A stretch of 64,000 nucleotides of DNA from Actinospineispora spinosispora DSM 44797. GTDB lineage: Bacteria; Actinomycetota; Actinomycetes; Mycobacteriales; Pseudonocardiaceae. The DNA lies in NCBI RefSeq assembly GCF_000429025.1, contig NZ_AUBB01000024.1, positions 124,001 to 188,000 of the forward strand, read 5' to 3'. Shown here piece by piece: positions 1 to 64,000 of this stretch. A model generated the notes under the pieces. It searched no databases. It was not told the origin of the DNA and saw nothing but the letters and a program-made list of their open reading frames with translations. The position numbers and the translations under genes are program-made. How positions within the stretch are numbered: the stretch's first letter is position 1; the number at the start of each line of letters is the position of its first letter.

Positions 1-525
1 CTCGAACCGTTCGTGAAGCGGTTCGGACATGCCCTCGAAGCCCGACAGATCGAGCTTTTCGAGGAAGTCATTCCCCAAGCCGGCAGCTGGGTCCGGTCCT
101 GGAGCTCACCGTTCGTTCTGCAGCACGGTGATCTTCGCACCGACAACATCCTCTTCGGCAGCGAGGACAAGGCGCCGCCGGCCACATTCGTCGACTTCCA
201 GACCGTCCGCCTGGGGCCGCCCGGCATCGATGTCGCCTATTTCCTCGGTTCGTCGCTCTCCACTGCCACGCGTCGCTCGGTCGAGCGAGAACTCGTCCTC
301 GGCTACCACACCCAACTGACTGCCGCCGGTATCGAGGGCTTCGATTTCGAGCACTGCTGGGCGGCCTATCGAGAAGGCGCGATGTACGCCGTGTACCTCT
401 TCTGCGGGTTGTCGAGCCAGGTCGCCTCCTCGCCACGAGTCGACCAGGTGATCGCCGATCAGACACGGCGCTACGCCGATATGGCCCTCGACCTCGATGC
501 GCCTCGAATCGCGGGCCTCGCCTGA
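1..525 (+). CDS. Phosphotransferase (aminoglycoside phosphotransferase/kinase-like fold), C-terminal part
   Basis: The frame is open from the first base, so the N-terminal lobe lies outside the window and only about 174 residues are visible. The Brenner-type catalytic loop HGDLRTDNILF is followed by the metal-binding VDFQTVRLGPPGIDVAYFL segment, the usual order in APH/ecdysteroid-kinase-like proteins. The catalytic Asp and Asn are intact. The substrate is unknown: the family phosphorylates small hydroxylated molecules, and in actinobacterial lipid-catabolic clusters such proteins are common but mostly uncharacterised. It is separated from the next operon by about 150 bp. Family assignment is good; function is open. 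Confidence 0.8.
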   Translation, partial: LEPFVKRFGHALEARQIELFEEVIPQAGSWVRSWSSPFVLQHGDLRTDNILFGSEDKAPPATFVDFQTVRLGPPGIDVAYFLGSSLSTATRRSVERELVLGYHTQLTAAGIEGFDFEHCWAAYREGAMYAVYLFCGLSSQVASSPRVDQVIADQTRRYADMALDLDAPRIAGLA

Positions 526-605
526 GACGGAGGCTTGGTCCAGAACACCTCAGGTATCCCGGCTGACGCCCCTGAATCGCTCTGCGTTACATAGTACAAA
601 AAACG

Positions 606-618
606 ACAGATGTTCTGT
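606..618. promoter_or_regulatory. Palindrome ACAGA-TGT-TCTGT upstream of the acyl-CoA ligase operon
   Basis: A perfect 5-bp inverted repeat with a 3-bp centre lies 58 bp before the GTG at 676, in an AT-rich patch (547-620) that probably holds the promoter. The size suits a TetR-type dimer site. Which regulator binds is unknown. Confidence 0.35.
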
Positions 619-675
619 AGTTTGACCTCAGGCGTGGGTGCGAGGAGATCGCATGGAGTTGGAGGATGACGCGGC

Positions 676-2217
676 GTGAACCTGGCGGAGACCTGTGAGT
701 TCTGGGCGCGGTGGCAGCCGGAGGCGGTGGCGATGTCTCAGTCGGGCCGTCACCGGACCTGGTCGGAGCTGGAAGAACGGACCCGCCGCATTGCGGTCGG
801 TCTGCGCGGGAAGGGGGTGACCGCCGGAGATCGGGTGGGCATCCTCGGCGCGAACGCCCTGTCCTGGTGCGAGCTGGCCATCGGCATCCTGCGTGCGGGG
901 GCCGTTGTCGTGCCGCTCAACGTTCGGGCCACGACCTCGGAGCTCGCCTACATGGTCGACGCGGTCTCGTTGTCGGCGATAGCGCACGACGCGACACTGG
1001 TGGACAGGTACGAGCCGTTGGCGGCCGAACGCCCGAACACTCTTCGGATCGCGCTGGACGACCGCGCTCCCTCGGACATCACCCTCTCGGCGCTCGCCGC
1101 GCAGGGCCATGACCTGGACCCGACGATCGTCGCGGGGATCGCGGGTTCCGACCCGGCCGTGGTCGCGTTCACCTCCGGCACCACCGGCTATCCCAAGGGC
1201 GCCGTCCTCACCCACGACAACGTGTTCGCCACGGCGAACAACTACACCCGGACCGAGGGCTGGGACTCCGGGACGGCGATGCTCTGCTGCGTCCCGCTGG
1301 CCTTCACCGGTGGAGTCATCAACAACTTCCTGATCACCTTCGTCGTGGGCGGAACGCTCCTGCTGGAGGAGTTCGACCCGGTGACGGCGCTGAACCTGAT
1401 CGTGAGCTGGCCGGTCAACGCGATGACCGGCGTGCCGATCATGTACGAGGGAATCGCGTCGGCGCCGGGATTCGACTCGGCCGACCTCTCCTCGCTGGGT
1501 ACGGCCATCACCGGTGGTGCCCTGGTACCGGCCCCGTTGCTCCGGCGGTACGAGGCCAAGGGCGTGTATATCCGCCAGGCCTACTCGCTGACCGAAGCCA
1601 CCGCGAGCACGACCGTGCTGCCCCGCTCGCACTTCCTCTCCAAGCGGGACGCCGCCGGTCTGCCCGCCCCGCACACCCGGGTCAGGATCGTGGACGGCGG
1701 TCGCCGGGAGGTACCGGTCGGTGAGGTCGGGGAGATCGCGGTCAGCGGGCCGCAGGTGTGCGCCGGCTACTGGGGCGACCCGGAGGCGTCCTCGGCGGCG
1801 GTGGCCGACGGCTGGCTCTACACCGGAGACATGGGCACGGTCGATGCGGACGGGTTCCTCCGCGTCGTCGACCGCAAGAAAGACATGATCATTTCTGGTG
1901 GGCTGAACGTCTACCCCGCCGAGATCGAGCGGGTGGTGGGCGAGTTCCCCGGTGTCGGCGAGGTCGCCGCGGTCGGCACCGACCACGAACGATGGGGCGA
2001 GACGGTGGCAGTCGTGATCGGCGGCCCTGGCGTCGCCGATGTGGACCTGGCGAAACTGCACGAGCACTGCCGCACGCACCTGGCCGACTACAAGCTGCCC
2101 CGCTACATCGTTCGCTCGACCGAGGCGCTGCCGCGCAGCATGTCGGGCAAGGTCCTACGCCGGGTTCTGCGGGACGGGCTGGACACCTCGGTCGCCCACC
2201 GGACTCCCGCGCGATGA
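676..2217 (+). CDS. Acyl-CoA synthetase (AMP-binding, FadD-like)
   Basis: This ANL-superfamily ligase activates a carboxylic acid to its CoA thioester through an acyl-adenylate, in the cytoplasm. The 513-residue length is typical. Visible motifs are the phosphate-binding loop TSGTTGYPKGAVLTH (about residues 167-181), YSLTEA, the GWLYTGDMG segment, the hinge region RKKDMIISGGLNVYPAEIE and the C-terminal catalytic lysine in PRSMSGKVLRR. The GTG start is chosen because GGAGG lies 10 bp upstream; the ATG at 653 runs into a stop. The stop codon overlaps the next start (ATGA), so it is translationally coupled to the crotonase-fold gene. The acid substrate cannot be read from the sequence. Confidence 0.9.
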   Translation: MNLAETCEFWARWQPEAVAMSQSGRHRTWSELEERTRRIAVGLRGKGVTAGDRVGILGANALSWCELAIGILRAGAVVVPLNVRATTSELAYMVDAVSLSAIAHDATLVDRYEPLAAERPNTLRIALDDRAPSDITLSALAAQGHDLDPTIVAGIAGSDPAVVAFTSGTTGYPKGAVLTHDNVFATANNYTRTEGWDSGTAMLCCVPLAFTGGVINNFLITFVVGGTLLLEEFDPVTALNLIVSWPVNAMTGVPIMYEGIASAPGFDSADLSSLGTAITGGALVPAPLLRRYEAKGVYIRQAYSLTEATASTTVLPRSHFLSKRDAAGLPAPHTRVRIVDGGRREVPVGEVGEIAVSGPQVCAGYWGDPEASSAAVADGWLYTGDMGTVDADGFLRVVDRKKDMIISGGLNVYPAEIERVVGEFPGVGEVAAVGTDHERWGETVAVVIGGPGVADVDLAKLHEHCRTHLADYKLPRYIVRSTEALPRSMSGKVLRRVLRDGLDTSVAHRTPAR

Positions 2218-2981
2218 GCCTGGTCGCCTACCGGGAGCTCGACGGCGGGGTCGGCCTGATCGAGATCCGGCGGCCAGAGGTTCACAACGCGCTGAACCGT
2301 GTGGCGCAGCAGGAGTTCGACGAGTGCTTGGCGGCGGCCAACGCCAACGCCTCCATCGGCGCCGTAGTGCTGGCCGGGGCCGGCGGTAAGGCGCTGTCGG
2401 CGGGTTGGGACATCGAGGAGATGCGGTCGCTGTCGCGCGACGACAACGTCGCGCTGCTCCTGGAGCGGGAGGAGTGGCTGTGGCGCTGGTACACGAGTCC
2501 GACACCCACGGTCGCCGCGATGCAGGGTCTCGCCTACGGGGTCGGTGCGCTGCTGGCCGCGTGTGCCGACCTGCGGGTGGGCGGCCCCGGCACTCGGTTC
2601 AAGGTCACCGGGATGACCTACGGCTACGCCAACCTGACCTGGGTGCTGCCCGACCTGATCGGCGAGTCGCAAGCCAAGCAGGTACTACTCGCCGGGGGCG
2701 CTGTCGACGGCACGCGGGCCGACGAGCTCGGGCTGTTGGCGGAACTCGTCGCTGATGAGCGGGTGCGCGACACCGCCGTCGCGCTGGCCGCCCGTGTCGC
2801 GGCGCTCCCGCCGGGCGGGGTCCGCGCCGCGAAGTCACTGATTCGTGACGGCGCGGGCCGGGACGTCCGCGGCCGCTACGACGCGGAGAACCTGCTCGCA
2901 CGGCAGGCGCTGAGTCTCCGGTCCGCCGATGATGTGTTCGCCGGCTTCACCGAACGAAAGAGAGCCTCCGATGAGCATTGA
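2214..2981 (+). CDS. Enoyl-CoA hydratase/isomerase (crotonase) family protein
   Basis: A 255-residue crotonase-fold protein that starts inside the stop of the ligase gene. The first oxyanion-hole segment (ALSAGWDIEEM) and the second one (QGLAYGVGALLAACADLRVG) are recognisable. The usual catalytic glutamate of the GGGCELA motif is replaced (GVGALLA), and I see no clear second glutamate in the following TYGYANLTWVLPDLIG segment. A simple hydratase reaction is therefore doubtful; isomerase, hydrolase or ring-cleavage chemistry on a CoA ester is possible. The product probably acts on the CoA ester made by the neighbouring ligase. Confidence 0.85.
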   Translation: MSLVAYRELDGGVGLIEIRRPEVHNALNRVAQQEFDECLAAANANASIGAVVLAGAGGKALSAGWDIEEMRSLSRDDNVALLLEREEWLWRWYTSPTPTVAAMQGLAYGVGALLAACADLRVGGPGTRFKVTGMTYGYANLTWVLPDLIGESQAKQVLLAGGAVDGTRADELGLLAELVADERVRDTAVALAARVAALPPGGVRAAKSLIRDGAGRDVRGRYDAENLLARQALSLRSADDVFAGFTERKRASDEH

Positions 2982-3480
2982 CGTGTAGGCCCGGCGCCCG
3001 TTCTTCACTGAGGACCACGAGGCCTATCGCGGGGCGGTGCGCACCTTCATCGAGCGGCACGTGGCGCCGTTCGTCGAGGACTGGGAGCGGGAGCGCCTCG
3101 TGCCGAGAGAGCCGTGGCTGGAAGCCGGGCGACAGGGTTTCCTCGCCCTGTCCGTGCCCGAGGAGTTCGGCGGTGCCGGGGTCGGCGACCACCGGTTCCA
3201 GGCAGCGGCGACCGAGGAGTTCGCCAAGATCGGCGCCATCGCGATGTCCGAACCCGCTACCGGCAGCGTCGCGGCGCCTTCCGACCCGGACGCCGGGTCG
3301 CGCGGCATCAGCCTGTTCGTCGTGGAACGCAAAACACCCGCCTTCGAGCGAGGGCGCAAGCTCGACAAGATCGGGCTGCACGGTCAGGACACCGCCGAGC
3401 TCAGCTTCACCGACGCGCGCATCCCGGCCGAGAACCTGCTCGGCACCGCGGGGCGCGGATTGGTGCACCTAATGGAGCGT
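2971..3480 (+). pseudogene. Acyl-CoA dehydrogenase remnant (stop codon, internal deletions, lost C-terminus)
   Basis: An ATG at 2971 opens MSIDV and then meets TAG at 2986 in frame. Beyond it the same frame continues as a clear acyl-CoA dehydrogenase: FFTEDHEAYR, then FIERHVAPFVEDWE. Expected family segments are missing around 3225-3240 (the text jumps to AIAMSEPATGS) and around 3275 (it jumps to DPDAGSRGISLFVVE). The C-terminal FAD/catalytic half is absent after HLMERL. The remaining pieces are well preserved, so the decay looks recent. It would have been the third gene of the ligase-crotonase operon, performing alpha,beta-desaturation. A terminator-like hairpin follows directly. Confidence 0.85.
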
Positions 3481-3496
3481 CTGCGCAGCTCACCTG

Positions 3497-3540
3497 CCGT
3501 GAGTGGCGAGTGGTCCGGGAGGACCACTCGCCACTCACGG
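3497..3540. terminator. Perfect 20-bp hairpin between convergent genes
   Basis: Two 20-bp arms (3497-3516 and 3521-3540) are exact inverted repeats around a GGGA loop. The hairpin sits between the pseudogene on the plus strand and fprA on the minus strand, so it can end transcription from both sides. There is no U tract, as is usual in actinobacteria. Confidence 0.8.
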
Positions 3541-3541
3541 C

Positions 3542-4840
3542 TCAGCGGGCGTGCGCGAGCAGCTGGGGCAGGTCGGTGAGCTTGACCCTGGGACGGTGCA
3601 GCGCGGCGCCCTGGCGGCGCTCGTGGGTGTCGATGGCCGTCCAACCGTCGATACCGATGGGGTCCGCCGCACGGTCGGTCACCAGTGAGTCGAAGCCGTC
3701 CACCGGATCGGGCAGGTGTCCGGCGCGGGCGTCGTCCAGCAGCGCCCTGACCGTCTCGGCGGCGTCGTGCTTGTTCGTCCCGATCACCCCGGTCGGTCCG
3801 CGCTTGATCCATCCCGCGACGTACACACCCGGTTCGACCCTTCCCCCGGTGTGCGGCACGGTGCCCGAGCGCTGATCGAACGGCAGCCCGTCGATCGGCT
3901 GTCCCCGGTAGCCGATCGAGCGCAGCACCAGACCCGTGTCGAGGTCGGTGGTCGTGTCGGTCGGCACCGCGCGGCCGTCGCGCAGCTCGTTGTGGCACAC
4001 CCGGATGCCGCTCGCCCGGTCGCCGCCAAGGATGTCGACCGGCGAGCTGAGGAATCGGAAGACGATCCTGCGACGGGCTCCTCGAGGCTCGCGCTCGGCG
4101 AGCTCGCGCAGCAGCCTGAGCTTCAGCCGGTCCCCGTATGCCCTGGGCTCCGCGCCGTCACCCAGGTCTCCCTCGACCACGACGTCCACGTCGTCTCGTT
4201 GCGTCAACGCGAGCAGCTCCGGGCTGGTGAACGCGGCGGTGTCGGGCCCCCGGCGGGCCAGCAGCACCACCTCTTCCACCCGGCTGTCCCGCAGCGCTGC
4301 CAGGGCGTGGTCGGCGATGTCGGTGCGAGTCAGCTCGTCGACCGGCCAGGTGAGGACCCTGGCGATGTCGAGCGCCACGTTGCCGTTGCCGACGACGACT
4401 ACGCGCGGCGAGGTCAGGTCGAAGGACCGGCCGGAGAAGTCCGGGTGGCCGTTGTACCAGGCCACGAACTCGGTGGCCGTGTGTGAACCTGCCTTGTCCT
4501 CGCCCGGGATGCCCAGCTGCCTGCTGCCCGATGCGCCGACCGCGTACACCACGGCGTGGTGGTGTGAACGCAGCTCGGCGTGGGAGATGTCGGAGCCGAT
4601 GGCGACGTTAAAGTGGCACCGGACCCGGGGGTTGCGCAGCAGGCGCCCGAACCCCACCTGCACCTTCTTCGTCTTCTGGTGATCGGGAGCCACACCGGCA
4701 CGGACGAGCCCGAACGGTGTCGGCAACCGGTCAAGCACCGTGACCGACTCGACGATGTCCGCATCGTTGCCGAGCAGATGACCCAGCGCGTACATCCCCG
4801 CCGGGCCGGTTCCGACTACGGCGACCCGCAGACCGCTCAT
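3542..4840 (-). CDS. fprA: FprA-type NADPH:ferredoxin reductase (adrenodoxin reductase family)
   Basis: This FAD enzyme passes electrons from NADPH to a ferredoxin. It has 432 residues. The FAD Rossmann motif VVGTGPAGMYALGHLL is at the N-terminus, followed by GVAPDHQKTKKV and YAVGAS. The NADPH-binding segment is VVVVGNGNVALDIARVL, and near the C-terminus is the family signature AGWIKRGPTGVIGTNKHDA. The start at MSGLRV overlaps the ferredoxin stop (ATGA), so it is the last gene of a four-gene minus-strand operon: Rieske oxygenase, molybdopterin enzyme, ferredoxin, FprA. The context suggests it reduces the adjacent ferredoxin to feed the Rieske oxygenase. Confidence 0.92.
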   Translation of the reverse strand: MSGLRVAVVGTGPAGMYALGHLLGNDADIVESVTVLDRLPTPFGLVRAGVAPDHQKTKKVQVGFGRLLRNPRVRCHFNVAIGSDISHAELRSHHHAVVYAVGASGSRQLGIPGEDKAGSHTATEFVAWYNGHPDFSGRSFDLTSPRVVVVGNGNVALDIARVLTWPVDELTRTDIADHALAALRDSRVEEVVLLARRGPDTAAFTSPELLALTQRDDVDVVVEGDLGDGAEPRAYGDRLKLRLLRELAEREPRGARRRIVFRFLSSPVDILGGDRASGIRVCHNELRDGRAVPTDTTTDLDTGLVLRSIGYRGQPIDGLPFDQRSGTVPHTGGRVEPGVYVAGWIKRGPTGVIGTNKHDAAETVRALLDDARAGHLPDPVDGFDSLVTDRAADPIGIDGWTAIDTHERRQGAALHRPRVKLTDLPQLLAHAR

Positions 4841-5094
4841 CGGGACGTGAAGTAGTCGGCGTTGATCGCGAGGTAGGGCACCATCGGCTCCGGAAGGTCG
4901 AAATCGGGATGGATCGCCTCGACCGGGCACGCCTCGAAGCAGGCGTCACAGTCGATGCACGAGCTCGGGTCGATGTAGAGCTGTTCCGCCGTCGCGTAGT
5001 CCGGTGACGAGGGCAGCGGATGAATGCAGTCCGCCGGGCAGACATCCGCGCAGACCGCGTCGTTGCAGCAGCTCTGGGTGATCACATAGGTCAT
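4837..5094 (-). CDS. Dicluster ferredoxin (4Fe-4S type)
   Basis: An 85-residue bacterial ferredoxin. The first cluster region carries cysteines in SCCNDAVCADVCPADC and the second has the classical CIDCDACFEACP arrangement, giving enough ligands for a 7Fe or 8Fe protein. The start and stop each overlap the neighbouring genes by four bases, so it is made together with the molybdopterin enzyme and FprA. It is likely the electron shuttle between FprA and the oxygenase or the molybdenum enzyme. Which of the two it serves is inference. Confidence 0.9.
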   Translation of the reverse strand: MTYVITQSCCNDAVCADVCPADCIHPLPSSPDYATAEQLYIDPSSCIDCDACFEACPVEAIHPDFDLPEPMVPYLAINADYFTSR

Positions 5095-7280
5095 CGCGCC
5101 GCTTCTTCCCGCTCGGGAACGCCGGAGACCACCCGGACCGGTTCCACCCGGACGGCGGTCGAGTTGAACGCCGGTGTCTGGGACAGCGGATCGAGGCGTC
5201 GGTTGTCGACGAGCAGATTGCGGTTCACCCCGATCCGGTCGGCGGCACCGCCCCCGGCCGGATCGAACTGCCCTCCGCCCCAGCCGTGGGCACAGGCCAC
5301 GACGCCCGGTCGGATCCGCTCGGACAGCTCGACGGTCAGCTCGATCGAACCGAGCGGCGAGGTGACCCGGACCTGGTCGCCGTCGCCGATCCCGAGTCGG
5401 TCGGCGTCGTCGGGGTGCATCTCCAGCGGGTTGGCGCGGGTGGTCGTGAGCCCGGGTGACTCGTTGAGCCAGGAGTTCATCGCCTCGCGGACACGCTTGC
5501 CCGTCAGCAGGAACGGATAGTCGGTGTTCTCGACCGTCGGGTCGCGCAGTGCCGCTCGTGTCGCGTCGAGGAAGGCCGGCGGCGCGATCCGTACCGCGCC
5601 CCCGGGGTGCGCGATGATGCCGGCGAGGTCGCCGTAGCGCTTCCGCGCGTACCGCAGGCCGTGGGGAGCGTTCAGCACGTCCCGGTACTTCACCCGCCGG
5701 CCAGCCTTGATCATTCCGGCGGACACCCAGTTCGGGTTCATGGCCAGCCCCGGCCGACCGGTCCATCCCGCGAGTTTCCGCATGACCTTGACAAAGATGT
5801 TCACCCCGGGCCTGCCGAACAGGTTGCGCCCCATCTTCAGCGCGAGCGCCTCGAAGAACTCCCACTCCTCCATGACACCCTCGGGCTTGGCGAGGGCCTG
5901 CGCGCCGTAGTGGATGTAGGGCTGTTCCTGCAGCGAGGCGAACAGCGGGGACAGCTCCGCGCGCTCCAGCCAGTGAGTGCCGGGGATCAGCCAGTCGGCG
6001 TGGCGATGGCTTTCGCGCTGGACCAGGTCGATGGCGACCAAGAAGTCCAGCTGCTCCAGCGCCTCGTCCAGCGCACGTCCGTCCGGACCGGACACCACCG
6101 GGTTGCCGAAGGCGATCATCATCGCCCGGATCCGGCCGTCGCCGGGCGTGGTGATCTCCTCCGGGAGCTCGGACAGCGAGTGGAACCCGACGATGGCAGG
6201 CAGGCCGCGCACCCGGGTGCGGTGCACGCTCGCCGGCGCGAACAGCGACATCACCTTGGGGATGTCGATGACGCCCCGCTCGAAACGTCGTCCGCCGGGT
6301 CGGTCGGTCCGGTCGGTGATCAGGTTGAGCACGTGCGACAGCCACTCGCCGACGGTGCCCATCTCGTTCTGCGAGACGCCCGTGTGGCACACGCACATCG
6401 CCCGGTGCGCTCCGGCGAACCGTCGGGCGACGTCGGAGATGACGGTGGCATCGACGCCGCACCGGGCGGCCAGGTCGTCGAGGTCCGCCTCCGCGACGAG
6501 ACGCCGCAGGTCGTCCACGCCCTCGATCGGCAATGTCGTGGACAGTCGTTCCAGACCCCGATCGAGTATGACCTTGACGAGCCCGAGCAGGAACGCCCAG
6601 TCGCGGCCCGGCAGAACAGCGACGTGGGTGTCGGCGTTGCGAGCGGTGGCCGAACGGCGAGGGTCGACGACGATCACATCCGCGCCGGCCGCCTGGCGTT
6701 TCAGCACCCGCTGCCAGCCTCGGGGGTTGTTCTCCATCCAGTTGAACTTGGAGACCGCCGGGTCCATGCCCACGAGCAGGAAGCAGTCGCTCTCGTCGAT
6801 GTCCGGGACGAGCGAGACAAGCTCCACCCCGTAGAGCGCCTGCGCGACGACGTGCCCGTTGTTCTGGTCGATGGAACCGACCCAGTACCGGTTGCCGGTC
6901 CCGATGGCGTCCAGCAGCCCCGTCCACCACGTCGTGGTGGAGAACGAGAACCCCATCGGATTGCCGTGGTAGGTGCCGACCGCATCCGGCCCGTGGCGGT
7001 CGATGACCTCGCCGAGACGCCGTGCGATGTCGGTGATGGCCTCGTCGTAGGTGGCTCGGACGTACCGATCGCCCACTCGCTTCATCGGCGTGGTGATCCG
7101 CCGAGGATGCTCGACCACCTCCGCCGCGGTCTTGCCCTTCCGACAGAAGTCACCCCAGGTGTAGGGGTTCTGCCGGTCGGGCTCGATCGACATGACCTTG
7201 TTGCGCTCCCGGTCCACCGTGACCTCCAGGCCGCAGCCGGCCACGCAGATCCGGCAGAACGTCGTGACCACGTGGCTCAT
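5091..7280 (-). CDS. Molybdopterin-dependent oxidoreductase (DMSO reductase/formate dehydrogenase superfamily)
   Basis: A 729-residue bis-MGD enzyme. The N-terminus has a 4Fe-4S site (CRICVAGCGLEVTV, with the fourth Cys in DFCRKGK). The middle has YHGNPMGFSFSTTTWW and SKFNWMENNPRGW. The C-terminal dinucleotide-binding domain contains LLTGKRVREAMNSWLNES and the GWGGGQFDP segment. I see no twin-arginine signal, so it is probably cytoplasmic. It starts 1 nt inside the stop of the Rieske gene and overlaps the ferredoxin. The reaction is not identifiable; related enzymes carry out oxygen-independent hydroxylation, dehydrogenation or oxide reduction. The pairing with a Rieske oxygenase is unusual. 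Confidence 0.88.
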   Translation of the reverse strand: MSHVVTTFCRICVAGCGLEVTVDRERNKVMSIEPDRQNPYTWGDFCRKGKTAAEVVEHPRRITTPMKRVGDRYVRATYDEAITDIARRLGEVIDRHGPDAVGTYHGNPMGFSFSTTTWWTGLLDAIGTGNRYWVGSIDQNNGHVVAQALYGVELVSLVPDIDESDCFLLVGMDPAVSKFNWMENNPRGWQRVLKRQAAGADVIVVDPRRSATARNADTHVAVLPGRDWAFLLGLVKVILDRGLERLSTTLPIEGVDDLRRLVAEADLDDLAARCGVDATVISDVARRFAGAHRAMCVCHTGVSQNEMGTVGEWLSHVLNLITDRTDRPGGRRFERGVIDIPKVMSLFAPASVHRTRVRGLPAIVGFHSLSELPEEITTPGDGRIRAMMIAFGNPVVSGPDGRALDEALEQLDFLVAIDLVQRESHRHADWLIPGTHWLERAELSPLFASLQEQPYIHYGAQALAKPEGVMEEWEFFEALALKMGRNLFGRPGVNIFVKVMRKLAGWTGRPGLAMNPNWVSAGMIKAGRRVKYRDVLNAPHGLRYARKRYGDLAGIIAHPGGAVRIAPPAFLDATRAALRDPTVENTDYPFLLTGKRVREAMNSWLNESPGLTTTRANPLEMHPDDADRLGIGDGDQVRVTSPLGSIELTVELSERIRPGVVACAHGWGGGQFDPAGGGAADRIGVNRNLLVDNRRLDPLSQTPAFNSTAVRVEPVRVVSGVPEREEAAR

Positions 7281-8434
7281 CAGTCCGTCCCGTCGACGTC
7301 GCGGGCGAGCTGGGCGTGCAGCAGCTGGGTGGCTTTCTCGTTGCGTCCGAGGATCATGTCCGGCGGCTCGGTGTGCGCCAGACCGTCGGAGATCGTCCTC
7401 GCCACCACCCAGTCCTCCTGCTCCACGGTCCTGAGCAGCAGGTCCCAGTTCTTCTCGAAGAACCTGACCGCTTTCTCCGACGTCGGCAGGGTCGGCACCA
7501 GGAACATCAGGGTGACCAGGCACCTGGTCAGGTCGGTCGGGTCCGGCCGAACGGTCCACGCCTCGAAGTGCCCCGGCTCAGTGGCGATCACGACGCCCGG
7601 ATAGATGGTGAAGTTGGTGATGGCGTACTTGGCGAACTCGTCGAGGTCGATGTTCTCGTCGCGGAACTTCTCGATACCCCGCCGCGCGACGGCCATCCGC
7701 CAGTTCTTGCCGTACGAGTCGACCTTGTAGATGTTGGTGTGGAAGAACGGGCCGACGGTCTCCGGGTGCACGAACTGCAGGTGGTAGGCATCGGTGAGGC
7801 CGTCCATGACGACCTTCCAGTTCATGTCGAGCCGGAAGGACCGCGTGCGGAAGACCTTGGCCTCGCTCACCCCGGAGGCCTGGACGTCCAGATCCATCTC
7901 GGGGCCGACGTGCGCGGTCATGTCGAGCTCGGCACCGGCGGTGGGGAGCACCCAGACCAGGCCGGCGTACTCGTCGGCGGGGTACTCGGCGAGCGCGTAC
8001 TCCCGGCGGTCCATCCCAACGAAGCCGTCGTCGAACGGGATGTTCCGGATTCCGCCGTCGCGGTTGTAGCACCACTTGTGGTACGGACAGTTGAACATCT
8101 TGCGGCGGCCCGACGGGCGGGTCTCGACCTGCGCGCCTCGGTGGCGACAGATGTTGACCAGCGCCCGTACCTCGCCGTCGTCCTGGCGGACCAGCAGCAG
8201 TGGCGTGCCGGCGAGATCGACGGTCAGGAAGCAGCCCGGGTCGGGCAGCTGCGACGAATGGGCGACCACCATGGGGTGCGTCTTGAACACCTTGTCGTGC
8301 TCCCGCGCGAGGTAGGCGGGATCGGTGTAGCGCCAGGAGTCGACCCGCATGGTCGAGTCCGCGTAGTCCGTCGTACGGGTGTCCACGAAGCCGACGAGAT
8401 GTTTGCGCAGCTCTTCCTTGCTGTTCCTGTGCAT
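7280..8434 (-). CDS. Rieske non-haem iron oxygenase, alpha subunit
   Basis: A 384-residue ring-hydroxylating oxygenase-type protein. The Rieske centre is CRHRGA followed by CPYHKWCYN (C-x-H ... C-x2-H). The catalytic mononuclear iron site is recognisable in MDGLTDAYHLQFVHPETVG. It is the first gene of the operon with the molybdopterin enzyme, ferredoxin and FprA, and its promoter is in the short gap after 8434. No small beta subunit is present, which fits the KshA/phthalate-type alpha-only oxygenases. It probably hydroxylates or demethylates a bulky substrate. Confidence 0.9.
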   Translation of the reverse strand: MHRNSKEELRKHLVGFVDTRTTDYADSTMRVDSWRYTDPAYLAREHDKVFKTHPMVVAHSSQLPDPGCFLTVDLAGTPLLLVRQDDGEVRALVNICRHRGAQVETRPSGRRKMFNCPYHKWCYNRDGGIRNIPFDDGFVGMDRREYALAEYPADEYAGLVWVLPTAGAELDMTAHVGPEMDLDVQASGVSEAKVFRTRSFRLDMNWKVVMDGLTDAYHLQFVHPETVGPFFHTNIYKVDSYGKNWRMAVARRGIEKFRDENIDLDEFAKYAITNFTIYPGVVIATEPGHFEAWTVRPDPTDLTRCLVTLMFLVPTLPTSEKAVRFFEKNWDLLLRTVEQEDWVVARTISDGLAHTEPPDMILGRNEKATQLLHAQLARDVDGTD

Positions 8435-8468
8435 CGACGCCCGCTTTCTAACGAATGACGTAATCTGT

Positions 8469-8483
8469 CGAATGTATCATTCG
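8469..8483. promoter_or_regulatory. Palindrome CGAATG-TAT-CATTCG in the Rieske operon promoter
   Basis: A perfect 6-bp inverted repeat with a 3-bp centre lies 35 bp upstream of the Rieske start, in the AT-rich gap between 8435 and 8503. It is a good candidate operator for one of the nearby TetR proteins. Confidence 0.45.
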
Positions 8484-8503
8484 ATTGTCGTTCGTTCGAG
8501 CGC

Positions 8504-9163
8504 TCAGGCGACAACGGACAGCACCCCGAAGTCGAGGACCGAGGTGCGGAATCCGCTCGTGGGGTCACGCACGTGATCCAGGTAGTCGGGTTCGTGGCTG
8601 TCGTTGAGCACGAGGGCGCCCGGTCGCAGTCCGGGCCGGATCAGTTCGAGCACGCTCAGCGCCAGGGAGGGTGCGCCCAGCTCGGGCCAGCCGTCCAGGT
8701 AGGCGAGGTCCACCGGGCCCGGCAGGCTCCGCAGCGTGTCGAGCGGGTTGCCGAGGCGCAGATCGACATAGTCGATCAGGCCCGCCTCGGTCAGGTTGTG
8801 TCGCGCCGCACTGCGCCGGTCTTTCCGGTGGTCAGAGCTGATGACCGTTCCGGCGCCGTTGTCCCGCAGGGCTGCCGCGCAGTAGATCGCGGTGGCGCCG
8901 GCCGAGGTGGAGAAGTCCACGACTCGACGCGCGCCGATCGAGCGGCACATGAGGTACAGGAACTCTCCCTGTCCGGGGCGAAGCGAGTAGCCGAAGTCGC
9001 CCAGCTCGTCGGCGGCGCGTGGAAGCCCGGATGGCGCGGCTCGGGCATCGTCCGCCGCTCGCTGTGCGTCCGAGTAGATCCGCTCCAGGACGAGCTCGAT
9101 TCGCGGGTCCCTCAGTATGTGGGACGTTCCGGCAAGGATGTGGTTGATCAGGCGCCGAGCCAC
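8504..9163 (-). CDS. Class I SAM-dependent methyltransferase (O-methyltransferase-like)
   Basis: A 219-residue Rossmann-fold methyltransferase. The SAM-binding segment is RRVVDFSTSAGATAIYCAAAL, with an acidic loop in VISSDHRKDR and a DLAYLDGWPE segment resembling caffeoyl-CoA-type O-methyltransferases. The GTG start at 9163 is preferred because AGGAGG lies a few bases upstream; longer versions would run through the presumed operator. It is transcribed toward the Rieske operon and is divergent from a TetR gene across about 155 bp, so that TetR probably controls it. The methyl acceptor is unknown. Confidence 0.8.
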   Translation of the reverse strand: MARRLINHILAGTSHILRDPRIELVLERIYSDAQRAADDARAAPSGLPRAADELGDFGYSLRPGQGEFLYLMCRSIGARRVVDFSTSAGATAIYCAAALRDNGAGTVISSDHRKDRRSAARHNLTEAGLIDYVDLRLGNPLDTLRSLPGPVDLAYLDGWPELGAPSLALSVLELIRPGLRPGALVLNDSHEPDYLDHVRDPTSGFRTSVLDFGVLSVVA

Positions 9164-9194
9164 GATCCTCCTCGATTTGTTATGCCTTATCGAT

Positions 9195-9216
9195 AGACGA
9201 AACGTGTCAATCGTCT
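9195..9216. promoter_or_regulatory. Operator-like inverted repeat AGACGA-N10-TCGTCT
   Basis: Perfect 6-bp arms with a 10-bp spacer lie in the divergent promoter between the methyltransferase and the TetR gene at 9319. The location and size fit a TetR autoregulatory site. Confidence 0.5.
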
Positions 9217-9318
9217 CATGTAGTGGTGAGTCGTGTGGAGGGCTCGGGCGATGCGGCACGCGCTCCCTGTCGGGTGCATGTCCTAAGCTCCGGTCGACAC
9301 CGGGCGAGGGGGGTGCGC

Positions 9319-9927
9319 ATGGCTCGCGGACGAGGACCGTTCGCCGGAGGTCTCGAGCAGGCGCGGCGCCAGCTGATCAAGGCTGCGGAGGCGTGCTTCG
9401 CGGACTACGGGCTGACGCGCACCAGGATGGACGACGTCGCCCGTCGAGCGGGGGTGTCCCGACCCACCGTGTATCGGTACTTCCGCGATCGGGATGCGCT
9501 CGTCGCCGCCGTCATCGAGCGTCGTGCGACCCGGTTCGCCGCGCGGGCACGCGAGTACATCGGGCAGTTTCCCGAGTTCGCGGACAAGGTCGTCGAGGGT
9601 CTGGCGTTCGCGATCGCGGCGGGTCGCGGCGATGAGATCGTCAGCAAGCTCGTCGAACCGGAGAGTCTGAGCTTGGCCACCGACGTCCTGACCGGGTCCA
9701 ACTTCGCCCAGGAGCTGACCGACGAGCTGTGGCGGCCGATCTTCGAAGCAGCACAGAGTGCCGGACAGATGCGACCGGAGCTGGACCCCTTCGAGATCAG
9801 TTCGTGGTTCTCCGACATCGAGCTGATGCTCGTGGGGCGCCCGGACCTGGTCGATGCCGGTGACACGGACTTCCGCGAGACCATCCGGCACTTCGTTCTG
9901 CCCGCGCTGTTGCCCGACGTCGGGTGA
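9319..9927 (+). CDS. TetR-family transcriptional regulator
   Basis: A 202-residue one-component regulator. The N-terminal helix-turn-helix is visible as MDDVARRAGVSRPTVYRYFRDRDALVAAVI; the rest is a helical ligand-binding domain without a recognised ligand signature. The ATG at 9319 follows a GAGGGGGG ribosome site; a GTG two codons earlier is also possible. It is divergent from the methyltransferase gene and ends before a very long hairpin that separates it from another TetR gene. It closely resembles the TetR proteins at 10004 and 11603, suggesting paralogues that split control of the cluster. Confidence 0.9.
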   Translation: MARGRGPFAGGLEQARRQLIKAAEACFADYGLTRTRMDDVARRAGVSRPTVYRYFRDRDALVAAVIERRATRFAARAREYIGQFPEFADKVVEGLAFAIAAGRGDEIVSKLVEPESLSLATDVLTGSNFAQELTDELWRPIFEAAQSAGQMRPELDPFEISSWFSDIELMLVGRPDLVDAGDTDFRETIRHFVLPALLPDVG

Positions 9928-9940
9928 GCGTGTGGCTGAT

Positions 9941-10010
9941 TCCATGATCACCACCGTCTGAGGGCTGTTTTTTGGCGCGAAAACAGCCCTCAGACGGTGG
10001 TGATCATGGA
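9941..10010. terminator. 31-bp perfect hairpin between convergent tetR genes
   Basis: The arms 9941-9971 and 9980-10010 are exact inverted repeats with an 8-base loop (TTGGCGCG). Arms end in a T run and A run, so a U tract exists in either direction. The right arm includes the stop codon of the minus-strand TetR gene. The length is unusual for a simple terminator. Confidence 0.8.
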
Positions 10011-10651
10011 GGGAGTGTGTGGCCGGCGGGTGGCGCGGCCCGATGCAGCGCCGGGGTCACGAGCCGGTGCAGTGTGGCCCGGTGGACGTCCTGTGCGCCG
10101 GGAGAGCGATCCACCCGGCCCACCATGATCAGCTCGACGAACAACAGCCATCGACAGGCGCGGGTCACGTCGATCCCGTCGAGGATCTCCTGTGCCGCTT
10201 CGGCCTCGCGCAGGAACGGTGCCCAGAGCGAGTCGTTGAACTCGATGGCGAGCTGAGCGCCCGCATCGAGGCGGCCGAGAGCCTGGAGCGGCTCGGGCAC
10301 CAGCAGCAACCGCAGCACATGGTCCTGTCGGGCCTGATTGACGAGGAACAGGATGCCGTCCACGATCTTGGCGTCGATGCTGGCCCTGGTCGAGGCGAAC
10401 GCGCGGACACGTTCGCACAGCTGCCAGGCGCGCGCCACGACGACAGCCACGACGAGGTCCTCCTTGGCCGCGAAGTGTCGGTAGATCGTCGGGCGTGACA
10501 GGCCCGCCTCAGCGGCAACGTCCTCCATCGTCGTCTTGTCGATGCCGCCGCGGTCGTAGCAGGCGGAGGCGGCGGCCACGATCCGGGACGACTGGGTGCC
10601 CGGGGGGCTGCTGACGATGCGCTGCGCCTCGGTGTCCTGGCGCGCGTTCAT
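10004..10651 (-). CDS. TetR-family transcriptional regulator
   Basis: A 215-residue regulator. The helix-turn-helix is MEDVAAEAGLSRPTIYRHFAAKEDLVVAVV, and the ligand domain contains VELIMVGRVDRSPG, similar to the neighbouring paralogues. The ATG at 10651 has a strong GGGAGGAGG ribosome site. It is divergent from the mycofactocin-type SDR gene at 10769 over a 117-bp gap that carries a perfect inverted repeat. It therefore probably represses that SDR and itself. Its stop codon lies inside the hairpin shared with the convergent TetR gene. Confidence 0.9.
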   Translation of the reverse strand: MNARQDTEAQRIVSSPPGTQSSRIVAAASACYDRGGIDKTTMEDVAAEAGLSRPTIYRHFAAKEDLVVAVVVARAWQLCERVRAFASTRASIDAKIVDGILFLVNQARQDHVLRLLLVPEPLQALGRLDAGAQLAIEFNDSLWAPFLREAEAAQEILDGIDVTRACRWLLFVELIMVGRVDRSPGAQDVHRATLHRLVTPALHRAAPPAGHTLPP

Positions 10652-10714
10652 CGTTGCCTCCTCCCGTCGAACAGACGCCGAAAGTACCGCAGCCGAGATC
10701 TGGGAGCGCACCAA

Positions 10715-10748
10715 GACTGTCTGATACAAATGACGTAACTTGACAGTC
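10715..10748. promoter_or_regulatory. Inverted repeat GACTGTC-N20-GACAGTC between tetR and SDR
   Basis: Perfect 7-bp arms flank a 20-bp AT-rich spacer in the divergent promoter. A second weaker repeat, GATAC, occurs at 10723 and 10753. It is the likely binding site of the adjacent TetR. Confidence 0.45.
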
Positions 10749-10768
10749 GTTAGATACGAGGTGTGCAG

Positions 10769-11599
10769 ATGGGCAGACTCACCGGCAAGGTCGCTCTCAT
10801 TTCGGGAGCCGCCCGAGGCCAGGGCCGTTCGCATGCGGTCCGTCTCGCGGAGGAAGGCGCCGACATCATCGCGTTCGATCGCTGCGAACCGATCGGATCG
10901 GTGCCCTACGACCTGGCGACCGAGGCCGATCTCGACGACACGGTCAAATCGGTCGAAGCACTGGACCGGCGGATCGTGGCGCGCAAGGTCGACGTCCGGG
11001 ACACCGCCGGGCTGGCCGCGCTCGTCGAGGAGGGTGTCGCCGAGTTCGGTCGGCTCGACTGCGTCGCGGCCAACGCCGGGATCATGCCGCTGCAGCCCTT
11101 CGCCGAGACCTCCGACGAGCTCTGGGAGGACGTGATCGGGACCAACCTGACCGGGGTGTTCAAGACCGTTCGGGCCGCCCTGCCCGCGATGCTGGCCGGT
11201 GGCCGGGGTGGGTCCATCGTGATCACCTCGTCCACCGCTGGTGCGAAGGGCGTGCCCAACACCGCTCCCTACACCGCCGCAAAGCACGGGGTGATCGGGC
11301 TGACCAGGGTGATCGCCAACGAATACGGCCAGCACTGGATCCGTGCCAACGCTCTGCTCCCCACCTCGGTCGGCACAGACATGATCTTCAATCAGGCCAC
11401 CTACTCGATCATGACCGGCGGTGTCCCCGACGCCACTCGGGAGATGGCCGCACCGGGTTTCGCCTCGCTGAACACGCTGCCGGTGCCGTGGATCGAGCCG
11501 ATCGACGTGAGCAATGCCCTGGTCTGGTTGTGTTCGGACGAGGCGCGTTTCATCACCGGAGCCGCCCTGTCGGTCGACGCCGGTTCGATCCAGAAGTGA
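10769..11599 (+). CDS. SDR-family oxidoreductase, mycofactocin-coupled type
   Basis: A 276-residue short-chain dehydrogenase. The cofactor motif is SGAARGQGRSHAVRLAEEGA, the NAG motif is AANAGIM, and the catalytic residues are Ser in TSSTAG and Tyr/Lys in YTAAKHG. The AARGQGRSHA signature and the extended variable loop are features of the mycofactocin-associated SDR subfamily, in which NAD is held tightly and electrons leave through mycofactocin (family knowledge). It would oxidise an alcohol or ketol of the catabolic pathway. The start at MGRLTG follows a GAGG site; a GTG two codons earlier is an alternative. Confidence 0.88.
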   Translation: MGRLTGKVALISGAARGQGRSHAVRLAEEGADIIAFDRCEPIGSVPYDLATEADLDDTVKSVEALDRRIVARKVDVRDTAGLAALVEEGVAEFGRLDCVAANAGIMPLQPFAETSDELWEDVIGTNLTGVFKTVRAALPAMLAGGRGGSIVITSSTAGAKGVPNTAPYTAAKHGVIGLTRVIANEYGQHWIRANALLPTSVGTDMIFNQATYSIMTGGVPDATREMAAPGFASLNTLPVPWIEPIDVSNALVWLCSDEARFITGAALSVDAGSIQK

Positions 11600-11602
11600 G
11601 GT

Positions 11603-12217
11603 TCAGGCGCCGGCGCGCAGGAAGGCCGGCGCCAGGAACCGTCGCAGCATCTCCTGCTTGTAGCTCAACGGCTGGTCGTCGTAGTCCTGCCAGCCGATCA
11701 GCATGAAGTTGATCGAGGTGAGCCAGCGGTAGGCCATCCGCTCGTCGAAGTCCTCGGGTAGGAGCCCGTCGCTGGCTGCTTTGTGCAGCGTCGGCGACCA
11801 CACGGCGTCGGCGAACGCGGTCGCCGTGCCCTGCTCGATCATCAGCTCGTTGGTGAAATGGTCGCTGTCCGAGCGCAGCAGCTCCCGGATGAACTGGTCG
11901 TTGCGTCCGATGTCGACCAGGAACAAGGTTCCGGCGATCAGCTTGTCCGCCAGCGTGGCCTGTTCGTCCAGCAGTCGGTGCACCTTGCTGACGAGTTTGC
12001 CCGCGCGATGATCGACGATGCTCTTGATCAGCGAGTCGCGGTCACCGAAGTATCGGTAGAGCGTCGGACGGGACACGCCGGCGGCTGCCGCGATCTCGTC
12101 CATCGTGACCCGCCGCACGCCGTAGCGCTCGAAGCACTCCTCGGCGGTCTTGAGCAACGAGAGCTGAGCGGCCTCCGCATCGTTGGGCAGCGACCGCGCG
12201 CTGCGTCGGCCAGCCAA
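11603..12217 (-). CDS. TetR-family transcriptional regulator
   Basis: A 204-residue regulator with helix-turn-helix MDEIAAAAGVSRPTLYRYFGDRDSLIKSIV and a C-terminal domain containing TSINFMLIGWQDYDD. The start is TTG at 12217, six bases after GAGGAG. It is convergent with the SDR at 10769 (3 bp apart) and lies downstream of the SDR at 12304 in the same direction. An inverted repeat upstream (12259-12276) may be its own operator. Confidence 0.88.
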   Translation of the reverse strand: MAGRRSARSLPNDAEAAQLSLLKTAEECFERYGVRRVTMDEIAAAAGVSRPTLYRYFGDRDSLIKSIVDHRAGKLVSKVHRLLDEQATLADKLIAGTLFLVDIGRNDQFIRELLRSDSDHFTNELMIEQGTATAFADAVWSPTLHKAASDGLLPEDFDERMAYRWLTSINFMLIGWQDYDDQPLSYKQEMLRRFLAPAFLRAGA

Positions 12218-12258
12218 AGAGAACTCCTCGAATGCGCACGTCAGGGGCAGTTGATGAA

Positions 12259-12276
12259 CCTGAAAAGCATATCAGG
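12259..12276. promoter_or_regulatory. Inverted repeat CCTGA-N8-TCAGG upstream of tetR
   Basis: Short perfect arms lie about 40 bp before the TTG start of the TetR gene. This is a weak operator candidate based only on symmetry and position. Confidence 0.3.
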
Positions 12277-12303
12277 GCGACCTTGTCGGACCCGGCAAAG
12301 GCG

Positions 12304-13092
12304 CTAGTGACCGGACATCCCGCCGTCCACCGCGAGCGTGGCGCCGGTGATGTAGCTGGAGGCGGGGGAGGCGAGGAACAGGACCGCGGCGTCGAGCTCG
12401 CGTTGGGTGCCGAGCCGGTTCAGCGGGGTTCGGTCGAGGAACGGTGCCAGCGTCTCGGGCGTCATCTCGGCGGTCATCTCGGTGGTGACGAAACCGGGTG
12501 CCACGGCATTGACCCGGATGCCCCGGCGGCCGGACCACTGCTGGGACAGGTCCCGGGTCAGTCCGATGAGTCCCGCCTTGCTGGCCGAGTAGGCGGCCTG
12601 TGGCAGGACGGAGGCGACCAGACCGAGCACGCTCGCCACGTTGACGATGCTCGATCCGGGCTCCATCCTCCGGGCGCAGGCCTGTGCCATCCAGTAGGCG
12701 CCCATGAGGTTGGTCTCCACGACCCGGCGGAAGTCGCCTGGCTGTTCCCGAAGCGCCGGGGTGACCGTGGAGATCCCCGCGTTGTTGACCAGGATGTCCA
12801 CTCGGCCGAGGTCGGTGGCGGCGGCCTCGGCGAGCCGCTCGCACTGTTCCGGTTCGGCCACATCGGTCGGTACCGACACGCATCGGCGGCCGAGTGCTTC
12901 GACCGAGGCCGCGGTGCGTTCCAGGGCGGTGACCCGTCGGGCCCCGAGCACGAGGTCGGCTCCCGCCTCGGCCAGTGCGATGGCGAAACCGGCGCCCAGT
13001 CCCGAGCTCGCCCCGGTCACCACGGCGACTCGTCCGTCGAGGCGGAAGAGGTCGAGCACACGAGATCTGTCGAGCTCTTCAGGGGTCGTCAT
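12304..13092 (-). CDS. SDR-family NAD(P)-dependent oxidoreductase
   Basis: A 262-residue classical short-chain dehydrogenase. The glycine-rich motif is TGASSGLGAGFAIALAEAGA, followed by VNNAGIS. The catalytic Ser is in NVASVLG, Tyr and Lys are in YSASKAG, and the C-terminus ends AVDGGMSGH. The ATG at 13092 (MTTPEEL) is chosen over an upstream Arg-rich extension that looks non-coding. It is divergent from the P450 at 13224 over a gap with a perfect 17-bp palindrome, so the pair is probably co-regulated. Substrate unknown: a hydroxyl created by the P450 would be a logical target. Confidence 0.88.
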   Translation of the reverse strand: MTTPEELDRSRVLDLFRLDGRVAVVTGASSGLGAGFAIALAEAGADLVLGARRVTALERTAASVEALGRRCVSVPTDVAEPEQCERLAEAAATDLGRVDILVNNAGISTVTPALREQPGDFRRVVETNLMGAYWMAQACARRMEPGSSIVNVASVLGLVASVLPQAAYSASKAGLIGLTRDLSQQWSGRRGIRVNAVAPGFVTTEMTAEMTPETLAPFLDRTPLNRLGTQRELDAAVLFLASPASSYITGATLAVDGGMSGH

Positions 13093-13155
13093 GAGGATTC
13101 TTCGCCGCCTTCGCTGTCGCTCGCATCGTAACAATGAGACACTTGACGATTCTTG

Positions 13156-13172
13156 TATCTTGCATCAAGATA
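13156..13172. promoter_or_regulatory. Perfect palindrome TATCTTG-CAT-CAAGATA
   Basis: Seven-base arms with a 3-base centre lie in the divergent gap between the SDR (start 13092) and the P450 (start 13224). This is the cleanest operator candidate in the first 15 kb. One of the flanking TetR proteins is the likely ligand-responsive binder. Confidence 0.6.
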
Positions 13173-13223
13173 AGTCGTCGCCGGACACCACACCCGCAAC
13201 GCGGCCGGAATGGAGTTCCCGAG

Positions 13224-14426
13224 TTGACGATCGATCACCAAAGAACGCCCGAGGTCGGTGAGGCTTTCGATCCCGCTGCATTCGACCACTTCAGCCAGGA
13301 GTACGCCGAGCGCCCCGAGGGGGTGTGGGCGGCGCTGCGGGAGATCGCCGGGCTGGCCAGGAGTGAGCGGTACGGCGGGTTCCGGATCATCTCTCGCTAC
13401 GACGAGATCTGTGCGGCCGCACGTAATCCCGCGGTGTTCGCGTCCGGGCAGGGGGTGGCCATCCCCGACCACCAGATGCCGCCGCTGATCCCGGTGGGGA
13501 TCGACCCGCCACTGCACGGGCAGTACCGCAAGGTGCTGCTGTCCGACCTCGGTCCACCCGCCATCGCGCGCAAGGAGGCGGAGTACCGCGAGCTCGCCGA
13601 CCAACTGCTCGCACAGATCGGTGAGGGCGAGTTCGACTTCTGCGCGGCGTTCTCCTCGCAGTTCCCGGAGCGGGTCGCGCTGCGCACCATCGGTTTCGAC
13701 CTGTCCGACCGCGAGCGCATGAGTGCCTGGTTCCACGACATGACCCATCTTCGCGGAATCGACGACGAGGCGGTCGGTGCGGCGATCGCCGCCATGTTCG
13801 GCCGGGTCGCCGAGGTCGTTGCGCAGCGGCGGGCGGAGCCTCGGCGGGACGACCTGCTCAGCACCATGCTCGACGGAGAGGTCGACGGTCGAGCGCTGCG
13901 CGACGACGAGATCCTGATGTACATCGCGCTGCTGTTGTTCGGCGGTCTGGACACCACGGCCAGCGCGATCGCGGGTGCCTTCCACTACCTCGCGCAGCAC
14001 CCCGAGGATCGGGCACGCTTGTTGGCCGACGAGGTTGCGTTGGACCGGGCGGTGGAGGAGTTCGTCCGCTGGACCAGCCCGGTCCAGGCGCTGGCTCGGA
14101 CCGTCACCGAGCCCATCGAGCTGGGCGGATGTCCGCTCGAGGCAGGGGAGAAGGTGCTCCTGCTGTGGGGCGCCGGCAATCGTGACGACACGGTCTTTGA
14201 GTCTCCCGACGAGATTCGGCTGGACCGTTTCCCGAACCGTCACCTGGGCTTCGGCATGGGTCCGCACCGGTGCATGGGCTCGCACCTGGCCAAGGTGATG
14301 GTCAAGATCGCCATCGAACGAGGGGTGAAGGTGCTCGGGGATTTCGAGCTGGCCGACCCCGCGCGCGTCCGCTGGGCGACGGGCGAGGCGCGCGGCATCG
14401 TCGAGCTCCCGCTCCGCAGGCGCTGA
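13224..14426 (+). CDS. Cytochrome P450
   Basis: A soluble bacterial P450 of about 400 residues. The I-helix oxygen-binding motif is FGGLDTTASA, the ExxR motif lies in VEEFVRW, and the haem loop is FGMGPHRCMG with the Cys ligand. The TTG at 13224 gives the usual length and follows a TGGAG site; the open frame extends upstream but into the operator. Electrons could come from the 3Fe-4S ferredoxin at 17709 or the ferredoxin at 4837. It most likely hydroxylates the cluster's substrate. Confidence 0.88.
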   Translation: MTIDHQRTPEVGEAFDPAAFDHFSQEYAERPEGVWAALREIAGLARSERYGGFRIISRYDEICAAARNPAVFASGQGVAIPDHQMPPLIPVGIDPPLHGQYRKVLLSDLGPPAIARKEAEYRELADQLLAQIGEGEFDFCAAFSSQFPERVALRTIGFDLSDRERMSAWFHDMTHLRGIDDEAVGAAIAAMFGRVAEVVAQRRAEPRRDDLLSTMLDGEVDGRALRDDEILMYIALLLFGGLDTTASAIAGAFHYLAQHPEDRARLLADEVALDRAVEEFVRWTSPVQALARTVTEPIELGGCPLEAGEKVLLLWGAGNRDDTVFESPDEIRLDRFPNRHLGFGMGPHRCMGSHLAKVMVKIAIERGVKVLGDFELADPARVRWATGEARGIVELPLRRR

Positions 14427-14427
14427 C

Positions 14428-14475
14428 CCCTGTGAGTGTTCCGGCCGCCCATAGGCGGCCGGAACACTCACGGGG
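14428..14475. terminator. 22-bp hairpin between P450 and convergent tetR
   Basis: The arms 14428-14449 and 14454-14475 pair with a single wobble around a CATA loop. The hairpin begins just after the P450 stop and overlaps the last codons of the convergent TetR gene. Confidence 0.8.
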
Positions 14476-15091
14476 CGGCGGCCTCCACTCCGGCGAGAAA
14501 TGCTCGCAGTGACGCCACGAAGAGCTGCTCGGTGTTCGCTTTGTTGGCCCGGCTGGCCGCCGCCAGCTGGGGCATCTGTTCGGGGTCGATGTCGCGGAAT
14601 GCCATGTCCCCTGCCTCGGCGTCGCGCGAGGCCTCGATCAGCGCGGTACCGATCGTGAGCCGTTCCAGCCCGTCCATGACCAGGACGTGGCTCGACAGCG
14701 GCAGACCCGAATGCTCCTTCAGTACGACCGCGTGGAGCTCGTAGAGGGAGACAAGTAGATCCCTGGGGAGGAACTGCACGAGTACCGGCGCGGTGTTGCG
14801 GTGCCGCAGGATCGTGCGCCGGAAGTTGACCGAGAGCTCCACGAAGTAGTCGGTCCAGTGCGCGCCCGGCCGCCACGGGGGGCGCTCCGTCTCCAGGACC
14901 ACCGTCTTTGCCACCTCGACGAGTATCTCGGTCCGGTCGCGGAAGTGGTGGTACAGCGACGGGGTTCGAATGCCGAGAGCGTCGCCCAGCTTCGGCATGC
15001 TGAATGCCGCATAGCCGTCCCGGTCCATGAGCGCCAGGGCTGCTTCGACGATGACCCGGCGACTCAGCGTCGGCGGGGTGTAGTTCGTCAT
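14468..15091 (-). CDS. TetR-family transcriptional regulator
   Basis: A 207-residue regulator of a different TetR subtype from the other three. Its helix-turn-helix is MPKLGDALGIRTPSLYHHFRDRTEILVEVA, and its C-terminal domain resembles the TetR/AcrR members with a FLPRDLLVSLYELH region. It is divergent from the SDR at 15305 across a gap holding the 17-bp ACCTAA-type operator. That same operator recurs at three other promoters including the mce operon. Position therefore makes this the best candidate for the regulon's repressor (inference). Confidence 0.88.
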   Translation of the reverse strand: MTNYTPPTLSRRVIVEAALALMDRDGYAAFSMPKLGDALGIRTPSLYHHFRDRTEILVEVAKTVVLETERPPWRPGAHWTDYFVELSVNFRRTILRHRNTAPVLVQFLPRDLLVSLYELHAVVLKEHSGLPLSSHVLVMDGLERLTIGTALIEASRDAEAGDMAFRDIDPEQMPQLAAASRANKANTEQLFVASLRAFLAGVEAAAP

Positions 15092-15220
15092 GGCAGCGGA
15101 TTATGCAGCATTGCCCGCCGATCCGGTGTTTTCGTCGATCTTCAACGTGTCGGCCTCGGCACGCTCGACCAGGTTCCGCGGCGTAGCGGGCGTGCTGGAC
15201 GATCTCGCTTGACGTCTTTT

Positions 15221-15237
15221 CCCTAAAGCTATAAGGT
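15221..15237. promoter_or_regulatory. 17-bp operator motif, copy 1 (CCCTAAAGCTATAAGGT)
   Basis: This matches ACCTAA-N5-TTAGGT with two changes. It lies 68 bp before the SDR start, between the divergent TetR gene and the SDR. Related copies are at 18885, 26318 and 28944. Confidence 0.6.
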
Positions 15238-15304
15238 ACTTTCGTTACGTGATTTCCTTGAATGTTTTCAATGCGCGCATGGTGGACGTCGGAGAGGACG
15301 TGTC

Positions 15305-16174
15305 GTGGCGAGGTTGAATGGCAAAGTCGCCGTCATCACCGGGGCAGGCTCAGGCCTGGGGCGCCAGGCCGCCCAGATGTTCGCCGCCGAGGGCGCGAAG
15401 GTCGTCGTGATGGACATCCTGGGTGACCGCGCCGAGGGAACCGTCAAGCTCGTCACGGAGCAGGGCGGCGAGGCCGTTTCGGTGGAAGCGGACACGACGG
15501 TCGAGGCGGATGTCGCCCGTACCGTCGACACGGCGGTCCGGCGGTTCGGCAAGTTGGACATCATGTGGGCCAATGCCGGGATCGTCTCCCGAGGCGGGGT
15601 GCCCTCGGTCCTCGGCGGGGAGCAGCTGGCCTTCGAAGACTTTCCGCTGGAGGACTGGAACAACGTTCTCGCGGTCAACCTCACAGGCTCGTTCCTGTGT
15701 GCCAAGCACGCCGTACCTGCCCTGCGTGCCAACGGCGGCGGCGTGATCCTGATGACGTCATCGGCGTCCTCGTTCGTCGCCTACCACAGCATCGCGCCCT
15801 ACTCGGCGACGAAGGCCGGCATCAACGGCATGGTTCGCGCACTGTCGTTGGACCTGGGCAAGTACGGGATTCGGGTCAACGCGATCGCACCGACCCACGG
15901 CATGTCGCCGAACTTCCTGATGGAGCAGGGCGCGCCCGTCGTCGGGCAGTCCTACGAGGAGGTTCAGGGAGCATGGGACCCCTCGGTGTCGCCGATCCCG
16001 CTGAAGCTCGACCGCCCACCGTCACTGACCGACAACGCCAACGCCGCCCTGTTCCTCGTCTCGGACGAGGCGGCCTACATCTCGGGGCTCACGCTGCCCA
16101 CCACGGACGGCGGCACGCTGGCCCGGGTCGCCATGCAGTTCCCCGAGGACATGGCGTCGCACCCGAGCGGCTGA
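15305..16174 (+). CDS. SDR-family oxidoreductase
   Basis: A 289-residue short-chain dehydrogenase. The cofactor motif is TGAGSGLGRQAAQMFAAEGA, then WANAGIV. Ser is in TSSASSFV and Tyr/Lys in YSATKAG, followed by the long NAIAPTHGMSPNFLM loop. The start is GTG at 15305 after GGAGAGG. It heads an operon with an aldehyde dehydrogenase, a 3Fe-4S ferredoxin and a flavin/2Fe-2S reductase, so sequential alcohol-to-aldehyde-to-acid oxidation is plausible. It is controlled by operator copy 1. Confidence 0.88.
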   Translation: MARLNGKVAVITGAGSGLGRQAAQMFAAEGAKVVVMDILGDRAEGTVKLVTEQGGEAVSVEADTTVEADVARTVDTAVRRFGKLDIMWANAGIVSRGGVPSVLGGEQLAFEDFPLEDWNNVLAVNLTGSFLCAKHAVPALRANGGGVILMTSSASSFVAYHSIAPYSATKAGINGMVRALSLDLGKYGIRVNAIAPTHGMSPNFLMEQGAPVVGQSYEEVQGAWDPSVSPIPLKLDRPPSLTDNANAALFLVSDEAAYISGLTLPTTDGGTLARVAMQFPEDMASHPSG

Positions 16175-16206
16175 GCGGTCCTCGTCGAAGAACAACCGGA
16201 GTTCGC

Positions 16207-17712
16207 ATGGACACCGAGCTGAGGAACCGGGTGGGTGTCGATTGGCTGCCGCCGGCGGGTGGCGGCTGGGATGCACTCGAGGATCCGTCCTTCGGGACCG
16301 TCTTCGGTCGCGTGCCGCACAGCGGTCCCGAGGACGTCGACGCCGCCGTCGCCGCCGCGCGGAAGACGGTTGATCGTGGCCACTGGGCGGCTACGCCGCC
16401 CTGGCAGCGGGCCGGTTTCCTGCGGCGCATCGCCGAACGCCTGGACGCGATCGCCCCGGAGCTCACCGCCGCGCTGGTGCGTGACACCGGGACCGCCGCG
16501 CGGCTGTGCGGCGCGGTTCACGTGTTGGGGCCGGTCGCGCACCTGCGGGAGTTCGCCGGGATGCACGCGCTGCTCGCGCCGGTGGAGCGTGAGCCGTCCA
16601 ACCCGTCGGGAACCGGCAGGTGGACGATCCGGCGGGACCCGGTGGGAGTCGTCGCCGGACTGCTCCCGCACAGCTTCTCCGTGCGGTCGGCGGTGTGGAA
16701 GTTCGCGCCGGCGATGCTGGCCGGTAACACAGTCGTGCTGAAGGCGCCGAGGCTGGCACCCCTCGGCGTCCACGAGCTGGCTCGAGCGGCGGAAGAGGTC
16801 GGTCTGCCACCCGGTGTGCTGAACGTGGTGCACGGGGGAGTCGACGCTGGCCGCGCGCTCGTCGGCCACCCCGACGTGGACTTCGTGTCGTTCACCGGTA
16901 GCTCGGCGGCCGGGCGTGAGGTCATGGCTGCGGCCGCGTCGGGACTGACGCCGGTGTTGATGGAGCTGGGGGGCAAGACGCCGGCGGTCCTGCTCGACGA
17001 CGTCGACGTCGAGTGGGCGACGCGAGCGGTGATGTTCTCATCGGTGATCGGCTCGGGGCAGGGCTGCGTCGCGGTCACCCGGATGCTCGTTCCGGCCTCC
17101 CGCTACGCCGAGGTCCTCGACGTCGCTGTTCGCTACGCGCGGGACGTCGTGGTCGGGCCGGCCGGCGAGGAGGGCACCGACGCCGGGCCCCTGATCAGCC
17201 GCGCCCACCGGCGCAAGGTCGAGGAGTTCATCGCGACCGGTGTCGCCGAGGGTGCCCGGCTGCTGGCCGGCGGCGGGCGGCCGGACGGCGTGCCGGAAGG
17301 GGGCCACTACCTGTCCCCGGCCCTGTTCGGCGACGTCACCCCGGACATGACGATCTACCAGGAGGAGATCCCCGGCCCGGTGCTCGTCGTCGTGCCGTAC
17401 CGGGACGACGACGAGGCCATCCGGCTGGCCAACGACTCCCGCTACGGCCTGGCGGCGTCGGTGTGGGGTGCCGACCCGGACCGGGCCCGCGGCGTTGCCG
17501 CGCGGCTGCGCGCCGGGCTCGTCTGGATCAACGAAGCGGGTGTGATGGACGTGGCGCTCGCCCCGCTGGCCGGCCGGGGCGACAGCGGGGTCGGAGCGGA
17601 ACTGGGGCCGGAAGGTCTGCTGGCCTACACGTTGCCCAAGAGCACCTGGCACGCCGGGGCCGCGCGACGCGACGGCGGCGCCCGGGTGGAATCTGTGAGG
17701 GAGTCGGGATGA
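16207..17712 (+). CDS. Aldehyde dehydrogenase family protein
   Basis: A 501-residue NAD(P)-dependent dehydrogenase fold. The catalytic Cys is in SGQGCVAVTRML and the general-base Glu in MELGGKTP; the EEIPGPVL segment is normal. The usual PWNFP motif, which supplies the oxyanion-hole Asn, is replaced by PHSFS. The C-terminal K-Q-S-G signature is also altered (RGDSGVG). These changes may tune the substrate or reduce normal activity. It lies 32 bp after the SDR and overlaps the ferredoxin start (ATGA). Confidence 0.85.
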   Translation: MDTELRNRVGVDWLPPAGGGWDALEDPSFGTVFGRVPHSGPEDVDAAVAAARKTVDRGHWAATPPWQRAGFLRRIAERLDAIAPELTAALVRDTGTAARLCGAVHVLGPVAHLREFAGMHALLAPVEREPSNPSGTGRWTIRRDPVGVVAGLLPHSFSVRSAVWKFAPAMLAGNTVVLKAPRLAPLGVHELARAAEEVGLPPGVLNVVHGGVDAGRALVGHPDVDFVSFTGSSAAGREVMAAAASGLTPVLMELGGKTPAVLLDDVDVEWATRAVMFSSVIGSGQGCVAVTRMLVPASRYAEVLDVAVRYARDVVVGPAGEEGTDAGPLISRAHRRKVEEFIATGVAEGARLLAGGGRPDGVPEGGHYLSPALFGDVTPDMTIYQEEIPGPVLVVVPYRDDDEAIRLANDSRYGLAASVWGADPDRARGVAARLRAGLVWINEAGVMDVALAPLAGRGDSGVGAELGPEGLLAYTLPKSTWHAGAARRDGGARVESVRESG

Positions 17713-17909
17713 GTACACACCTGCGGATCGACCGAGGTGCCTGCGCGGGGCACGGGCTCTGCTACGGCACCGCCCCCGACCTGCTGGACAGCGACGAACA
17801 GGGCGACCCGGTCCTGCTCACCGAGCCGGTACCGGACGACCTGCTCGACGACGCCGACCAGGTCGTCGAGATGTGTCCGGAACGTGCGCTGACCATCGAG
17901 CGGGACTGA
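17709..17909 (+). CDS. 3Fe-4S ferredoxin (P450-type)
   Basis: A 66-residue ferredoxin with cysteines 12, 18 and 56 in CAGHGLC and MCPERAL. The middle ligand position of a 4Fe-4S site is occupied by Gly/His, which is typical of the 3Fe-4S ferredoxins that serve actinobacterial P450s. It is embedded between the aldehyde dehydrogenase and a reductase, with a four-base overlap upstream. It probably donates electrons to one or both P450s in the cluster. Confidence 0.9.
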   Translation: MSTHLRIDRGACAGHGLCYGTAPDLLDSDEQGDPVLLTEPVPDDLLDDADQVVEMCPERALTIERD

Positions 17910-17916
17910 GCCCGGG

Positions 17917-18861
17917 GTGGAAGCCGAATTCGATGTCGTCGTCCGTGCGCGGGACGAGCTCGCGGACGGTGTCGTGGCGTTGGAGCTGGAGCGCACCGAC
18001 GGCGCCGAGATGCCGCACTGGCGGCCGGGTGCCCATCTGGACCTGGTGCTCACCGACGACCTGATCCGCCAGTACTCGCTGTGTGGTGATCCGGCCGACC
18101 GCACGATGCTGCGGGTCGCCGTGCTGCGCGAGGCCGACGGACGAGGTGGTTCCGCCCACGTCCACGACCAGGTCGGCATCGGGCAGAAGCTGCGTGTGCG
18201 GGGGCCGCGTAACCACTTCGCGCTGGAGCCCTCGGACAGCTACCTGTTCATTGCCGGCGGCATCGGCATCACCCCGATCCTGCCGATGATCCGGGCGTGC
18301 GAGGACGACGGAGCGCGGTGGCGGTTGGTCTACGGGGGGCGTCGACGTGCCTCGATGGCGTTCCGCGACGAGCTGCAGCGCGAGTTCGGTCAGCGGGTCA
18401 CCCTGTGGCCTCAGGACGAGCGCGGGCTGATCGAGCTCGCCGGGGTCGTGGATGCCGCCGCCGAGGGCACGTCGGTCTACTGCTGTGGTCCGGAAGCGTT
18501 GATCGCGGCGACCGAGGCGGTGTGCCGAGAGCGTCCGGGCGTGACGGTGTACGTCGAGCGGTTCGCGCCGAAGGACCAGGCCGTCGGTGAGTCCGGTTCG
18601 TTCGAGGTGGAGCTGGCCCGCAGCGGCCGGACGATCACCGTCGCGGCCGGGGTGAGCATCGTGGACGCGCTGGCCGAGCACGACGTCCAGGTCGACACGT
18701 CCTGCAGGGAAGGGACCTGCGGGACGTGTGAGACGGCCGTGCTGAGCGGCGTTCCGGACCATCGAGATTCGCTGCTCACCGAGGAGGAACGGGCCGAGAA
18801 CGATGTCATGTTCGTCTGCGTGTCCCGGTGTCGGTCCGGCAGGCTCGTTCTCGATCTGTGA
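17917..18861 (+). CDS. Phthalate dioxygenase reductase-type oxidoreductase (FMN, NAD, 2Fe-2S)
   Basis: A 314-residue class IA reductase. Domains in order are the flavin-binding barrel (RQYSLCGDP), the nucleotide-binding domain (YLFIAGGIGITPILPMI and YCCGPEAL) and a C-terminal plant-type 2Fe-2S ferredoxin (CREGTCGTCE with a further Cys in FVCVSR). This architecture transfers electrons from NAD(P)H to an oxygenase in one chain. The GTG start follows the ferredoxin by 7 bp. The Rieske oxygenase at 18981 is the natural partner. Confidence 0.92.
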   Translation: MEAEFDVVVRARDELADGVVALELERTDGAEMPHWRPGAHLDLVLTDDLIRQYSLCGDPADRTMLRVAVLREADGRGGSAHVHDQVGIGQKLRVRGPRNHFALEPSDSYLFIAGGIGITPILPMIRACEDDGARWRLVYGGRRRASMAFRDELQREFGQRVTLWPQDERGLIELAGVVDAAAEGTSVYCCGPEALIAATEAVCRERPGVTVYVERFAPKDQAVGESGSFEVELARSGRTITVAAGVSIVDALAEHDVQVDTSCREGTCGTCETAVLSGVPDHRDSLLTEEERAENDVMFVCVSRCRSGRLVLDL

Positions 18862-18884
18862 GCCGTCGGAGGCTGGCATTAATT

Positions 18885-18901
18885 GCCTAAAAGCGTTAGA
18901 C
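18885..18901. promoter_or_regulatory. 17-bp operator motif, copy 2 (GCCTAAAAGCGTTAGAC)
   Basis: This matches ACCTAA-N5-TTAGGT with changes only at the outer bases, and lies 80 bp before the Rieske start at 18981. Confidence 0.55.
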
Positions 18902-18980
18902 TAATTTGCATATCGCACAGAGAAATGGCGATGCGGGTTTTGCCTGTTGGTCCAGCGGTGAACTCGTCGAGGAGGACGTA

Positions 18981-20192
18981 ATGACAAGCTCGATCGCGCC
19001 CCGCGAGACCAGGATTCGGCGAGCACTCGATCATCTTCGGAACGAGACGACCGACGAGTACGACCGGATCACCGGGTTCCGAGCAACGGACTTCACCGAT
19101 CCGGTGATCGCGGCGAGGGAACGTGACCTGGTGTTCGGCAGGGTGCCCTCGATCGTGGCGCACAGTTCGGAGCTGCCCAAGGCCGGCGACTTCATGACCC
19201 TGCAGCTGCCGCGTAACAAGGTCATCATCGTGCGCCAGCGAGACGGCGGGTCGAAGGTGTTCGTCAACCTCTGCCGGCACCGGGGCGCCTTGCTCGAAGA
19301 ACAGGAGAAGGGGCGCTGCAGGCTGTTCTCCTGCGGTTACCACCGCTGGTCCTACGACACCAACGGTGAGTTGCGCACGGTGACCCGGGGCTCCACCTTC
19401 GGTGAGATCGACCGGTCCCGGTACGGGCTCATCGAGCTACCGAGCCAGGAGCGGCACGGGTTCATCTGGGTCGTCGACGACGCGGACGCGACGATCGACG
19501 TCGCCGACTGGCTGGGCCCGGAGATGGACGACGCGCTGTCCCAGTACGGCCTCCAGGACATGGTCGCGTTCCAGGCCGAGGGTTTCGACGAACCGGTCAA
19601 CTGGAAGATCATGCAGGATGCGTTCCTGGACGGCTACCACATCCAGTACGCGCACCCGAACACGGCGGCGAAGCACGTGCACACCAACGTGCAGGCCTTC
19701 GAGGACTGGGGGCGGCACTGCCGCTTCATCGCCCCTCGCAAGACCATCGATCGGTGGATCGATGAGGACCCGGGTGACCTCAGCCTGGCCAAGCACGTCA
19801 TCGAGACCCACTTCCTCATGCCGAACAGCACGCTGCTGCGTCAACCCGACCATTTCCAGCTGCTCACCTTCCGCCCACACCCGAAGGATCCCGGTTGGTC
19901 CCGCATGGAGATGCGGCTGATCGTGCCCAGGTGCGAGGTCAGCGGGATGGACGAGGGAACCTGGTCGAAGATCTGGGCCAAGAACTGGAAGATCCTGCTC
20001 GCGGTTCTGCACGAGGAGGACTTCCCGCTGCTGCGTGGTTCGCAGGCCGGGATGGAGAGCGCGAGCGCGGGCCCCATGCTGCTGGGTCGCAACGAGGTCG
20101 CCAACCACGTGTTCCACCGCGAGCTGCACCGTCTCGTGAGCCCGGCCGATGAAGCGGACCGCGCGGTCGATGGAGCCGACGATCGCTGCTGA
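18981..20192 (+). CDS. Rieske non-haem iron oxygenase, alpha subunit
   Basis: A 403-residue oxygenase. The Rieske site is CRHRGALL with CGYHRWSYD, and the iron site is in MQDAFLDGYHIQYAHPNT. The start at 18981 has AGGAGG 12 bp upstream and sits downstream of operator copy 2, so it begins its own transcript. It resembles the oxygenase at 7280 but is clearly divergent. The reductase at 17917 is its likely electron donor. Ring hydroxylation or O-demethylation of a large substrate is expected. Confidence 0.9.
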   Translation: MTSSIAPRETRIRRALDHLRNETTDEYDRITGFRATDFTDPVIAARERDLVFGRVPSIVAHSSELPKAGDFMTLQLPRNKVIIVRQRDGGSKVFVNLCRHRGALLEEQEKGRCRLFSCGYHRWSYDTNGELRTVTRGSTFGEIDRSRYGLIELPSQERHGFIWVVDDADATIDVADWLGPEMDDALSQYGLQDMVAFQAEGFDEPVNWKIMQDAFLDGYHIQYAHPNTAAKHVHTNVQAFEDWGRHCRFIAPRKTIDRWIDEDPGDLSLAKHVIETHFLMPNSTLLRQPDHFQLLTFRPHPKDPGWSRMEMRLIVPRCEVSGMDEGTWSKIWAKNWKILLAVLHEEDFPLLRGSQAGMESASAGPMLLGRNEVANHVFHRELHRLVSPADEADRAVDGADDRC

Positions 20193-20216
20193 GGTACCCG
20201 GCGTCGCACCGCGGCG

Positions 20217-21212
20217 ATGCACACCACCACGAACCCGACGACGTGCCCGTGGAGCGACGAGGTGATCACCTACACCTGGTACGGCGAGCTGCCGGCCGAC
20301 CATGTCGACGAGCTGCGGCGGATGCTGCGCGACTCGGCCGTGGAGGACGACGAGGCGGGCTTCCCCAAGATCACCGTCGACGGGCCGTACCCCGCCGGCT
20401 GCGCTCACCTGCTGGTGTGGCTGGTGCCCGACGAACGGCCCGGCGCCGGCGCCCCCACCGAACGTCCCCGGCCGATACTGGCTGCCTACCTCAGGGTCGA
20501 GCCCGAAGACGGTGTCGGTTTCGTCCGGTTCGTGGTTCGTCCTGAGCTGCGCTCCAAGGGCATCGCCACGCTGTTGTTCGAGCAGCTCGGGTTCGACCTG
20601 ACCGCTCCGGACGGCTGGGCGGGAACGGGCGTGTCCGCGCTGTACACCTGGGCCAGGGGTGACCACCCGGCCGCCGACCGCATCTCGTCGCGGTTCTCCG
20701 GCGGCGGGGTGCGTCGCACGCATCGTGAGTGGCAGCTGCTGGCGCCGCTGCGCGGCGACGCGACCCGGCATCCCGACGGCGCCGACGTGCGGCCGTTCGA
20801 ACCCGGGACCGACGGTGAGTCCTTGGCGGTGTTGCGTTCGAGGTGCGCGCGGGCCGCGCCGGACCGAGAGGTGCCACCGGAGCTCTTCGTTTTCGTGGCA
20901 CCGGGCACTGACGGGCTTCGTGGCGCGGTCTCGGTGGACCCGGATGCCGGCCAGCGAACCGACTTCGGCACGGCGGGCCGGATCGCGGAGATCCTGGTGG
21001 ACCCCGACCACGCCGACGGCCCGGTCCGGCCGAGCCTGCTGGGCCGGGGCCTGGACTGTCTGCGTGAGAAGGGTCTGCGGGTCGCCGGGATCACCGTGGA
21101 CTCCGCGGACCGGGAGCTGGTCCGCGACTGCCGGTTGATCGGATTCATGCACGACCGCACGGACGCCGAGTACCGGGTCACTAGCGCCAGGAGCCCCCGC
21201 AATGCCACCTGA
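20217..21212 (+). CDS. GNAT-like acetyltransferase, two-domain
   Basis: A 331-residue protein with two GNAT-like halves. The first has the acetyl-CoA-binding segment RFVVRPELRSKGIATLLFEQL. The second, around residues 190-325, keeps a weaker IAEILVDPDHADGP segment and seems degenerate. The tandem layout recalls mycothiol synthase (MshD) but the identity is not established. It overlaps the next gene by 11 bp, so it is in an operon with the DUF35 and thiolase-like proteins. Its role in the pathway is unknown. Confidence 0.7.
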   Translation: MHTTTNPTTCPWSDEVITYTWYGELPADHVDELRRMLRDSAVEDDEAGFPKITVDGPYPAGCAHLLVWLVPDERPGAGAPTERPRPILAAYLRVEPEDGVGFVRFVVRPELRSKGIATLLFEQLGFDLTAPDGWAGTGVSALYTWARGDHPAADRISSRFSGGGVRRTHREWQLLAPLRGDATRHPDGADVRPFEPGTDGESLAVLRSRCARAAPDREVPPELFVFVAPGTDGLRGAVSVDPDAGQRTDFGTAGRIAEILVDPDHADGPVRPSLLGRGLDCLREKGLRVAGITVDSADRELVRDCRLIGFMHDRTDAEYRVTSARSPRNAT

Positions 21213-21945
21213 GATCCTCGGCTCGGTGCCGATCGGCCTCGCGGAGATCGTCGAGCGCCACGGCCGGGCGGTCGCCGAGGGCGACCAGCACGCCACGCTG
21301 AACGATTTCCGCCCGGATCGGATCGGCCAGCTCGTCGCCTCCGCGTCACTTCCCGAGCAGCTCGTCGGGTCCGAGGTCCTGCGGCTGACCGCCGAGCCGG
21401 ATGGCAAGGTCACCGCCCTCATCCGGTACACGGCGGCGGACGGCGAACGGATCGTGCTGCGGTCACGCTGGGTGGAGCTTGCCGAGGGATGGCGGGTCCA
21501 CCACGTACGCAACCTCCCGGAGACACCGCCGAGGCTGCCCGCCGAAGGCCCGGCCGACGACGGGCTGGACACACCTCACTGGGACGGGCTTCGTGCCGGT
21601 GAGCTGCGTATCCAGCGCTGCACGGCGTGCGGTGAGTGGATCTGGGCGCCCCGACCGATGTGCCCCGTGTGCCATAGCTTCGAGCTCGGCTGGCCCGCCG
21701 TCGCACCGAGGGGAGAGATCTACTCCTGGACCCGCACCTGGCAGCCGTTCGCGCCCCAGCTCAGCGGCCACCTCCCGTTCGTCGTGGTGGTGGTGGAGCT
21801 GGCGGAGGCAGGCGGTCGGCGACTCGTGGGCGTGCTGCGTGACGGGGAGAGCGCCGCGCTGCGTGTCGGCCAGCCGGTGAAGGGCGACTTCGACCCACCG
21901 CCGGATGAGCACGGTTGGCCACTGCTGCGCTGGCAGCTGGCATGA
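21202..21945 (+). CDS. DUF35 OB-fold/zinc-ribbon protein with N-terminal NTF2-like domain
   Basis: A 247-residue protein. Residues 1-105 look like an NTF2/SnoaL-type domain. From about 118 it has the DUF35 layout: a helix, a zinc ribbon (CTACGEWIWAPRPMCPVC) and an OB fold. DUF35 proteins bind and activate Ltp2-type thiolase-like aldolases in steroid side-chain degradation (ChsH2-Ltp2), where the N-terminal domain is a MaoC hydratase. Here a different domain occupies that place. It lies immediately before the Ltp2-like gene, so the two probably form a complex. Confidence 0.75.
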   Translation: MPPEILGSVPIGLAEIVERHGRAVAEGDQHATLNDFRPDRIGQLVASASLPEQLVGSEVLRLTAEPDGKVTALIRYTAADGERIVLRSRWVELAEGWRVHHVRNLPETPPRLPAEGPADDGLDTPHWDGLRAGELRIQRCTACGEWIWAPRPMCPVCHSFELGWPAVAPRGEIYSWTRTWQPFAPQLSGHLPFVVVVVELAEAGGRRLVGVLRDGESAALRVGQPVKGDFDPPPDEHGWPLLRWQLA

Positions 21946-21961
21946 GCAGGGGAACCAGACC

Positions 21962-23137
21962 ATGAGCGAGTCGAGGACGCTGCGCGGCAAAGCGGCCGTG
22001 GTCGGCGTCGGCAGCACGCCCTACTACAAACGCGGCACCGCGCCGGACACCTCGGCGCGGCTGATCCTGCGCGCCGCGCTCGCCGCCTGCAAGGACGCCG
22101 GAGCGGACCCCCGGAGCATCGACGGGTTCGTCTCCTACGCGGGCGACCTCAACGAAGGCCTGGCGATCGGCGCGGCGCTGGGCGTGCACGAGGTCCGCTA
22201 CACGACCCAGGTGTGGGGCGGCGGCGGAGGCGCGGTGGCCGCGGCCGTCAACGCGGCGGCGACCGCGGTGGCGACCGGCCAGGCCGACCGGGTCCTGGTG
22301 TACCGGGGCATCAGCGAGGTGGCGGACGGTCGCCAGAGCTATGGGAAGGGCCATTTCCCCCCGTTGCTGTCCGCGCACGGGGTGCTGACGCCCGCGCAGA
22401 TCTGTGCGCTGCGCACGCAGCGGATGCTCAGCGCGGACGCGGTACCCGCGTCGGCGATGGAGGCGCTCGTCCTCGCCGACTACCACCACGCCCAGCGCAA
22501 CCCCGACGCGGTCGCCTACGGCAGGCCGCTGACCCACGAGCAGTACCTGGACGCACGGATCGTGTCCGAGCCGTTCCGCCTCTACGACTGCTCCCGGGAG
22601 AACGACGGCGCCTCGGCGCTGCTGGTCACCTCGGCACAGTCGGTCGAGGAGTTCGCCGGGCAACCGGCGTACCTGCTCGGGGGAGTGCAGGGCGCCGGCC
22701 CGGACTGGTCGGAGTCGATCGAGAACATGGCGGCCTACAGCAGCGCCGGTTTCCACCCCGCGATGGTCGAGCGGCTCTGGGCGGAGGCGGCGATCAAACC
22801 GAGCGAGATCGACGTGGTCCAGGTGTACGAGAACTTCAGCGGCCCCGCGGTGGCCTCGCTGATCGACTTCGGTCTGTGCCCGACCGGGCCGGAGGCGGGC
22901 GCGTTCATGACGGTGCACAACCTGGTCGCACCGACGGGTCGGCTGCCGATCAACACGGCGGGCGGCAACCTTGCGGAGGGGTTCGTCCACGGCATCGGCC
23001 TGGCGGTCGAGGCGGTCCGCCAGATCCGGGAGAGCTCCACCAACCAGGTCCCGGGCGCGGACATCTCACTGCTGATCGGCGGCCCGATGGCCCCGCTGGT
23101 CAGCGCCACGGTATTCGGCTCGCACCGCACTCTCTGA
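21962..23137 (+). CDS. Thiolase-fold lipid-transfer protein, probable Ltp2-like retro-aldolase
   Basis: A 391-residue thiolase-fold protein without thiolase catalytic residues. The nucleophile-Cys position is a glycine run (QVWGGGGGAVAA), and the usual GHP histidine motif is GGNLAEGFVHG. VQVYENFSG carries the tyrosine that is conserved in Ltp2 aldolases. Such enzymes cleave a beta-hydroxyacyl-CoA into a ketone and a shorter CoA ester, and need a DUF35 partner, which is encoded directly upstream. The ATG at 21962 is 16 bp after that gene. The specific reaction is inference from family and context. Confidence 0.8.
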   Translation: MSESRTLRGKAAVVGVGSTPYYKRGTAPDTSARLILRAALAACKDAGADPRSIDGFVSYAGDLNEGLAIGAALGVHEVRYTTQVWGGGGGAVAAAVNAAATAVATGQADRVLVYRGISEVADGRQSYGKGHFPPLLSAHGVLTPAQICALRTQRMLSADAVPASAMEALVLADYHHAQRNPDAVAYGRPLTHEQYLDARIVSEPFRLYDCSRENDGASALLVTSAQSVEEFAGQPAYLLGGVQGAGPDWSESIENMAAYSSAGFHPAMVERLWAEAAIKPSEIDVVQVYENFSGPAVASLIDFGLCPTGPEAGAFMTVHNLVAPTGRLPINTAGGNLAEGFVHGIGLAVEAVRQIRESSTNQVPGADISLLIGGPMAPLVSATVFGSHRTL

Positions 23138-23170
23138 CCGACAAGCTCCCTCCCACCACACGAGGTAGAC

Positions 23171-24694
23171 ATGACGACATCAGCGGCATCGGCGCTCAAC
23201 TGGTGGGCGCGGACCAAGGGCGACCAGACCGCGATCGTCTGTGGCCCCGACCAGCTGGACTACCGGACGCTGCGCAACTGGTCGGGCCGGGTGGCGCGCC
23301 GGCTCGCCGAGGACGGTGTGCGACCCAGCGACCGGGTGGCGGTGCTCGGCGGCAACAGCCTGGACTGGGTGGCCTCGGCCTACGGCGTCATCAAGGCCGG
23401 CGGAGTCCTGGTCCCGCTCAACCCTCGGTTGGTCGCGGTCGAGCTGCACAAGTTCCTCGTCGAGTCCGGAGCCTCCGCCGTGCTGGTGGAGGCACCACAC
23501 CGGGCCGCCGTCGACCGGGCCGTCGAACTCGGAGCCGACGTTCGAGTTGTGGACTTCGACGTGGTCGCCGGCCTGCGCGAGGGCGAGGACGACGAGTTCC
23601 GCATCGACCGGGAACCGGACGAGCCGGTCGCCATCCTGTTCACCAGCGGTTCCACCGGCCTGTCGAAGGGCGTCGTCTGTACGAACCGGACCCTGCTGGA
23701 CATCGTCTTCGAGGCGTCACTGGTGGAGGAGGGGCTGCGGCCGGGCGCTCGAAGCCTGCTGCTGCTCCCGCTGTGCTTCACCCCCGGCCTCGTCTGGGGA
23801 CTGATCATGACGACCGTCCTCGGCGGAACACTGGTCGTCGAGCCCGACCTGAACGCCTCCCGCGCGGTCAGGCGCCTCGACGAGTTCGACATCCAGGTGC
23901 TCTTCGGCGTACCGCTCATCTACGACGTGATGGCGAAAGCCCCCGAGTTCGCGACGGCGGACCTCTCACACCTGAAGACCGCGGTGGTCGGCGGCGCCGC
24001 CGTCCCGCTGCCGTTGCTGAAAGCGTGGGGCGACAAGGGGGTGAAGCTGCGCCAGATCTACGGCATGACCGAGGTCGGCGGCATCGCCACCGCCACCTGG
24101 CCGAGCGAGGCGGAGCAGCACCCCGACTCGTGCGGGAGCGGGTCGGTGTTCACCGACCTGTTGGTGGTCCGCGAGGACGGCACCGAGTGCGATCCGGGAG
24201 AGGCCGGCCAGATCCTGATGCGCGGCCCCGGCATGACCATCGGCTACTGGGAGGACCAGGAGTCGACCGAGCAGGCACTGCGCGGCGGATGGCTGCACAG
24301 CGGCGATCTCGGCGTCCGCGACGAGGCAGGACGGCTCAGGTTCGTCGACCGGCTCAAGGACCTGATCATCTCCGGCGGGATCAACATCTCCCCCGTCGAG
24401 ATCGAGGCGGTCATCGCCCGGATACCCAACGTGGCCGAGGTCGCCGTGATCGCCGCGCCCGACGAGCGGTTCGGGGAGACACCCGCCGCGATCGTGAGCC
24501 GTAGCGGCCCGCTCGACACCGACCAGATCATCCAGCAGTGCCGCGACGAGCTCGCGGACTACAAGGTGCCCAGATACGTGGTGCTGCGGGAGGACCCGCT
24601 GCCCCGGCTGCCGAGCGGCAAGCTCTCCAAACGCGACATCCGCGCCGAGTACGCCGACGTCACAGCTCGTTTCCAGAAGATCACAAGCCCGTGA
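23171..24694 (+). CDS. Acyl-CoA synthetase (AMP-binding)
   Basis: A 507-residue ANL ligase, paralogous to the one at 676. It has TSGSTGLSKGVVCTNR, the YGMTEVGG motif, the GGWLHSGDLG segment, RLKDLIISGGINISPVEIE and the C-terminal catalytic lysine in LPSGKLSKRD. It lies 33 bp after the Ltp2-like gene and 25 bp before the aldehyde dehydrogenase, and so belongs to the same transcript. It probably activates an acid product of the pathway, complementing the first ligase. Confidence 0.9.
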   Translation: MTTSAASALNWWARTKGDQTAIVCGPDQLDYRTLRNWSGRVARRLAEDGVRPSDRVAVLGGNSLDWVASAYGVIKAGGVLVPLNPRLVAVELHKFLVESGASAVLVEAPHRAAVDRAVELGADVRVVDFDVVAGLREGEDDEFRIDREPDEPVAILFTSGSTGLSKGVVCTNRTLLDIVFEASLVEEGLRPGARSLLLLPLCFTPGLVWGLIMTTVLGGTLVVEPDLNASRAVRRLDEFDIQVLFGVPLIYDVMAKAPEFATADLSHLKTAVVGGAAVPLPLLKAWGDKGVKLRQIYGMTEVGGIATATWPSEAEQHPDSCGSGSVFTDLLVVREDGTECDPGEAGQILMRGPGMTIGYWEDQESTEQALRGGWLHSGDLGVRDEAGRLRFVDRLKDLIISGGINISPVEIEAVIARIPNVAEVAVIAAPDERFGETPAAIVSRSGPLDTDQIIQQCRDELADYKVPRYVVLREDPLPRLPSGKLSKRDIRAEYADVTARFQKITSP

Positions 24695-24719
24695 GGGTAT
24701 TTCTCGGGAGGCATCGTCC

Positions 24720-26297
24720 ATGAGCACCACCACCGACGGCCCGGCGGCACCGGGCGAGACCAGCCGGCGGGACATCGTGGTCCGCTGTCCCGCCGACGGG
24801 CGTGTCGTGGGCAGCGTGCCGGACCTCGACCCGGCCGCGATCGGCGCCGAAGCGGCCCGGTTGCGCGCCGCGCAGCCGGACTGGGAGGCGCTGGGGCCGA
24901 AGGGTCGAAGCGCCCATCTTCTGCGCTGGCTGGACTGGCTGCTGGACAACGAGCAGCGGCTGCTGGAGATGGTGCAGGCCGAGGCCGGGAAGTCATGGGC
25001 GGATGCGTCACTGGAGATGGTGGTGACGATGGACGTCATCAACTACTTCACCAAACATGCGGCCGAGTTCCTCGGCGACCGCGCCATCCGTCCGGCCGGG
25101 ATGGCGAATGCCGCCCGCAAGCTGCGGGTCCAGGTCCGCCCCCACCAGCTCGTCGGGCTGATCACCCCGTGGAACGGTCCGCTGGCCGGCCCGATGATGG
25201 ACGTGGTCGGTGCCCTGGTCGCCGGCGCGGCGGTACTCAGCAAGCCGTCCGAGGTGACCCCGCTGGCCTGGAGCGAGGCGGTCCGGGGCTGGCGGGAGAT
25301 CGGCGCGCCGCCGGTGCTGGCCTGTGTGACCGGTGGACCGGACGCGGGTGTCGCCGTCGTCGACGAGGTGGACATGGTCATGTTCACCGGCTCGGTCCGC
25401 ACCGGGCGCAGGATCGCCGCCCGCGCGGGCGAACGGCTGATTCCGTGCAGCCTCGAGCTCGGCGGCAAGGACGCGATGATCGTGCTGGCCGACGCCGACA
25501 TCGAACGGGCGGCGGGCGGAGCGGTCTGGGGCGCCATGACGAACGTCGGCCAGGCGTGCATCTCGGTGGAGCGGGTCTACGTCGAGGCCGCGGTGTACGA
25601 CGAGTTCGTGGCGAAGGTGGTCGAGAAGGTCCGCGCGCTGCGCCAGGGAATGGACGGCCCGGGGACCTTCAGCACCGACATCGGCGCCATGGTCACGTCC
25701 GGCCAGGTCGACATCGTCGAGCGACACGTCCGCGACGCGGTAGCCAAAGGGGCTCGGGTGCTGGTCGGCGGCGAGCGTGGACCGGGTGAAGGGAACTTCT
25801 TCCAACCGACCGTGCTCGTGGACGTCGACCACTCCATGGCCTGTATGCGCGAGGAGACCTTCGGTCCCACGCTGCCGATCATGAAGGTGTCGGGCGAGGA
25901 CGAAGCACTCGAGCTGGCGAACGACTCGGAGTACGGCCTCAGCTCCAGCCTGTGGACCGGCGATCCGGAGCGGGCGGACCGCCTGACCCGTCGCATCGAG
26001 GCCGGTTCGGTCGCGGTGAACAACGCACTGGTCGCCACGTTCCAGCTACCCACCCCGATGGGCGGCTGGAAGCAGTCCGGGATCGGGGCTCGGTTCGGCG
26101 GCGCCGCCGGGGTTCTGAAGTACTGCAGGCAGCAGACTGTGGTCTCGGAACGGATGACCATGAAAGCCGAGCCGAACTGGTACCCGGTCCAGCCGCGACG
26201 CGGCCGACTCATCGCGAAGGTCGCGCGGATGCTGGGCGCGAACGACTGGCGACGGCGGCTGGGGCGCGACCCGGAAAAGCCCAGTTCAGCGACCTGA
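24720..26297 (+). CDS. Aldehyde dehydrogenase (succinate-semialdehyde dehydrogenase-like)
   Basis: A 525-residue enzyme with all canonical elements: ITPWNGPLAGPMM for the oxyanion Asn, FTGSVRTGRRIA for NAD(P), SLELGGKDA for the general base, NVGQACISVERV for the nucleophile Cys and GGWKQSGIGAR near the C-terminus. A basic 40-residue tail (MTMKAEPNWYPVQ onward) is longer than usual. In contrast to the protein at 16207, it should be fully active. It ends the operon that begins at 18981; a new promoter with operator copy 3 follows. Confidence 0.9.
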   Translation: MSTTTDGPAAPGETSRRDIVVRCPADGRVVGSVPDLDPAAIGAEAARLRAAQPDWEALGPKGRSAHLLRWLDWLLDNEQRLLEMVQAEAGKSWADASLEMVVTMDVINYFTKHAAEFLGDRAIRPAGMANAARKLRVQVRPHQLVGLITPWNGPLAGPMMDVVGALVAGAAVLSKPSEVTPLAWSEAVRGWREIGAPPVLACVTGGPDAGVAVVDEVDMVMFTGSVRTGRRIAARAGERLIPCSLELGGKDAMIVLADADIERAAGGAVWGAMTNVGQACISVERVYVEAAVYDEFVAKVVEKVRALRQGMDGPGTFSTDIGAMVTSGQVDIVERHVRDAVAKGARVLVGGERGPGEGNFFQPTVLVDVDHSMACMREETFGPTLPIMKVSGEDEALELANDSEYGLSSSLWTGDPERADRLTRRIEAGSVAVNNALVATFQLPTPMGGWKQSGIGARFGGAAGVLKYCRQQTVVSERMTMKAEPNWYPVQPRRGRLIAKVARMLGANDWRRRLGRDPEKPSSAT

Positions 26298-26317
26298 TGG
26301 GTATCTTGACACAAATA

Positions 26318-26334
26318 ACCTAAAGCAATAAGGT
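26318..26334. promoter_or_regulatory. 17-bp operator motif, copy 3 (ACCTAAAGCAATAAGGT)
   Basis: It lies 78 bp before the P450 start and nearly matches copy 1 (15 of 17 bases). A possible -35 element TTGACA is at 26307-26312, directly before it, so a bound repressor would block the promoter. Confidence 0.65.
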
Positions 26335-26411
26335 GACTGCACCCGAGAATTGATCCCGAATTCTGACCATTGTCCGATCCGCATTTACTGGCTAGGGCAG
26401 GAGTACCCGTC

Positions 26412-27653
26412 ATGACCACCAGCTCGACCGAGAGCAATGTCGTTCAGGTCGACTTCGACATCTACGACCAGGCGCTCGTCGCCCCGACCGACGTCGTCCG
26501 GGAGAGGACCGCCGAGGTGGCGGCACTCGGGTCCGTCGTCTACTCGACGGCCCATGGCGGGCATTGGGTGGTGACCGGCTACAACGAGATCCAGGCCGTG
26601 ATGCGTGACCCGGAGACGTTCTCCAGCTGGCCGAACAATCTGGTCCCGCACGGCGCGGGCAAGTTCCTGCCGCTCGAGCTGGACCCGCCGGAGCACACCG
26701 CGTACCGTCGCGCGCTCCAGCCGCTGTTCAGTCCGAGCAGAATGCGTGCGCTCGAGGACGAGATCCGGGGGATCGTCACCGAGCTGATCGACGGTTTCGC
26801 CGAAACCGGAGAATCGAACTTCATCTCCGATTTCGCCCACGAGCTGCCCGCGCGAGTCTTCCTGGCGCTGATGGACTGGCCGCTCGAAGACGCGCCGATG
26901 TTCACCGAGGCCACCGACATCACGCTGCTGGGCAAGCCGGGCGCGACCGAGGAGGAGTCCAACGCCGCGCGCGCCGAGGCGGCCATGCGCATGTTCACCT
27001 ACTTCGGCCAGGTCGTCGCCGATCGGCGGGCGCGCCCGGAGGATGCCGACGACGTGACGACGGCCATCGTGCGCACCCCCATCGCGGTGGACGATGGTGA
27101 ACGACTGCTCACCGACGAAGAGCTGTGCAACATGTTCTTCCTGCTCCTCATCGCGGGCCTGCACACGGTGCAGGGGTCGCTGGCCTGGAGCCTGCTGCAG
27201 CTGTCCGCTCATCCCGAGCAGCGGCAACGCCTGATCGACGACCCCTCGTTGATCCAGCCCGCCGTCGAGGAGATTCTGCGGATCGAGGCGGCGGTCTCGC
27301 CGGGGCGCTGCGCCACGAAGGACACCGAGCTGGCCGGCGTGCGGATCAGGAAGGGCGACCAGCTGCTGCTGATCCTCAACGCCGCCAATCACGACGTCGC
27401 GGAGTTCGCCTCGCCCGACGAGCTGCAGCTCGACCGCAGTCCGAACCGGCACCTGTCGTTCGGGTCCGGGCCGCACCGCTGCCTCGGCTCGCACCTGGCG
27501 AGGGTCGAGTTGCGCATCGCGCTGGAGGAGCTGCACCGCAGAATCCCGGACTACAGCATCGCGCCGGGTCGGTCCCCGATCTCGCACGTGAGCCAGGTCC
27601 GAGGGGTGGTCCAGCTCCCGATCGTCTTCACCCCGGAGCGCCCGACAAGCTGA
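26412..27653 (+). CDS. Cytochrome P450
   Basis: A 413-residue P450. ExxR is in EEILRIEAAV, the haem loop is FGSGPHRCLGSHLAR, and the substrate-side region has ELDPPEHTAYRR. The I-helix motif reads LLIAGLHTVQG, so the acid normally preceding the catalytic Thr is His. The ATG at 26412 (MTTSSTE) is preferred over one 14 codons earlier that lacks a ribosome site. It is a single-gene transcript under operator copy 3 and ends in a strong hairpin. Confidence 0.9.
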   Translation: MTTSSTESNVVQVDFDIYDQALVAPTDVVRERTAEVAALGSVVYSTAHGGHWVVTGYNEIQAVMRDPETFSSWPNNLVPHGAGKFLPLELDPPEHTAYRRALQPLFSPSRMRALEDEIRGIVTELIDGFAETGESNFISDFAHELPARVFLALMDWPLEDAPMFTEATDITLLGKPGATEEESNAARAEAAMRMFTYFGQVVADRRARPEDADDVTTAIVRTPIAVDDGERLLTDEELCNMFFLLLIAGLHTVQGSLAWSLLQLSAHPEQRQRLIDDPSLIQPAVEEILRIEAAVSPGRCATKDTELAGVRIRKGDQLLLILNAANHDVAEFASPDELQLDRSPNRHLSFGSGPHRCLGSHLARVELRIALEELHRRIPDYSIAPGRSPISHVSQVRGVVQLPIVFTPERPTS

Positions 27654-27678
27654 CCCGCAGCTCGCACAGAGCGAGTGC

Positions 27679-27712
27679 ACGCCGCACAGAGGCTGGGGCC
27701 TCTGTGCGGCGT
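27679..27712. terminator. 15-bp hairpin after the second P450
   Basis: The arms 27679-27693 and 27698-27712 pair perfectly around TGGG, 25 bp after the P450 stop. The hairpin separates the catabolic genes from the Mce locus. Confidence 0.75.
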
Positions 27713-27853
27713 CGAGCACGTCTGTGTGAGCTTTTTCGTCGGCGTGATCTTGAGACGAATTACGATGTTTGTAACAACGTATCGTTCTGGCGAGACGCTC
27801 GTTACATCTGGTGAGAGCCCGGCGAGCTTCCCCCGGGTGGACGAGGAGGTCCG

Positions 27854-28903
27854 ATGAGTGCCGGTGTCGAGGTCCGGGTCGACGGTCTGTCGAAGTCTTT
27901 CGGCAGGTCGAACATCTGGTCCGATGTCACGCTGACACTGCCGCCGGGTGAGGTGAGCGTGTTGCTGGGCCCGTCGGGTACGGGCAAGTCGGTGTTCCTG
28001 AAGAGCCTGATCGGACTGCTGAAACCGGAGCGGGGTTCGATCGTCATCCACGACACGGACCTGGTGCGGTGCACCGAGTCGAAGCTGTACGAGATCCGCA
28101 AGCTCTTCGGCGTGCTGTTCCAGGACGGTGCGCTGTTCGGGTCGATGAACCTGTTCGACAACATCGCCTTCCCCCTTCGTGAGCACACGAAGAAGGGCGA
28201 GAAGGAGATCAGGGACATCGTCATGGAGAAGATGACGATGGTGGGCCTCGTCGGCGACGAGATGAAGCTGCCCGGTGAAATCTCCGGCGGAATGCGTAAG
28301 CGCGCCGGTCTGGCCCGCGCGCTCGTGTTGGACCCGGAGATCATCCTGTTCGACGAGCCGGACTCCGGTCTCGACCCGGTCCGTACCGCGTACCTGAACC
28401 AGCTGATCGTCGACCTGAACGCACAGACCGACTCGACGTTCCTGATCGTCACCCACGACATCAACACCGCGCAGACGCTGCCGGACAACATCGGCCTGCT
28501 CTACCGCAAGCACCTGGCGATGTTCGGACCCCGAGAGGTGTTGTTGACCTCGGAGGAGCCGGTCGTCTCCCAGTTCCTCAACGGGCGCAGGGAAGGTCCG
28601 ATCGGGATGTCGGAGGAGAAGGACTCCGAACAGGCCGCGCGGGAGATGCAGGAAGCAGGCGACCTGGCCGGCCTTCCTCCGCTCAAGCCGCAGCTGCAGC
28701 CGAGTCCCGGAGTGGGCGAGCGGCCGGCGGTCGGGCGACGCAGGGCCAGGGTGCGGGACATGATGCACACGCTGCCCGAGAGCGCGCAGCGGGCGATCAG
28801 GGAAAGCATGACGTCAGAGGGATCGGGCGACGAGTCGCCCGGCGGGCCTCGGCGTGGTCGACACGGGATGGATGACGCCCCCACGGAGCAGTTCCGCCGC
28901 TGA
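27854..28903 (+). CDS. mceG: Mce-type ABC transporter ATPase (MceG/Mkl)
   Basis: The ATPase that powers lipid import by the YrbE/Mce complex on the cytoplasmic side. It has 349 residues: Walker A GPSGTGKS, Q-loop GVLFQDGALFG, signature ISGGMRKRAGLARAL, Walker B IILFDEPDSGLD and the H-loop VTHDI. A C-terminal extension of about 100 residues, hydrophilic and basic, is typical of MceG. GAGGAGG precedes the ATG. In mycobacteria mceG is usually unlinked; here it is just upstream of the permeases, separated by a 237-bp promoter region. Confidence 0.92.
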   Translation: MSAGVEVRVDGLSKSFGRSNIWSDVTLTLPPGEVSVLLGPSGTGKSVFLKSLIGLLKPERGSIVIHDTDLVRCTESKLYEIRKLFGVLFQDGALFGSMNLFDNIAFPLREHTKKGEKEIRDIVMEKMTMVGLVGDEMKLPGEISGGMRKRAGLARALVLDPEIILFDEPDSGLDPVRTAYLNQLIVDLNAQTDSTFLIVTHDINTAQTLPDNIGLLYRKHLAMFGPREVLLTSEEPVVSQFLNGRREGPIGMSEEKDSEQAAREMQEAGDLAGLPPLKPQLQPSPGVGERPAVGRRRARVRDMMHTLPESAQRAIRESMTSEGSGDESPGGPRRGRHGMDDAPTEQFRR

Positions 28904-28943
28904 CCTGGCCCGCCGGTCCTGGAAAAAATCTGTCAGCAACGTC

Positions 28944-28960
28944 ACCTAACACATTTAGGT
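28944..28960. promoter_or_regulatory. 17-bp operator motif, copy 4 (ACCTAACACATTTAGGT)
   Basis: This is the most symmetrical copy: perfect ACCTAA/TTAGGT arms with a 5-bp centre. It sits about 180 bp before yrbEA, placing the whole mce operon in the same regulon as copies 1-3. Confidence 0.65.
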
Positions 28961-29140
28961 TCGTTGTCCAGGCAGAAGGAAAAGTGCTGCACTACCTGAA
29001 CCAGTTCGGCAAATGAATATGGCGAACTGGACGACGAAACGAGGCGTTGCCGACCCCGTGTTGAACCATGCCTCTGTTCACGATTAAAGGAGCCGTCGTC
29101 ATGGCGACGTCGCTGGGTAGAGTCTGATGGGGAGAATGTG

Positions 29141-29917
29141 ATGTTGGAGATCAGTGCCAAATCGGCCGTTACTCCAACCGGCAGGTTCTTCGCATTTACC
29201 GCCGACACGATGGTTGCGATCTTCAAGCGCCCGTTCCAATGGCGAGAATTCATTCAGCAGACCTGGTTCGTGGCCAGTGTCTCGCTCGGGCCCGCCGTGC
29301 TGCTCGGCATTCCGTTCGTCGCGCTGGTGACGTTCCAGTTCAACCTGATCCTCAAGGAGATCGGCGCGATCGACCTGTCCGGCGCCGGTTCCGCGTTCGC
29401 CACGGTCACCCAGATCGGCCCGGTCGCCACGACGTTCATCGTGGCGGGCGCGAGCTCGACGGCGGTGTGCGCCGACATCGGCGCCAGGCGCATCCGCGAA
29501 GAGCTGGACGCCATGGAGGTGCTCGGCATCGACGTCGTCCAGCGGCTCGTGGTGCCCCGGGTCCTGGCAACGGCGCTGAACGCGTTCCTGCTCAACGGCG
29601 TCATGATCCTCATCGGGCTCAGCGGCGGCTACTTCTTCGGCGTCTTCCTGCAGGGCGCGGCACCCGGCCAGTACCTGGACTCGCTCAAGCTGCTCGTCGG
29701 CTTCGCGGACCTGGTGCACGGTGAGCTGCGGGCCGTCGTCTTCGGTGTGGTCGGCGCACTCATCGCGTGCTTCCGGGGAATGAACTGCAAGGCCGGACCA
29801 CGAGGTGTCGGCAACGCGGTGAACGAGACGGTCGTCTACACGTTCCTCGCACTGTTCCCGATCAACATCATTCTCACCCAGGTGCCGTACTCCCTGGGCA
29901 TCGTAGGAGGCCACTGA
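29141..29917 (+). CDS. yrbEA: YrbE-type permease A of the Mce transporter
   Basis: An integral membrane protein of 258 residues, MlaE/YrbE family. Hydrophobic segments include VSLGPAVLLGIPFVALVTFQ and ATTFIVAGASSTAVCADIGA. The EELDAMEVLGID coupling motif that contacts the ATPase is present, and the C-terminus is hydrophobic (LALFPINIILTQVPYS). It forms the membrane pore with YrbEB. The ATG follows GGGGAG; a GTG one codon earlier is also possible. It is the first gene of the ten-gene mce operon. Confidence 0.93.
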   Translation: MLEISAKSAVTPTGRFFAFTADTMVAIFKRPFQWREFIQQTWFVASVSLGPAVLLGIPFVALVTFQFNLILKEIGAIDLSGAGSAFATVTQIGPVATTFIVAGASSTAVCADIGARRIREELDAMEVLGIDVVQRLVVPRVLATALNAFLLNGVMILIGLSGGYFFGVFLQGAAPGQYLDSLKLLVGFADLVHGELRAVVFGVVGALIACFRGMNCKAGPRGVGNAVNETVVYTFLALFPINIILTQVPYSLGIVGGH

Positions 29918-30771
29918 TGGTCGTGGACAAGGACACCACGGCTGGTCGTCGCCTGGTCCGCGCGCTCAGCGCACCGTTCAACGCCCTCGACGACCTCGGC
30001 AGACAGGCCGAGTTCTACGGCGCGTCGATCGGCTGGACCTACAAGGCCGTCGCCCGCTACAAGAAGGAACAGGTGCGCCTGATCGCCGAGGTCGGCATGA
30101 GCACGGGCGCGCTCGCGGTCATCGGCGGTTCCTCGGTGATCACGCTGTTCATCACGCTGTTCGCCGGTGTCACCGGTGGCGTGCAGTCCTTCGACGCGCT
30201 GAAGAACCTGCAGCTCGAAGCGCTCGGTGGGTTCGCTTCGGCGATCATCAACCCTCGGCTGCTCACCCCGATCATCGCCGGTGCCTCACTCGCCGCGACC
30301 GTGGGAAGCGGGTTCACCGCCCAGTTGGGTGCCATGCGGGTCGCGGAGGAGATCGACGCGCTCGAAGTGATCGGCGTCCGGTCGCTGCCGTACCTGGTGA
30401 CGACCCGGCTGGTCGCCGGAATGGTCACCATCATCCCGATCTTCGCCATGGCCATGGTGGGCGCCTGGTTCGGCTGGAAGATCACCCAGGTCGGATTCTT
30501 CGGACTGTCCGAAGGGACGTTCGACCACTACATGGACACATTCATGCAGTGGACCGACATTCTCTACTCGTTCGCACAGGCAATCGGCATCGCCGTCGTC
30601 GTCATCCTCATCCACACCTATTACGGATACACCGCATCCGGTGGGCCGGCCGGTGTGGGGCAGGCGGTCGGTAAAGCCGTGCGTACCTCCCTCATCGCCG
30701 TGCTGTCCGTCGAGCTGTGCATCTCGATGGCGCTCTACGGCAACTCCGACGTGTTCCGGATCTCGGGGTAA
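29917..30771 (+). CDS. yrbEB: YrbE-type permease B of the Mce transporter
   Basis: A 284-residue MlaE/YrbE permease. It has the EEIDALEVIGVRSLPYL coupling motif and several membrane segments (VTIIPIFAMAMVGAWFG, AIGIAVVVILIHTYY). The ATG shares a base with the stop of yrbEA (TGATG), with TAGGAGG upstream. It pairs with YrbEA in the inner membrane to receive lipid delivered by the Mce proteins. Confidence 0.93.
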   Translation: MVVDKDTTAGRRLVRALSAPFNALDDLGRQAEFYGASIGWTYKAVARYKKEQVRLIAEVGMSTGALAVIGGSSVITLFITLFAGVTGGVQSFDALKNLQLEALGGFASAIINPRLLTPIIAGASLAATVGSGFTAQLGAMRVAEEIDALEVIGVRSLPYLVTTRLVAGMVTIIPIFAMAMVGAWFGWKITQVGFFGLSEGTFDHYMDTFMQWTDILYSFAQAIGIAVVVILIHTYYGYTASGGPAGVGQAVGKAVRTSLIAVLSVELCISMALYGNSDVFRISG

Positions 30772-30778
30772 CAACACA

Positions 30779-32041
30779 ATGGACCAGACATTCTTCGGGC
30801 GGTTCAAGTACAAGATCTATGCAACGATCTTGCTCGCTCTCATCGTCGGTTTCGTCGCCATCTGCGTCGGCGGCTACAAAGGCACCTTCACCCCGACCAC
30901 TCCGCTCTACATCCACGCGGACCGCAGCGGTCTGCAGATGTACCCCGGTAACCGCGTGCTGCTGCGCGGCGTGGACGTCGGAACCGTCGGCGCGGTCGCC
31001 ATGGCCGCCGACGGCAACGGCGTGGACATCACGCTGAAGATGAAGCCGGAGATGGTCTCGAAGGTCCCGGCCAACGCGACGGTCTCGCTGGACCAGCTCA
31101 CCGCGTTCGGTGCCAAGACCGTGACGCTCACGGTGCCGGACGGCGCGGCACAACCGGGCGTCCAGCCGGGGACGACACTCGCGGCGGGGCGGGTCACCGT
31201 CGAGGTGAACTCCGTCTTCGACCAGCTCACCCGGGTGCTCAACGACGCACAGCCGGCGAAGGTGAACGCGGTCCTCGGAGGTCTCGCGGAAACGCTGCAC
31301 GGACGCGGCGAGAAGATCGGCCGCACGGTCGGCACGATGAACGACTACCTGGTCAAGTTCAACCGTGACCTGCCGACCCTGCGCGAGGACTTCCGCAAGG
31401 GCGCCCAGGTCGCCGACCTCTACGCGGGCGTGACACCGGACCTGATGAGGCTGTTCGCCAACGGCACGGTCACCGCCGACACGATCGTCGACCAGCGCGA
31501 CAACCTGGACGAGGCGCTGCACCAGGTCACCAGGGTGTCCGGGATCGGTGAGGACTTCCTGACCGAGAACGGCGACGACATCATCGACGTCGCCGGCAAC
31601 CTGCGGCCCACGACGAGCCTGCTGCGCAGGTACTCGCCGATGTTCCCGTGCTTCCTGCAGGGCCTCGCGGTGTCGAACAAACAACTGATCACCTCACAGG
31701 GCAACACGGTGCCCGGCCTCGTCGGTGTCACCACGTTCGTGCCGGGCACCAACCCGTACCGCTACCCGGACGACCTGCCGAACATGAACGCCAACAGCGG
31801 CCCCGCCTGCCACGGGCTGCCGAACTGGGACGGCGTCGACACGCCACCCGGTCTGGACCGGAACTTCTCGCACGGCAACCAGAAGGACAACCGGGGCGAC
31901 AACACACCCCGGATCGGCGACCCGCCCGCCGTCGCCCAGCTGTTCGGCGGATCGGCCGTGACCCCGCGAGACGGCGCGGCCGAGAAGAAGGCCGCCGAAC
32001 AGAAGCAGCGTGAGATGCAACAGAACGGGGGTGGCCGCTGA
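30779..32041 (+). CDS. mceA: MceA-family lipid-import protein
   Basis: A 420-residue Mce protein. An N-terminal membrane anchor (about residues 12-32) is followed by the MCE domain, recognisable in LQMYPGNRVLLRGVDVGTVGAV, then a helical domain rich in coiled-coil sequence. A lysine- and glutamine-rich tail ends the protein. Six such subunits build the hydrophobic tunnel from the outer envelope to YrbE. It begins 7 bp after yrbEB. Confidence 0.92.
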   Translation: MDQTFFGRFKYKIYATILLALIVGFVAICVGGYKGTFTPTTPLYIHADRSGLQMYPGNRVLLRGVDVGTVGAVAMAADGNGVDITLKMKPEMVSKVPANATVSLDQLTAFGAKTVTLTVPDGAAQPGVQPGTTLAAGRVTVEVNSVFDQLTRVLNDAQPAKVNAVLGGLAETLHGRGEKIGRTVGTMNDYLVKFNRDLPTLREDFRKGAQVADLYAGVTPDLMRLFANGTVTADTIVDQRDNLDEALHQVTRVSGIGEDFLTENGDDIIDVAGNLRPTTSLLRRYSPMFPCFLQGLAVSNKQLITSQGNTVPGLVGVTTFVPGTNPYRYPDDLPNMNANSGPACHGLPNWDGVDTPPGLDRNFSHGNQKDNRGDNTPRIGDPPAVAQLFGGSAVTPRDGAAEKKAAEQKQREMQQNGGGR

Positions 32042-33324
32042 TGAATCGCAACAACGCACAGGCGATCGCGGCGCCGCTGGTCAAGAACATCATCTTCGTG
32101 GTCGCCACGCTGTCCGTGCTGGTGCTCGTCGCGGTCCAGCTCGGCGCGAACTTCACGCTGAACGAGACGAACCGCTACACCGCCGCGTTCACCGACACCT
32201 CCGGGCTCAAGAGCGGTGACACGGTCCGCATCGCCGGTGTCGAGGTGGGCACCGTGCACAGCGTGACCGTGCAGAACAGCAAGATCGGCATGGTCTCCTT
32301 CGACGTGGACTCCGCGCGAGCGCTGCCGAAGAGCGTGCGGCCCTCGATCCGGTTCCTCAACCTCACCGGCGACCGCTACCTGGAGCTGCAACAGGGGCAG
32401 GGTTCGCAGGACCGGCTGCCGCCCGGCGCGGTCATCCCGATCACCCAGACCACCCCGGCGCTGGACCTGGACGTCCTGCTGCAGGGTTTCAACCCGCTGT
32501 TCGAAGGCTTGGCCCCGGACCAGATCAACCAGCTGTCCGGCAACCTCATCTCGGTGCTGCAGGGCGAGGGCGGCAACCTCGACGGTCTGTTCTCCCACGC
32601 CGCGTCGCTCAGCGGGACACTTGCGACCCGGGATAAGCAGATCGGGTCGGTGATCGACAACCTGAACGTCGTGCTCGGCACCCTGGACCAGCGCTCACCA
32701 GAGCTGGGCCAGACGATCGAGCGGCTGCAGCAGCTGGTCAGCGGCCTGTCGCAGGACCGCAACCGACTGGGGGAGTCCTTCGACTCCACCAACAAGCTGG
32801 TGACCAGCGTCAGCGACCTGCTGGACAAGGTTCGGGGCCCGCTCAAGGGCACCGTCGACCAGATTCACCGGGTCGCCGAGCAGGCCAACAAGGGCGAGTT
32901 CGCGATCGACGACGCGCTGAGCACCTATCCCGGCGCCTACCTGCGAGTCGGCCGGATCGGGGCACGCGGCGCGGGCTACAACCTGTTCATCTGCGCACTG
33001 CGGGTCAAACTGACCGGCCCGGACGGCAAACCGTTCTTCACACCCTGGCAGGGCCCGAACCCCAACCTGAAGCGCTGTCAGTCCGGCAACGTGTACCCGC
33101 TGGAAACCCCGCAACAGCGCGAGGCGAGCCACGGCTGGGACGACGTCGTCGGACACCGCCCACCGGGACAGGGGCCAGACGGCCGCCTGATCGACGACAA
33201 GCGCCCCATGGCACAGACACAGCAACCGGAGCAGCCCGCCACCGATGAGGGTGTTCTCGACGGAACCCTCCCCGGCGGCCTGACCGGCGGCCTGGAGACC
33301 CCGAAGGAGGGTGGCACCCGATGA
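32041..33324 (+). CDS. mceB: MceB-family lipid-import protein
   Basis: A 427-residue subunit. It has an N-terminal anchor (IIFVVATLSVLVLVAVQLG), the MCE domain around SGLKSGDTVRIAGVEVGTV, long helices, and a C-terminal segment with the paired cysteines CALRVKL and KRCQSGN that is typical of MceB. It starts on the last base of mceA (TGATG). The tail is proline- and glutamine-rich and probably disordered. Confidence 0.92.
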   Translation: MNRNNAQAIAAPLVKNIIFVVATLSVLVLVAVQLGANFTLNETNRYTAAFTDTSGLKSGDTVRIAGVEVGTVHSVTVQNSKIGMVSFDVDSARALPKSVRPSIRFLNLTGDRYLELQQGQGSQDRLPPGAVIPITQTTPALDLDVLLQGFNPLFEGLAPDQINQLSGNLISVLQGEGGNLDGLFSHAASLSGTLATRDKQIGSVIDNLNVVLGTLDQRSPELGQTIERLQQLVSGLSQDRNRLGESFDSTNKLVTSVSDLLDKVRGPLKGTVDQIHRVAEQANKGEFAIDDALSTYPGAYLRVGRIGARGAGYNLFICALRVKLTGPDGKPFFTPWQGPNPNLKRCQSGNVYPLETPQQREASHGWDDVVGHRPPGQGPDGRLIDDKRPMAQTQQPEQPATDEGVLDGTLPGGLTGGLETPKEGGTR

Positions 33325-34391
33325 GGCTCCGCTTCCGGGAGAAGAACCCGGTCACCATCGCGTTCGTCGGCATCGCCATCCTCCTGGTGCTGCTGTTCGG
33401 CTCGTTCCAGCTGGCCGCGCTGCCGGTCTTCGCCGGCACCACCTACAAAGCGGTGTTCGACGAAGCCGGTGGGCTGACCGCCGGTGACAAGGTCAAGGTG
33501 GCCGGGACCGAGGTCGGGAAGGTCTCCTCTGTCGACCTGGAGGACGGCGACGTCGTCGTCACCTTCACCGCCAGGGACGTGACGCTGGGACAGCGCTCCA
33601 CCGCCGCGATCACCACCCAGACCCTGCTCGGTGAACGCGATCTCGCGCTGGTCAGCACAGGTCCCGGTGCGATGGGGTCGGGTGACACGATCCCGATCGA
33701 GCGCACCCGCTCGCCGTACAACCTGACCGATGACCTCAACGAACTGAGTGACCGGACCAGCCAGATCGACACAGTCCAGGTCGGCAAGGCCCTCGATGCC
33801 TTCTCCCAGGCCTTCACCGACACTCCGGACGACATCAAGCCGACCTTCGACGGCCTGACCCGGGTCTCCCGCACGATCAACGAACGCAACGAGGCGTTGC
33901 AGACGTTGCTGCACCACGCCGAGCAGGCCACCGGTGTGCTGCGTCAGCACACCGGTCAGCTCACCACACTGATCGGCGACGGCAACCAGCTGCTAGAAGA
34001 GCTCGACGCGCGGCGCCAGGCGATCCACCAGCTGCTGGTCAGCACGAAGGACGTGACCGATCAGGTCAGCGGTCTGGTCCACGACCAGAACGACCGGTTG
34101 AAGCCGGCGCTGGACGAGCTCAACCGCACGATGGAGATCCTGCGCCGCAACGAGGGCAACCTCACCTCGGCCGTCGGCCGGGTCGCGGCCTTCATCACCC
34201 CGCTCGGCGAGGGCCTCGCCGGTGGCACCTGGTTCCAGGGCTTCGGTGACCTGAGCGGCTCGGTCGCCACGAAGTTCCCGACCAACAACTTCATCCCCGG
34301 AGCGCCGGTGCCGATCAAGCCGGCTCCGAAGGGCTCGATCCCGACCGTGCCGTCGGTGCCTGGCCTGCTCGGTGTGGGAGGTAACAACTGA
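33321..34391 (+). CDS. mceC: MceC-family lipid-import protein
   Basis: A 356-residue subunit with an N-terminal membrane segment (IAFVGIAILLVLLFGSFQLA), the MCE domain in GGLTAGDKVKVAGTEVGKV, a helical domain, and a Pro/Gly-rich C-terminus. The start overlaps the mceB stop by four bases. It is shorter than mceB and mceF, as is usual for MceC. It is part of the hetero-hexamer. Confidence 0.92.
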   Translation: MRLRFREKNPVTIAFVGIAILLVLLFGSFQLAALPVFAGTTYKAVFDEAGGLTAGDKVKVAGTEVGKVSSVDLEDGDVVVTFTARDVTLGQRSTAAITTQTLLGERDLALVSTGPGAMGSGDTIPIERTRSPYNLTDDLNELSDRTSQIDTVQVGKALDAFSQAFTDTPDDIKPTFDGLTRVSRTINERNEALQTLLHHAEQATGVLRQHTGQLTTLIGDGNQLLEELDARRQAIHQLLVSTKDVTDQVSGLVHDQNDRLKPALDELNRTMEILRRNEGNLTSAVGRVAAFITPLGEGLAGGTWFQGFGDLSGSVATKFPTNNFIPGAPVPIKPAPKGSIPTVPSVPGLLGVGGNN

Positions 34392-35650
34392 TGCGCGCGC
34401 TCAACCTCAGCTCGGGCCTGGTCCGGCTGCTGATCGGAGTCGCGGTGCTCGTCGTCGCGGCCGTCGCGGTCGTGGGCTTCCTGTCGACCCAGAAGAAGCA
34501 CGGCGTCGCCTACTTCGCGTCGGTCAAGAGCATCTACCCGAAGGACCACGTGCGCATCAAGGGCGTGGACGTCGGACAGATCACCGCGATCACCCCGGCG
34601 CCGGGACAGGTACGGGTCGAGTTCAGCTACGACAGTAAGTACAACCTGCCGGCGGACGTCCGCGCCGCGATCGTGTCGCCGACCCTGGTCTCGACGCGGT
34701 TCATCCAGCTCACCCCCGCCTATAGGCACAGCGGGGCGGTGTTCCCCGACAACGGGGTCATCCCGCTGAGCAGGACGGCGTCGCCGCTGGAGTTCGACGA
34801 CCTGAAGAACGAGCTGTCCCGGCTCGCCACGTCGGTCGGCCCGAACGGCATGGACCGCGACGGTGCGCTGTCCCGGTTCCTCGACGTCGCCGCCCGCAAC
34901 GGCCATGGCGGCAACGGGCAGCGGTTCAACGACCTCATCCACCAGGCGGCGGGCGCACTCGAAGCGATCGACAACGGCGGCGGCGACCTGTTCGCCACGG
35001 TGGGCAACCTGCAGGTCTTCGTGAACTCCCTCGGACAGGTCGACGGCGAGATCCAGGAGTTCAACTCACGCCTCGGCTCGGTGTCCACGACGCTGGACGA
35101 CAACAAAGACGAGCTGGCCAGCGCGTTGGACGGGGTCAGCAGGGCCGCGAAGGACATCGACGGCTTCGTCAAGGACAACGGCGACACGCTGAACGAGTCG
35201 ATCGACCGGCTCGGGCAGTTCACCCGCACCGTGGCCCAGTCGCGCGACAACCTGGCGACGATCCTGCACGTCGGGCCGAACACGCTCACGAACCTGATGG
35301 ACATCTACTCCACCCGCGCGGAAGCCATCACCGGTTCGCTGGAGTTCGACAACCTCAACACCCCCGCCGACTTCGTGTGCTCGGCCTACGCCGAGGCGAC
35401 CGCGTCGAAACCGGAGGACGCGGTGAAGTGGTGCGGCAGCTACCTCGGGCCGCTGCTCAACGTGATGCGCATGGCGCAGCCACCCGGCGGCGTCTCGCCG
35501 GTCATCGTCAAGGACAACGGCACCACGGCGGTCAAGCCGGGTGACCGTGATCCGAAGCAGAACAACGCGCCCGCGACTCCCGAGTTCCCGCCACCGTCGA
35601 AGCCGCTACCCGGCCTCGGTGGCCTGACCACACCCTCCGGGGGCAACTGA
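34391..35650 (+). CDS. mceD: MceD-family lipid-import protein
   Basis: A 419-residue subunit. The anchor is LLIGVAVLVVAAVAVVGFL; the MCE domain contains YPKDHVRIKGVDVGQI; helices follow, and the C-terminus carries two cysteines (FVCSAYAEA and KWCGSYLG) that are common in MceD. The tail is Pro/Lys-rich. It shares one base with mceC. Confidence 0.92.
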   Translation: MRALNLSSGLVRLLIGVAVLVVAAVAVVGFLSTQKKHGVAYFASVKSIYPKDHVRIKGVDVGQITAITPAPGQVRVEFSYDSKYNLPADVRAAIVSPTLVSTRFIQLTPAYRHSGAVFPDNGVIPLSRTASPLEFDDLKNELSRLATSVGPNGMDRDGALSRFLDVAARNGHGGNGQRFNDLIHQAAGALEAIDNGGGDLFATVGNLQVFVNSLGQVDGEIQEFNSRLGSVSTTLDDNKDELASALDGVSRAAKDIDGFVKDNGDTLNESIDRLGQFTRTVAQSRDNLATILHVGPNTLTNLMDIYSTRAEAITGSLEFDNLNTPADFVCSAYAEATASKPEDAVKWCGSYLGPLLNVMRMAQPPGGVSPVIVKDNGTTAVKPGDRDPKQNNAPATPEFPPPSKPLPGLGGLTTPSGGN

Positions 35651-36939
35651 TGATCAGCGCGATGACCAGGCGAGTTCTCGCTCCCCTGCTGGTTCTGCTG
35701 GTTCTGCTGCTCACCGGTTGCGACCGGTACGCGCTCAACTCGCTGGCGCTGCCCGGGACCCAGGGCCGGGGCGACGGTGCCTACGAGGTGAAGCTCCAGA
35801 TGCCGAACGTGGGCAACCTGGTGCCGAACAACCCGGTGCGGCTACACGACATCGAGGTCGGCAACATCCGTCACATCGACCTCGACGGGTGGCACGCGGT
35901 TGTCACGGTCAGCCTCAACCGCGACGTCTCGCTGCCGCGTGACGTCGTGGCGCGGGTCGGACAGGCGAGCCTGCTGGGTGCGAAGTACATCGAGCTGGAC
36001 GAGCCGACCGGCCCGGCCAAAGGCGCGCCGATCCCGGCCGGTTACACCGTGCCGCTGGCACAGACCGGCCGCTACCCGGAGACCGAGGACACCCTCGCCG
36101 CGGTCGCCGCGATGCTCAACGGCGGCGGATTGCAGCAGGTCAGGACCATCTCGACCGAGCTGAACCGGGCGATGTCCGGCCGCACGCCGCAGTATCGGTC
36201 GCTGCTGACCCAGCTCAACACGTTCGCCGCCGGACTGGACGCACAGAAGGCCGACATCGTCCGCGCGATCGACGGACTCGACCGGATGAGCGCGGGGCTC
36301 GCCGCTCAGGACAAGACACTGAACGACGCGCTGGTCGCGTTCCCGCCGGCGCTGGACACACTCCAGAAGGAACGGAAGAACCTGGTCGACACACTCGTCG
36401 CGCTCGGCCAGTTCGGCGACCAGGCCGACCGGGTGTTCAGGGAGAGCGACGACAACCTCGCCGCGAACCTGGACGATCTGCGCCCGGCGTTGAAGGGCCT
36501 CGCCGATGCGGGCGACAGCCTCACCCAGTCGCTGTACCTGCTCGGTTCGCTGGTCTTCCCGATCAAGTCGTTCCCGTACTTCTTCCGGGGCGACTACATC
36601 AACTTCTGGCTCAACCTGGACCTGACCCTGCCCACGCTCGACCGGAACTTCCTGACCGGCACCCCTGCCGCCGGTTCGCTGGGCAGGGCGCAACAGGAGC
36701 TCGCCCGCGCGATCGGCGGCGGCCCCACCGGACCGGGCAGCCCGCTGCTCTCCCCGCTGCGCCCACCCGGCCCGGCCGACGGCCAGCAGAAGGACGGCAG
36801 CGCGATGGCCGACAACGGCTACACCTCGCCGAAGGAGACGAAGAAGGCGCCGCCTCCGCCCAGCAAGGACAGCGGGCCGCTGCCGCTGCCCAAGGAAGGT
36901 CTGGGCAACGGGCTGCTCCCGGGCGGAGGTAACAACTGA
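35650..36939 (+). CDS. mceE: MceE-family lipoprotein (LprK-like)
   Basis: A 429-residue Mce subunit that is a lipoprotein: the signal peptide MTRRVLAPLLVLLVLLLTGC ends in a lipobox with the lipid-modified Cys. This is the hallmark of MceE in actinobacterial loci. The MCE domain is in GNLVPNNPVRLHDIEVGNI. A Pro-rich tail follows helices. It overlaps mceD by one base, and the position fifth in the hexamer set is conserved. Confidence 0.93.
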   Translation: MISAMTRRVLAPLLVLLVLLLTGCDRYALNSLALPGTQGRGDGAYEVKLQMPNVGNLVPNNPVRLHDIEVGNIRHIDLDGWHAVVTVSLNRDVSLPRDVVARVGQASLLGAKYIELDEPTGPAKGAPIPAGYTVPLAQTGRYPETEDTLAAVAAMLNGGGLQQVRTISTELNRAMSGRTPQYRSLLTQLNTFAAGLDAQKADIVRAIDGLDRMSAGLAAQDKTLNDALVAFPPALDTLQKERKNLVDTLVALGQFGDQADRVFRESDDNLAANLDDLRPALKGLADAGDSLTQSLYLLGSLVFPIKSFPYFFRGDYINFWLNLDLTLPTLDRNFLTGTPAAGSLGRAQQELARAIGGGPTGPGSPLLSPLRPPGPADGQQKDGSAMADNGYTSPKETKKAPPPPSKDSGPLPLPKEGLGNGLLPGGGNN

Positions 36940-38342
36940 TGATCGCGCGTACCGTCAAGCTCCAGCTGATCATCTTCTCGATCCTGACGCTCATCGCGGC
37001 GCTGCTGATCGTGTTCGTCTACGCCCGCGTCCCGATGCTGCTGGGCTACCAGCAGATGTCGGTGTCGGTGGACCTGCCCAAGACCGGCGGGCTCTACCCG
37101 AACGCCAACGTGACCTACCGCGGCTACACCATCGGCAAGGTCAAGAACATCGACCTGATCCCCGACGGGGTCCGGGCACGCATGTCCATCGACTCCAGGC
37201 ACGCGCCGCCTGCCAACAGCCGCGCGGAGGTGCACAGCGTCTCGGCGATCGGCGAGCAGTACCTGGACTTCGTGCCCGGCGACGGTCCCGACCAGCCGAT
37301 GCGTGACGGCGCGATGATCCCGATGTCACGCGGCAGCGTCCCGGTCCCGGTCGCCGACGTCCTGCAGAACAGCCAGAACCTGCTCACCTCACTCAAACAG
37401 AAGGACCTGACGACGGTCCTCGACGAAGGGTCGAACGCCTTCCACGACCTGGGACCGGACCTGGGCAGGGTCATCGACCACACCGACTCGCTCGTCGCGC
37501 TCGCGGACAAGAACTACGACGCGACGCACCAGCTGATCGACCAGGCACCCAGGTTCCTGGACAGCCAGACCGCCAGCAGCCCAGCCATCCGCTCGTGGAC
37601 GAAGGACCTGGCGTCGTTCTCCGACCAGCTGCGCGACAGCGACGAGTCGTTCCGCGACGTGCTGCGCAACGTGCCGTCCGCGGCCCGGAACGTCGGGGAC
37701 TTCGTCGACGACCTGAACTCCAGCGCACCGACCCTGCTCAGCTCGGGCAACGTGCTGGCCAAGCTGGCGAAGGCCTACCACGCACCCATCGAACAGGTAC
37801 TCGTCCTGTACCCGATGTGGGTCGCCGCCGACGAGATGGTCGTTCCGCCCGACCAACCGGGCGTCCTGCGGTTCAACCTGCAGACCTCGACCAACCGCCC
37901 CGGCTGTCACATCGGCTGGGTGCCACCCGGCCAGCCGGGCGGCATCCGCGAGGCGAACCAGCTCACCGACGAACCACTGCCGTCCGACACCTACTGCAAG
38001 CTCCCACAGGGCGACCCGACACTCGCCCGCAGCGCGCGCTACCTGCAGTGCTTCGAACCGGGATCGCCTCCCGGCAGACGCGCCGCGACGATCTACCAGT
38101 GCCGAGGCAAGGGATACACCACCGACCAGCCGCGCAGGGTCAACGTGCCCGGCGGCAGCACCGCGCCGATCGGCGGCGCCCCGTTGTCCCCGCCAACGGG
38201 TGCGAAGGCCAAGGGCAAGGAGGACCTGTCCATGATGGCGGTCGACGACCCGATGGCGGCCTTCGGCGGCACCGGTGAACCCGCGCCGAAACCCCAGGAC
38301 ATGACGTGGCAGAGCCTCATGACGAACGGAATCCCGAAATGA
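36939..38342 (+). CDS. mceF: MceF-family lipid-import protein
   Basis: A 467-residue subunit with an N-terminal anchor (IIFSILTLIAALLIVFVYA), the MCE domain in GGLYPNANVTYRGYTIGKV, helices, and a long C-terminal domain with several cysteines (RPGCHIG, YCKLPQG, YLQCFEPG, YQCRGKGY) characteristic of MceF. The last segment ends in a low-complexity tail. It overlaps the next gene by four bases. Confidence 0.92.
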   Translation: MIARTVKLQLIIFSILTLIAALLIVFVYARVPMLLGYQQMSVSVDLPKTGGLYPNANVTYRGYTIGKVKNIDLIPDGVRARMSIDSRHAPPANSRAEVHSVSAIGEQYLDFVPGDGPDQPMRDGAMIPMSRGSVPVPVADVLQNSQNLLTSLKQKDLTTVLDEGSNAFHDLGPDLGRVIDHTDSLVALADKNYDATHQLIDQAPRFLDSQTASSPAIRSWTKDLASFSDQLRDSDESFRDVLRNVPSAARNVGDFVDDLNSSAPTLLSSGNVLAKLAKAYHAPIEQVLVLYPMWVAADEMVVPPDQPGVLRFNLQTSTNRPGCHIGWVPPGQPGGIREANQLTDEPLPSDTYCKLPQGDPTLARSARYLQCFEPGSPPGRRAATIYQCRGKGYTTDQPRRVNVPGGSTAPIGGAPLSPPTGAKAKGKEDLSMMAVDDPMAAFGGTGEPAPKPQDMTWQSLMTNGIPK

Positions 38343-38872
38343 CGGCGACCCTCGAAGCGGCCGCCAGGGACACTCCTGTGGCCACACCTGGTCGGGGGTG
38401 GACGCTGCTCGTCCTCGCTCTGAGCGTGTTGACGCTGGTCGCCTTCGCCGCGGCGGTGGTGACCGGCCTGCGCTGGAACAGCGGGCGGGCGGCCGACTCC
38501 GGAAGGGCCGAGGCGCTGGCCGCCGCGCAGCAGGCCGCGACCGACCTCACCACCGTCGACTTCCACACCGCGCAACCCGACGTCGACCGCGTGCTGGGCA
38601 ACTCGACGGGAGAGTTCGCCGACGTGTTCCGGACGAACGCCGACTCCTTCATCGGGGTACTCAAGGCGGGTGAGGTCGTCTCCAAGGGCACGGTCGTCGG
38701 CGCCGCGGTGAAGGACTTCGCCGGCGACACCGCCGACGTGCTCGTCGCGCTGCGCGCCACCGTCACGAACAAGGACAACCCGACGGGACAGGACCGGTCG
38801 TACCGGATGATCGAGAAACTGAAGTACCAGGACGGCGACTGGCTGGTGTCCCGAGTGGACTTCATCCCGTGA
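38339..38872 (+). CDS. Mce-associated membrane protein (Mas)
   Basis: A 177-residue protein with a single N-terminal membrane segment (LVLALSVLTLVAFAAAVVTG) and an NTF2-like outer domain ending in DGDWLVSRVDFIP. The start at MTATLEA overlaps mceF (ATGA). Such proteins are encoded after mceF in most actinobacterial mce operons and stabilise the transporter complex. Orientation is single-pass with the large domain outside. Confidence 0.88.
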   Translation: MTATLEAAARDTPVATPGRGWTLLVLALSVLTLVAFAAAVVTGLRWNSGRAADSGRAEALAAAQQAATDLTTVDFHTAQPDVDRVLGNSTGEFADVFRTNADSFIGVLKAGEVVSKGTVVGAAVKDFAGDTADVLVALRATVTNKDNPTGQDRSYRMIEKLKYQDGDWLVSRVDFIP

Positions 38873-39408
38873 GCGCCCTGGTGAAGGTCCGTGACCTGGT
38901 GTCCCGGATCCGGGCGAGCGCGGTGGGGCACCCGAGGAGAACCCTGGCCGCACTGAGCGCCGCGACGGCGGTGTTCGTCTGTGCCGCCATCGGGTTCAGC
39001 CTGCTCACCGCCCATCGGAGCCAGGTGGAGCTCGCGCGTGGGCAGGCGCTGACCGCCGCTCAGCGGTCGGTCACCGAGCTGCTGTCCTACGACTACCGCT
39101 CGCTGCCCCGCGACCTGGCCGAGCGGCAGAGCCTCGTCGCCGGCAGGTTCTCCGGCGACTACACCGGTCTGCTGACCACGGTCATCGCACCGGCCGCGAC
39201 CCGCACCCAGCTGCTCACCAGGGCGAGTGTCGGAACCGCCGGCATCGCGGACAACCAGGGAACCGACGAGGTCACGGTTGTCATGTTCGTCAACCAGACC
39301 ACGCGCTCGGCCGCCACCCCGGACCCTCAGCTGGTGAACACGAGACTGAGAGTGACCATGGTCCACCAGGACGGCCGCTGGCTGGTCTCGGACCTGCAAC
39401 CCGTCTGA
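38869..39408 (+). CDS. Mce-associated membrane protein (Mas), second copy
   Basis: A 179-residue paralogue with a membrane segment at about residues 27-46 (LAALSAATAVFVCAAIGFSL) and a C-terminal domain ending HQDGRWLVSDLQPV. The GTG start overlaps the previous stop. It is the last gene of the mce operon and abuts a convergent acyltransferase gene with no spacer, so no obvious terminator is visible. Confidence 0.87.
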   Translation: MSALVKVRDLVSRIRASAVGHPRRTLAALSAATAVFVCAAIGFSLLTAHRSQVELARGQALTAAQRSVTELLSYDYRSLPRDLAERQSLVAGRFSGDYTGLLTTVIAPAATRTQLLTRASVGTAGIADNQGTDEVTVVMFVNQTTRSAATPDPQLVNTRLRVTMVHQDGRWLVSDLQPV

Positions 39409-40863
39409 TCAGGCCCGCACCGTGGGTGTCGCGGCGCCCGGATGGAGGGCGAGCACCTCGGCGAATCCGTCCCGCACACAGCTGACGAACGTGTCGGGCT
39501 CGGTGAACGCCGCCGCGTCCATGTTGATCCCCACGCAAGCCGTCCGGCCGTGCGTGATCAGAGTGATCATGGACGCGCAGCCCGGCAGCGGGCCGAAGCC
39601 GTACATGCGCTCGATCTTCGCCCCGGCCAGGTAGAGCTCCTCACCGAGCCCAGGCACGTTGCTGGCCTGCAGGTCGTTCCCCTTGGTCATCGGACCGGCG
39701 AGCTGCGCGATCACCGAGCCGGGCAGCCGGGCCAGAAGCGGTGACGCAAGCCCGATGACGTCCACGGCGGGCTCGGTGCGGGCAGCGCCGACGAGCTGCC
39801 TGATCCGCTGGATCCGGTCGGTGGGATCGGCCATCGCAACCGGGCCGGCGAACCGCGCGGACGCGATGTGGTTGCCGCCCTGCGCGTCGTCACTCGTGCG
39901 GATCGACACCGGGATGGCCGTGGGTATCGCGTCGACGACCGGTACCCCCATGGCCTCGTGATACAGGCGGAAACCGCCGAGCAGACCCGCCATGAAGGCG
40001 TCGTTCAGCGAGCCCCCAGCAGCCTTACCCGCTGCCTTGAGGTCGGCGAACGACATCTCCAGCACGGCGAACCGCCAGTTGAGACTCCGTTCGGCCAACA
40101 GCGGGGAACCCACACAGTCAGGCGGTGACAGCACACGCTTCAACGAAGCGCCGTACTCGACCGCATCCCGCACCGAACGCGTCGGCGACGCGGCCGCGCG
40201 GAACAGCCGTGACCCCAGCGCCCAGGTGGCCCTGGGCAGCTCCTGCGCGTCGGCCCGGACCTGGTGCAGCAAGGCGTCCACCGGCGTGATCGGCTCGGCG
40301 GCGGCGTAGGCGGGCTGGGGCTTGGTGCCGGGTTCACGGGTGCGGGAGTGCAGCTGGCCGAGCAGCTGCATGAACCCGTGCCCGTCGGTGGTCGAGTGGT
40401 GCAGCTTGAGCATGTACCCGGCCCGACCGTCCGGCAGACCCTCGAACAGCACGACCTGCCACGGCGAACGGGAGCGGTCGAGCGGCGTCATACCGATCTG
40501 TGCCGCGGCGTCGAGCAGCTGTGTCCAGCCGCTGCCTTCGGGCAGCCGGATCCGGCGCACGTGATAGCGGACATCGAACTCCGGATCGGTGGTCCAGCGG
40601 GGCGCGCCGACCCCGAGCGGCCCTTCGACGACACGTTGCCGGAAACGGGGCGCCATCCGTGTCGCCCACTCGTGGGCGGCGACGAAGCGGTCCCAGTCCG
40701 GCGTGGTGTCCAGCTCCTCGATGGCCATCGCCGACGCACGCTGCATCGGGTCGGCCTCGATCCGCCACATGACCGCTTCGAACGCGTTCATGTCGTCGGT
40801 GGACGCCCAGGCCAGCGGAGCGTCACCCTGGGAGCCATCGGCCTTCTCAACGGACGGGGACAT
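39409..40863 (-). CDS. Wax ester synthase/diacylglycerol acyltransferase (WS/DGAT)
   Basis: A 484-residue bifunctional acyltransferase that makes storage lipid from acyl-CoA and an alcohol or diacylglycerol. The catalytic HHxxxDG motif is KLHHSTTDGHGF. The family's C-terminal region is visible in SNVPG and the following YGFGPLPGCASMITLITHG. It is convergent with the mce operon and divergent from the esterase at 40962 across a palindromic operator. Next to a lipid importer, it could store imported acyl groups. Confidence 0.9.
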   Translation of the reverse strand: MSPSVEKADGSQGDAPLAWASTDDMNAFEAVMWRIEADPMQRASAMAIEELDTTPDWDRFVAAHEWATRMAPRFRQRVVEGPLGVGAPRWTTDPEFDVRYHVRRIRLPEGSGWTQLLDAAAQIGMTPLDRSRSPWQVVLFEGLPDGRAGYMLKLHHSTTDGHGFMQLLGQLHSRTREPGTKPQPAYAAAEPITPVDALLHQVRADAQELPRATWALGSRLFRAAASPTRSVRDAVEYGASLKRVLSPPDCVGSPLLAERSLNWRFAVLEMSFADLKAAGKAAGGSLNDAFMAGLLGGFRLYHEAMGVPVVDAIPTAIPVSIRTSDDAQGGNHIASARFAGPVAMADPTDRIQRIRQLVGAARTEPAVDVIGLASPLLARLPGSVIAQLAGPMTKGNDLQASNVPGLGEELYLAGAKIERMYGFGPLPGCASMITLITHGRTACVGINMDAAAFTEPDTFVSCVRDGFAEVLALHPGAATPTVRA

Positions 40864-40906
40864 CAGGAAGCCGCCAATCGATCTCGGACACCACTCGTGA
40901 TTAGAG

Positions 40907-40921
40907 TGACGTTAGACGTCA
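40907..40921. promoter_or_regulatory. Palindrome TGACGT-TAG-ACGTCA between WS/DGAT and esterase
   Basis: A perfect 6-bp inverted repeat with a 3-bp centre lies in the 98-bp divergent promoter, placed to control both genes. Confidence 0.5.
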
Positions 40922-40961
40922 AGTGTCAGATTGTCGCATATTTCGTGCCTGGAGGTCCGTC

Positions 40962-41966
40962 ATGTCGAAACCCGCAACCCTGCTGGTCGAGCGGCAGCGG
41001 TCGGTGAGCCTGCGGTCACGTGCGCTCACCGCTCTCGTTCAGCAGGGTGCGAAGCGTTACCTCGCGGACCTCGGCAACCAGACCTTCGGCCCGGTCCTCC
41101 TGGAGCGAACCGCGAAGATCGACACTCTCGCCGCGAAGATGCGCCCGCCGCGTGGTACCCGAACCGAGCGGGTCGCACTCGGGGACTTCGGCGGCGAATG
41201 GGTCCATGGACCAGGTGTAGCGACCGGGCGCAGTCGGGTGATCCTCTATTTGCACGGTGGTGGGTGGTTCTTCGGCGGCATCAACACCCACCGTTCACTG
41301 GTCGCGCGCATCTCGGCGGCCGCGAGAATGCCGGCGCTGTCCCTCGCCTACCGGATGGTGCCGGTCGTCCCGTTCGAAGCCGAGGTCGAGGACTGTGTGG
41401 CGGCGTACCGCTGGTTGATCGACAACGGGGTCGCCGCCGCCGACATCGTGATCATGGGTGATTCCGCCGGAGGCCACCTGACCTTTGCGACCGCGCTGAG
41501 GGCCCGCGAGGAAGGACTGGCAGCCCCAGGGTGTCTCGTCAGTATCTCCGGGTGCCTGGACCTGGACCTAGCCAGCAAGCATTCCCACGCCAACGCCGCG
41601 GCGGATCCGACGGGCTCGATGGCGGCTCTGCAGTTCCTGGTGGAGTCGATCGCCGGTCACCTCGATCTGTCCGATCCGGCCGTGTCGCCGATCCACGCGG
41701 ACCTGTCAGGACTACCGCCGACGCTGCTGACCGTGAGCTCGTCCGAGGTGCTGTTCGAAGACTCCGAGATCATGGCCAAGCGGCTGGCCGAGGCCGGTGT
41801 GCCGTGCACACTTCAGATCTGGGGTCGCCAGCTCCATGTCTTCCAGGCAGCGGCTGCATTGATCCCGGAGGCCAAAGCCTCGATCGGCGACATCGGCCGT
41901 TTTGTGCGGACCGCGTTCGACGGTGTGTCGAGGGACTCGGCCTGGCGCTCGCCCGGATCGACGTGA
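40962..41966 (+). CDS. Alpha/beta hydrolase, hormone-sensitive lipase family
   Basis: A 334-residue esterase. It has the oxyanion motif YLHGGGWFFGG, the nucleophile motif GDSAGGH, an acidic residue near SSSEVLFEDSEI and the catalytic His in GRQLHVFQ. The ATG at 40962 follows GGAGG. It is divergent from the WS/DGAT gene, suggesting opposed release and storage of acyl groups. The last residues (after FVRTAFDGVS) read into DNA that in another frame encodes a foreign remnant, so its C-terminus may be altered. Confidence 0.88.
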   Translation: MSKPATLLVERQRSVSLRSRALTALVQQGAKRYLADLGNQTFGPVLLERTAKIDTLAAKMRPPRGTRTERVALGDFGGEWVHGPGVATGRSRVILYLHGGGWFFGGINTHRSLVARISAAARMPALSLAYRMVPVVPFEAEVEDCVAAYRWLIDNGVAAADIVIMGDSAGGHLTFATALRAREEGLAAPGCLVSISGCLDLDLASKHSHANAAADPTGSMAALQFLVESIAGHLDLSDPAVSPIHADLSGLPPTLLTVSSSEVLFEDSEIMAKRLAEAGVPCTLQIWGRQLHVFQAAAALIPEAKASIGDIGRFVRTAFDGVSRDSAWRSPGST

Positions 41967-42110
41967 TCGGCGGACAACTGATCGAAATCAACGTCACGAG
42001 CCCGACCCGGGATACGCGAGACAGAGGCATTGTCCGGCGAGGTGTTGGCGAAACAGATCGTCGACCGGGCTGCGGGGTTGAAGCAGCAGGCGTGTTGGAA
42101 GAGCGGGTGA
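41930..42110 (+). pseudogene. Glutathione synthetase-like (ATP-grasp) C-terminal fragment, frameshifted
   Basis: In one frame 41930-42007 reads GLGLALARIDVIGGQLIEIN then VTSPT, very like the conserved end of GshB-type ATP-grasp enzymes, where an IDVIGxxLTEINVTSPT motif is followed by GIRE. The next residues GIRETEALSGEV appear after a shift at 42008 and run to a stop at 42108. The N-terminal 250 or so residues are absent. The fragment overlaps the end of the esterase gene. It is an orphan remnant and could mark an old deletion or recombination point. Confidence 0.6.
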
Positions 42111-42247
42111 CGCCAGACCTCAGCGCGGAGCACGGACACGCAAGACATCGATGCTGGGTGTCAGGGGATAGCGCGAGGTGACCTCGCCGCGGGAGTTGCC
42201 GCGGGCCAGGGTAGCGCGGGACCTGACCTGAGGGTGGATAGTCTTTT

Positions 42248-42811
42248 GTGGTGTCCGGCGGCGAGGCTGAGTGGCGGCGGTTCGGCGAGCGGGACGTGTA
42301 CCGGTCCTGGGCCGCGGCGGCTGCCGGCTACGTGTCCGTGGGGCCATCGGTGTATCTGGACCGATTTGTCGATGAGTTTGGCTTAACCGAGGAAGAGGTA
42401 CGAGGGCGGGTTATCGCCAAGCTGAACGTTCCGTTCTGGAGTGATGGGGCACGCAGCAACGAAGAGTGGTTCGTTCATGAATCGTTGCTCCGTTCATGCG
42501 GAGAATTCCCGTGCGCGGGCGACGCGAAAGCTCTGGAATTCTGTCGGGAGATAGTCGAAGAGATGGTGACCACTCTGGGCGTGCCCCGGGATGAGGCAGT
42601 AGCCAGAGTGAACCGCCAATGGTCAGTACCAGGGGAAAGCGGAGACGTGCCGAGGGTGTGGATCGTCGGGCTCAGCATCGCCTACCACGAAGACCCGCAC
42701 ACTTGGGCGGGCAACATCTACTACGGCCACGGTTCGCGATGGTGGGACCCGTCATCAACACCGAGCCCACTTCCTCCCCCTGTTCACGGTCGGCCAGACA
42801 CAGCCGGCTAG
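42248..42811 (+). CDS. Hypothetical protein
   Basis: A 187-residue protein starting with GTG (two adjacent candidates at 42248 and 42251). I do not recognise the family. It is rich in charged residues in the middle (FVDEFGLTEEEVRGRVIAKL), lacks membrane segments, has two cysteines and ends with an aromatic segment (NIYYGHGSRWWDPSSTP) and a Pro-rich tail. Codon use is typical of the genome. It stands alone between two gene remnants, outside the integrated element. Confidence 0.6.
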   Translation: MVSGGEAEWRRFGERDVYRSWAAAAAGYVSVGPSVYLDRFVDEFGLTEEEVRGRVIAKLNVPFWSDGARSNEEWFVHESLLRSCGEFPCAGDAKALEFCREIVEEMVTTLGVPRDEAVARVNRQWSVPGESGDVPRVWIVGLSIAYHEDPHTWAGNIYYGHGSRWWDPSSTPSPLPPPVHGRPDTAG

Positions 42812-43060
42812 TGGCCACGGCGGACCCAGGCTGGGCGGTCGACCTTAACCACGTCGAGGTTGACGTGTGGGTGTTTCCGCGGGTGCGGCGCTCGAACTCG
42901 GACCTGCCGTGTCCGGCCGGGATCGCGTGCACTTCTGGCCCGCGTCTCCTGGGGGTATTGCAAGTGGCTACCCTTCGCACCTTCGGCTTGCTGACGCCTG
43001 GACCCCGCGTTGCGACGGATCAAGTTTCTTCTTGACGAGCGGGTGACGCGGGGGTCTGGC

Positions 43061-43446
43061 GTGGGCAATGATTCGGCGTTCGTCCTGCTGTGGATGGACT
43101 TCATCGGGGAACCTGGCCCGGAGACGGAGCCGGATGCACTTGTTGTGCGGGTGCCAGGTGGGGTCGGTCCCGGCTGGCCTCGGGAGCTCTGGTCGGAGCT
43201 GGAGGGAGCGCTGGAGCAGGCGGCCGGACGCTTGGTGGTCGCGGACCTCACGTGGGTCGTCGGACTGACCGGACGGGCCGTCCGGGTCCTGGTCCTCGTT
43301 GCCGAGGCGGCTGCGCGTCGGCACGTCGCTTTCTGCGCGATAGCGCCGCTTCACAGTCCTTGAACCACTATCTGAACCGCTGCGATCCGACGCACGCACT
43401 CAGCGTGTACAGCTCGACCATCGGTGCCCTGGCCGTACGGTCTTGA
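43061..43446 (+). pseudogene. STAS-domain (anti-sigma antagonist-like) gene with a frameshift
   Basis: One frame (from GTG 43061) reads a STAS-like core: RLVVADLTWVVGLTGRAVRV, then LVLVAEAAARRHVAFCAIAP, and stops at 43363. From about 43355 another frame continues as SLNHYLNRCDPTHALSVYSS then TIGALAVRS to 43446, which fits the usual STAS ending of a helix, a strand and a final helix. The two parts together make a roughly normal 125-residue protein. A genuine frameshift or a sequencing error would both explain it. Confidence 0.4.
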
Positions 43447-43790
43447 CTCCTGGCTCCCGGATCGCCTGTGGTATTCGATCTTGTCCGCTCCCTATGAGGG
43501 CGGCGGTCCGGGCTGCGAGCCACACCGACGTTGGTTTGCGATCCGGGCCACCACCTCCGACGGCTGGTAGGCACAGCGTTTCGTTTGAGGCGCAGACCCA
43601 GTGTCTCGGCAATCGTCGCCAGAGGCGGAGACCATTCGTCCTGGACCAGCTGGTTGGGTCGACCTGGACCCGTATTTGGCCCAACTACCCGGTTCCCGGC
43701 GGTATCCAGCCGTACAACGCACCAGCAGACTCCTCCCCAGTTCTTGCTGGTGAGGGGCCTGTCCTGGCTGGTAGATGCTGGTTCTTGATG
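43447..43790. other. Intergenic stretch before the element, no gene supported
   Basis: Open frames exist on both strands, but none has a ribosome site, recognisable motif or convincing codon use. One minus-strand frame contains a short helix-turn-helix-like run (LATIAETLGLRL) without a complete gene around it, perhaps another remnant. Confidence 0.4.
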
Positions 43791-43834
43791 GGTGCCCTCG
43801 GCAGGATTCGAACCTGCGACACACGGTTTAGGAA
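43791..43834. repeat. Left attachment site (44-bp direct repeat of the tRNA 3' end)
   Basis: It is identical to 58921-58964. The base before it is G, so this copy lacks the encoded CCA end and is only a tRNA fragment. Identity breaks off sharply on both sides, as expected for a recombination core. Confidence 0.92.
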
Positions 43835-44303
43835 TGTTTGCTGGGGCTTACACACCGGCTTCTACCAGCGACTATGGTTCACTCTGGCCCGCACCACGAG
43901 CCACGTTCGCTACCGCTGGCTGCAGTTCGCACCACGATCTGCACCACGGGATCGTGGGCTGTCACACCAACAGTCGCGCTGGGCGATCGCCAACTTGGCA
44001 GCCGACTCAGGCCGCCGATGTACGACCGGACTTGGAAACGAAATTCCAGGTAGGAAATCCAACTTCTCTCGAATCTGGGAGTAACGGGCTAGCTGTGTAC
44101 ATCCGGAGCCTGCCATGGAATTTTGAATCCATCTGCTCTAGACAAGCTCGCATCGCCCGATCGGCCATCGTACATGACTACGTCCCTCACGCGGCGACCG
44201 CTGAATGTTCGATTGAACGCCAGTACACGGGCTGGTCAGATGTGCGCAAAAAGAACTGGAGAGTGGAACGTTACATTCTCGGGAAGCGGCATTCCTGGAG
44301 TAC
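43835..44303. repeat. Left-end non-coding arm with GCACCAC direct repeats
   Basis: No gene is seen here. GCACCACGA occurs at 43891 and 43929, and GCACCACGG at 43941, the last two 12 bp apart. The same doublet spacing occurs at the other end (58865 and 58877). These are probable arm-type integrase or excisionase sites, 57-115 bp inside the core. Confidence 0.5.
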
Positions 44304-46040
44304 CTACTGGAATGAGAAGCCAAATAGTCCGCCGTCTTCATGCCAGTCGGTCAACTGAGGCGGAATAACGGAGTTTCCAGCATCGAAGCCCTGATCTATG
44401 GCTTTCGTGAGATCATCCGAATTCATTGTCACGATGTACTGAATTCGCTCGCTCTCGCTTATTTCCTGAGCCAACTGGAGGGCGCGCGTGACTTGGCGCT
44501 CATCGACTCCATCAAATAGATGACTGTCATGAACCAAGAAGTCGGGCCCACGTCCAGATCTATGTGCGATAACAGCTACCGTAAGATCAAAGCAGAAGAT
44601 CACCATATTGCCGATCCCGCGGCTCTCTTGACTGTCGATGTGTGGTGTTATCTTTAGTTGAGTCGCAGTCGGATCAAATTCCAGGTATGCAGCACGGCCA
44701 TCGCCGTAGAGCCGCTCGGCATATTTGAGGAAGAGTAGAGTACATTCCGTGACTAGCCGATCACGTTCCCTGATATCGGCACGCATCTCCGACTCAAGCT
44801 GGTTCCGCTCGGCAGCAATCTCAGCCCTACTGGCTTCTAGCGACTGCGCCGCCTCGTAGCGATAGCGCAGGGCGCTTAGCGACGCCCGCTCCTGCGAGAG
44901 CAGCTCTTGTAGAGTTGTCAGGGCATCAAGCGCGCCGCCATCGCTCAACGTCTGGAGAAGGCGAGCCTGCTCCTCTCCTAAGGATTCTCGCTGGGCCTGA
45001 CGGGCACTTATTCGACTACGTGTGGCACGGATTTCGTCTTCTAGGTAAGAGCGTCTATTTTGTACTATCGCCCGATGAAAATCGGACACATCTTCGAATT
45101 GCTGTCGTACCGATGATCCTAGCGTCAGGCCGAGGTCTTCGTATACGTCGAATAGGTATCCGGTGTCCGGTTCCACAGACTCAGCAGTAGCGGCCTCTAG
45201 ATCTTGAAGATTTCGACGGTCAGCTAGGTCTTGCATTCTAAGTTCTCTAATATGACGATCAACCTCGTCTGCCTGCTGCTGCAGCCTTTCGTATTCGGGG
45301 ACGATTTGAAATGAAGAGACTTGTCGCTCCAAGTCTTGGACTCGCTTGTCGGTTACAGTGATCTGACCGCGTAGTTCAGACGATCGCCCTACTATGCGTC
45401 CCCACACGGGGTCCCTTGTAGCTGCTATCAGTTTACGGCGAACTGACTCGCGCGCTGCCAGATCTCGGTAACGAAGCGCGAGACTGTAATCGAGACCTAG
45501 GAGGTATGCTACATTCGCCGAGGCTTCCGCCAAAGACTGCTGCGGGTGTATTCTGACTGCATCGTTGAAGGCATGACCGCTTATGCGGCGCATGTATAGG
45601 GACAACATTGCGCGACCGCTAATTCCCTCGATTCCCGAGCGCAGGCCGAATAGCTGCTGCTCTAGGAGTCGCTGCCATTCGGTGGAGGTGACGGAGCCTG
45701 GTGCAGGAAAGAGGTGATCTAATTGCGAGATATCTGGCTCAAGTGAGATTCTGTTAGCCTCAGCAGGGCACCTTTCGACCCATAGGCCGTCGTCTACTGG
45801 AGGCCAGTCAAGATGAAGGTGGAAGACATTTTCACGCAGCGAGGGCTTGGATAATACGGTTCCATCAGCTCGAGCGCCGAGCATGAAGTGAAGTAGTTCT
45901 ATAATGCTCGATTTCCCCGAGCCGTTGCGGGTATCTGTCTCAGTCGAATGTATTGCTTTATCGGCCACTACAATATTTAGGCCGTCTCTGAAGCTGATCG
46001 TCTTGAATCGCTCGTCGTCGGATCCTAACTCTCTAAGCAC
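44304..46040 (-). CDS. ABC-3C conflict system ATPase (DUF2326, SMC-like)
   Basis: A 578-residue ABC/SMC-type ATPase. Walker A is RNGSGKSSIIELLHFMLGA near residue 40. A central coiled-coil region spans about 210-440, and the C-terminal half-domain has a Walker B-like segment in DFLVHDSHLFDGVDERQV. DUF2326 ATPases are the motor of ABC three-component systems, predicted to sense invading nucleic acid and switch on an effector. It is the last gene of a minus-strand three-gene operon and overlaps the middle component. Base composition is AT-richer than the chromosome. Confidence 0.82.
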   Translation of the reverse strand: MLRELGSDDERFKTISFRDGLNIVVADKAIHSTETDTRNGSGKSSIIELLHFMLGARADGTVLSKPSLRENVFHLHLDWPPVDDGLWVERCPAEANRISLEPDISQLDHLFPAPGSVTSTEWQRLLEQQLFGLRSGIEGISGRAMLSLYMRRISGHAFNDAVRIHPQQSLAEASANVAYLLGLDYSLALRYRDLAARESVRRKLIAATRDPVWGRIVGRSSELRGQITVTDKRVQDLERQVSSFQIVPEYERLQQQADEVDRHIRELRMQDLADRRNLQDLEAATAESVEPDTGYLFDVYEDLGLTLGSSVRQQFEDVSDFHRAIVQNRRSYLEDEIRATRSRISARQAQRESLGEEQARLLQTLSDGGALDALTTLQELLSQERASLSALRYRYEAAQSLEASRAEIAAERNQLESEMRADIRERDRLVTECTLLFLKYAERLYGDGRAAYLEFDPTATQLKITPHIDSQESRGIGNMVIFCFDLTVAVIAHRSGRGPDFLVHDSHLFDGVDERQVTRALQLAQEISESERIQYIVTMNSDDLTKAIDQGFDAGNSVIPPQLTDWHEDGGLFGFSFQ

Positions 46041-46284
46041 TTCGATTCACCCGGACTAGTAGGTCATTTTGCATCTCAAGAAGCCCGATTGCGTAGAGGA
46101 CGTCGAGCGACAGAGCAAACCACCAGAACGGCAACGTGGATCGATGGCTATGTTCATCTCGCCAGGCTTTTAGCCGCAGCCAAGCTTGGCTAACAGTCAA
46201 GGGTTCATCTAGGATCGACAGGACCTGTGCACCGACGGCTAGAAGCGAACGTTGCGGCGGGATTCCCTTCGTGGGGAGTATCAT
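46033..46284 (-). CDS. ABC-3C middle component (MC6-like)
   Basis: An 83-residue protein of the small middle-component type. It begins MILPTKGIPPQRSLLAVGAQ and continues with a winged-helix-like pattern (LTVSQAWLRLKAWRD ... WFALSLDVLYAIGLLEM). The start at 46284 overlaps the upstream stop (ATGA), with AGGAG immediately before; a longer form from 46308 is possible. Middle components link the ATPase to the effector. The resemblance to MC6 is from memory of the family pattern. Confidence 0.75.
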   Translation of the reverse strand: MILPTKGIPPQRSLLAVGAQVLSILDEPLTVSQAWLRLKAWRDEHSHRSTLPFWWFALSLDVLYAIGLLEMQNDLLVRVNRSA

Positions 46285-47174
46285 CTCCTGGCCCCGCTGA
46301 TTGACCATCCTGCAGGCGGGTTTTCAAAAATGTCGCAACTTTCAAAAAAGTATGCAAGTATCGCTGAAGCTGCTCTCCTTTTTGGGTACGATGCGGAAGC
46401 ATTACCAAGTATGTACTGCTCCAAGTTGTGCAGAATTTGCTCAGGGTCTGCGGTTTTCTCTCGTATCGACATGTACTCTGCATGGAATGCCAGCGCTACT
46501 TCGTCTCTTTCGGTAATGTCATCGCGCAGTTGGTAGTACTGGTCTATTTCTCGGGTTTGGACCATCGCTTTTCGCAGTTCGTCTTTGGTGTCGGCGCAAA
46601 ATTCGTTGAAGTCGAGTTTGTCGGCTGATGGTTGCACGATTGACTGCTGAGGGGAATGTGGCCGTTCGCGACTCAGGTGCTCTAGTAGCGGTATTACTTC
46701 ATCGAGCGAGACGCTGAAGACCATGTTGACGGGTATTTCATGCCCAAGGAGATCTTCGACCTGATCACGTCTGAGCTGGCACGCTTCGTCTCGAAACCTT
46801 CGCATTCCAAAATTCTCAAAAGCGAGGTGAGGATGGCGAGACCTGGCTGCACTGAGCTCGCTAGTGACAATGGGGTGCATGCCGCGCAGCTCGCTGTGCA
46901 CGAAAACGAAGACGTCGAACTCCTTGGCTCGTTTCGAAAGGGCGCCCGCTAGATCATCTTTAAGCTTCTTAATCACTTTGTATGCGCTGAATACTTCGGG
47001 TCCATAGCATGCGTACAACTTCCGGTTGACCAGGCTAAGCCCGTCGCTGGATAAATCTCCTAGACTCCCTGCGGTCCGGACGTCAGCGAAGTCTTTATAT
47101 CTAAGGCACATTAAGTCTTGGAAGAACTCTTCAAAACTTGGTCCGTGAAGCTCTGACAATTTCATTTTAACCAT
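46281..47174 (-). CDS. ABC-3C effector/CTD protein with nuclease-like N-terminus
   Basis: A 297-residue protein and the first gene of the operon. The N-terminus has FEEFFQDLMCLRYKDFADVR followed by GSLGDLSSDGLSL and LYACYGPE, the pattern of the restriction-endonuclease-like domain common in ABC-3C systems. The C-terminal part (about 205-297) is the helical ABC-3C domain. The ATG at 47174 is chosen because upstream codons have no ribosome site and unusual composition. It would cleave nucleic acid when the ATPase signals infection (prediction from the family). Confidence 0.75.
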   Translation of the reverse strand: MVKMKLSELHGPSFEEFFQDLMCLRYKDFADVRTAGSLGDLSSDGLSLVNRKLYACYGPEVFSAYKVIKKLKDDLAGALSKRAKEFDVFVFVHSELRGMHPIVTSELSAARSRHPHLAFENFGMRRFRDEACQLRRDQVEDLLGHEIPVNMVFSVSLDEVIPLLEHLSRERPHSPQQSIVQPSADKLDFNEFCADTKDELRKAMVQTREIDQYYQLRDDITERDEVALAFHAEYMSIREKTADPEQILHNLEQYILGNASASYPKRRAASAILAYFFESCDIFENPPAGWSISGARR

Positions 47175-47466
47175 ATGTCTAACTGCGATTCTCGAATGAA
47201 AGTCGAGTGTCACGTTTCGCTCCCGGCTGTGATCATTCAATTGCAGTCTGTCGCCAACTGTAGCGCATGTCGCCGTGGTTTGTATCGCCCTGCATCGGTC
47301 GGATATGTAGTTGTTGTGGCAGCTTGCAGCAAGCTGCCCACATGTATGCCTAACGTCGGAGTACACGCACGGGTACGCGTTGAGCTTCGACTAGGCGAGT
47401 GCGCAGGCAGCTGTTCTCCGTCTGGAGCGTGTTTCGTGACGATTTTCGTGCCTCTAGGGTACGGGG

Positions 47467-48018
47467 ATGGTGGACGAGCGGGGTGCGTGGCGGACGTTCG
47501 GCGAGCGGTTGGTCTATGACAATCGGTGGGTGAAGCTCGGGCTGGTGGATGTCGAGGCGCCCAATGGTGAGCGGTTCGACTACCACGTGGTTCACCTGGA
47601 TCGGATCGCCATCGCGCTGATCGTCAATGATCAGGATGAGGCGCTCATGCTGTGGCGCTATCGGTTCCCGACCGAGCAGTGGGGCTACGAGCTGCTGGGC
47701 GGGCTGGTTGAGGAGGGCGAGGCGCCGGCTGCGACCGCCGCCAGGGAGGCTGCCGAGGAAAGCGGCTGGGAGCCGATCGGAGAGCCAGAGGAGCTGATCA
47801 GTTTCGAGCCCTTGCCGGGGCAGCTCACGGCTAGGGTGGATGTGTATCTGTGGCGCGGTGCGCAGCACATCGGCGACCCCACAGACACGGAGGAAGTTGG
47901 CCGGGTCGAGTGGGTGCCGTTGTCTCGCGTGCCTGAGCTGGCGCAGCGTGGCGAGTTGCTGGGTGCCGGGGCGTTGGTCCCGTTGCTGTATTACCTGGCC
48001 TCACGCAGCGCCAGGTAG
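47467..48018 (+). CDS. Nudix hydrolase, Pif-like
   Basis: A 183-residue Nudix protein with an intact box, GGLVEEGE then REAAEESGW (GX5EX7REUXEEXGU), similar to ADP-ribose pyrophosphatases. In pSAM2 the Nudix protein Pif gives immunity against redundant transfer of the same element; a Nudix gene in this position beside the regulator genes suggests the same role. It is divergent from the ABC-3C operon and overlaps the end of the convergent regulator by 18 bp. General housekeeping activity cannot be excluded. Confidence 0.85.
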   Translation: MVDERGAWRTFGERLVYDNRWVKLGLVDVEAPNGERFDYHVVHLDRIAIALIVNDQDEALMLWRYRFPTEQWGYELLGGLVEEGEAPAATAAREAAEESGWEPIGEPEELISFEPLPGQLTARVDVYLWRGAQHIGDPTDTEEVGRVEWVPLSRVPELAQRGELLGAGALVPLLYYLASRSAR

Positions 48019-49125
48019 TACGAGCTGACCGAGCCTGTGCAGTTGGCGATCCGACTTGATCTGCATGGCCAGGTGGCGGGCGTCGCGCGCGTAGGTGCTG
48101 GCGGCGTCTCGGTTGCCGGTGGCGGCGTGGGAGTAGGCGAGGTCCACAAGCAGACCGGCGCGAGCGCGGACGAAGTCGGCAGGCATGCGCTCGAGTGCGT
48201 GTGCGAGGTGTTCGATTGCGTCGGGGTCGCCGAGTCTGGCGAGGGCGTTGCCGTGCCAGCGTTGTAGGTGGCCGTCGCCGAGGAACAGGAACGGTAGACG
48301 CGGGTCCACCGGGTCAGCCGGTAGCTGTTGGTTGGCGGCATCGAACGCACGGCGTGCGCCGTCGGCGGCGCCGTTGATGGCGAGGACTTCTCCGTGGGCG
48401 GCGGCGAGCCAGGCCCGGATTAGCGGTGACTCGCGGTCGGCCAGGGTGCGGGCGTGGCTGATGTGTTCGGCTGCCAGGGCGGTCTCTCCGATGTCGATCA
48501 GGATGTAGGCCTGTTGCGCGGTGGCGTGCGCGAGGAGCGCGGTCGATCCGGCTTCACGAGCCGCGTGTTTGGCGCGTTCGTGATGCTGCCACGCCTGGTT
48601 GTGCGCGTTGCGATCCAGCGATAGCCACCCGGCTAGGGCGGAGGCCTCGCAGAGCACCCCGGCGAGTTCTGCGCGGTAGCCCTCACCAACGGTGTTGGTG
48701 AGTAGGGCGGTGACCTGGTCGATGTGGTGGCGGAGCTGTTCGAGTTGGGTGAGGCCGCCGAACTGGCGGTCGACGCGGCGGGTGTGCTCGATCTGGCTGC
48801 GGAACACATCGATTGTGGCGGTGTCGATGGTGCGGGCGATGGCCAGGCGGGAGCGGAGTTCTTCGGCTTCGGAGTCGATGTGTTCGTCGGGGAAGCCGAG
48901 TTCGGCGTTGGTGCGCCCGTAGATCTCGCGGAATAGCTGCCGGTACTCCGGTAGGCCTACGCCTTCGTGGCCGTTCTCCCAGCGCGACAGCTTTGTCTTG
49001 AGGCTGGTCGCGGTCATGATCGGAATGCTGTGCTTTGCGGCCCTGGCGCCCAGGAGCGCGATGGTGTCGGCGGCGGAGTAGCCGAGCTGTTTACGGGTCG
49101 CTTGGAGCTTTGTCGCGTAAACCAT
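48001..49125 (-). CDS. XRE-type HTH regulator with TPR-like repeats
   Basis: A 374-residue regulator. The N-terminal helix-turn-helix spans about residues 1-60 (TATSLKTKLSRWENGHEGVG), and the rest is helical TPR-like repeats (HHERAKHAAREAG and so on), a layout typical of actinobacterial element regulators that sense a peptide or other ligand. It is related to the regulator at 55018 throughout the TPR part, so the element carries two paralogues. It probably controls transfer or excision genes. Confidence 0.85.
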   Translation of the reverse strand: MVYATKLQATRKQLGYSAADTIALLGARAAKHSIPIMTATSLKTKLSRWENGHEGVGLPEYRQLFREIYGRTNAELGFPDEHIDSEAEELRSRLAIARTIDTATIDVFRSQIEHTRRVDRQFGGLTQLEQLRHHIDQVTALLTNTVGEGYRAELAGVLCEASALAGWLSLDRNAHNQAWQHHERAKHAAREAGSTALLAHATAQQAYILIDIGETALAAEHISHARTLADRESPLIRAWLAAAHGEVLAINGAADGARRAFDAANQQLPADPVDPRLPFLFLGDGHLQRWHGNALARLGDPDAIEHLAHALERMPADFVRARAGLLVDLAYSHAATGNRDAASTYARDARHLAMQIKSDRQLHRLGQLVLPGAA

Positions 49126-49182
49126 CGCTGCCTCTCCAATACGGCCTCTGACCTGCGCGGTTAATACCGGTTATCACCGTCT

Positions 49183-49213
49183 GAGTTATCCGCTGCCAAC
49201 TATTTAATAACTC
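49183..49213. promoter_or_regulatory. Inverted repeat GAGTTAT-N17-ATAACTC before the TPR regulator
   Basis: Perfect 7-bp arms in an AT-rich patch about 58 bp upstream of the regulator start at 49125. Likely promoter/operator region of that gene. Confidence 0.4.
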
Positions 49214-49280
49214 TGCCGAGTTGTTTCCTTGTGTCATGACAGCAGAGCGGAACGAAATGCGGGCGGCGAGGCGGGACGGC

Positions 49281-49652
49281 TCATTCATTGATGTCGCCCT
49301 TCGCCAGATAGGCGTGCACCTCGTCGAGTCGATCCTCGATAGAGCGCAGCCGCGACTGGATCGCGGCGAGCTGGCCGGCGATCTCGTCGGCGGCCAGCGG
49401 AGTGGCCTCGGAACGGGCTGGGGGCTGCTCGCCGGACAGGATGGCATGCAGGTGGCGGGGGTGCCAGCCCAGCGCGGTCGACAGAGCTTCGAGGGTGCGG
49501 GCGCTGCGTCGGCGTTGGGCGGTGTTGTGCTGCAACTCGCGCACGATGGCCTGGGACACGTGGGCGCGTTCAGCCAAGTCGCGTTGCAATATGCCCAGCT
49601 CGACCATTCGCTGGTCGATTGCCGCCGCGACCGCCGCCCATTGCTCGGACAC
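49281..49652 (-). CDS. Small XRE-family repressor-like protein
   Basis: A 123-residue protein with a clear helix-turn-helix (QRDLAERAHVSQAIVRELQHN) and a C-terminal helical segment (AIQSRLRSIEDRLDEVHAYL) that could dimerise. GTG at 49652 follows AGAGGA; the longer frame would cover the palindrome in the control region. It is divergent from the excisionase-whiB-traB operon, the classic position of a repressor of conjugation genes, comparable in role (not homology) to KorSA in pSAM2. Confidence 0.75.
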   Translation of the reverse strand: MSEQWAAVAAAIDQRMVELGILQRDLAERAHVSQAIVRELQHNTAQRRRSARTLEALSTALGWHPRHLHAILSGEQPPARSEATPLAADEIAGQLAAIQSRLRSIEDRLDEVHAYLAKGDINE

Positions 49653-49754
49653 CCATTCCTCTTTCTCCGCGCTCCGCCTGCTGACGTTCGACAGTAACGG
49701 CAGTCCCTGACCGGCCGGGGCCGAATCGCGTATTCGCGCTCGAACCAACTCATC

Positions 49755-49774
49755 GAGAGCTGATATCAGCTCTC
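49755..49774. promoter_or_regulatory. Perfect 20-bp palindrome GAGAGCTGATATCAGCTCTC
   Basis: It lies in the divergent gap between the XRE repressor (49652) and the excisionase operon (49801). No spacer is needed for perfect symmetry. CTGAAAT repeats follow at 49781, 49796 and 49811, and CTGAAATCAG recurs at 54924 before the other regulator. Confidence 0.65.
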
Positions 49775-49800
49775 CAATCGCTGAAATCACTTCTTCTGAA

Positions 49801-50112
49801 ATGGACTTCACTGAAATGACTACGCACGACACGTCGATCGACCGGCCCGCCGAGAGGCGAGCGAACTTCTACACCGTCGCGGAGGTGGCCCGGCTGTTGA
49901 GGGTCGACGCGGCGACGATCTACCGGGCCATCCGGGAAGACGCCTTCCCCGCTGTTCGGGTCCGCTCCCGCTATGTCATTCCGGCCGCCGCGGTGGAGCA
50001 GCTCGCCGAATTGGCTACCGCGTCCGGCGGCTGTGTCGACGTGGCCGCGATCGCGGCTGAGCGTCGGACCGCTCGTGAGGTCGCTCGCCTGACCAACGGA
50101 GGCCAGCGATGA
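49801..50112 (+). CDS. xis: Excisionase-like helix-turn-helix protein
   Basis: A protein of about 103 residues with a MerR/excisionase-type winged helix (YTVAEVARLLRVDAATIYRAI then VRSRYVIPAAAVEQL), the fold of AICE Xis proteins that assist Int in excision. The C-terminal 35 residues are extra. ATG 49816 is an alternative start. It opens a four-gene operon with whiB, a membrane protein and the translocase, overlapping whiB by four bases. It lies 7.5 kb from int, while in most AICEs they are adjacent. Confidence 0.75.
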   Translation: MDFTEMTTHDTSIDRPAERRANFYTVAEVARLLRVDAATIYRAIREDAFPAVRVRSRYVIPAAAVEQLAELATASGGCVDVAAIAAERRTAREVARLTNGGQR

Positions 50113-50483
50113 GCGCGCAGCGCAAGAGCTTCGAGGAGATGGCGGCTGGGCTGGACGAGTTGGCCATGGTGCCCACAGAGGTGCTTGCCGACTGGGTGAC
50201 CGCTCGGGGGAAGTGTCTGTGGGAGACCACGTTCGGCGAGCCGCCGGAGTGGACGTGTGAGGCCGACGCTGATCGGGAGCTGGCGCACCGGTTGTGCTCG
50301 GGCTGCCCGGTCCGTGGGGAGTGCCTGGAGTTCGAACTGCGTATCGCCGGTGAACGGACCCTCGGTGTGTGGGGCGGACTCAACACCGATGACCGGTTGG
50401 CCCTGCACAAGGTGTGGGCGTCGCGCCGCCGCGACGAGGTCGCCGAGCTGCCCGAAGACGACGAGGAAGGAGAACGGTCGTGA
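50109..50483 (+). CDS. WhiB-family iron-sulfur regulator
   Basis: A 124-residue WhiB protein. The cluster-binding cysteines are in KCLWETTF, EWTCEADA and LCSGCPVRGEC, followed by the GVWGG turn and a basic tail segment. WhiB proteins sense redox or nitric oxide and act with sigma factors; copies on conjugative elements and phages are known. It overlaps genes on both sides in the transfer operon, so element activity may respond to host redox state. Confidence 0.9.
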   Translation: MSAQRKSFEEMAAGLDELAMVPTEVLADWVTARGKCLWETTFGEPPEWTCEADADRELAHRLCSGCPVRGECLEFELRIAGERTLGVWGGLNTDDRLALHKVWASRRRDEVAELPEDDEEGERS

Positions 50484-50806
50484 GCGGCGTCGAGTTGTTC
50501 CTCGGTGGTGTCGCCGCGCTGGCCGCGTCGTGGCTGGTCGTGAAAGCCAAGATCAGCGCACACCGTGCCCGGACGGCGGCTGAGATCGCCCAGGTGGGCA
50601 CGAGCCCGGTCTCACTATTGGGGCGAGTGATCGTCACGGCCCTGGTCATCGTCGGTGTCCAGTGGTTCGTGATCACCCACCCCGGCAACAAGACACTGCT
50701 GCTGGTGGTGCTCGCGTTTCCGGCGTTGGTGACGGCATTCACGCTGGTCAAAGCGTTGACAATCACGCAGGTTCGGCCGTCTCGGAGTCGAGGTGGTCGG
50801 CGATGA
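50480..50806 (+). CDS. Small membrane protein of the transfer operon
   Basis: A 108-residue protein starting with GTG inside the whiB stop. It has about three hydrophobic segments (GVELFLGGVAALAASWLVV, VIVTALVIVGVQWFVI, LLLVVLAFPALVTAFTLV) and a short basic tail. No homologue is recognised; its place just before the translocase suggests a spreading or pore accessory role, as with Spd proteins of Streptomyces plasmids (inference). Confidence 0.7.
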   Translation: MSGVELFLGGVAALAASWLVVKAKISAHRARTAAEIAQVGTSPVSLLGRVIVTALVIVGVQWFVITHPGNKTLLLVVLAFPALVTAFTLVKALTITQVRPSRSRGGRR

Positions 50807-53013
50807 GTATGCCGCCGCAGGGCGGTTCGGTCGGTGGGCGCGGCGAGGACGCCGCGCCCACCGGGCGTGACCTGCCAGACGATGACGTGTTCGAGGCTGA
50901 AGTGCTCTCCGATGAGGAGAGCGCGGAGGTTGCCGCGCGATTCGCCAAGACCGGGGAGATCGAGAAGCGCGGGCCGGGTGAAGTAGCGCGCCGTGGGATG
51001 TTGACGGTTCGGCGCGCGGTGGGAGAAGCGTGGCGCTCCGATCAGGCTGCGCGGGTGCGGTCGGTGGTCGCGTATCGGTTGCGACAGGCGCCGCGTGACG
51101 TGGTCCGGTTGGTGTGGTTCGTGTTGCGCGGCCACGGCCGGTGGATCGGCAAGGCCTGGACCTATCTCACCTACGGAGATCTGCGAGCCGATGTTCGGGC
51201 GGCACGGTTGTCCGGGGACGCGGAAGCACGCCGGAAAGCGCAGGAGATGCTGCGCGCTGATTCTCACGCGCGGTGGGCTCGACTGGTCATGGCCGCTGAA
51301 CGGCTCGCAGCCGCGGCGGGCTCGGTGGCTGTGGTCGCGGGGGTGTTGTGGTTCCTGGATTCGGTGATGACTCGGGCGGAGATGTGGCCGTGGTTGGCCG
51401 GGCTGTACTCGATCTTGGCCACCACCGGAACGATCATTATGGCCACACTGCCGACCGTGGCCGCGACGTTGGCCGCGGGTTGGGTGGTGGCCGCGGCGTT
51501 CGAAGGACGCGACAGAACACCCGGTGCGGGGTGGCTGGTCCGTCCCGATCGTGATGACGCTGATTCGTGGATCGATGAACGGATGATCTCCCAGGCGTTG
51601 GCGCATCTGGGTATCTCGCCGCTGGACAAGTTCTTCAAAAACAGCGGCGAACTCGTCTACACCGTCCCCGCCCGGACCGACGGAAACGGAACATACGCCC
51701 AGGTCAGACTCCCGATGGGAGTGACTGCGGACATGGTCGCGGATCGGCGGGACCGGTTGGCGGCGAACCTGGGGCGGGCGAAGCTGGAGACCTGGCCCAC
51801 CGAGGGCGCCGAAGCCGGCCAACTCGATCTGTGGGTGGCAGACAAGGGCAAACTCGGCCACGGCGCCGGACCATGGCCGCTGTTGGCCGATGGTGCGGTT
51901 GATGTGTTCGCCGGGGTGCCGTGTGGCCGTTCGCAACGCGGGCAGGTGCTGGATGCGCCGATCATGGAACGCAACTACGTGATCGGTGGCATGCCCGGCC
52001 AAGGTAAGTCCACCTGGATTCGCACCCTCTGTCTGGGCTGCGTACTCGATCCGACCGTCGAGTTGAAGGTGTACGTGTTCGCCTCCAACCCGGACTTCGA
52101 CCCGTTCGAGCCTCGGCTGTCGGCCTACGTCAAGGGCGACGACGACGGCGCGATCGAGGCCGGGTTGGGTGAGTTGCGGTGGCTACGGGAAGAGGTCACC
52201 CGGCGCGGCAAGCTGCTGGAACGCCACGGCGCGGCCAAAGTCACCCGCGCGCTCGCCGCCCGTGTCAGGGGGCTGCATCCGATGGTCGTGGTGTTCGACG
52301 AAGCACACGAGATGTTCGAGCACTCCAAGTTCGGCGGTGAGGCCGGGCCGTTGGCGATCAAGGTGGTCAAGAAGGCCCGCAAATGCGGAATCGCCTTGAT
52401 CTTCGCTACCCAATCACCGACCGCGGCGTCGATCCCGAAGGATCTCACTCGCAACTGTTCCAACGGCGTCGCACTCGCGGTCGCCGATCAGGTCGCCAAC
52501 GACGGTCTGCTGGGCTCCGGCAAATACAGGGCCGGTATCCGGGCGACGGAGCTGCGCCCCGGAGAGGACCGGGGTACGGCAGTCACCACAGGGCTGACGG
52601 CGAACCGGTTCGAGTTGGTCAACGGGTTCTACATCCCGTTCGACGAAGAGCGCGACGATCTCACCCCGGTCATCACCCGAGCCATGGCGCTACTGGCCGA
52701 ACACGGCGGGCAGGTTCCGGCTAGCCAGAGCACCGACGCGCAGGACCAGTCCGAGGAAGCTGATCACCTCGGTGACATCCACCGAGTGATGCGCGGTGAG
52801 CCGCGCGTACGGACACAGATCGTGCTGCAAAGGCTCACCGAGCTGAACCCCGGCGAGTACGAGGACTGGACATTTCAGAACCTCGCCGCGGCGCTGGCCG
52901 TCTACGACATCGAGCCGGTCAAATCCCACGGCGTCAAGGTCGTTCGTGCCACCGACGTCACCGAGGCGCTCGCCGAACGTGACCAGGATGGAAGCGACGA
53001 AACGGGGAGGTAG
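50803..53013 (+). CDS. traB: FtsK/SpoIIIE-type DNA translocase (TraB/TraSA-like)
   Basis: A 736-residue motor that moves double-stranded DNA between mycelial cells. The N-terminus is acidic then basic; two membrane segments are at about 170-225 (SVAVVAGVLWFLDSV, TGTIIMATLPTVAATLAAGW). The ATPase domain has Walker A GGMPGQGKST, Walker B VVVFDEAHE and sensor-like FATQSPT. The C-terminal winged-helix-like region (about 660-720) should bind the clt sites. It is the last gene of the operon starting at 49801, and a repeat cluster follows immediately. Confidence 0.92.
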   Translation: MSMPPQGGSVGGRGEDAAPTGRDLPDDDVFEAEVLSDEESAEVAARFAKTGEIEKRGPGEVARRGMLTVRRAVGEAWRSDQAARVRSVVAYRLRQAPRDVVRLVWFVLRGHGRWIGKAWTYLTYGDLRADVRAARLSGDAEARRKAQEMLRADSHARWARLVMAAERLAAAAGSVAVVAGVLWFLDSVMTRAEMWPWLAGLYSILATTGTIIMATLPTVAATLAAGWVVAAAFEGRDRTPGAGWLVRPDRDDADSWIDERMISQALAHLGISPLDKFFKNSGELVYTVPARTDGNGTYAQVRLPMGVTADMVADRRDRLAANLGRAKLETWPTEGAEAGQLDLWVADKGKLGHGAGPWPLLADGAVDVFAGVPCGRSQRGQVLDAPIMERNYVIGGMPGQGKSTWIRTLCLGCVLDPTVELKVYVFASNPDFDPFEPRLSAYVKGDDDGAIEAGLGELRWLREEVTRRGKLLERHGAAKVTRALAARVRGLHPMVVVFDEAHEMFEHSKFGGEAGPLAIKVVKKARKCGIALIFATQSPTAASIPKDLTRNCSNGVALAVADQVANDGLLGSGKYRAGIRATELRPGEDRGTAVTTGLTANRFELVNGFYIPFDEERDDLTPVITRAMALLAEHGGQVPASQSTDAQDQSEEADHLGDIHRVMRGEPRVRTQIVLQRLTELNPGEYEDWTFQNLAAALAVYDIEPVKSHGVKVVRATDVTEALAERDQDGSDETGR

Positions 53014-53025
53014 CGGGGGAGGAAC

Positions 53026-53111
53026 GTGGGGACCCGGGGAGAACTCCCCACCCGGGTCCCCACGGCCACATCCCCCCGACTACCTGCACAAACACCCTGT
53101 GGGGACCCGGA
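53026..53111. promoter_or_regulatory. Candidate clt (conjugation locus): three GTGGGGACCCGG repeats
   Basis: GTGGGGACCCGG occurs at 53026-53037, inverted at 53052-53063, and direct at 53099-53110. The last includes GACCCGGA, which to my recollection is the TraB recognition octamer of Streptomyces plasmid pSVH1. The first two copies can form a hairpin, so a terminator role for the operon is also possible. Confidence 0.55.
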
Positions 53112-53206
53112 TTAGCGACCCCAGCGAAGGGCCGTTCCAGGTCCGTAACCGCTGTTGCTCGGAAGTTGGCTTGCGCCTCTCCCCGCACGCTCGAGCCGCT
53201 CGCATC

Positions 53207-53917
53207 TCACCTGGCTGCGGCGCGCTGGTAGGAGTCGAGCAGCCGCACGGTGGCGTCGGTGCGATTGCGCCACGGTCCACCTGGCAGCTTCGTGAGCTGA
53301 GGGGTGACCGCCAGCCAGCGACCGCTACGACGCCCGGTACTGCCGGAGAACACCGGTTCCAGAAAACCCACCACGGTTGGCGCCTCATCTGAACCCGCCA
53401 GCACCCGCCAGCCGGATTCCGGCTCCTCACGCCGTTCGAGTCTCACTGAGTCGAGGTCGAGGGGCTTCGGCCTCGGACGCCGTGACCGCGCCGCGGAGGC
53501 TACGTGTCGAGGCGGCTTGGCTTTGGCGCCTCCTTTTTCCGTGACAGATTCCGTGACCACGCGTGGAACGACCGGCGAAACGTCGATGCGTTGAGCGGAG
53601 GTCGCGGGACGTTTTGCGTCGGTGTCTGCGGCGACAGGTAGGGCGGTGACCTCGTTGATCTGCCGCAGAGCTTCGTTGGTGGCCTCGCTCAGGTGGCGGC
53701 CAGCGTCGCTGGGGAGCTCCTGTCCGCTGAGAACCGAACGTCTGATCTCGCTGAGCGCCGATTCGATCGTGACCAGCGTTGAGAGAAGTTCTTGATGTCG
53801 GACAGCGAGGGCCGCCCGGTGCGCACGTTGCCTGCATGTCGCGTTGTGGAAGCGGTTCGGTCTGCCGCGGGTGCTCGATCGCGCCGGGAGCTCCATTCCA
53901 CATCCTGCGCAGATCAT
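53207..53917 (-). CDS. Hypothetical protein with N-terminal zinc-finger-like motif
   Basis: A 236-residue protein from ATG 53917, with GGAGG 9 bases upstream. The N-terminus has CAGCG and FHNATCRQRAHR, a likely metal-binding or treble-clef finger. A helical segment follows (about 35-90), then a long basic, probably disordered stretch containing repeated VTE, and a small C-terminal domain (WRVLAGSDEAPTVVGFLEPV). No known family; its position next to iteron-like repeats leaves open a role in replication or DNA binding. Confidence 0.6.
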   Translation of the reverse strand: MICAGCGMELPARSSTRGRPNRFHNATCRQRAHRAALAVRHQELLSTLVTIESALSEIRRSVLSGQELPSDAGRHLSEATNEALRQINEVTALPVAADTDAKRPATSAQRIDVSPVVPRVVTESVTEKGGAKAKPPRHVASAARSRRPRPKPLDLDSVRLERREEPESGWRVLAGSDEAPTVVGFLEPVFSGSTGRRSGRWLAVTPQLTKLPGGPWRNRTDATVRLLDSYQRAAAR

Positions 53918-53938
53918 CGGAGACCGCCTCCAATTTGG

Positions 53939-53999
53939 TGACATATTTCGTGACCGGTCGAAGCGAAGGTACCTCTTGTCACGGAAAATGTCACGAATT
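53939..53999. repeat. Iteron-like GTCACGRAA repeats
   Basis: GTCACG(A/G)AA-type copies occur at 53945 (inverted), 53978 and 53990, with two more inverted inside the gene at 53537 and 53548 and a half site at 53939. They lie between two minus-strand genes and directly upstream of the zinc-finger-like gene. They may be operators or an origin. Confidence 0.45.
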
Positions 54000-54356
54000 T
54001 GATGGTTCGGCGACGGCCAGGCGGGCGAGCCGGTCGCAAGCGGTCCAGTGCGCAGCGTCGAGGCGACCGGACCGGCGTGCCTCGGTTGCACGGAAATGAG
54101 CCTCTTCAATCGCGGTGCAGCCGCCATTGATCACCAGCTCGGCTACCCATCGTCGGGCTTCGGTCGGATCGTCGGCGTGCATCTGGCGGGTGTCGAACAC
54201 GTCGTAGAGCACCGCGGCGACTTCCTCGATGGTTAGCGGTACCGGAGCGTTGATCCAGGTGGCGGCCGGTGTTGGGGACGGCAGCCATGCGCGATGGAGC
54301 AGAACGACCCCGGTCACCTCGTGTGTGCCGAACCGTGCTGTCGTGGTGACCTGCAT
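53991..54356 (-). CDS. Hypothetical protein
   Basis: A 121-residue soluble protein. The ATG at 54356 follows GAGGAGAGGA. It is helical (IEEVAAVLYDVFDTRQ, EARRWVAELVINGGC, EEAHFRATEARRSG) with no recognised motif. It lies between other small minus-strand genes of the element, and its stop is inside one of the iteron-like repeats. Probably a conserved element accessory protein. Confidence 0.65.
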   Translation of the reverse strand: MQVTTTARFGTHEVTGVVLLHRAWLPSPTPAATWINAPVPLTIEEVAAVLYDVFDTRQMHADDPTEARRWVAELVINGGCTAIEEAHFRATEARRSGRLDAAHWTACDRLARLAVAEPSNS

Positions 54357-54518
54357 CAATTCCTCTCCTCGGGCTCCATGTCGGAGGTGTTGGTTCCCCA
54401 GGCTGATCGGCCAACCACCCAGGTCGGGCCGCCCGCCGGGCAGCGGTGCCGGTGTTCGCCCAGTGCCAGCTCCGCTGGGGTGCACCAGCAATCGCGCGGA
54501 GCGAACGGGTCTACCGGC

Positions 54519-54851
54519 TCATCCATGTCGGTGCCATCCGCTGCGAGTGGCGTTCGGCTCGACTGGTCGACGCACTATCGCCGCGGCCTGACGCAGGCTT
54601 CGAGCGAGCAGGTTGAGAGGCGTCGGTGCCACCGATTCTTGGTGCGCTCGAACGATGTCGCGGCAGAGCGTGCACCTCGGAGCCGGTGGCGTGAGCATCG
54701 ATCCCGCGAGGAACACGGTCCCGCACAGGCCACGGTGAACGCCGGTCTTGACCGCGATAACCATCTGTTCGTCGGTCACGGCGTGACTCACCCGGGGCTT
54801 GAACGCCGCCGCCACCCAGATGAACAACAGCCGATCCTCTGCCGCGTTCAC
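54519..54851 (-). CDS. Hypothetical protein with Cys motif, actinobacterial accessory type
   Basis: About 110 residues. The central region has HAVTDEQMVIAVKTGVHRGL and the metal-site-like CGTVF ... CTLCRD, a pattern I have seen in small proteins near XRE/TPR regulators in actinobacteria. GTG at 54851 is favoured by an upstream GGGGGG; the frame is open to 54887. It is divergent from the TPR regulator at 55018 and may work with it. Confidence 0.55.
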   Translation of the reverse strand: MNAAEDRLLFIWVAAAFKPRVSHAVTDEQMVIAVKTGVHRGLCGTVFLAGSMLTPPAPRCTLCRDIVRAHQESVAPTPLNLLARSLRQAAAIVRRPVEPNATRSGWHRHG

Positions 54852-55017
54852 GCGCGGCCCCCCGGGGCCGTCAACCTCTGCGCACACACTCGCTGATTCC
54901 TCGTCTCCCTGAACACAGCATGACTGAAATCAGCGTTTCATCAGCGCTATATTGAGCGGAATGACGCGGCGAGGCCATAGACGTGCCACCGCACGGGGCG
55001 AGGGGGGACGCGGGATA

Positions 55018-56199
55018 GTGGAGAAGAACGGACGCCGGGCTGGCAGGACGGTGCTGGAAGAGCAGATCCGGGCGCGGCGGATGACGTTCGAAGAGTTCGT
55101 CGGCTACGCCGAGACGTTCGCCCGTGAACATGGTGAACCCGGCACACTCAGCCTCCGTCACCTGAAACGTCTGGCGGGCGGCAAGTACGCGGGCGAGGCT
55201 CGTCCGGCCACCCAGCGTCTGCTGGAAGCAATCTTCGGTCAGTCGTGGGAAGAGCTGCTAGCCAGCCCTTCAAGGCACCGGCAGGTCGTCACTACGACGT
55301 CCAGTGCGGAGCTGCTGTCGGCTGAGCTCCGTAATGCGCGACGAGTCGACGCTGAGACGGTCCGGTTGCTGGCCAGTCAAATCGACACCGTTCGACAGCT
55401 TGACCGCCGATTCGGTGCTGGGGCTCTGCTGGACCAGCTACTCAGCCATGCGGTACACGTCCGCCGCCTGCTCGACTACACAGTCGACGACGACACGCGT
55501 CGAGCGTTGGCGTTCATCCTCGTCGACGCCTACACCTTGGCTGGGTGGCAGACCCTTGACCGGGGCGAAACGCTCGGGTCCTGGAATCACTACCGGAATG
55601 CATGCGAGGCGGCGCGTATCGCCGAATCACCCACCTGGCTCGCGCACGCCCAAGCGGAACAAGCCGTAGTCCTCTCGGACACGGGGGAGACTGCGCTCGC
55701 GGTAGATCTCACCGAACATGCGTGCGAGAGCACCCGTCGGTCCGCTCCTGCGCTGTTGCGCGCCTGGCTCGCCGCTGCCCATGGTGAAGCTCTCGCCGCG
55801 AATGGCCAGCAGTCCTCGAGTCTCCGCGCGTTCGACCAGGCTGCCGTGCTGTTGCCACAGAGCCTGCAACCGGAACCCGGGAGCCCGTACATGGCGCTGG
55901 ATGACGTGCATCTTGCGCGCTGGCGTGGTCACGCTCTTGCTCGGTTCGGCCATCCTGATGCCATCGCTGTTCTGAGCGAAGCGCTAGCCCGACACGACTC
56001 GACATTCGTCCGAGCCGAGACAGGTCTACGTGCCGACCTGGCTCTGGCGCACCATGCTGATGGGGAGTTGGACGAGGCCGCTAAGCATCGCGCAGTTGCG
56101 ACCGTACTTGCCGACGAGATCGGGTCTGTGCGACAGCGACGGCGGCTGAATCGATCGATGGGCATCCGGCAGTCCGTGGATTGGCCGAAACTGTCGTAG
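55018..56199 (+). CDS. XRE-type HTH regulator with TPR-like repeats, second copy
   Basis: A 393-residue regulator from GTG 55018 (good GGGGGG site); the frame is open back to ATG 54961. The N-terminal HTH region contains MTFEEFVGYAETFAREHGEP and LSLRHLKRLAGGKYAGE, and the remainder is TPR-like helices (TLAGWQTLDRGE, WLAHAQAEQAVVLSDTGETA) homologous to the protein at 48001. CTGAAATCAG-type repeats upstream (54924) resemble those at 49781, so the regulators may share operators. Confidence 0.82.
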   Translation: MEKNGRRAGRTVLEEQIRARRMTFEEFVGYAETFAREHGEPGTLSLRHLKRLAGGKYAGEARPATQRLLEAIFGQSWEELLASPSRHRQVVTTTSSAELLSAELRNARRVDAETVRLLASQIDTVRQLDRRFGAGALLDQLLSHAVHVRRLLDYTVDDDTRRALAFILVDAYTLAGWQTLDRGETLGSWNHYRNACEAARIAESPTWLAHAQAEQAVVLSDTGETALAVDLTEHACESTRRSAPALLRAWLAAAHGEALAANGQQSSSLRAFDQAAVLLPQSLQPEPGSPYMALDDVHLARWRGHALARFGHPDAIAVLSEALARHDSTFVRAETGLRADLALAHHADGELDEAAKHRAVATVLADEIGSVRQRRRLNRSMGIRQSVDWPKLS

Positions 56200-56247
56200 C
56201 TGCAGGCTAACGTATACCCATCCCTTCTGCGGGGTGCGAGGAAGGAC

Positions 56248-57201
56248 ATGGGTGTGGGCGAACGCAACTACAGCAAGGCCACCGAAGCTGCAATGTTCGC
56301 GATGAGCATAAAATGCTACTATCCAGGCTGTCGGGTGCCAAGCGTCAGTATCTTTGGAAGCGATACGAAGAAGAACGTCCAGATTGCGCACATAGTGGCG
56401 GTCTCGCCAGGTGGTCCACGCTATCGGATGATGTCGGTAGATAAGCGGGATAGTTTCGGGAACCTGATCCTTCTCTGTGCTTTCCATCATGCACCTGTAG
56501 ATCGAAAAGCCAATGAGAAAAAATATACTGAGCCTCGACTTCTGCAGTGGAAGGAGGAAAATGAGAAAGATTTAAAGTCTAAGATTAAGGGACTGAGTAG
56601 TTTCACTGAGGGAAAATTGGAGCAGATGCTGAACCTTGCAGTATCTTCCACAAAGATGGAGATCATGACTGCTCTGGACAAGTTGGAAGATGTTAGTAGA
56701 GATACGTCGAACTTGCTCCGGCTCCTTCTGGATAAAGTCGAGCGCCATTACATTGATTCTGATTCGGTGGCAGCGCTCTACGCTGCATCGCTGAGGTTCG
56801 GTCATCTCGAAGAGAATGCATCGACGCTCTACGCAGCGGCAGTACGGCTCGGTAACCTAGAAGAGAACAGTGTCAATATGGTGAGAGCAGCGGACGCGCT
56901 CACGGCGATTGATACCAATGCAATCCACGCGGCATCTGAAAAATTTGAGCAGTTTTCGCAGGACTTCTCTGGGATGATCCGGTATCTCCCAGACGTCTCT
57001 GGCGTGAGTCATTCCGTCGCAGAGGCAGGTCGAGAGATTGTGGCTGACATCAAGACGGCGATGGGATCGATCGAGAATGGTCCGCCAGTTGAGTTTGTGG
57101 CTGACCGCCAGCGGTGGAAGTTCTTCCTGGTTGGTTTTTTCTGTGCGGTCGTTGCTGTCCTAGCGATTGCGATTATGCTGTCATCCCGTGGCTCAGTTTG
57201 A
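56248..57201 (+). CDS. Membrane-anchored HNH nuclease-like protein
   Basis: A 317-residue protein. The N-terminal HNH domain has CYYPGC for zinc, IAHIVAVSPGG and NLILLCAFHHAPVD with the second His pair. A helical region contains imperfect repeats (ALYAASLRFGHLEENA, TLYAAAVRLGNLEENS) and the C-terminus has one membrane segment (WKFFLVGFFCAVVAVLAIAI). GAGGAAGG precedes the ATG. Composition is AT-rich like the ABC-3C genes, indicating separate acquisition. A defence or toxin effector is likely, but no known system matches the full architecture. Confidence 0.75.
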   Translation: MGVGERNYSKATEAAMFAMSIKCYYPGCRVPSVSIFGSDTKKNVQIAHIVAVSPGGPRYRMMSVDKRDSFGNLILLCAFHHAPVDRKANEKKYTEPRLLQWKEENEKDLKSKIKGLSSFTEGKLEQMLNLAVSSTKMEIMTALDKLEDVSRDTSNLLRLLLDKVERHYIDSDSVAALYAASLRFGHLEENASTLYAAAVRLGNLEENSVNMVRAADALTAIDTNAIHAASEKFEQFSQDFSGMIRYLPDVSGVSHSVAEAGREIVADIKTAMGSIENGPPVEFVADRQRWKFFLVGFFCAVVAVLAIAIMLSSRGSV

Positions 57202-57307
57202 CGGGCTTATTTAAACCTTGAGCGGCCTCTGACTTCGCATCTGCTGAAAGTGTGGTCGCTTGCGGCTATTGAGCGGCGGTCGTGACCGTATTCGGCGATC
57301 ATTATTC

Positions 57308-58843
57308 TCACAGCTCAGGTCTGCTGACGGTCGCCCGACGGCCGCGACCGGCCGTAGCGAGACCTGCTGCAGTGAGCAGACCGAGGGCGCGGTGGGCTGT
57401 ACCGACAGAGACTCTGTAGCGTTCCCGAATGTCTTTGATCGTGGGTAAGTAATCGCCGGACTTCAGGATGCCGCTATTGATGGCGCCACGTAGATCGGAC
57501 GCGATTCGCTGGTAAGGGGCGCCCTGTTCATCCGGTTCCGGCGTTGGCTTAGCCGCCGAAGGTCCAGCAAGCAAGTCTAGATCGATGGGCAGCGTGGGCA
57601 TTCGGCCGTCGATGTTTCCAGCGGCGCGCTGGTCGGCCTCAGAGACCCATGCTGTGTAGACCCGCAGTGTGGTCGAGCCTCCGCCACCGTGACCGAGGCG
57701 ACCGGCGACGGTGCGAACGTCCACGCCAGCCGCAATCAGCTCGGTCGCCGAGTAATGGCGGAGCTGGTGAATGTGCATGTCCCAGCCGAGCCGCGCGCAC
57801 ATCCGGTGAAAGCGCTGCGTGACGGTGCTCGGCTTCAGCCAGTCGAGATGGTCGGGCGACGGCGAGAACAGCCGCCCATCCTTCGGGATCGTGATGCCAA
57901 GCTCACGGGCGTCAGACTCACGGCTGGCACGGTAGGCGGTCAGGAGCGAGACGGTGACCTTGTCGAGTGCGATACGTCGCTGCTGGTGCGTCTTGGTGGG
58001 CTTCTCCCATGTCTTCGCGCCGTCCTGGGCGATGCTCGTCTTGATGGACAGCGTCGCCGTGTTCAAATCGAGGCGGTCCAGACGTAGCGCGCACATTTCG
58101 CCGCGCCGGGCTCCGGTGGTCATGGTCAGCCAGACGAACACACCCCATGCCGGGTCCTTGAACGCCTCGTTGACGATCGAGGCGGCCTGTTCCGGGGTAG
58201 GCGGGTCCGGATCGCTCTTGACAGCCTTCGGGGGCTCAGCCTGGTCGAGAGGGTTGACGGTGATCCAACGCCAGCGGACGGCCCTCGTCAGCGCGCCGCT
58301 GAGACAGAAATGCACCTGGCGGATGGACGACGCCTTGAGGGGCTTGCACGTGTGCCAGCGGCACTGGTCGTCGCATTCGTGGTCGTCGTCCGAGCTGCTG
58401 TGCTCCATGAACGCCCGTCCGTCGCAATGCGTTCGGCAGCGGCGCAGGATCGAGTAGAAGGAATCGAGCACCTCGCCGTCGAGCTTGGCCACGGACAGCT
58501 CGCCGAGGAGCGGGCGGACGTGGTTGCGGATGTAGCCCTCATAGCCTTTGCGGGTGGTCACATCGACGTCGAGCAGCTCCAGGTAGCGATCCATGAGCTG
58601 GTTGACGTTCGCCTTCGTTCGCGGGTTGCGCTGCTCGTCCACCTGGTTGATCAGACGGGTGCGCGCGGCCTTCGCATCCTTGAGCGCCGCCGGGCTGTCC
58701 GGGATGACCTCGGTGAGGTAGTTGCGCTTGCCGGTGAGTGGGTCGATGCCCGCGTAGACCTTCACCCGCAGCGAGCCGCTGGGCAGGGTCTCGATCTCGC
58801 CGCGCTTGCGGCCTTCAGCGGGGCGGGGTCGCGAGGCAGCCAT
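57308..58843 (-). CDS. int: Tyrosine recombinase (AICE integrase) with C-terminal GntR-like domain
   Basis: A 511-residue integrase. The N-terminal arm/SAM-like domains include a Cys-rich insert (CRTHCDG ... ECDDQCRWHTC) known in actinobacterial element integrases. Catalytic residues are Arg in TGARRGEM, His-Arg in HQLRHYSAT, His in LGHGGGG and Tyr in LRVYTAW. After residue 440 a GntR-type winged helix is fused: QRIASDLRGAINSGILKSGD then DIRERYRVSVGTAHRALGLL. It abuts the tRNA gene; an ATG at 58852 is an alternative start, and the open frame into the tRNA is not coding. Confidence 0.9.
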   Translation of the reverse strand: MAASRPRPAEGRKRGEIETLPSGSLRVKVYAGIDPLTGKRNYLTEVIPDSPAALKDAKAARTRLINQVDEQRNPRTKANVNQLMDRYLELLDVDVTTRKGYEGYIRNHVRPLLGELSVAKLDGEVLDSFYSILRRCRTHCDGRAFMEHSSSDDDHECDDQCRWHTCKPLKASSIRQVHFCLSGALTRAVRWRWITVNPLDQAEPPKAVKSDPDPPTPEQAASIVNEAFKDPAWGVFVWLTMTTGARRGEMCALRLDRLDLNTATLSIKTSIAQDGAKTWEKPTKTHQQRRIALDKVTVSLLTAYRASRESDARELGITIPKDGRLFSPSPDHLDWLKPSTVTQRFHRMCARLGWDMHIHQLRHYSATELIAAGVDVRTVAGRLGHGGGGSTTLRVYTAWVSEADQRAAGNIDGRMPTLPIDLDLLAGPSAAKPTPEPDEQGAPYQRIASDLRGAINSGILKSGDYLPTIKDIRERYRVSVGTAHRALGLLTAAGLATAGRGRRATVSRPEL

Positions 58844-58864
58844 GGTGCGCATTCTAGGCGACTC

Positions 58865-58885
58865 GCACCACGAATAGCACCACAT
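58865..58885. repeat. Right-end GCACCAC doublet, candidate integrase arm site
   Basis: GCACCACGA at 58865 and GCACCACAT at 58877 have the same 12-bp spacing as the doublet at the left end. Confidence 0.5.
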
Positions 58886-58919
58886 CTGCGATCCAAGATC
58901 GCTGGTCAACGTTCTGACC

Positions 58920-58995
58920 TGGTGCCCTCGGCAGGATTCGAACCTGCGACACACGGTTTAGGAAACCGATGCTCTATCCCCTGAGCTACGAGGGC
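58920..58995 (-). tRNA. tRNA-Arg (CCU anticodon), CCA encoded
   Basis: The minus strand folds as a 76-nt cloverleaf: acceptor stem GCCCTCG with CGAGGGC, D stem GCTC/GAGC, anticodon loop TTCCTAA with anticodon CCT, T stem GCAGG/CCTGC with loop TTCGAAT, then A and CCA. The gene stays intact because the element's repeat restores the 3' 44 bases. It is the integration target of the AICE. Confidence 0.95.
58921..58964. repeat. Right attachment site (44-bp direct repeat within tRNA-Arg)
   Basis: It is identical to 43791-43834 and covers the acceptor, T arm, variable region and anticodon stem of the tRNA gene. Confidence 0.92.
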
Positions 58996-59020
58996 GTGCG
59001 CTATTCGTCTGTGCTGGTCA

Positions 59021-59052
59021 GAGCCACTTCCGTGAGAAGTGGAGAGTGGCTC
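59021..59052. terminator. Hairpin GAGCCACT-N16-AGTGGCTC
   Basis: Perfect 8-bp arms (59021-59028 and 59045-59052), with an alternative inner stem CCACTT/AAGTGG. It follows the small membrane gene on the minus strand and precedes the tRNA. Confidence 0.55.
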
Positions 59053-59166
59053 ACGGGACCAGGGCCCGCGAGGAGCCCGTAGTCCGTGACACAGTCTAGA
59101 GCCTGCCGGTCGACACCTGGGCAACGGCCACGGGACCGGTGATCCGGTGTCGTGATCTTGCTCGGC

Positions 59167-59310
59167 CTAGTCGCCGTCGCGGTACTTGTGGCGGCCCTTC
59201 CACACGTTGTCCTGGTCGAAGCGCGCCCTGCGGTTCTCCGCGCGCCAGCGACCGAGGTAGTAGCCGGGCACGGCTCCGATGAACAGCATGATCCATAAGG
59301 TCGAGGTCAC
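59167..59310 (-). CDS. Small membrane protein (47 aa)
   Basis: The GTG at 59310 has AAGGAG 8 bases upstream. The protein is one membrane segment (LWIMLFIGAVPGYYLGRW) and a charged tail ending HKYRDGD. No family is recognised. Codon use and the downstream hairpin suggest that the gene is real. Confidence 0.6.
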   Translation of the reverse strand: MTSTLWIMLFIGAVPGYYLGRWRAENRRARFDQDNVWKGRHKYRDGD

Positions 59311-59536
59311 GAGTCTGCTCCTTCTCGCCTGGGTTGCCAGCCGGAGTGCGGCATCCAGGGCCGACCGTGTCACGATCGTGGAAGTGCCTGGTCAGAACCT
59401 GATATTTCATTCGCAGTCGCATCGGTTGTTCGCGCAATCACGAGCGTTCTCACCGGGTTCGCGTGCGAGCGATGATTTCCGGGGGCCTCTCCGGTCTCAC
59501 CTCCGGACAGGATGGATCCGAGCGGAGGAGGCAATC

Positions 59537-60166
59537 ATGAGCGACGTCTGGCCACTGGTGCACGTGGAGCGTGCGGCCCTGATCGACGACCTCGCGCAGC
59601 TCGACGACCGCGGCTGGGACGTGCCGTCGCTGTGCGCGGGCTGGACGGTGCACGACGTCGCCGCCCACCTCGTGGACACGGCGAAGACCACGCGACTGGG
59701 GTTTCTGGTGGGGCTCGCCATGGCGCGCTTCGACTTCGACCGGCAGAACGCCGTCGGGGTGGAGCGGGAGCGGGGGGCGTCGCCGGGGGAGACGCTCGAG
59801 CGGCTGCGGCACGTCGCCTCGCGCACCTCGACCCCGCCCGCGCACCTCGACACCCGTCTCGTCGAGGAGGTCGTGCACGGCGAGGACATCCGCCGGCCCC
59901 TCGGGCTCACCCGCGCCTACCCGGGTGAGGTCGTCGTGCGGGCGCTGCGGCTCCAGGCGCGTACCCCGGCCTCGTTCGGTGGCGCCAAGGAGCTCGTGTC
60001 CCGTGTCCGGCTGACGGCCAGCGACGCGGACGTGGAGCTCGGCGACGGTCCACGAGTGGCCGGCACCGCGCTGTCGCTGCTCCTGGTCATCTCCGGACGG
60101 AAGGTCGCGCTGGACGAGCTCGACGGGCCGGGGATCGAGGCACTAGGCACGGCGGGCCCACGGTAG
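59537..60166 (+). CDS. Maleylpyruvate isomerase N-terminal (MDMPI/DinB-like) family protein
   Basis: A 209-residue protein of the mycothiol-dependent isomerase/DinB superfamily. It has VPSLCAGWTVHDVAAHLVD, with a metal-site His in that segment, and the later VEEVVHGEDIRRPLG region with a second His. Members of this family use mycothiol or are uncharacterised. The ATG follows GGAGGAGG. It overlaps the end of the convergent ClC gene by 24 bp. Substrate unknown. Confidence 0.8.
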   Translation: MSDVWPLVHVERAALIDDLAQLDDRGWDVPSLCAGWTVHDVAAHLVDTAKTTRLGFLVGLAMARFDFDRQNAVGVERERGASPGETLERLRHVASRTSTPPAHLDTRLVEEVVHGEDIRRPLGLTRAYPGEVVVRALRLQARTPASFGGAKELVSRVRLTASDADVELGDGPRVAGTALSLLLVISGRKVALDELDGPGIEALGTAGPR

Positions 60167-61927
60167 GGGCAGGACGCGCTCGCTCGTGCGCTCCTCGACC
60201 AGGTCGCGGTGGCGGCCCTGCAGCAGCTGGGTGACCGTGATGATGCCGAGCAGCACCCCGTGGTCGTCGCGGTCGACGACGGGAGCGCGGGCGACACCGT
60301 GTTCTGCGAACAGGTTGGCCACCTCGCGCAGCGTGTGGTCGGCGTGCACCACCAGCGGCGACCGGACCATGACGTCGGACAGGAGCCGGTCGTCGTCCGG
60401 GCCGAACGTCACCTCGAGCATGTCGCGGCGGGTGACGACGCCGGCCAGGCGGTTGTCCTCCAGGATCGGGTAGAGCCGCTGGCGGTGCTGGCGGTCGCGT
60501 TCCTGGACGTGTTCCGGCGAGGTGAAGTCGTCCAGGGCGGCGCGCAGGCTCAGGTCGCCGGGCAACGTCACCATGTCGGTCCACATGACCTCGCTGGCGA
60601 ACAGCACCTCCAGCGGATCGACCGAGTATTCCCTGGTCAGGTGGTAGCCGCGGCGGGCGACCTTTTCGGTGAGCACGGACCTGCCGAGCACCAGCGCGGA
60701 CAGCAGGTAGGCGATCGACGCGGCGACCACGATCGGGAGCAGCGCGTTCCACAGGTGGGTCAGCTCCAGGGAGAAGATCACCCCGGTGAGCGGCGAGCGC
60801 ATCACCCCGCCCAGCACCGCCGCCAGGCCGAGCAGCGCCCAGAAACCCGGGTTGACCGGCGGGAACAGGTGCCCGACCAGCGCGCCGAGGGCCGCGCCGA
60901 TCATGAACGTCGGCGCCAGGACACCGCCGGACGTGCCCGAGCCGAGCGAGATCGACCAGATCAGCGTCTTCACCACGAGGATGCCGAAGATCAGCCCCAG
61001 CGTCGCGTTGCCGTGCAGCAGCTCGTCGATGACGTCGTAGCCGACGCCGAGGGCCCTCGGCTCGACGAGCCCGCCCGCGCCGATGACCAGCCCGCCGATC
61101 GCGGGCCACCACATCCAGTGCAGCGGCAGCCGGCCGAACAGGTCCTCCGACAGGTACACCAGACCGGTCGCCACGATGGCGAGCAGCGCGCCGAGCACAC
61201 CGATCGCGGCACAGCACAGGAAGATCGCCGGGTCCAGGTGCAGCACCGTGTCCGGCAGCCCGAAGATCGGCGCCGTGCCCAGCAGCGACCAGCGGCAGAT
61301 CGTCGCCGTCGTGACGGCCAGCGCGGTCGGGAGCATGCTGCGCGGCCGCCACTCGAACAGCAGCAGCTCCACCGCGAGCATGATCGACGCAAGCGGAGCG
61401 TTGAAGGTCGCGGACATACCCGCCGCCGCGCCCGCCACCAGCAGCGTCTTGCGCTGGTCCGCGGTCAGCCGCAGGAACTGCGCGATGACCGAACCGACCG
61501 CGCCGCCGGTCATGATGATCGGTCCTTCGGCGCCGAACGGGCCGCCGGAGCCGATCGAGATCGCGGCCGACACCGGCTTCAGCACGGCCACCTTGGGCTG
61601 GACCTTGCTGCCGCCGACCAGGATCGACTCGATGGCCTCCGGCATGCCGTGACCCCGGATCTTCTCCGACCCGTACCTGGCCATCAGGCCGACGATGAGC
61701 CCGCCGAGCACCGGCACGAACAGCACAACCCACCAGTGCGAGTTGTGCGGCGCGACCAACGTCGTGTCCAGGCGGCCGGCGAAGAACAGGTTCGTGAACA
61801 GGCCGATCAGCTGCAGCAGCGCCCACGCCACGACGGAGGCCACCGCGCCGATCGGGATCGCGAGTGCGCAGATCGCCAGGACGTCGGGTCTGAGCTCGAA
61901 GTCACGCAGGTGACGCGCCGTGCTCAC
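60143..61927 (-). CDS. ClC-type chloride channel/transporter with CBS domains
   Basis: A 594-residue membrane protein. The ion-pathway motifs GSGGPFGAEGPIIMTGG, GSGTSGGVLAPTFMIG and GVMRSPLTGVIFSLEL are present, and the gating Glu is kept in GAEGP. Two C-terminal CBS domains follow (LYPILEDNRLAGVVTRRDML and later APVVDRDDHGVLLGIITVTQ). GTG start overlaps the stop of the MarR gene (GTGA), so both are co-transcribed. It probably moves chloride in exchange for protons. Confidence 0.9.
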   Translation of the reverse strand: MSTARHLRDFELRPDVLAICALAIPIGAVASVVAWALLQLIGLFTNLFFAGRLDTTLVAPHNSHWWVVLFVPVLGGLIVGLMARYGSEKIRGHGMPEAIESILVGGSKVQPKVAVLKPVSAAISIGSGGPFGAEGPIIMTGGAVGSVIAQFLRLTADQRKTLLVAGAAAGMSATFNAPLASIMLAVELLLFEWRPRSMLPTALAVTTATICRWSLLGTAPIFGLPDTVLHLDPAIFLCCAAIGVLGALLAIVATGLVYLSEDLFGRLPLHWMWWPAIGGLVIGAGGLVEPRALGVGYDVIDELLHGNATLGLIFGILVVKTLIWSISLGSGTSGGVLAPTFMIGAALGALVGHLFPPVNPGFWALLGLAAVLGGVMRSPLTGVIFSLELTHLWNALLPIVVAASIAYLLSALVLGRSVLTEKVARRGYHLTREYSVDPLEVLFASEVMWTDMVTLPGDLSLRAALDDFTSPEHVQERDRQHRQRLYPILEDNRLAGVVTRRDMLEVTFGPDDDRLLSDVMVRSPLVVHADHTLREVANLFAEHGVARAPVVDRDDHGVLLGIITVTQLLQGRHRDLVEERTSERVLPLPWARRA

Positions 61928-62400
61928 AGCGGCCCCGGTCCGGTCCAGTGCAACGCCGGCACGTCGGCCGCGGTCGCGCAGAACTGCCGCGCGCCGTCGA
62001 CGACCGACGCCCGGGTCTGCTCCGGCATGCGGTCGAGCGCGTCGCGCAGTGCGATCTGGCGGACCGCCAACACCTGCGCGACGACCGTCCGGCCGGTCTC
62101 GGTCACCTCGACCGTCACCACGGCACGATTGCGCTCGTCCGCGCCGCGCTCCAGGTATCCGCTGGTCACGAGCTTGTCGGCGAGCCGGGTGACGGTCGAG
62201 GCATTGACCCCGAGTGCCGCCGCGAGGCGCGAGGACGGAACCCTGCCGAGATGGTGCAGCACCAGCAGCAACCGGAACTGCGAGAACGAGAGACCGGAGG
62301 GCGCCGCGTGTGCGCTGTTCCAGGCGAGACCGACCAGGACCCTGGTCAGCATCTCCAACGCGGCGACCTCGGGGTCGGTGTCGGACGCTAGCTCTTGCAT
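61924..62400 (-). CDS. MarR-family transcriptional regulator
   Basis: A 158-residue winged-helix regulator. The DNA-binding part is SSRLAAALGVNASTVTRLADKLVTSGYL with the wing in RGADERNRAVVTVEVTETG. ATG 62400 is chosen, as palindromes surround and precede it; a GTG at 62451 would extend it through them. It is coupled to the ClC gene and divergent from bluB. Confidence 0.85.
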   Translation of the reverse strand: MQELASDTDPEVAALEMLTRVLVGLAWNSAHAAPSGLSFSQFRLLLVLHHLGRVPSSRLAAALGVNASTVTRLADKLVTSGYLERGADERNRAVVTVEVTETGRTVVAQVLAVRQIALRDALDRMPEQTRASVVDGARQFCATAADVPALHWTGPGPL

Positions 62401-62423
62401 TAGGCAATACTTGCTTTCAGCAA
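62395..62423. promoter_or_regulatory. Tandem MarR-type palindromes at the marR start
   Basis: TTGCATTAGGCAA (62395-62407) and TTGCTTTCAGCAA (62411-62423) are two 13-bp imperfect-centre palindromes covering the ATG and upstream. They suggest autoregulation and perhaps control of bluB. Confidence 0.5.
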
Positions 62424-62474
62424 AGCCGGTCGTCAACGCGAGGTGGCTCACCCACGGTTTGAGAGGGTGGCGGG

Positions 62475-63116
62475 GTGCACACCCTGAGCGAGCTGTACGA
62501 GGTCATCCATCGCCGTCGGGATGTCCGGGGCCAGTTCACCGGCGAACCGATCGAACCGGCGGTACTGGACCGAGTCCTGGACGCGGCGCACGCCGCGCCC
62601 AGTGTCGGTCTGAGCCAGCCGTGGGACTTCGTCCTGGTCCGTGACGACGTCACCCGGCGCTCGTTCCGGGAGCACGTCGAACGGCAACGCCGCGAGTTCG
62701 CCGCCACGCTCGACGGGGAGCGCGCCGACCGGTTCGACAACATCAAGGTCGAGGGCATTCTCGAGTCGACGCTGTCGATCGTCGTGACCTACGACCCCGC
62801 CCGGGGTGCGCCCGCCGTGCTGGGGCGTCATTCCATCGCCGACGCGGGGCTGTACTCGGTGTGTCTGGCCATCCAGAACCTGTGGCTGTCCGCGACCGCC
62901 GAAGACCTCGGCGTCGGCTGGGTGTCGTTCTTCGCCGAGTCCTTCCTGTCCGAGCTGCTGGCCATCCCGGACGGTATCCGCCCGGTCGCCTGGCTGTGCG
63001 TCGGACCGGTCAGCCACCTCGAAACGGTGCCTGACCTGGAACGTCACGGCTGGCGGTCGCGGCGCCCGCTGGCCGCCGCGGTGCACCACGATCGGTGGGG
63101 CGGCGCCAGGGCCTGA
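62475..63116 (+). CDS. bluB: BluB, 5,6-dimethylbenzimidazole synthase
   Basis: A 213-residue flavin-destructase-type nitroreductase-fold enzyme that converts reduced FMN to the lower ligand of vitamin B12. Family marks are HRRRDVRGQF, HAAPSVGLSQPWDFVLV and IQNLWLSATAEDLGVGWVSF. The start is GTG. It stands alone here, without other cobalamin genes. A general nitroreductase remains possible but the motif set favours BluB. Confidence 0.88.
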   Translation: MHTLSELYEVIHRRRDVRGQFTGEPIEPAVLDRVLDAAHAAPSVGLSQPWDFVLVRDDVTRRSFREHVERQRREFAATLDGERADRFDNIKVEGILESTLSIVVTYDPARGAPAVLGRHSIADAGLYSVCLAIQNLWLSATAEDLGVGWVSFFAESFLSELLAIPDGIRPVAWLCVGPVSHLETVPDLERHGWRSRRPLAAAVHHDRWGGARA

Positions 63117-63141
63117 GTCGTCGGCTACCGTCGAAGGCACT

Positions 63142-64000
63142 GTGGTTTCCCGATTATCAGCGGTTGTCCTCGCCCTGCTGCTCCTGACGTCGGCCGGTTG
63201 CTCGGCCGGCGGCGGCAACGCGCCCGGCCCGGCCTGCGCCTCGACGCCGGACCCGGCCACACTCGCCTGCCGGATCGGCGCCGCGGAGGGCGTGATCCAC
63301 GATCCTGAGGTCACGCGGGAGGCACTCGCCTCGGCGGGACGCGACGCGCAGGACGCCTACCAGGAGCTGGGGTCCCACCCGGAGTGGGACGCCCAGGTGC
63401 TCGCCGCGCTCGACCCCGCGCGCCGCGAACCGGCCCGCTACGCCGCCGACGCCTACCGGCAGCTCACCTCACTGGCCGGGGCGCCAGGCGCGAACCTGCC
63501 TGCCTGGCGGATCGTCGACCCGCTGCCCTCGGACACCCTGCGCGGCCTGTACGGCGAGGCGCAGCAGCGGTTCGGTGTCGACTGGACGGTCCTTGCCGCC
63601 GTCAACCTGGTCGAGACGCGCATGGGGCGGGTCGTCGGGCTGTCCAGCGCGGGAGCGCAGGGGCCGATGCAGTTCATGCCGCCGACCTGGGCGCAGTACG
63701 GCCTCGGCGGCGATGTGTGGCAGCCGAGGGACGCGATCCTCGGCGCGGCCAACTACCTCGCGGCGAACGGCGGAGCGGACCCGGCACGGCTGGACCGTGC
63801 GCTCAAGCGTTACAACAACGACGTGCGCTACGTCCGCGCGGTGCGGGACTACGCGGCCATGATGGCGGCCGATCCCCGGGCGTTCGTGGGATTGCACGCC
63901 TGGCCGGTGGAGTACCGCTCGGTTGCGGGCGACATCCCCCTCAACACCGGCTACGCGTCCGCACGCCCGATCCCCGTGGCCGAATGGCTCGCGACCAACC
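63142..64000 (+). CDS. Lytic transglycosylase-like lipoprotein, partial at the window edge
   Basis: From GTG 63142 the frame stays open to the end of the window (286 codons). A lipoprotein signal peptide (LSAVVLALLLLTSAGC) gives the lipid-anchored Cys. The SLT-type domain has the catalytic Glu in LAAVNLVETRMG, then SSAGAQGPMQFMPPTWAQYG and the AANYLAANGG and YNNDVRYVRAV segments. It should cleave peptidoglycan glycan strands in the cell wall. Only the last residues are missing or unseen. Confidence 0.88.
   Translation, partial: MVSRLSAVVLALLLLTSAGCSAGGGNAPGPACASTPDPATLACRIGAAEGVIHDPEVTREALASAGRDAQDAYQELGSHPEWDAQVLAALDPARREPARYAADAYRQLTSLAGAPGANLPAWRIVDPLPSDTLRGLYGEAQQRFGVDWTVLAAVNLVETRMGRVVGLSSAGAQGPMQFMPPTWAQYGLGGDVWQPRDAILGAANYLAANGGADPARLDRALKRYNNDVRYVRAVRDYAAMMAADPRAFVGLHAWPVEYRSVAGDIPLNTGYASARPIPVAEWLATN

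Follow-up and report, generated by a model that had tools for sequence, protein, structure and literature searches.

The stretch of DNA analysed here (64,000 nucleotides, called the window below) carries the genes of an mce-type importer beside those of a set of catabolic enzymes, which raises the question of whether uptake and breakdown are switched by one regulator acting on one operator.

A shared palindrome in an island of enzyme and importer genes

An earlier note had placed ACCTAA-N5-TTAGGT in four promoters, at 15221, 18885, 26318 and 28944 (here S1 to S4), and had named the TetR-type gene at 14468 as the common regulator. That gene, D (14468..15091, minus strand; TetR_N plus TetR_C_1), is our candidate repressor at S1-S4, and three further TetR genes lie to its left: A (9346-9927), B (10004-10660) and C (11603-12217). 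The predicted operators and the genes that follow are all given on the plus strand. S1 (15221..15237) is in the intergenic stretch between D and an SDR dehydrogenase gene (15305..16174), the first gene 3' of the site, beyond which are an aldehyde dehydrogenase (16207..17712), a small ferredoxin (17709..17909, assigned by reading its translation) and a 2Fe-2S/NAD reductase, FNR (17917..18861). S2 (18885..18901), a weak site, precedes the Rieske oxygenase operon, which begins with the alpha subunit Rieske1 (18981..20192) and continues with X331 (20217..21212), a 331-residue protein with no Pfam match at E 0.001 and no PDB sequence match at E 1, a ChsH2-type zinc-ribbon/OB protein (21202..21945), an Ltp-type thiolase fold (21905..23137) whose best solved relative is the lipid-transfer protein of the ChsH2 pair 6ok1, an acyl-CoA ligase (23171..24694) and an aldehyde dehydrogenase (24720..26297). 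S3 (26318..26334) stands 5' of a cytochrome P450 gene (26403..27653; best solved relatives the CYP125 construct 8vxi and then CYP101 types), followed by an ABC ATPase (27854..28903) presumed from its family and position to be the MceG-like importer ATPase. S4 (28944..28960) stands 5' of the yrbEA, yrbEB and mceA-F frames (29138..38342), which are named from the earlier note and gene order. The family and PDB matches of the window enzymes singled out no one pathway substrate.

All four sites were found where the note had put them, but its consensus proved looser than claimed: S4 (ACCTAACACATTTAGGT) is an exact match and a perfect palindrome, while S3 (ACCTAAAGCAATAAGGT), S1 (CCCTAAAGCTATAAGGT) and S2 (GCCTAAAAGCGTTAGAC) deviate by 1, 2 and 3 mismatches respectively. 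Mismatch count within the window is by itself poor evidence for the sites, as 8 matches with three or fewer mismatches were found against 3.24 expected, and the count of S2 is tied at 26997, 28994, 31095 and 59915, some of these in coding sequence. Rarity over the whole 9.54 Mb genome is a strong signal: CCTAA-N5-TNAG gave 14 rows, or 13 places, with S1-S4 all included, and VYCTWW-N5-WWAGRB likewise gave 13 places, four of them being S1-S4 inside 13.7 kb (Poisson P ~1e-9 for this clustering, with a pattern that was widened after the sites had been seen). The CCTAA-N5-TNAG place at 46024, near the start of a DUF2326 gene and with no matrix match of at least 9 bits, was put down to chance. ACCTWW-N5-WWAGGT with up to two mismatches was not in excess over the genome, at 183 places against 276 for the control. 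At one mismatch or fewer it occurs at 13 places in this genome, three of them S1, S3 and S4; tblastn with the window proteins gave only distant SDR matches, at one of the other ten, and among these places no regulon outside the window was seen.

A matrix built independently from 20 exact sites in nine other genomes, with the window sequence excluded, scored S1 at 20.8, S2 at 6.8, S3 at 27.1 and S4 at 26.5 bits, ranking S3, S4 and S1 first to third in the window and S2 fifth (reversed-matrix maximum in the window, 13.0 bits). When each intergenic stretch was simulated 5000 times the observed score was never reached for S1, S3 or S4. The note's observation of four sites is confirmed: these three hold up individually by score and simulation, and S2 is weak and supported mainly by synteny, considered below.

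Pairing of regulator D with the palindrome across genomes

D is a protein of 207 amino acids with one TetR_N helix-turn-helix (PF00440, 45 bits against a cut-off of 24) and a TetR_C_1 ligand domain (PF02909, 26.8 bits against 21). With the window-derived pattern, a palindrome was found within 300 bp of the D homologue at 13 of 33 loci (reversed control 0/33), and a leave-genome-out matrix placed a site of at least 12 bits in -400..+20 of 15 of 32 D-type gene starts and of 77 of all 332 homologue starts (reversed matrix 0). Mismatch-free ACCTWW-N5-WWAGGT was present in 10 of 13 D-positive genomes and in none of 12 D-negative genomes of the same genus (reversed control 0 or 1 per genome). Rieske1 was detected in 9 of 297 family genomes (E <= 1e-120), all nine among the 13 with D. 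The pairing is not universal: by the strict pattern 20 of the 33 loci lack a site within 300 bp and 19 within 1500 bp, 17 of the 32 gene starts have none by the matrix, and a mismatch-free site is missing from 3 of the 13 family genomes with D. In G564, G342 and G298 the mismatch-free sites are not near D and could be chance occurrences, and G451 has none. From these sequence comparisons the note's idea of one shared regulator and its choice of the TetR at 14468 gain support, D very probably binds the sites, and related bacteria appear to have the same repressor-site pairing. Further afield, scanning genome contigs with D yielded a single Caulobacterales match, covering residues 11-61, and a plasmid search gave five records at 30-33% identity (E <= 1e-15); the plasmid search with Rieske1 returned no records at E <= 1e-60.

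Promoter placement, a proposed switch and its rivals

At S1 a sigma70-like promoter (TTGACG 15209-15214, N17, TAAGGT 15232-15237) has its -10 overlapped by the right half of the site, and S3 overlaps another (TTGACA 26306-26311, N17, TAAGGT 26329-26334). Over 154 orientations, TTGAC-type -35 boxes were most frequent 12 and 13 bases 5' of the site (13 and 10 occurrences, mean per offset 0.8). Just one of 86 distinct sites lies inside DNA homologous to window genes, though such DNA makes up 38% of the total (reversed matrix control: 2 of 7 sites). Since the sites cover the promoter spacer and -10, D is most likely a repressor that blocks RNA polymerase. We hold it highly probable that S1-S4 are operators of the repressor D, forming one ligand-released switch for uptake and breakdown operons. 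A D dimer would sit on the 17-bp tetO-like palindrome over spacer and -10 and keep polymerase off the four promoters, those at S1 for the SDR, ALDH, ferredoxin and reductase genes, at S2 for Rieske, ChsH2, Ltp, CoA ligase and ALDH, at S3 for P450 and ATPase, and at S4 for yrbEAB-mceA-F. We infer that a pathway substrate or intermediate, probably lipid-like or else the acid or CoA ester of such a compound, would release D, so that import and catabolism would be induced jointly.

That A, B or C binds S1-S4 while D controls other genes is very unlikely. These regulators share the island with D, and searches with A and C, both of which also recovered B in its own genome, found relatives in 8 of 25 genomes searched, every one D-positive. 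However, of 28 A/B/C-type loci only 4 have a close site (all 4 are in G210, where one gene reached through two queries accounts for two of them), the stretches 5' of A, B and C in the window have matrix scores below 0, and D and the sites are present in G062, G146 and G330, where no A- or C-type match was found at E <= 1e-25. It is more improbable still that the sequence common to the sites serves one sigma factor as a promoter element and is not an operator. The right half does serve as a -10 (TAAGGT), with TTGAC 17-18 bases ahead, in S1, S3 and about one third of the 77 sites, but about two thirds have no strict -35 at that spacing, two-fold symmetry is seen in S4 and in many mismatch-free matches, and occurrence of the motif tracks presence of D across genomes. 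Activation, or a dual action, by D is improbable: many sites, S4 included, have no -35 in register (for S4 judged by eye, in its transcription direction), which would suit an activator, but a dimer over the -10 and spacer at S1 and S3 should obstruct polymerase, and repressors are the majority of studied TetR-family members (PMC3511530).

The repressor reading is least secure at S2, where a chance match, with the Rieske operon driven by read-through from S1 or by another factor, is unlikely but deserves serious weight. S2 needs support from synteny because its 6.8 bits were reached in 221 of 5000 simulations, and a match in coding frame at 7722 outscores it (7.2 bits). Against chance, a site of at least 10 bits was found in the FNR-Rieske1 gap of four (G210, G203, G139, G050) of the six mapped relatives with these genes adjacent, by a matrix partly trained on sites of those same genomes; in G146 and G263 the gap, about 50 bp, has no site. 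Joint control with mce, which the note had also claimed, is borne out in part. A site lies within 400 bp of 3 of 9 yrbEA starts in relatives, and the mce operons that it precedes there are non-orthologous, but the three closest mce orthologues (G210, G050 and G139, yrbEA 88-89% identical) have none within 400 bp.

Relation to known TetR-type systems

D resembles the TetR-tetO system in its TetR_N and TetR_C_1 domains, in the TetR(D)-like fold of its predicted model (pLDDT 91.3; Foldseek TM 0.76/0.81 to the operator complex 1qpi), and in a site consensus that retains the CTA-N7-TAG frame of tetO2 (PMC11686294), although S1 and S3 keep CTA and not TAG. It differs in having neighbours annotated as enzymes and an importer, and in scoring 82.7 bits on the tetracycline repressor equivalog NF010319, far under the curated cut-off of 265. 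In TetR, Arg28 and Gln38 are described as the sole side chains hydrogen-bonding bases, at +2 and +3 (PMC7102968); D carries Pro33 and Thr43 in their place, and in the aligned sites the base at +2 is not fixed and that at +3 is T instead of A. The match between two changed residues and the operator is not exclusive, because the consensus departs from tetO2 at +-1 and +-8 as well and, in part, at +-4 and +-7. G at +2 was found in 7 of 14 half-sites of homologues with Lys at TetR position 28 and in 5 of 34 of those with Pro (nominal P 0.024, with rows that are not independent).

A wider and more speculative reading, which we put forward as possible but doubtful, is that of a module, made up of this TetR subfamily and a single tetO-like operator code, that has spread over the catabolic islands of four families within one order. 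The D-type paralogues, as many as four in a genome, would share the code, so that one island might respond to several inducers; mce importers of separate lineages would have come under it, and TetR position 28 and base +2 may have co-varied. The known TetR-tetO structure together with the D operator offers a direct test of specificity change in TetR proteins, and the operator matrix can be used to find similar islands in other genomes. To our knowledge the cargo of many mce operons is not known; the shared operator connects this importer to specific enzymes of P450, Rieske and thiolase-fold type, and the inducer of D would then point to the importer's cargo.

The KstR regulon takes in an mce operon as well, and none of the six NCBIfam models matched by D is KstR-named. 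KstR2 is, like D, a repressor of TetR type whose palindromes stand in several promoters of catabolic genes close to its own, but its 14-bp operator, AnCAAGnnCTTGnT (PMC3068626), is not matched by S1-S4 when compared by eye. Mce3R of mycobacteria, a TetR-like protein, represses an mce (yrbE) operon together with lipid-related genes (PMC11667970), but is a double TetR protein with a non-palindromic 25-bp site, whereas D is a single TetR with a palindrome and matches Mce3R in sequence at E 3e-4 only. No title or abstract opening in the open-licence literature searched describes a D regulon, and D with S1-S4 would be a new regulon of a known kind, to be set beside those of KstR2 and Mce3R.

Occurrence and rarity of the four sites

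All four of the 17-bp operator-like sites reported in the earlier note (S1 to S4, at 15221, 18885, 26318 and 28944) are present in the window, but the pattern ACCTAA-N5-TTAGGT by which they had been described is exact only at 28944, with one, two and three mismatches at 26318, 15221 and 18885 respectively. Mismatch counting within the window alone is weak evidence for the sites (8 matches with up to three mismatches compared to 3.24 expected in a shuffle test), and the mismatch count of 18885 is equalled by four other window matches. Across the whole 9.54 Mb genome CCTAA-N5-TNAG occurs at 13 places, S1-S4 among them, and VYCTWW-N5-WWAGRB also at 13, of which S1-S4 are four lying within 13.7 kb. 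A matrix whose 20 exact sites came from 9 other genomes, with the window never in training, ranked 26318 first in the window (27.1 bits), 28944 second (26.5) and 15221 third (20.8), the top window score of the same matrix reversed being 13.0; 18885 was fifth at 6.8 bits, with 7722 above it at 7.2. Simulated intergenic stretches (5000 runs for each site) reached the observed score 221 times for S2 and never for S1, S3 or S4.

Gene order gives four operons: SDR/ALDH/ferredoxin/reductase, Rieske1/X331/ChsH2/Ltp/CoA ligase/ALDH, P450/ATPase and yrbEAB-mceA-F. Since the ATPase gene lies 3' of the P450 gene, S3 is probably its operator as well. S1 and S3 each overlap a canonical promoter (TTGACG-N17-TAAGGT at S1, TTGACA-N17-TAAGGT at S3) whose -10 is the right half of the palindrome. 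Among 77 distinct sites from this and other genomes, the offsets of TTGACA-like boxes peaked at 12 and 13 bases 5' of the site (13 of 154 orientations at 12 bases and 10 at 13, against a mean of 0.8 per offset). At S2, CTGGCA alone stands at -35-box distance, and at S4 no in-register TTGACA-like box was seen by eye in the direction of transcription.

Sites across related islands

Fifty stretches of up to 20 kb each, from 17 genomes (980,012 bases), were mapped with a 19-site matrix whose training included the window sites and sites of the mapped genomes, yielding 86 distinct sites of at least 13 bits (reversed matrix, 7); the centre of one of the 86 fell within stretches homologous to window genes, which make up 38% of the DNA. 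With a leave-genome-out matrix (at least 12 bits, -400 to +20), 77 of 332 homologue starts had a site and the reversed matrix gave 0. Starts with a site included those of SDR3 (9/18), the D-type regulator (15/32), Rieske1 (8/18), ALDH1 (8/23), CYP2 (7/24), FadD_b (7/25), FNR (4/12) and yrbEA (3/9); by the same measure none was found at the starts of each of mceA-F, Ltp (0/16) or X331 (0/8), which probably occupy operon-internal positions. X331 (20217-21212), a 331-aa protein with no Pfam or PDB sequence match, adjoins the Rieske gene in several mapped genomes.

The presence of the operator before mce is mixed across genomes. A site lies 5' of yrbEA at -213 and -189 in G146 and G270 respectively (both with yrbEA 31-32% identical) and at -89 in G490 (52%), and roughly 0.7 and 0.5 kb 5' of mce in G263 and G073, while G210, G050 and G139 (yrbEA 88-89% identical) and G564 (36%) have no 12-bit site within 400 bp upstream. 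A wax ester synthase/DGAT and alpha/beta hydrolase pair (39409-41966, the hydrolase weakly matching a steryl acetyl hydrolase) adjoins mce here and in G050 and G139. The stretch 44304-58954 carries genes with DUF2326 and CTD10 (ABC-3C) domains as well as a phage-type integrase with a match to a GntR domain in its C-terminal part; it is perhaps a defence or mobile island adjoining the mce operon. Molybdopterin oxidoreductase, pyridine-nucleotide oxidoreductase and second Rieske oxygenase genes (3542-8434) have no operator-like site upstream in the window; molybdopterin homologues have one shortly 5' in G210, G073, G203, G050 and G139, and other such homologues in G050, G139 and G490 have none.

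Probable regulator D and its fit to the site

The gene at 14468-15091 (minus strand), which the earlier note favoured as the regulator, encodes a TetR_N/TetR_C_1 protein, D. D-type genes were found in 13 of 297 family genomes at E <= 1e-30 (own genome counted) and in 10 of 397 order genomes at E <= 1e-35, of which the family set already contains four; Rieske1 (E <= 1e-120) occurs in 9 family genomes of the 297, all 9 with D. The original pattern with up to two mismatches lay within 300 bp of 13 of 33 D-type loci and within 1500 bp of 14 (reversed pattern, 0), compared to 4 of 28 loci of types A, B and C, every one in G210 (near-duplicates included, own genome's loci excluded). Mismatch-free ACCTWW-N5-WWAGGT was present in 10 of 13 D-positive and none of 12 D-negative same-genus genomes (12 scanned of 20 listed), and in 5 of 6 further D-positive order genomes, G451 having none; of these six only G330 has a site beside D, that of G490 lies 16-39 kb away, and in G564, G342 and G298 the mismatch-free places sit elsewhere, in a different contig or region. 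G062, G146 and G330 have D and mismatch-free sites, yet neither an A- nor a C-type gene matched in them at E <= 1e-25. A, B and C themselves (9346-12217), three related TetRs adjoining D with relatives accompanying the island in 8 of 25 genomes searched, may act through a separate operator.

For D, structure prediction (mean pLDDT 91.3) gives a fold that matches TetR(D) structures, with TM scores against the operator complex 1qpi of 0.76 (query) and 0.81 (target). In tetO2, TCCCTATCAGTGATAGAGA (PMC11686294), seven bases separate CTA from TAG, and the consensus, S2 and S4 share this spacing; in S1 and S3 only the left-hand CTA is retained. In the TetR complex, side chains make base hydrogen bonds only through Arg28 and Gln38, at +2 and +3, and Tyr42 contacts +4 (PMC7102968). 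An ungapped alignment places Pro33 and Thr43 of D at Arg28 and Gln38 and retains the recognition-helix Pro, Tyr and His of TetR. In the aligned sites +2 has no fixed base, +3 is T (72%) where tetO2 has A, and T (70%), A and G at +4 to +6 are retained as in tetO2. The site bases agree with Pro33 and Thr43 of D, which is agreement and not proof because the sites differ from tetO2 at ±1, ±8 and partly ±7 too. Homologues with Lys at the Pro33 place had G at +2 in 7 of 14 half-sites compared to 5 of 34 for Pro-types, the rows being related, so that a tracking of base +2 by residue type is only suggestive.

Proposed repression and known TetR systems

The best reading is that D represses by occlusion: it would occupy the spacer and -10 of the promoters, keeping polymerase off, until a pathway compound binding D ended this occupancy. 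For the P450 the closest matches are a CYP125 construct and CYP101 enzymes, for the thiolase-fold protein it is the lipid-transfer protein in the ChsH2 pair 6ok1, and mce operons are lipid importers; a steroid- or terpenoid-like substrate is therefore inferred as likely.

No account of this regulon was found in the literature searched. KstR is a TetR repressor linked with mce4. KstR2 and Mce3R are likewise known TetR repressors governing lipid catabolism or mce import; the proposed operator of D differs from those of both, and the architecture of D is unlike that of Mce3R.
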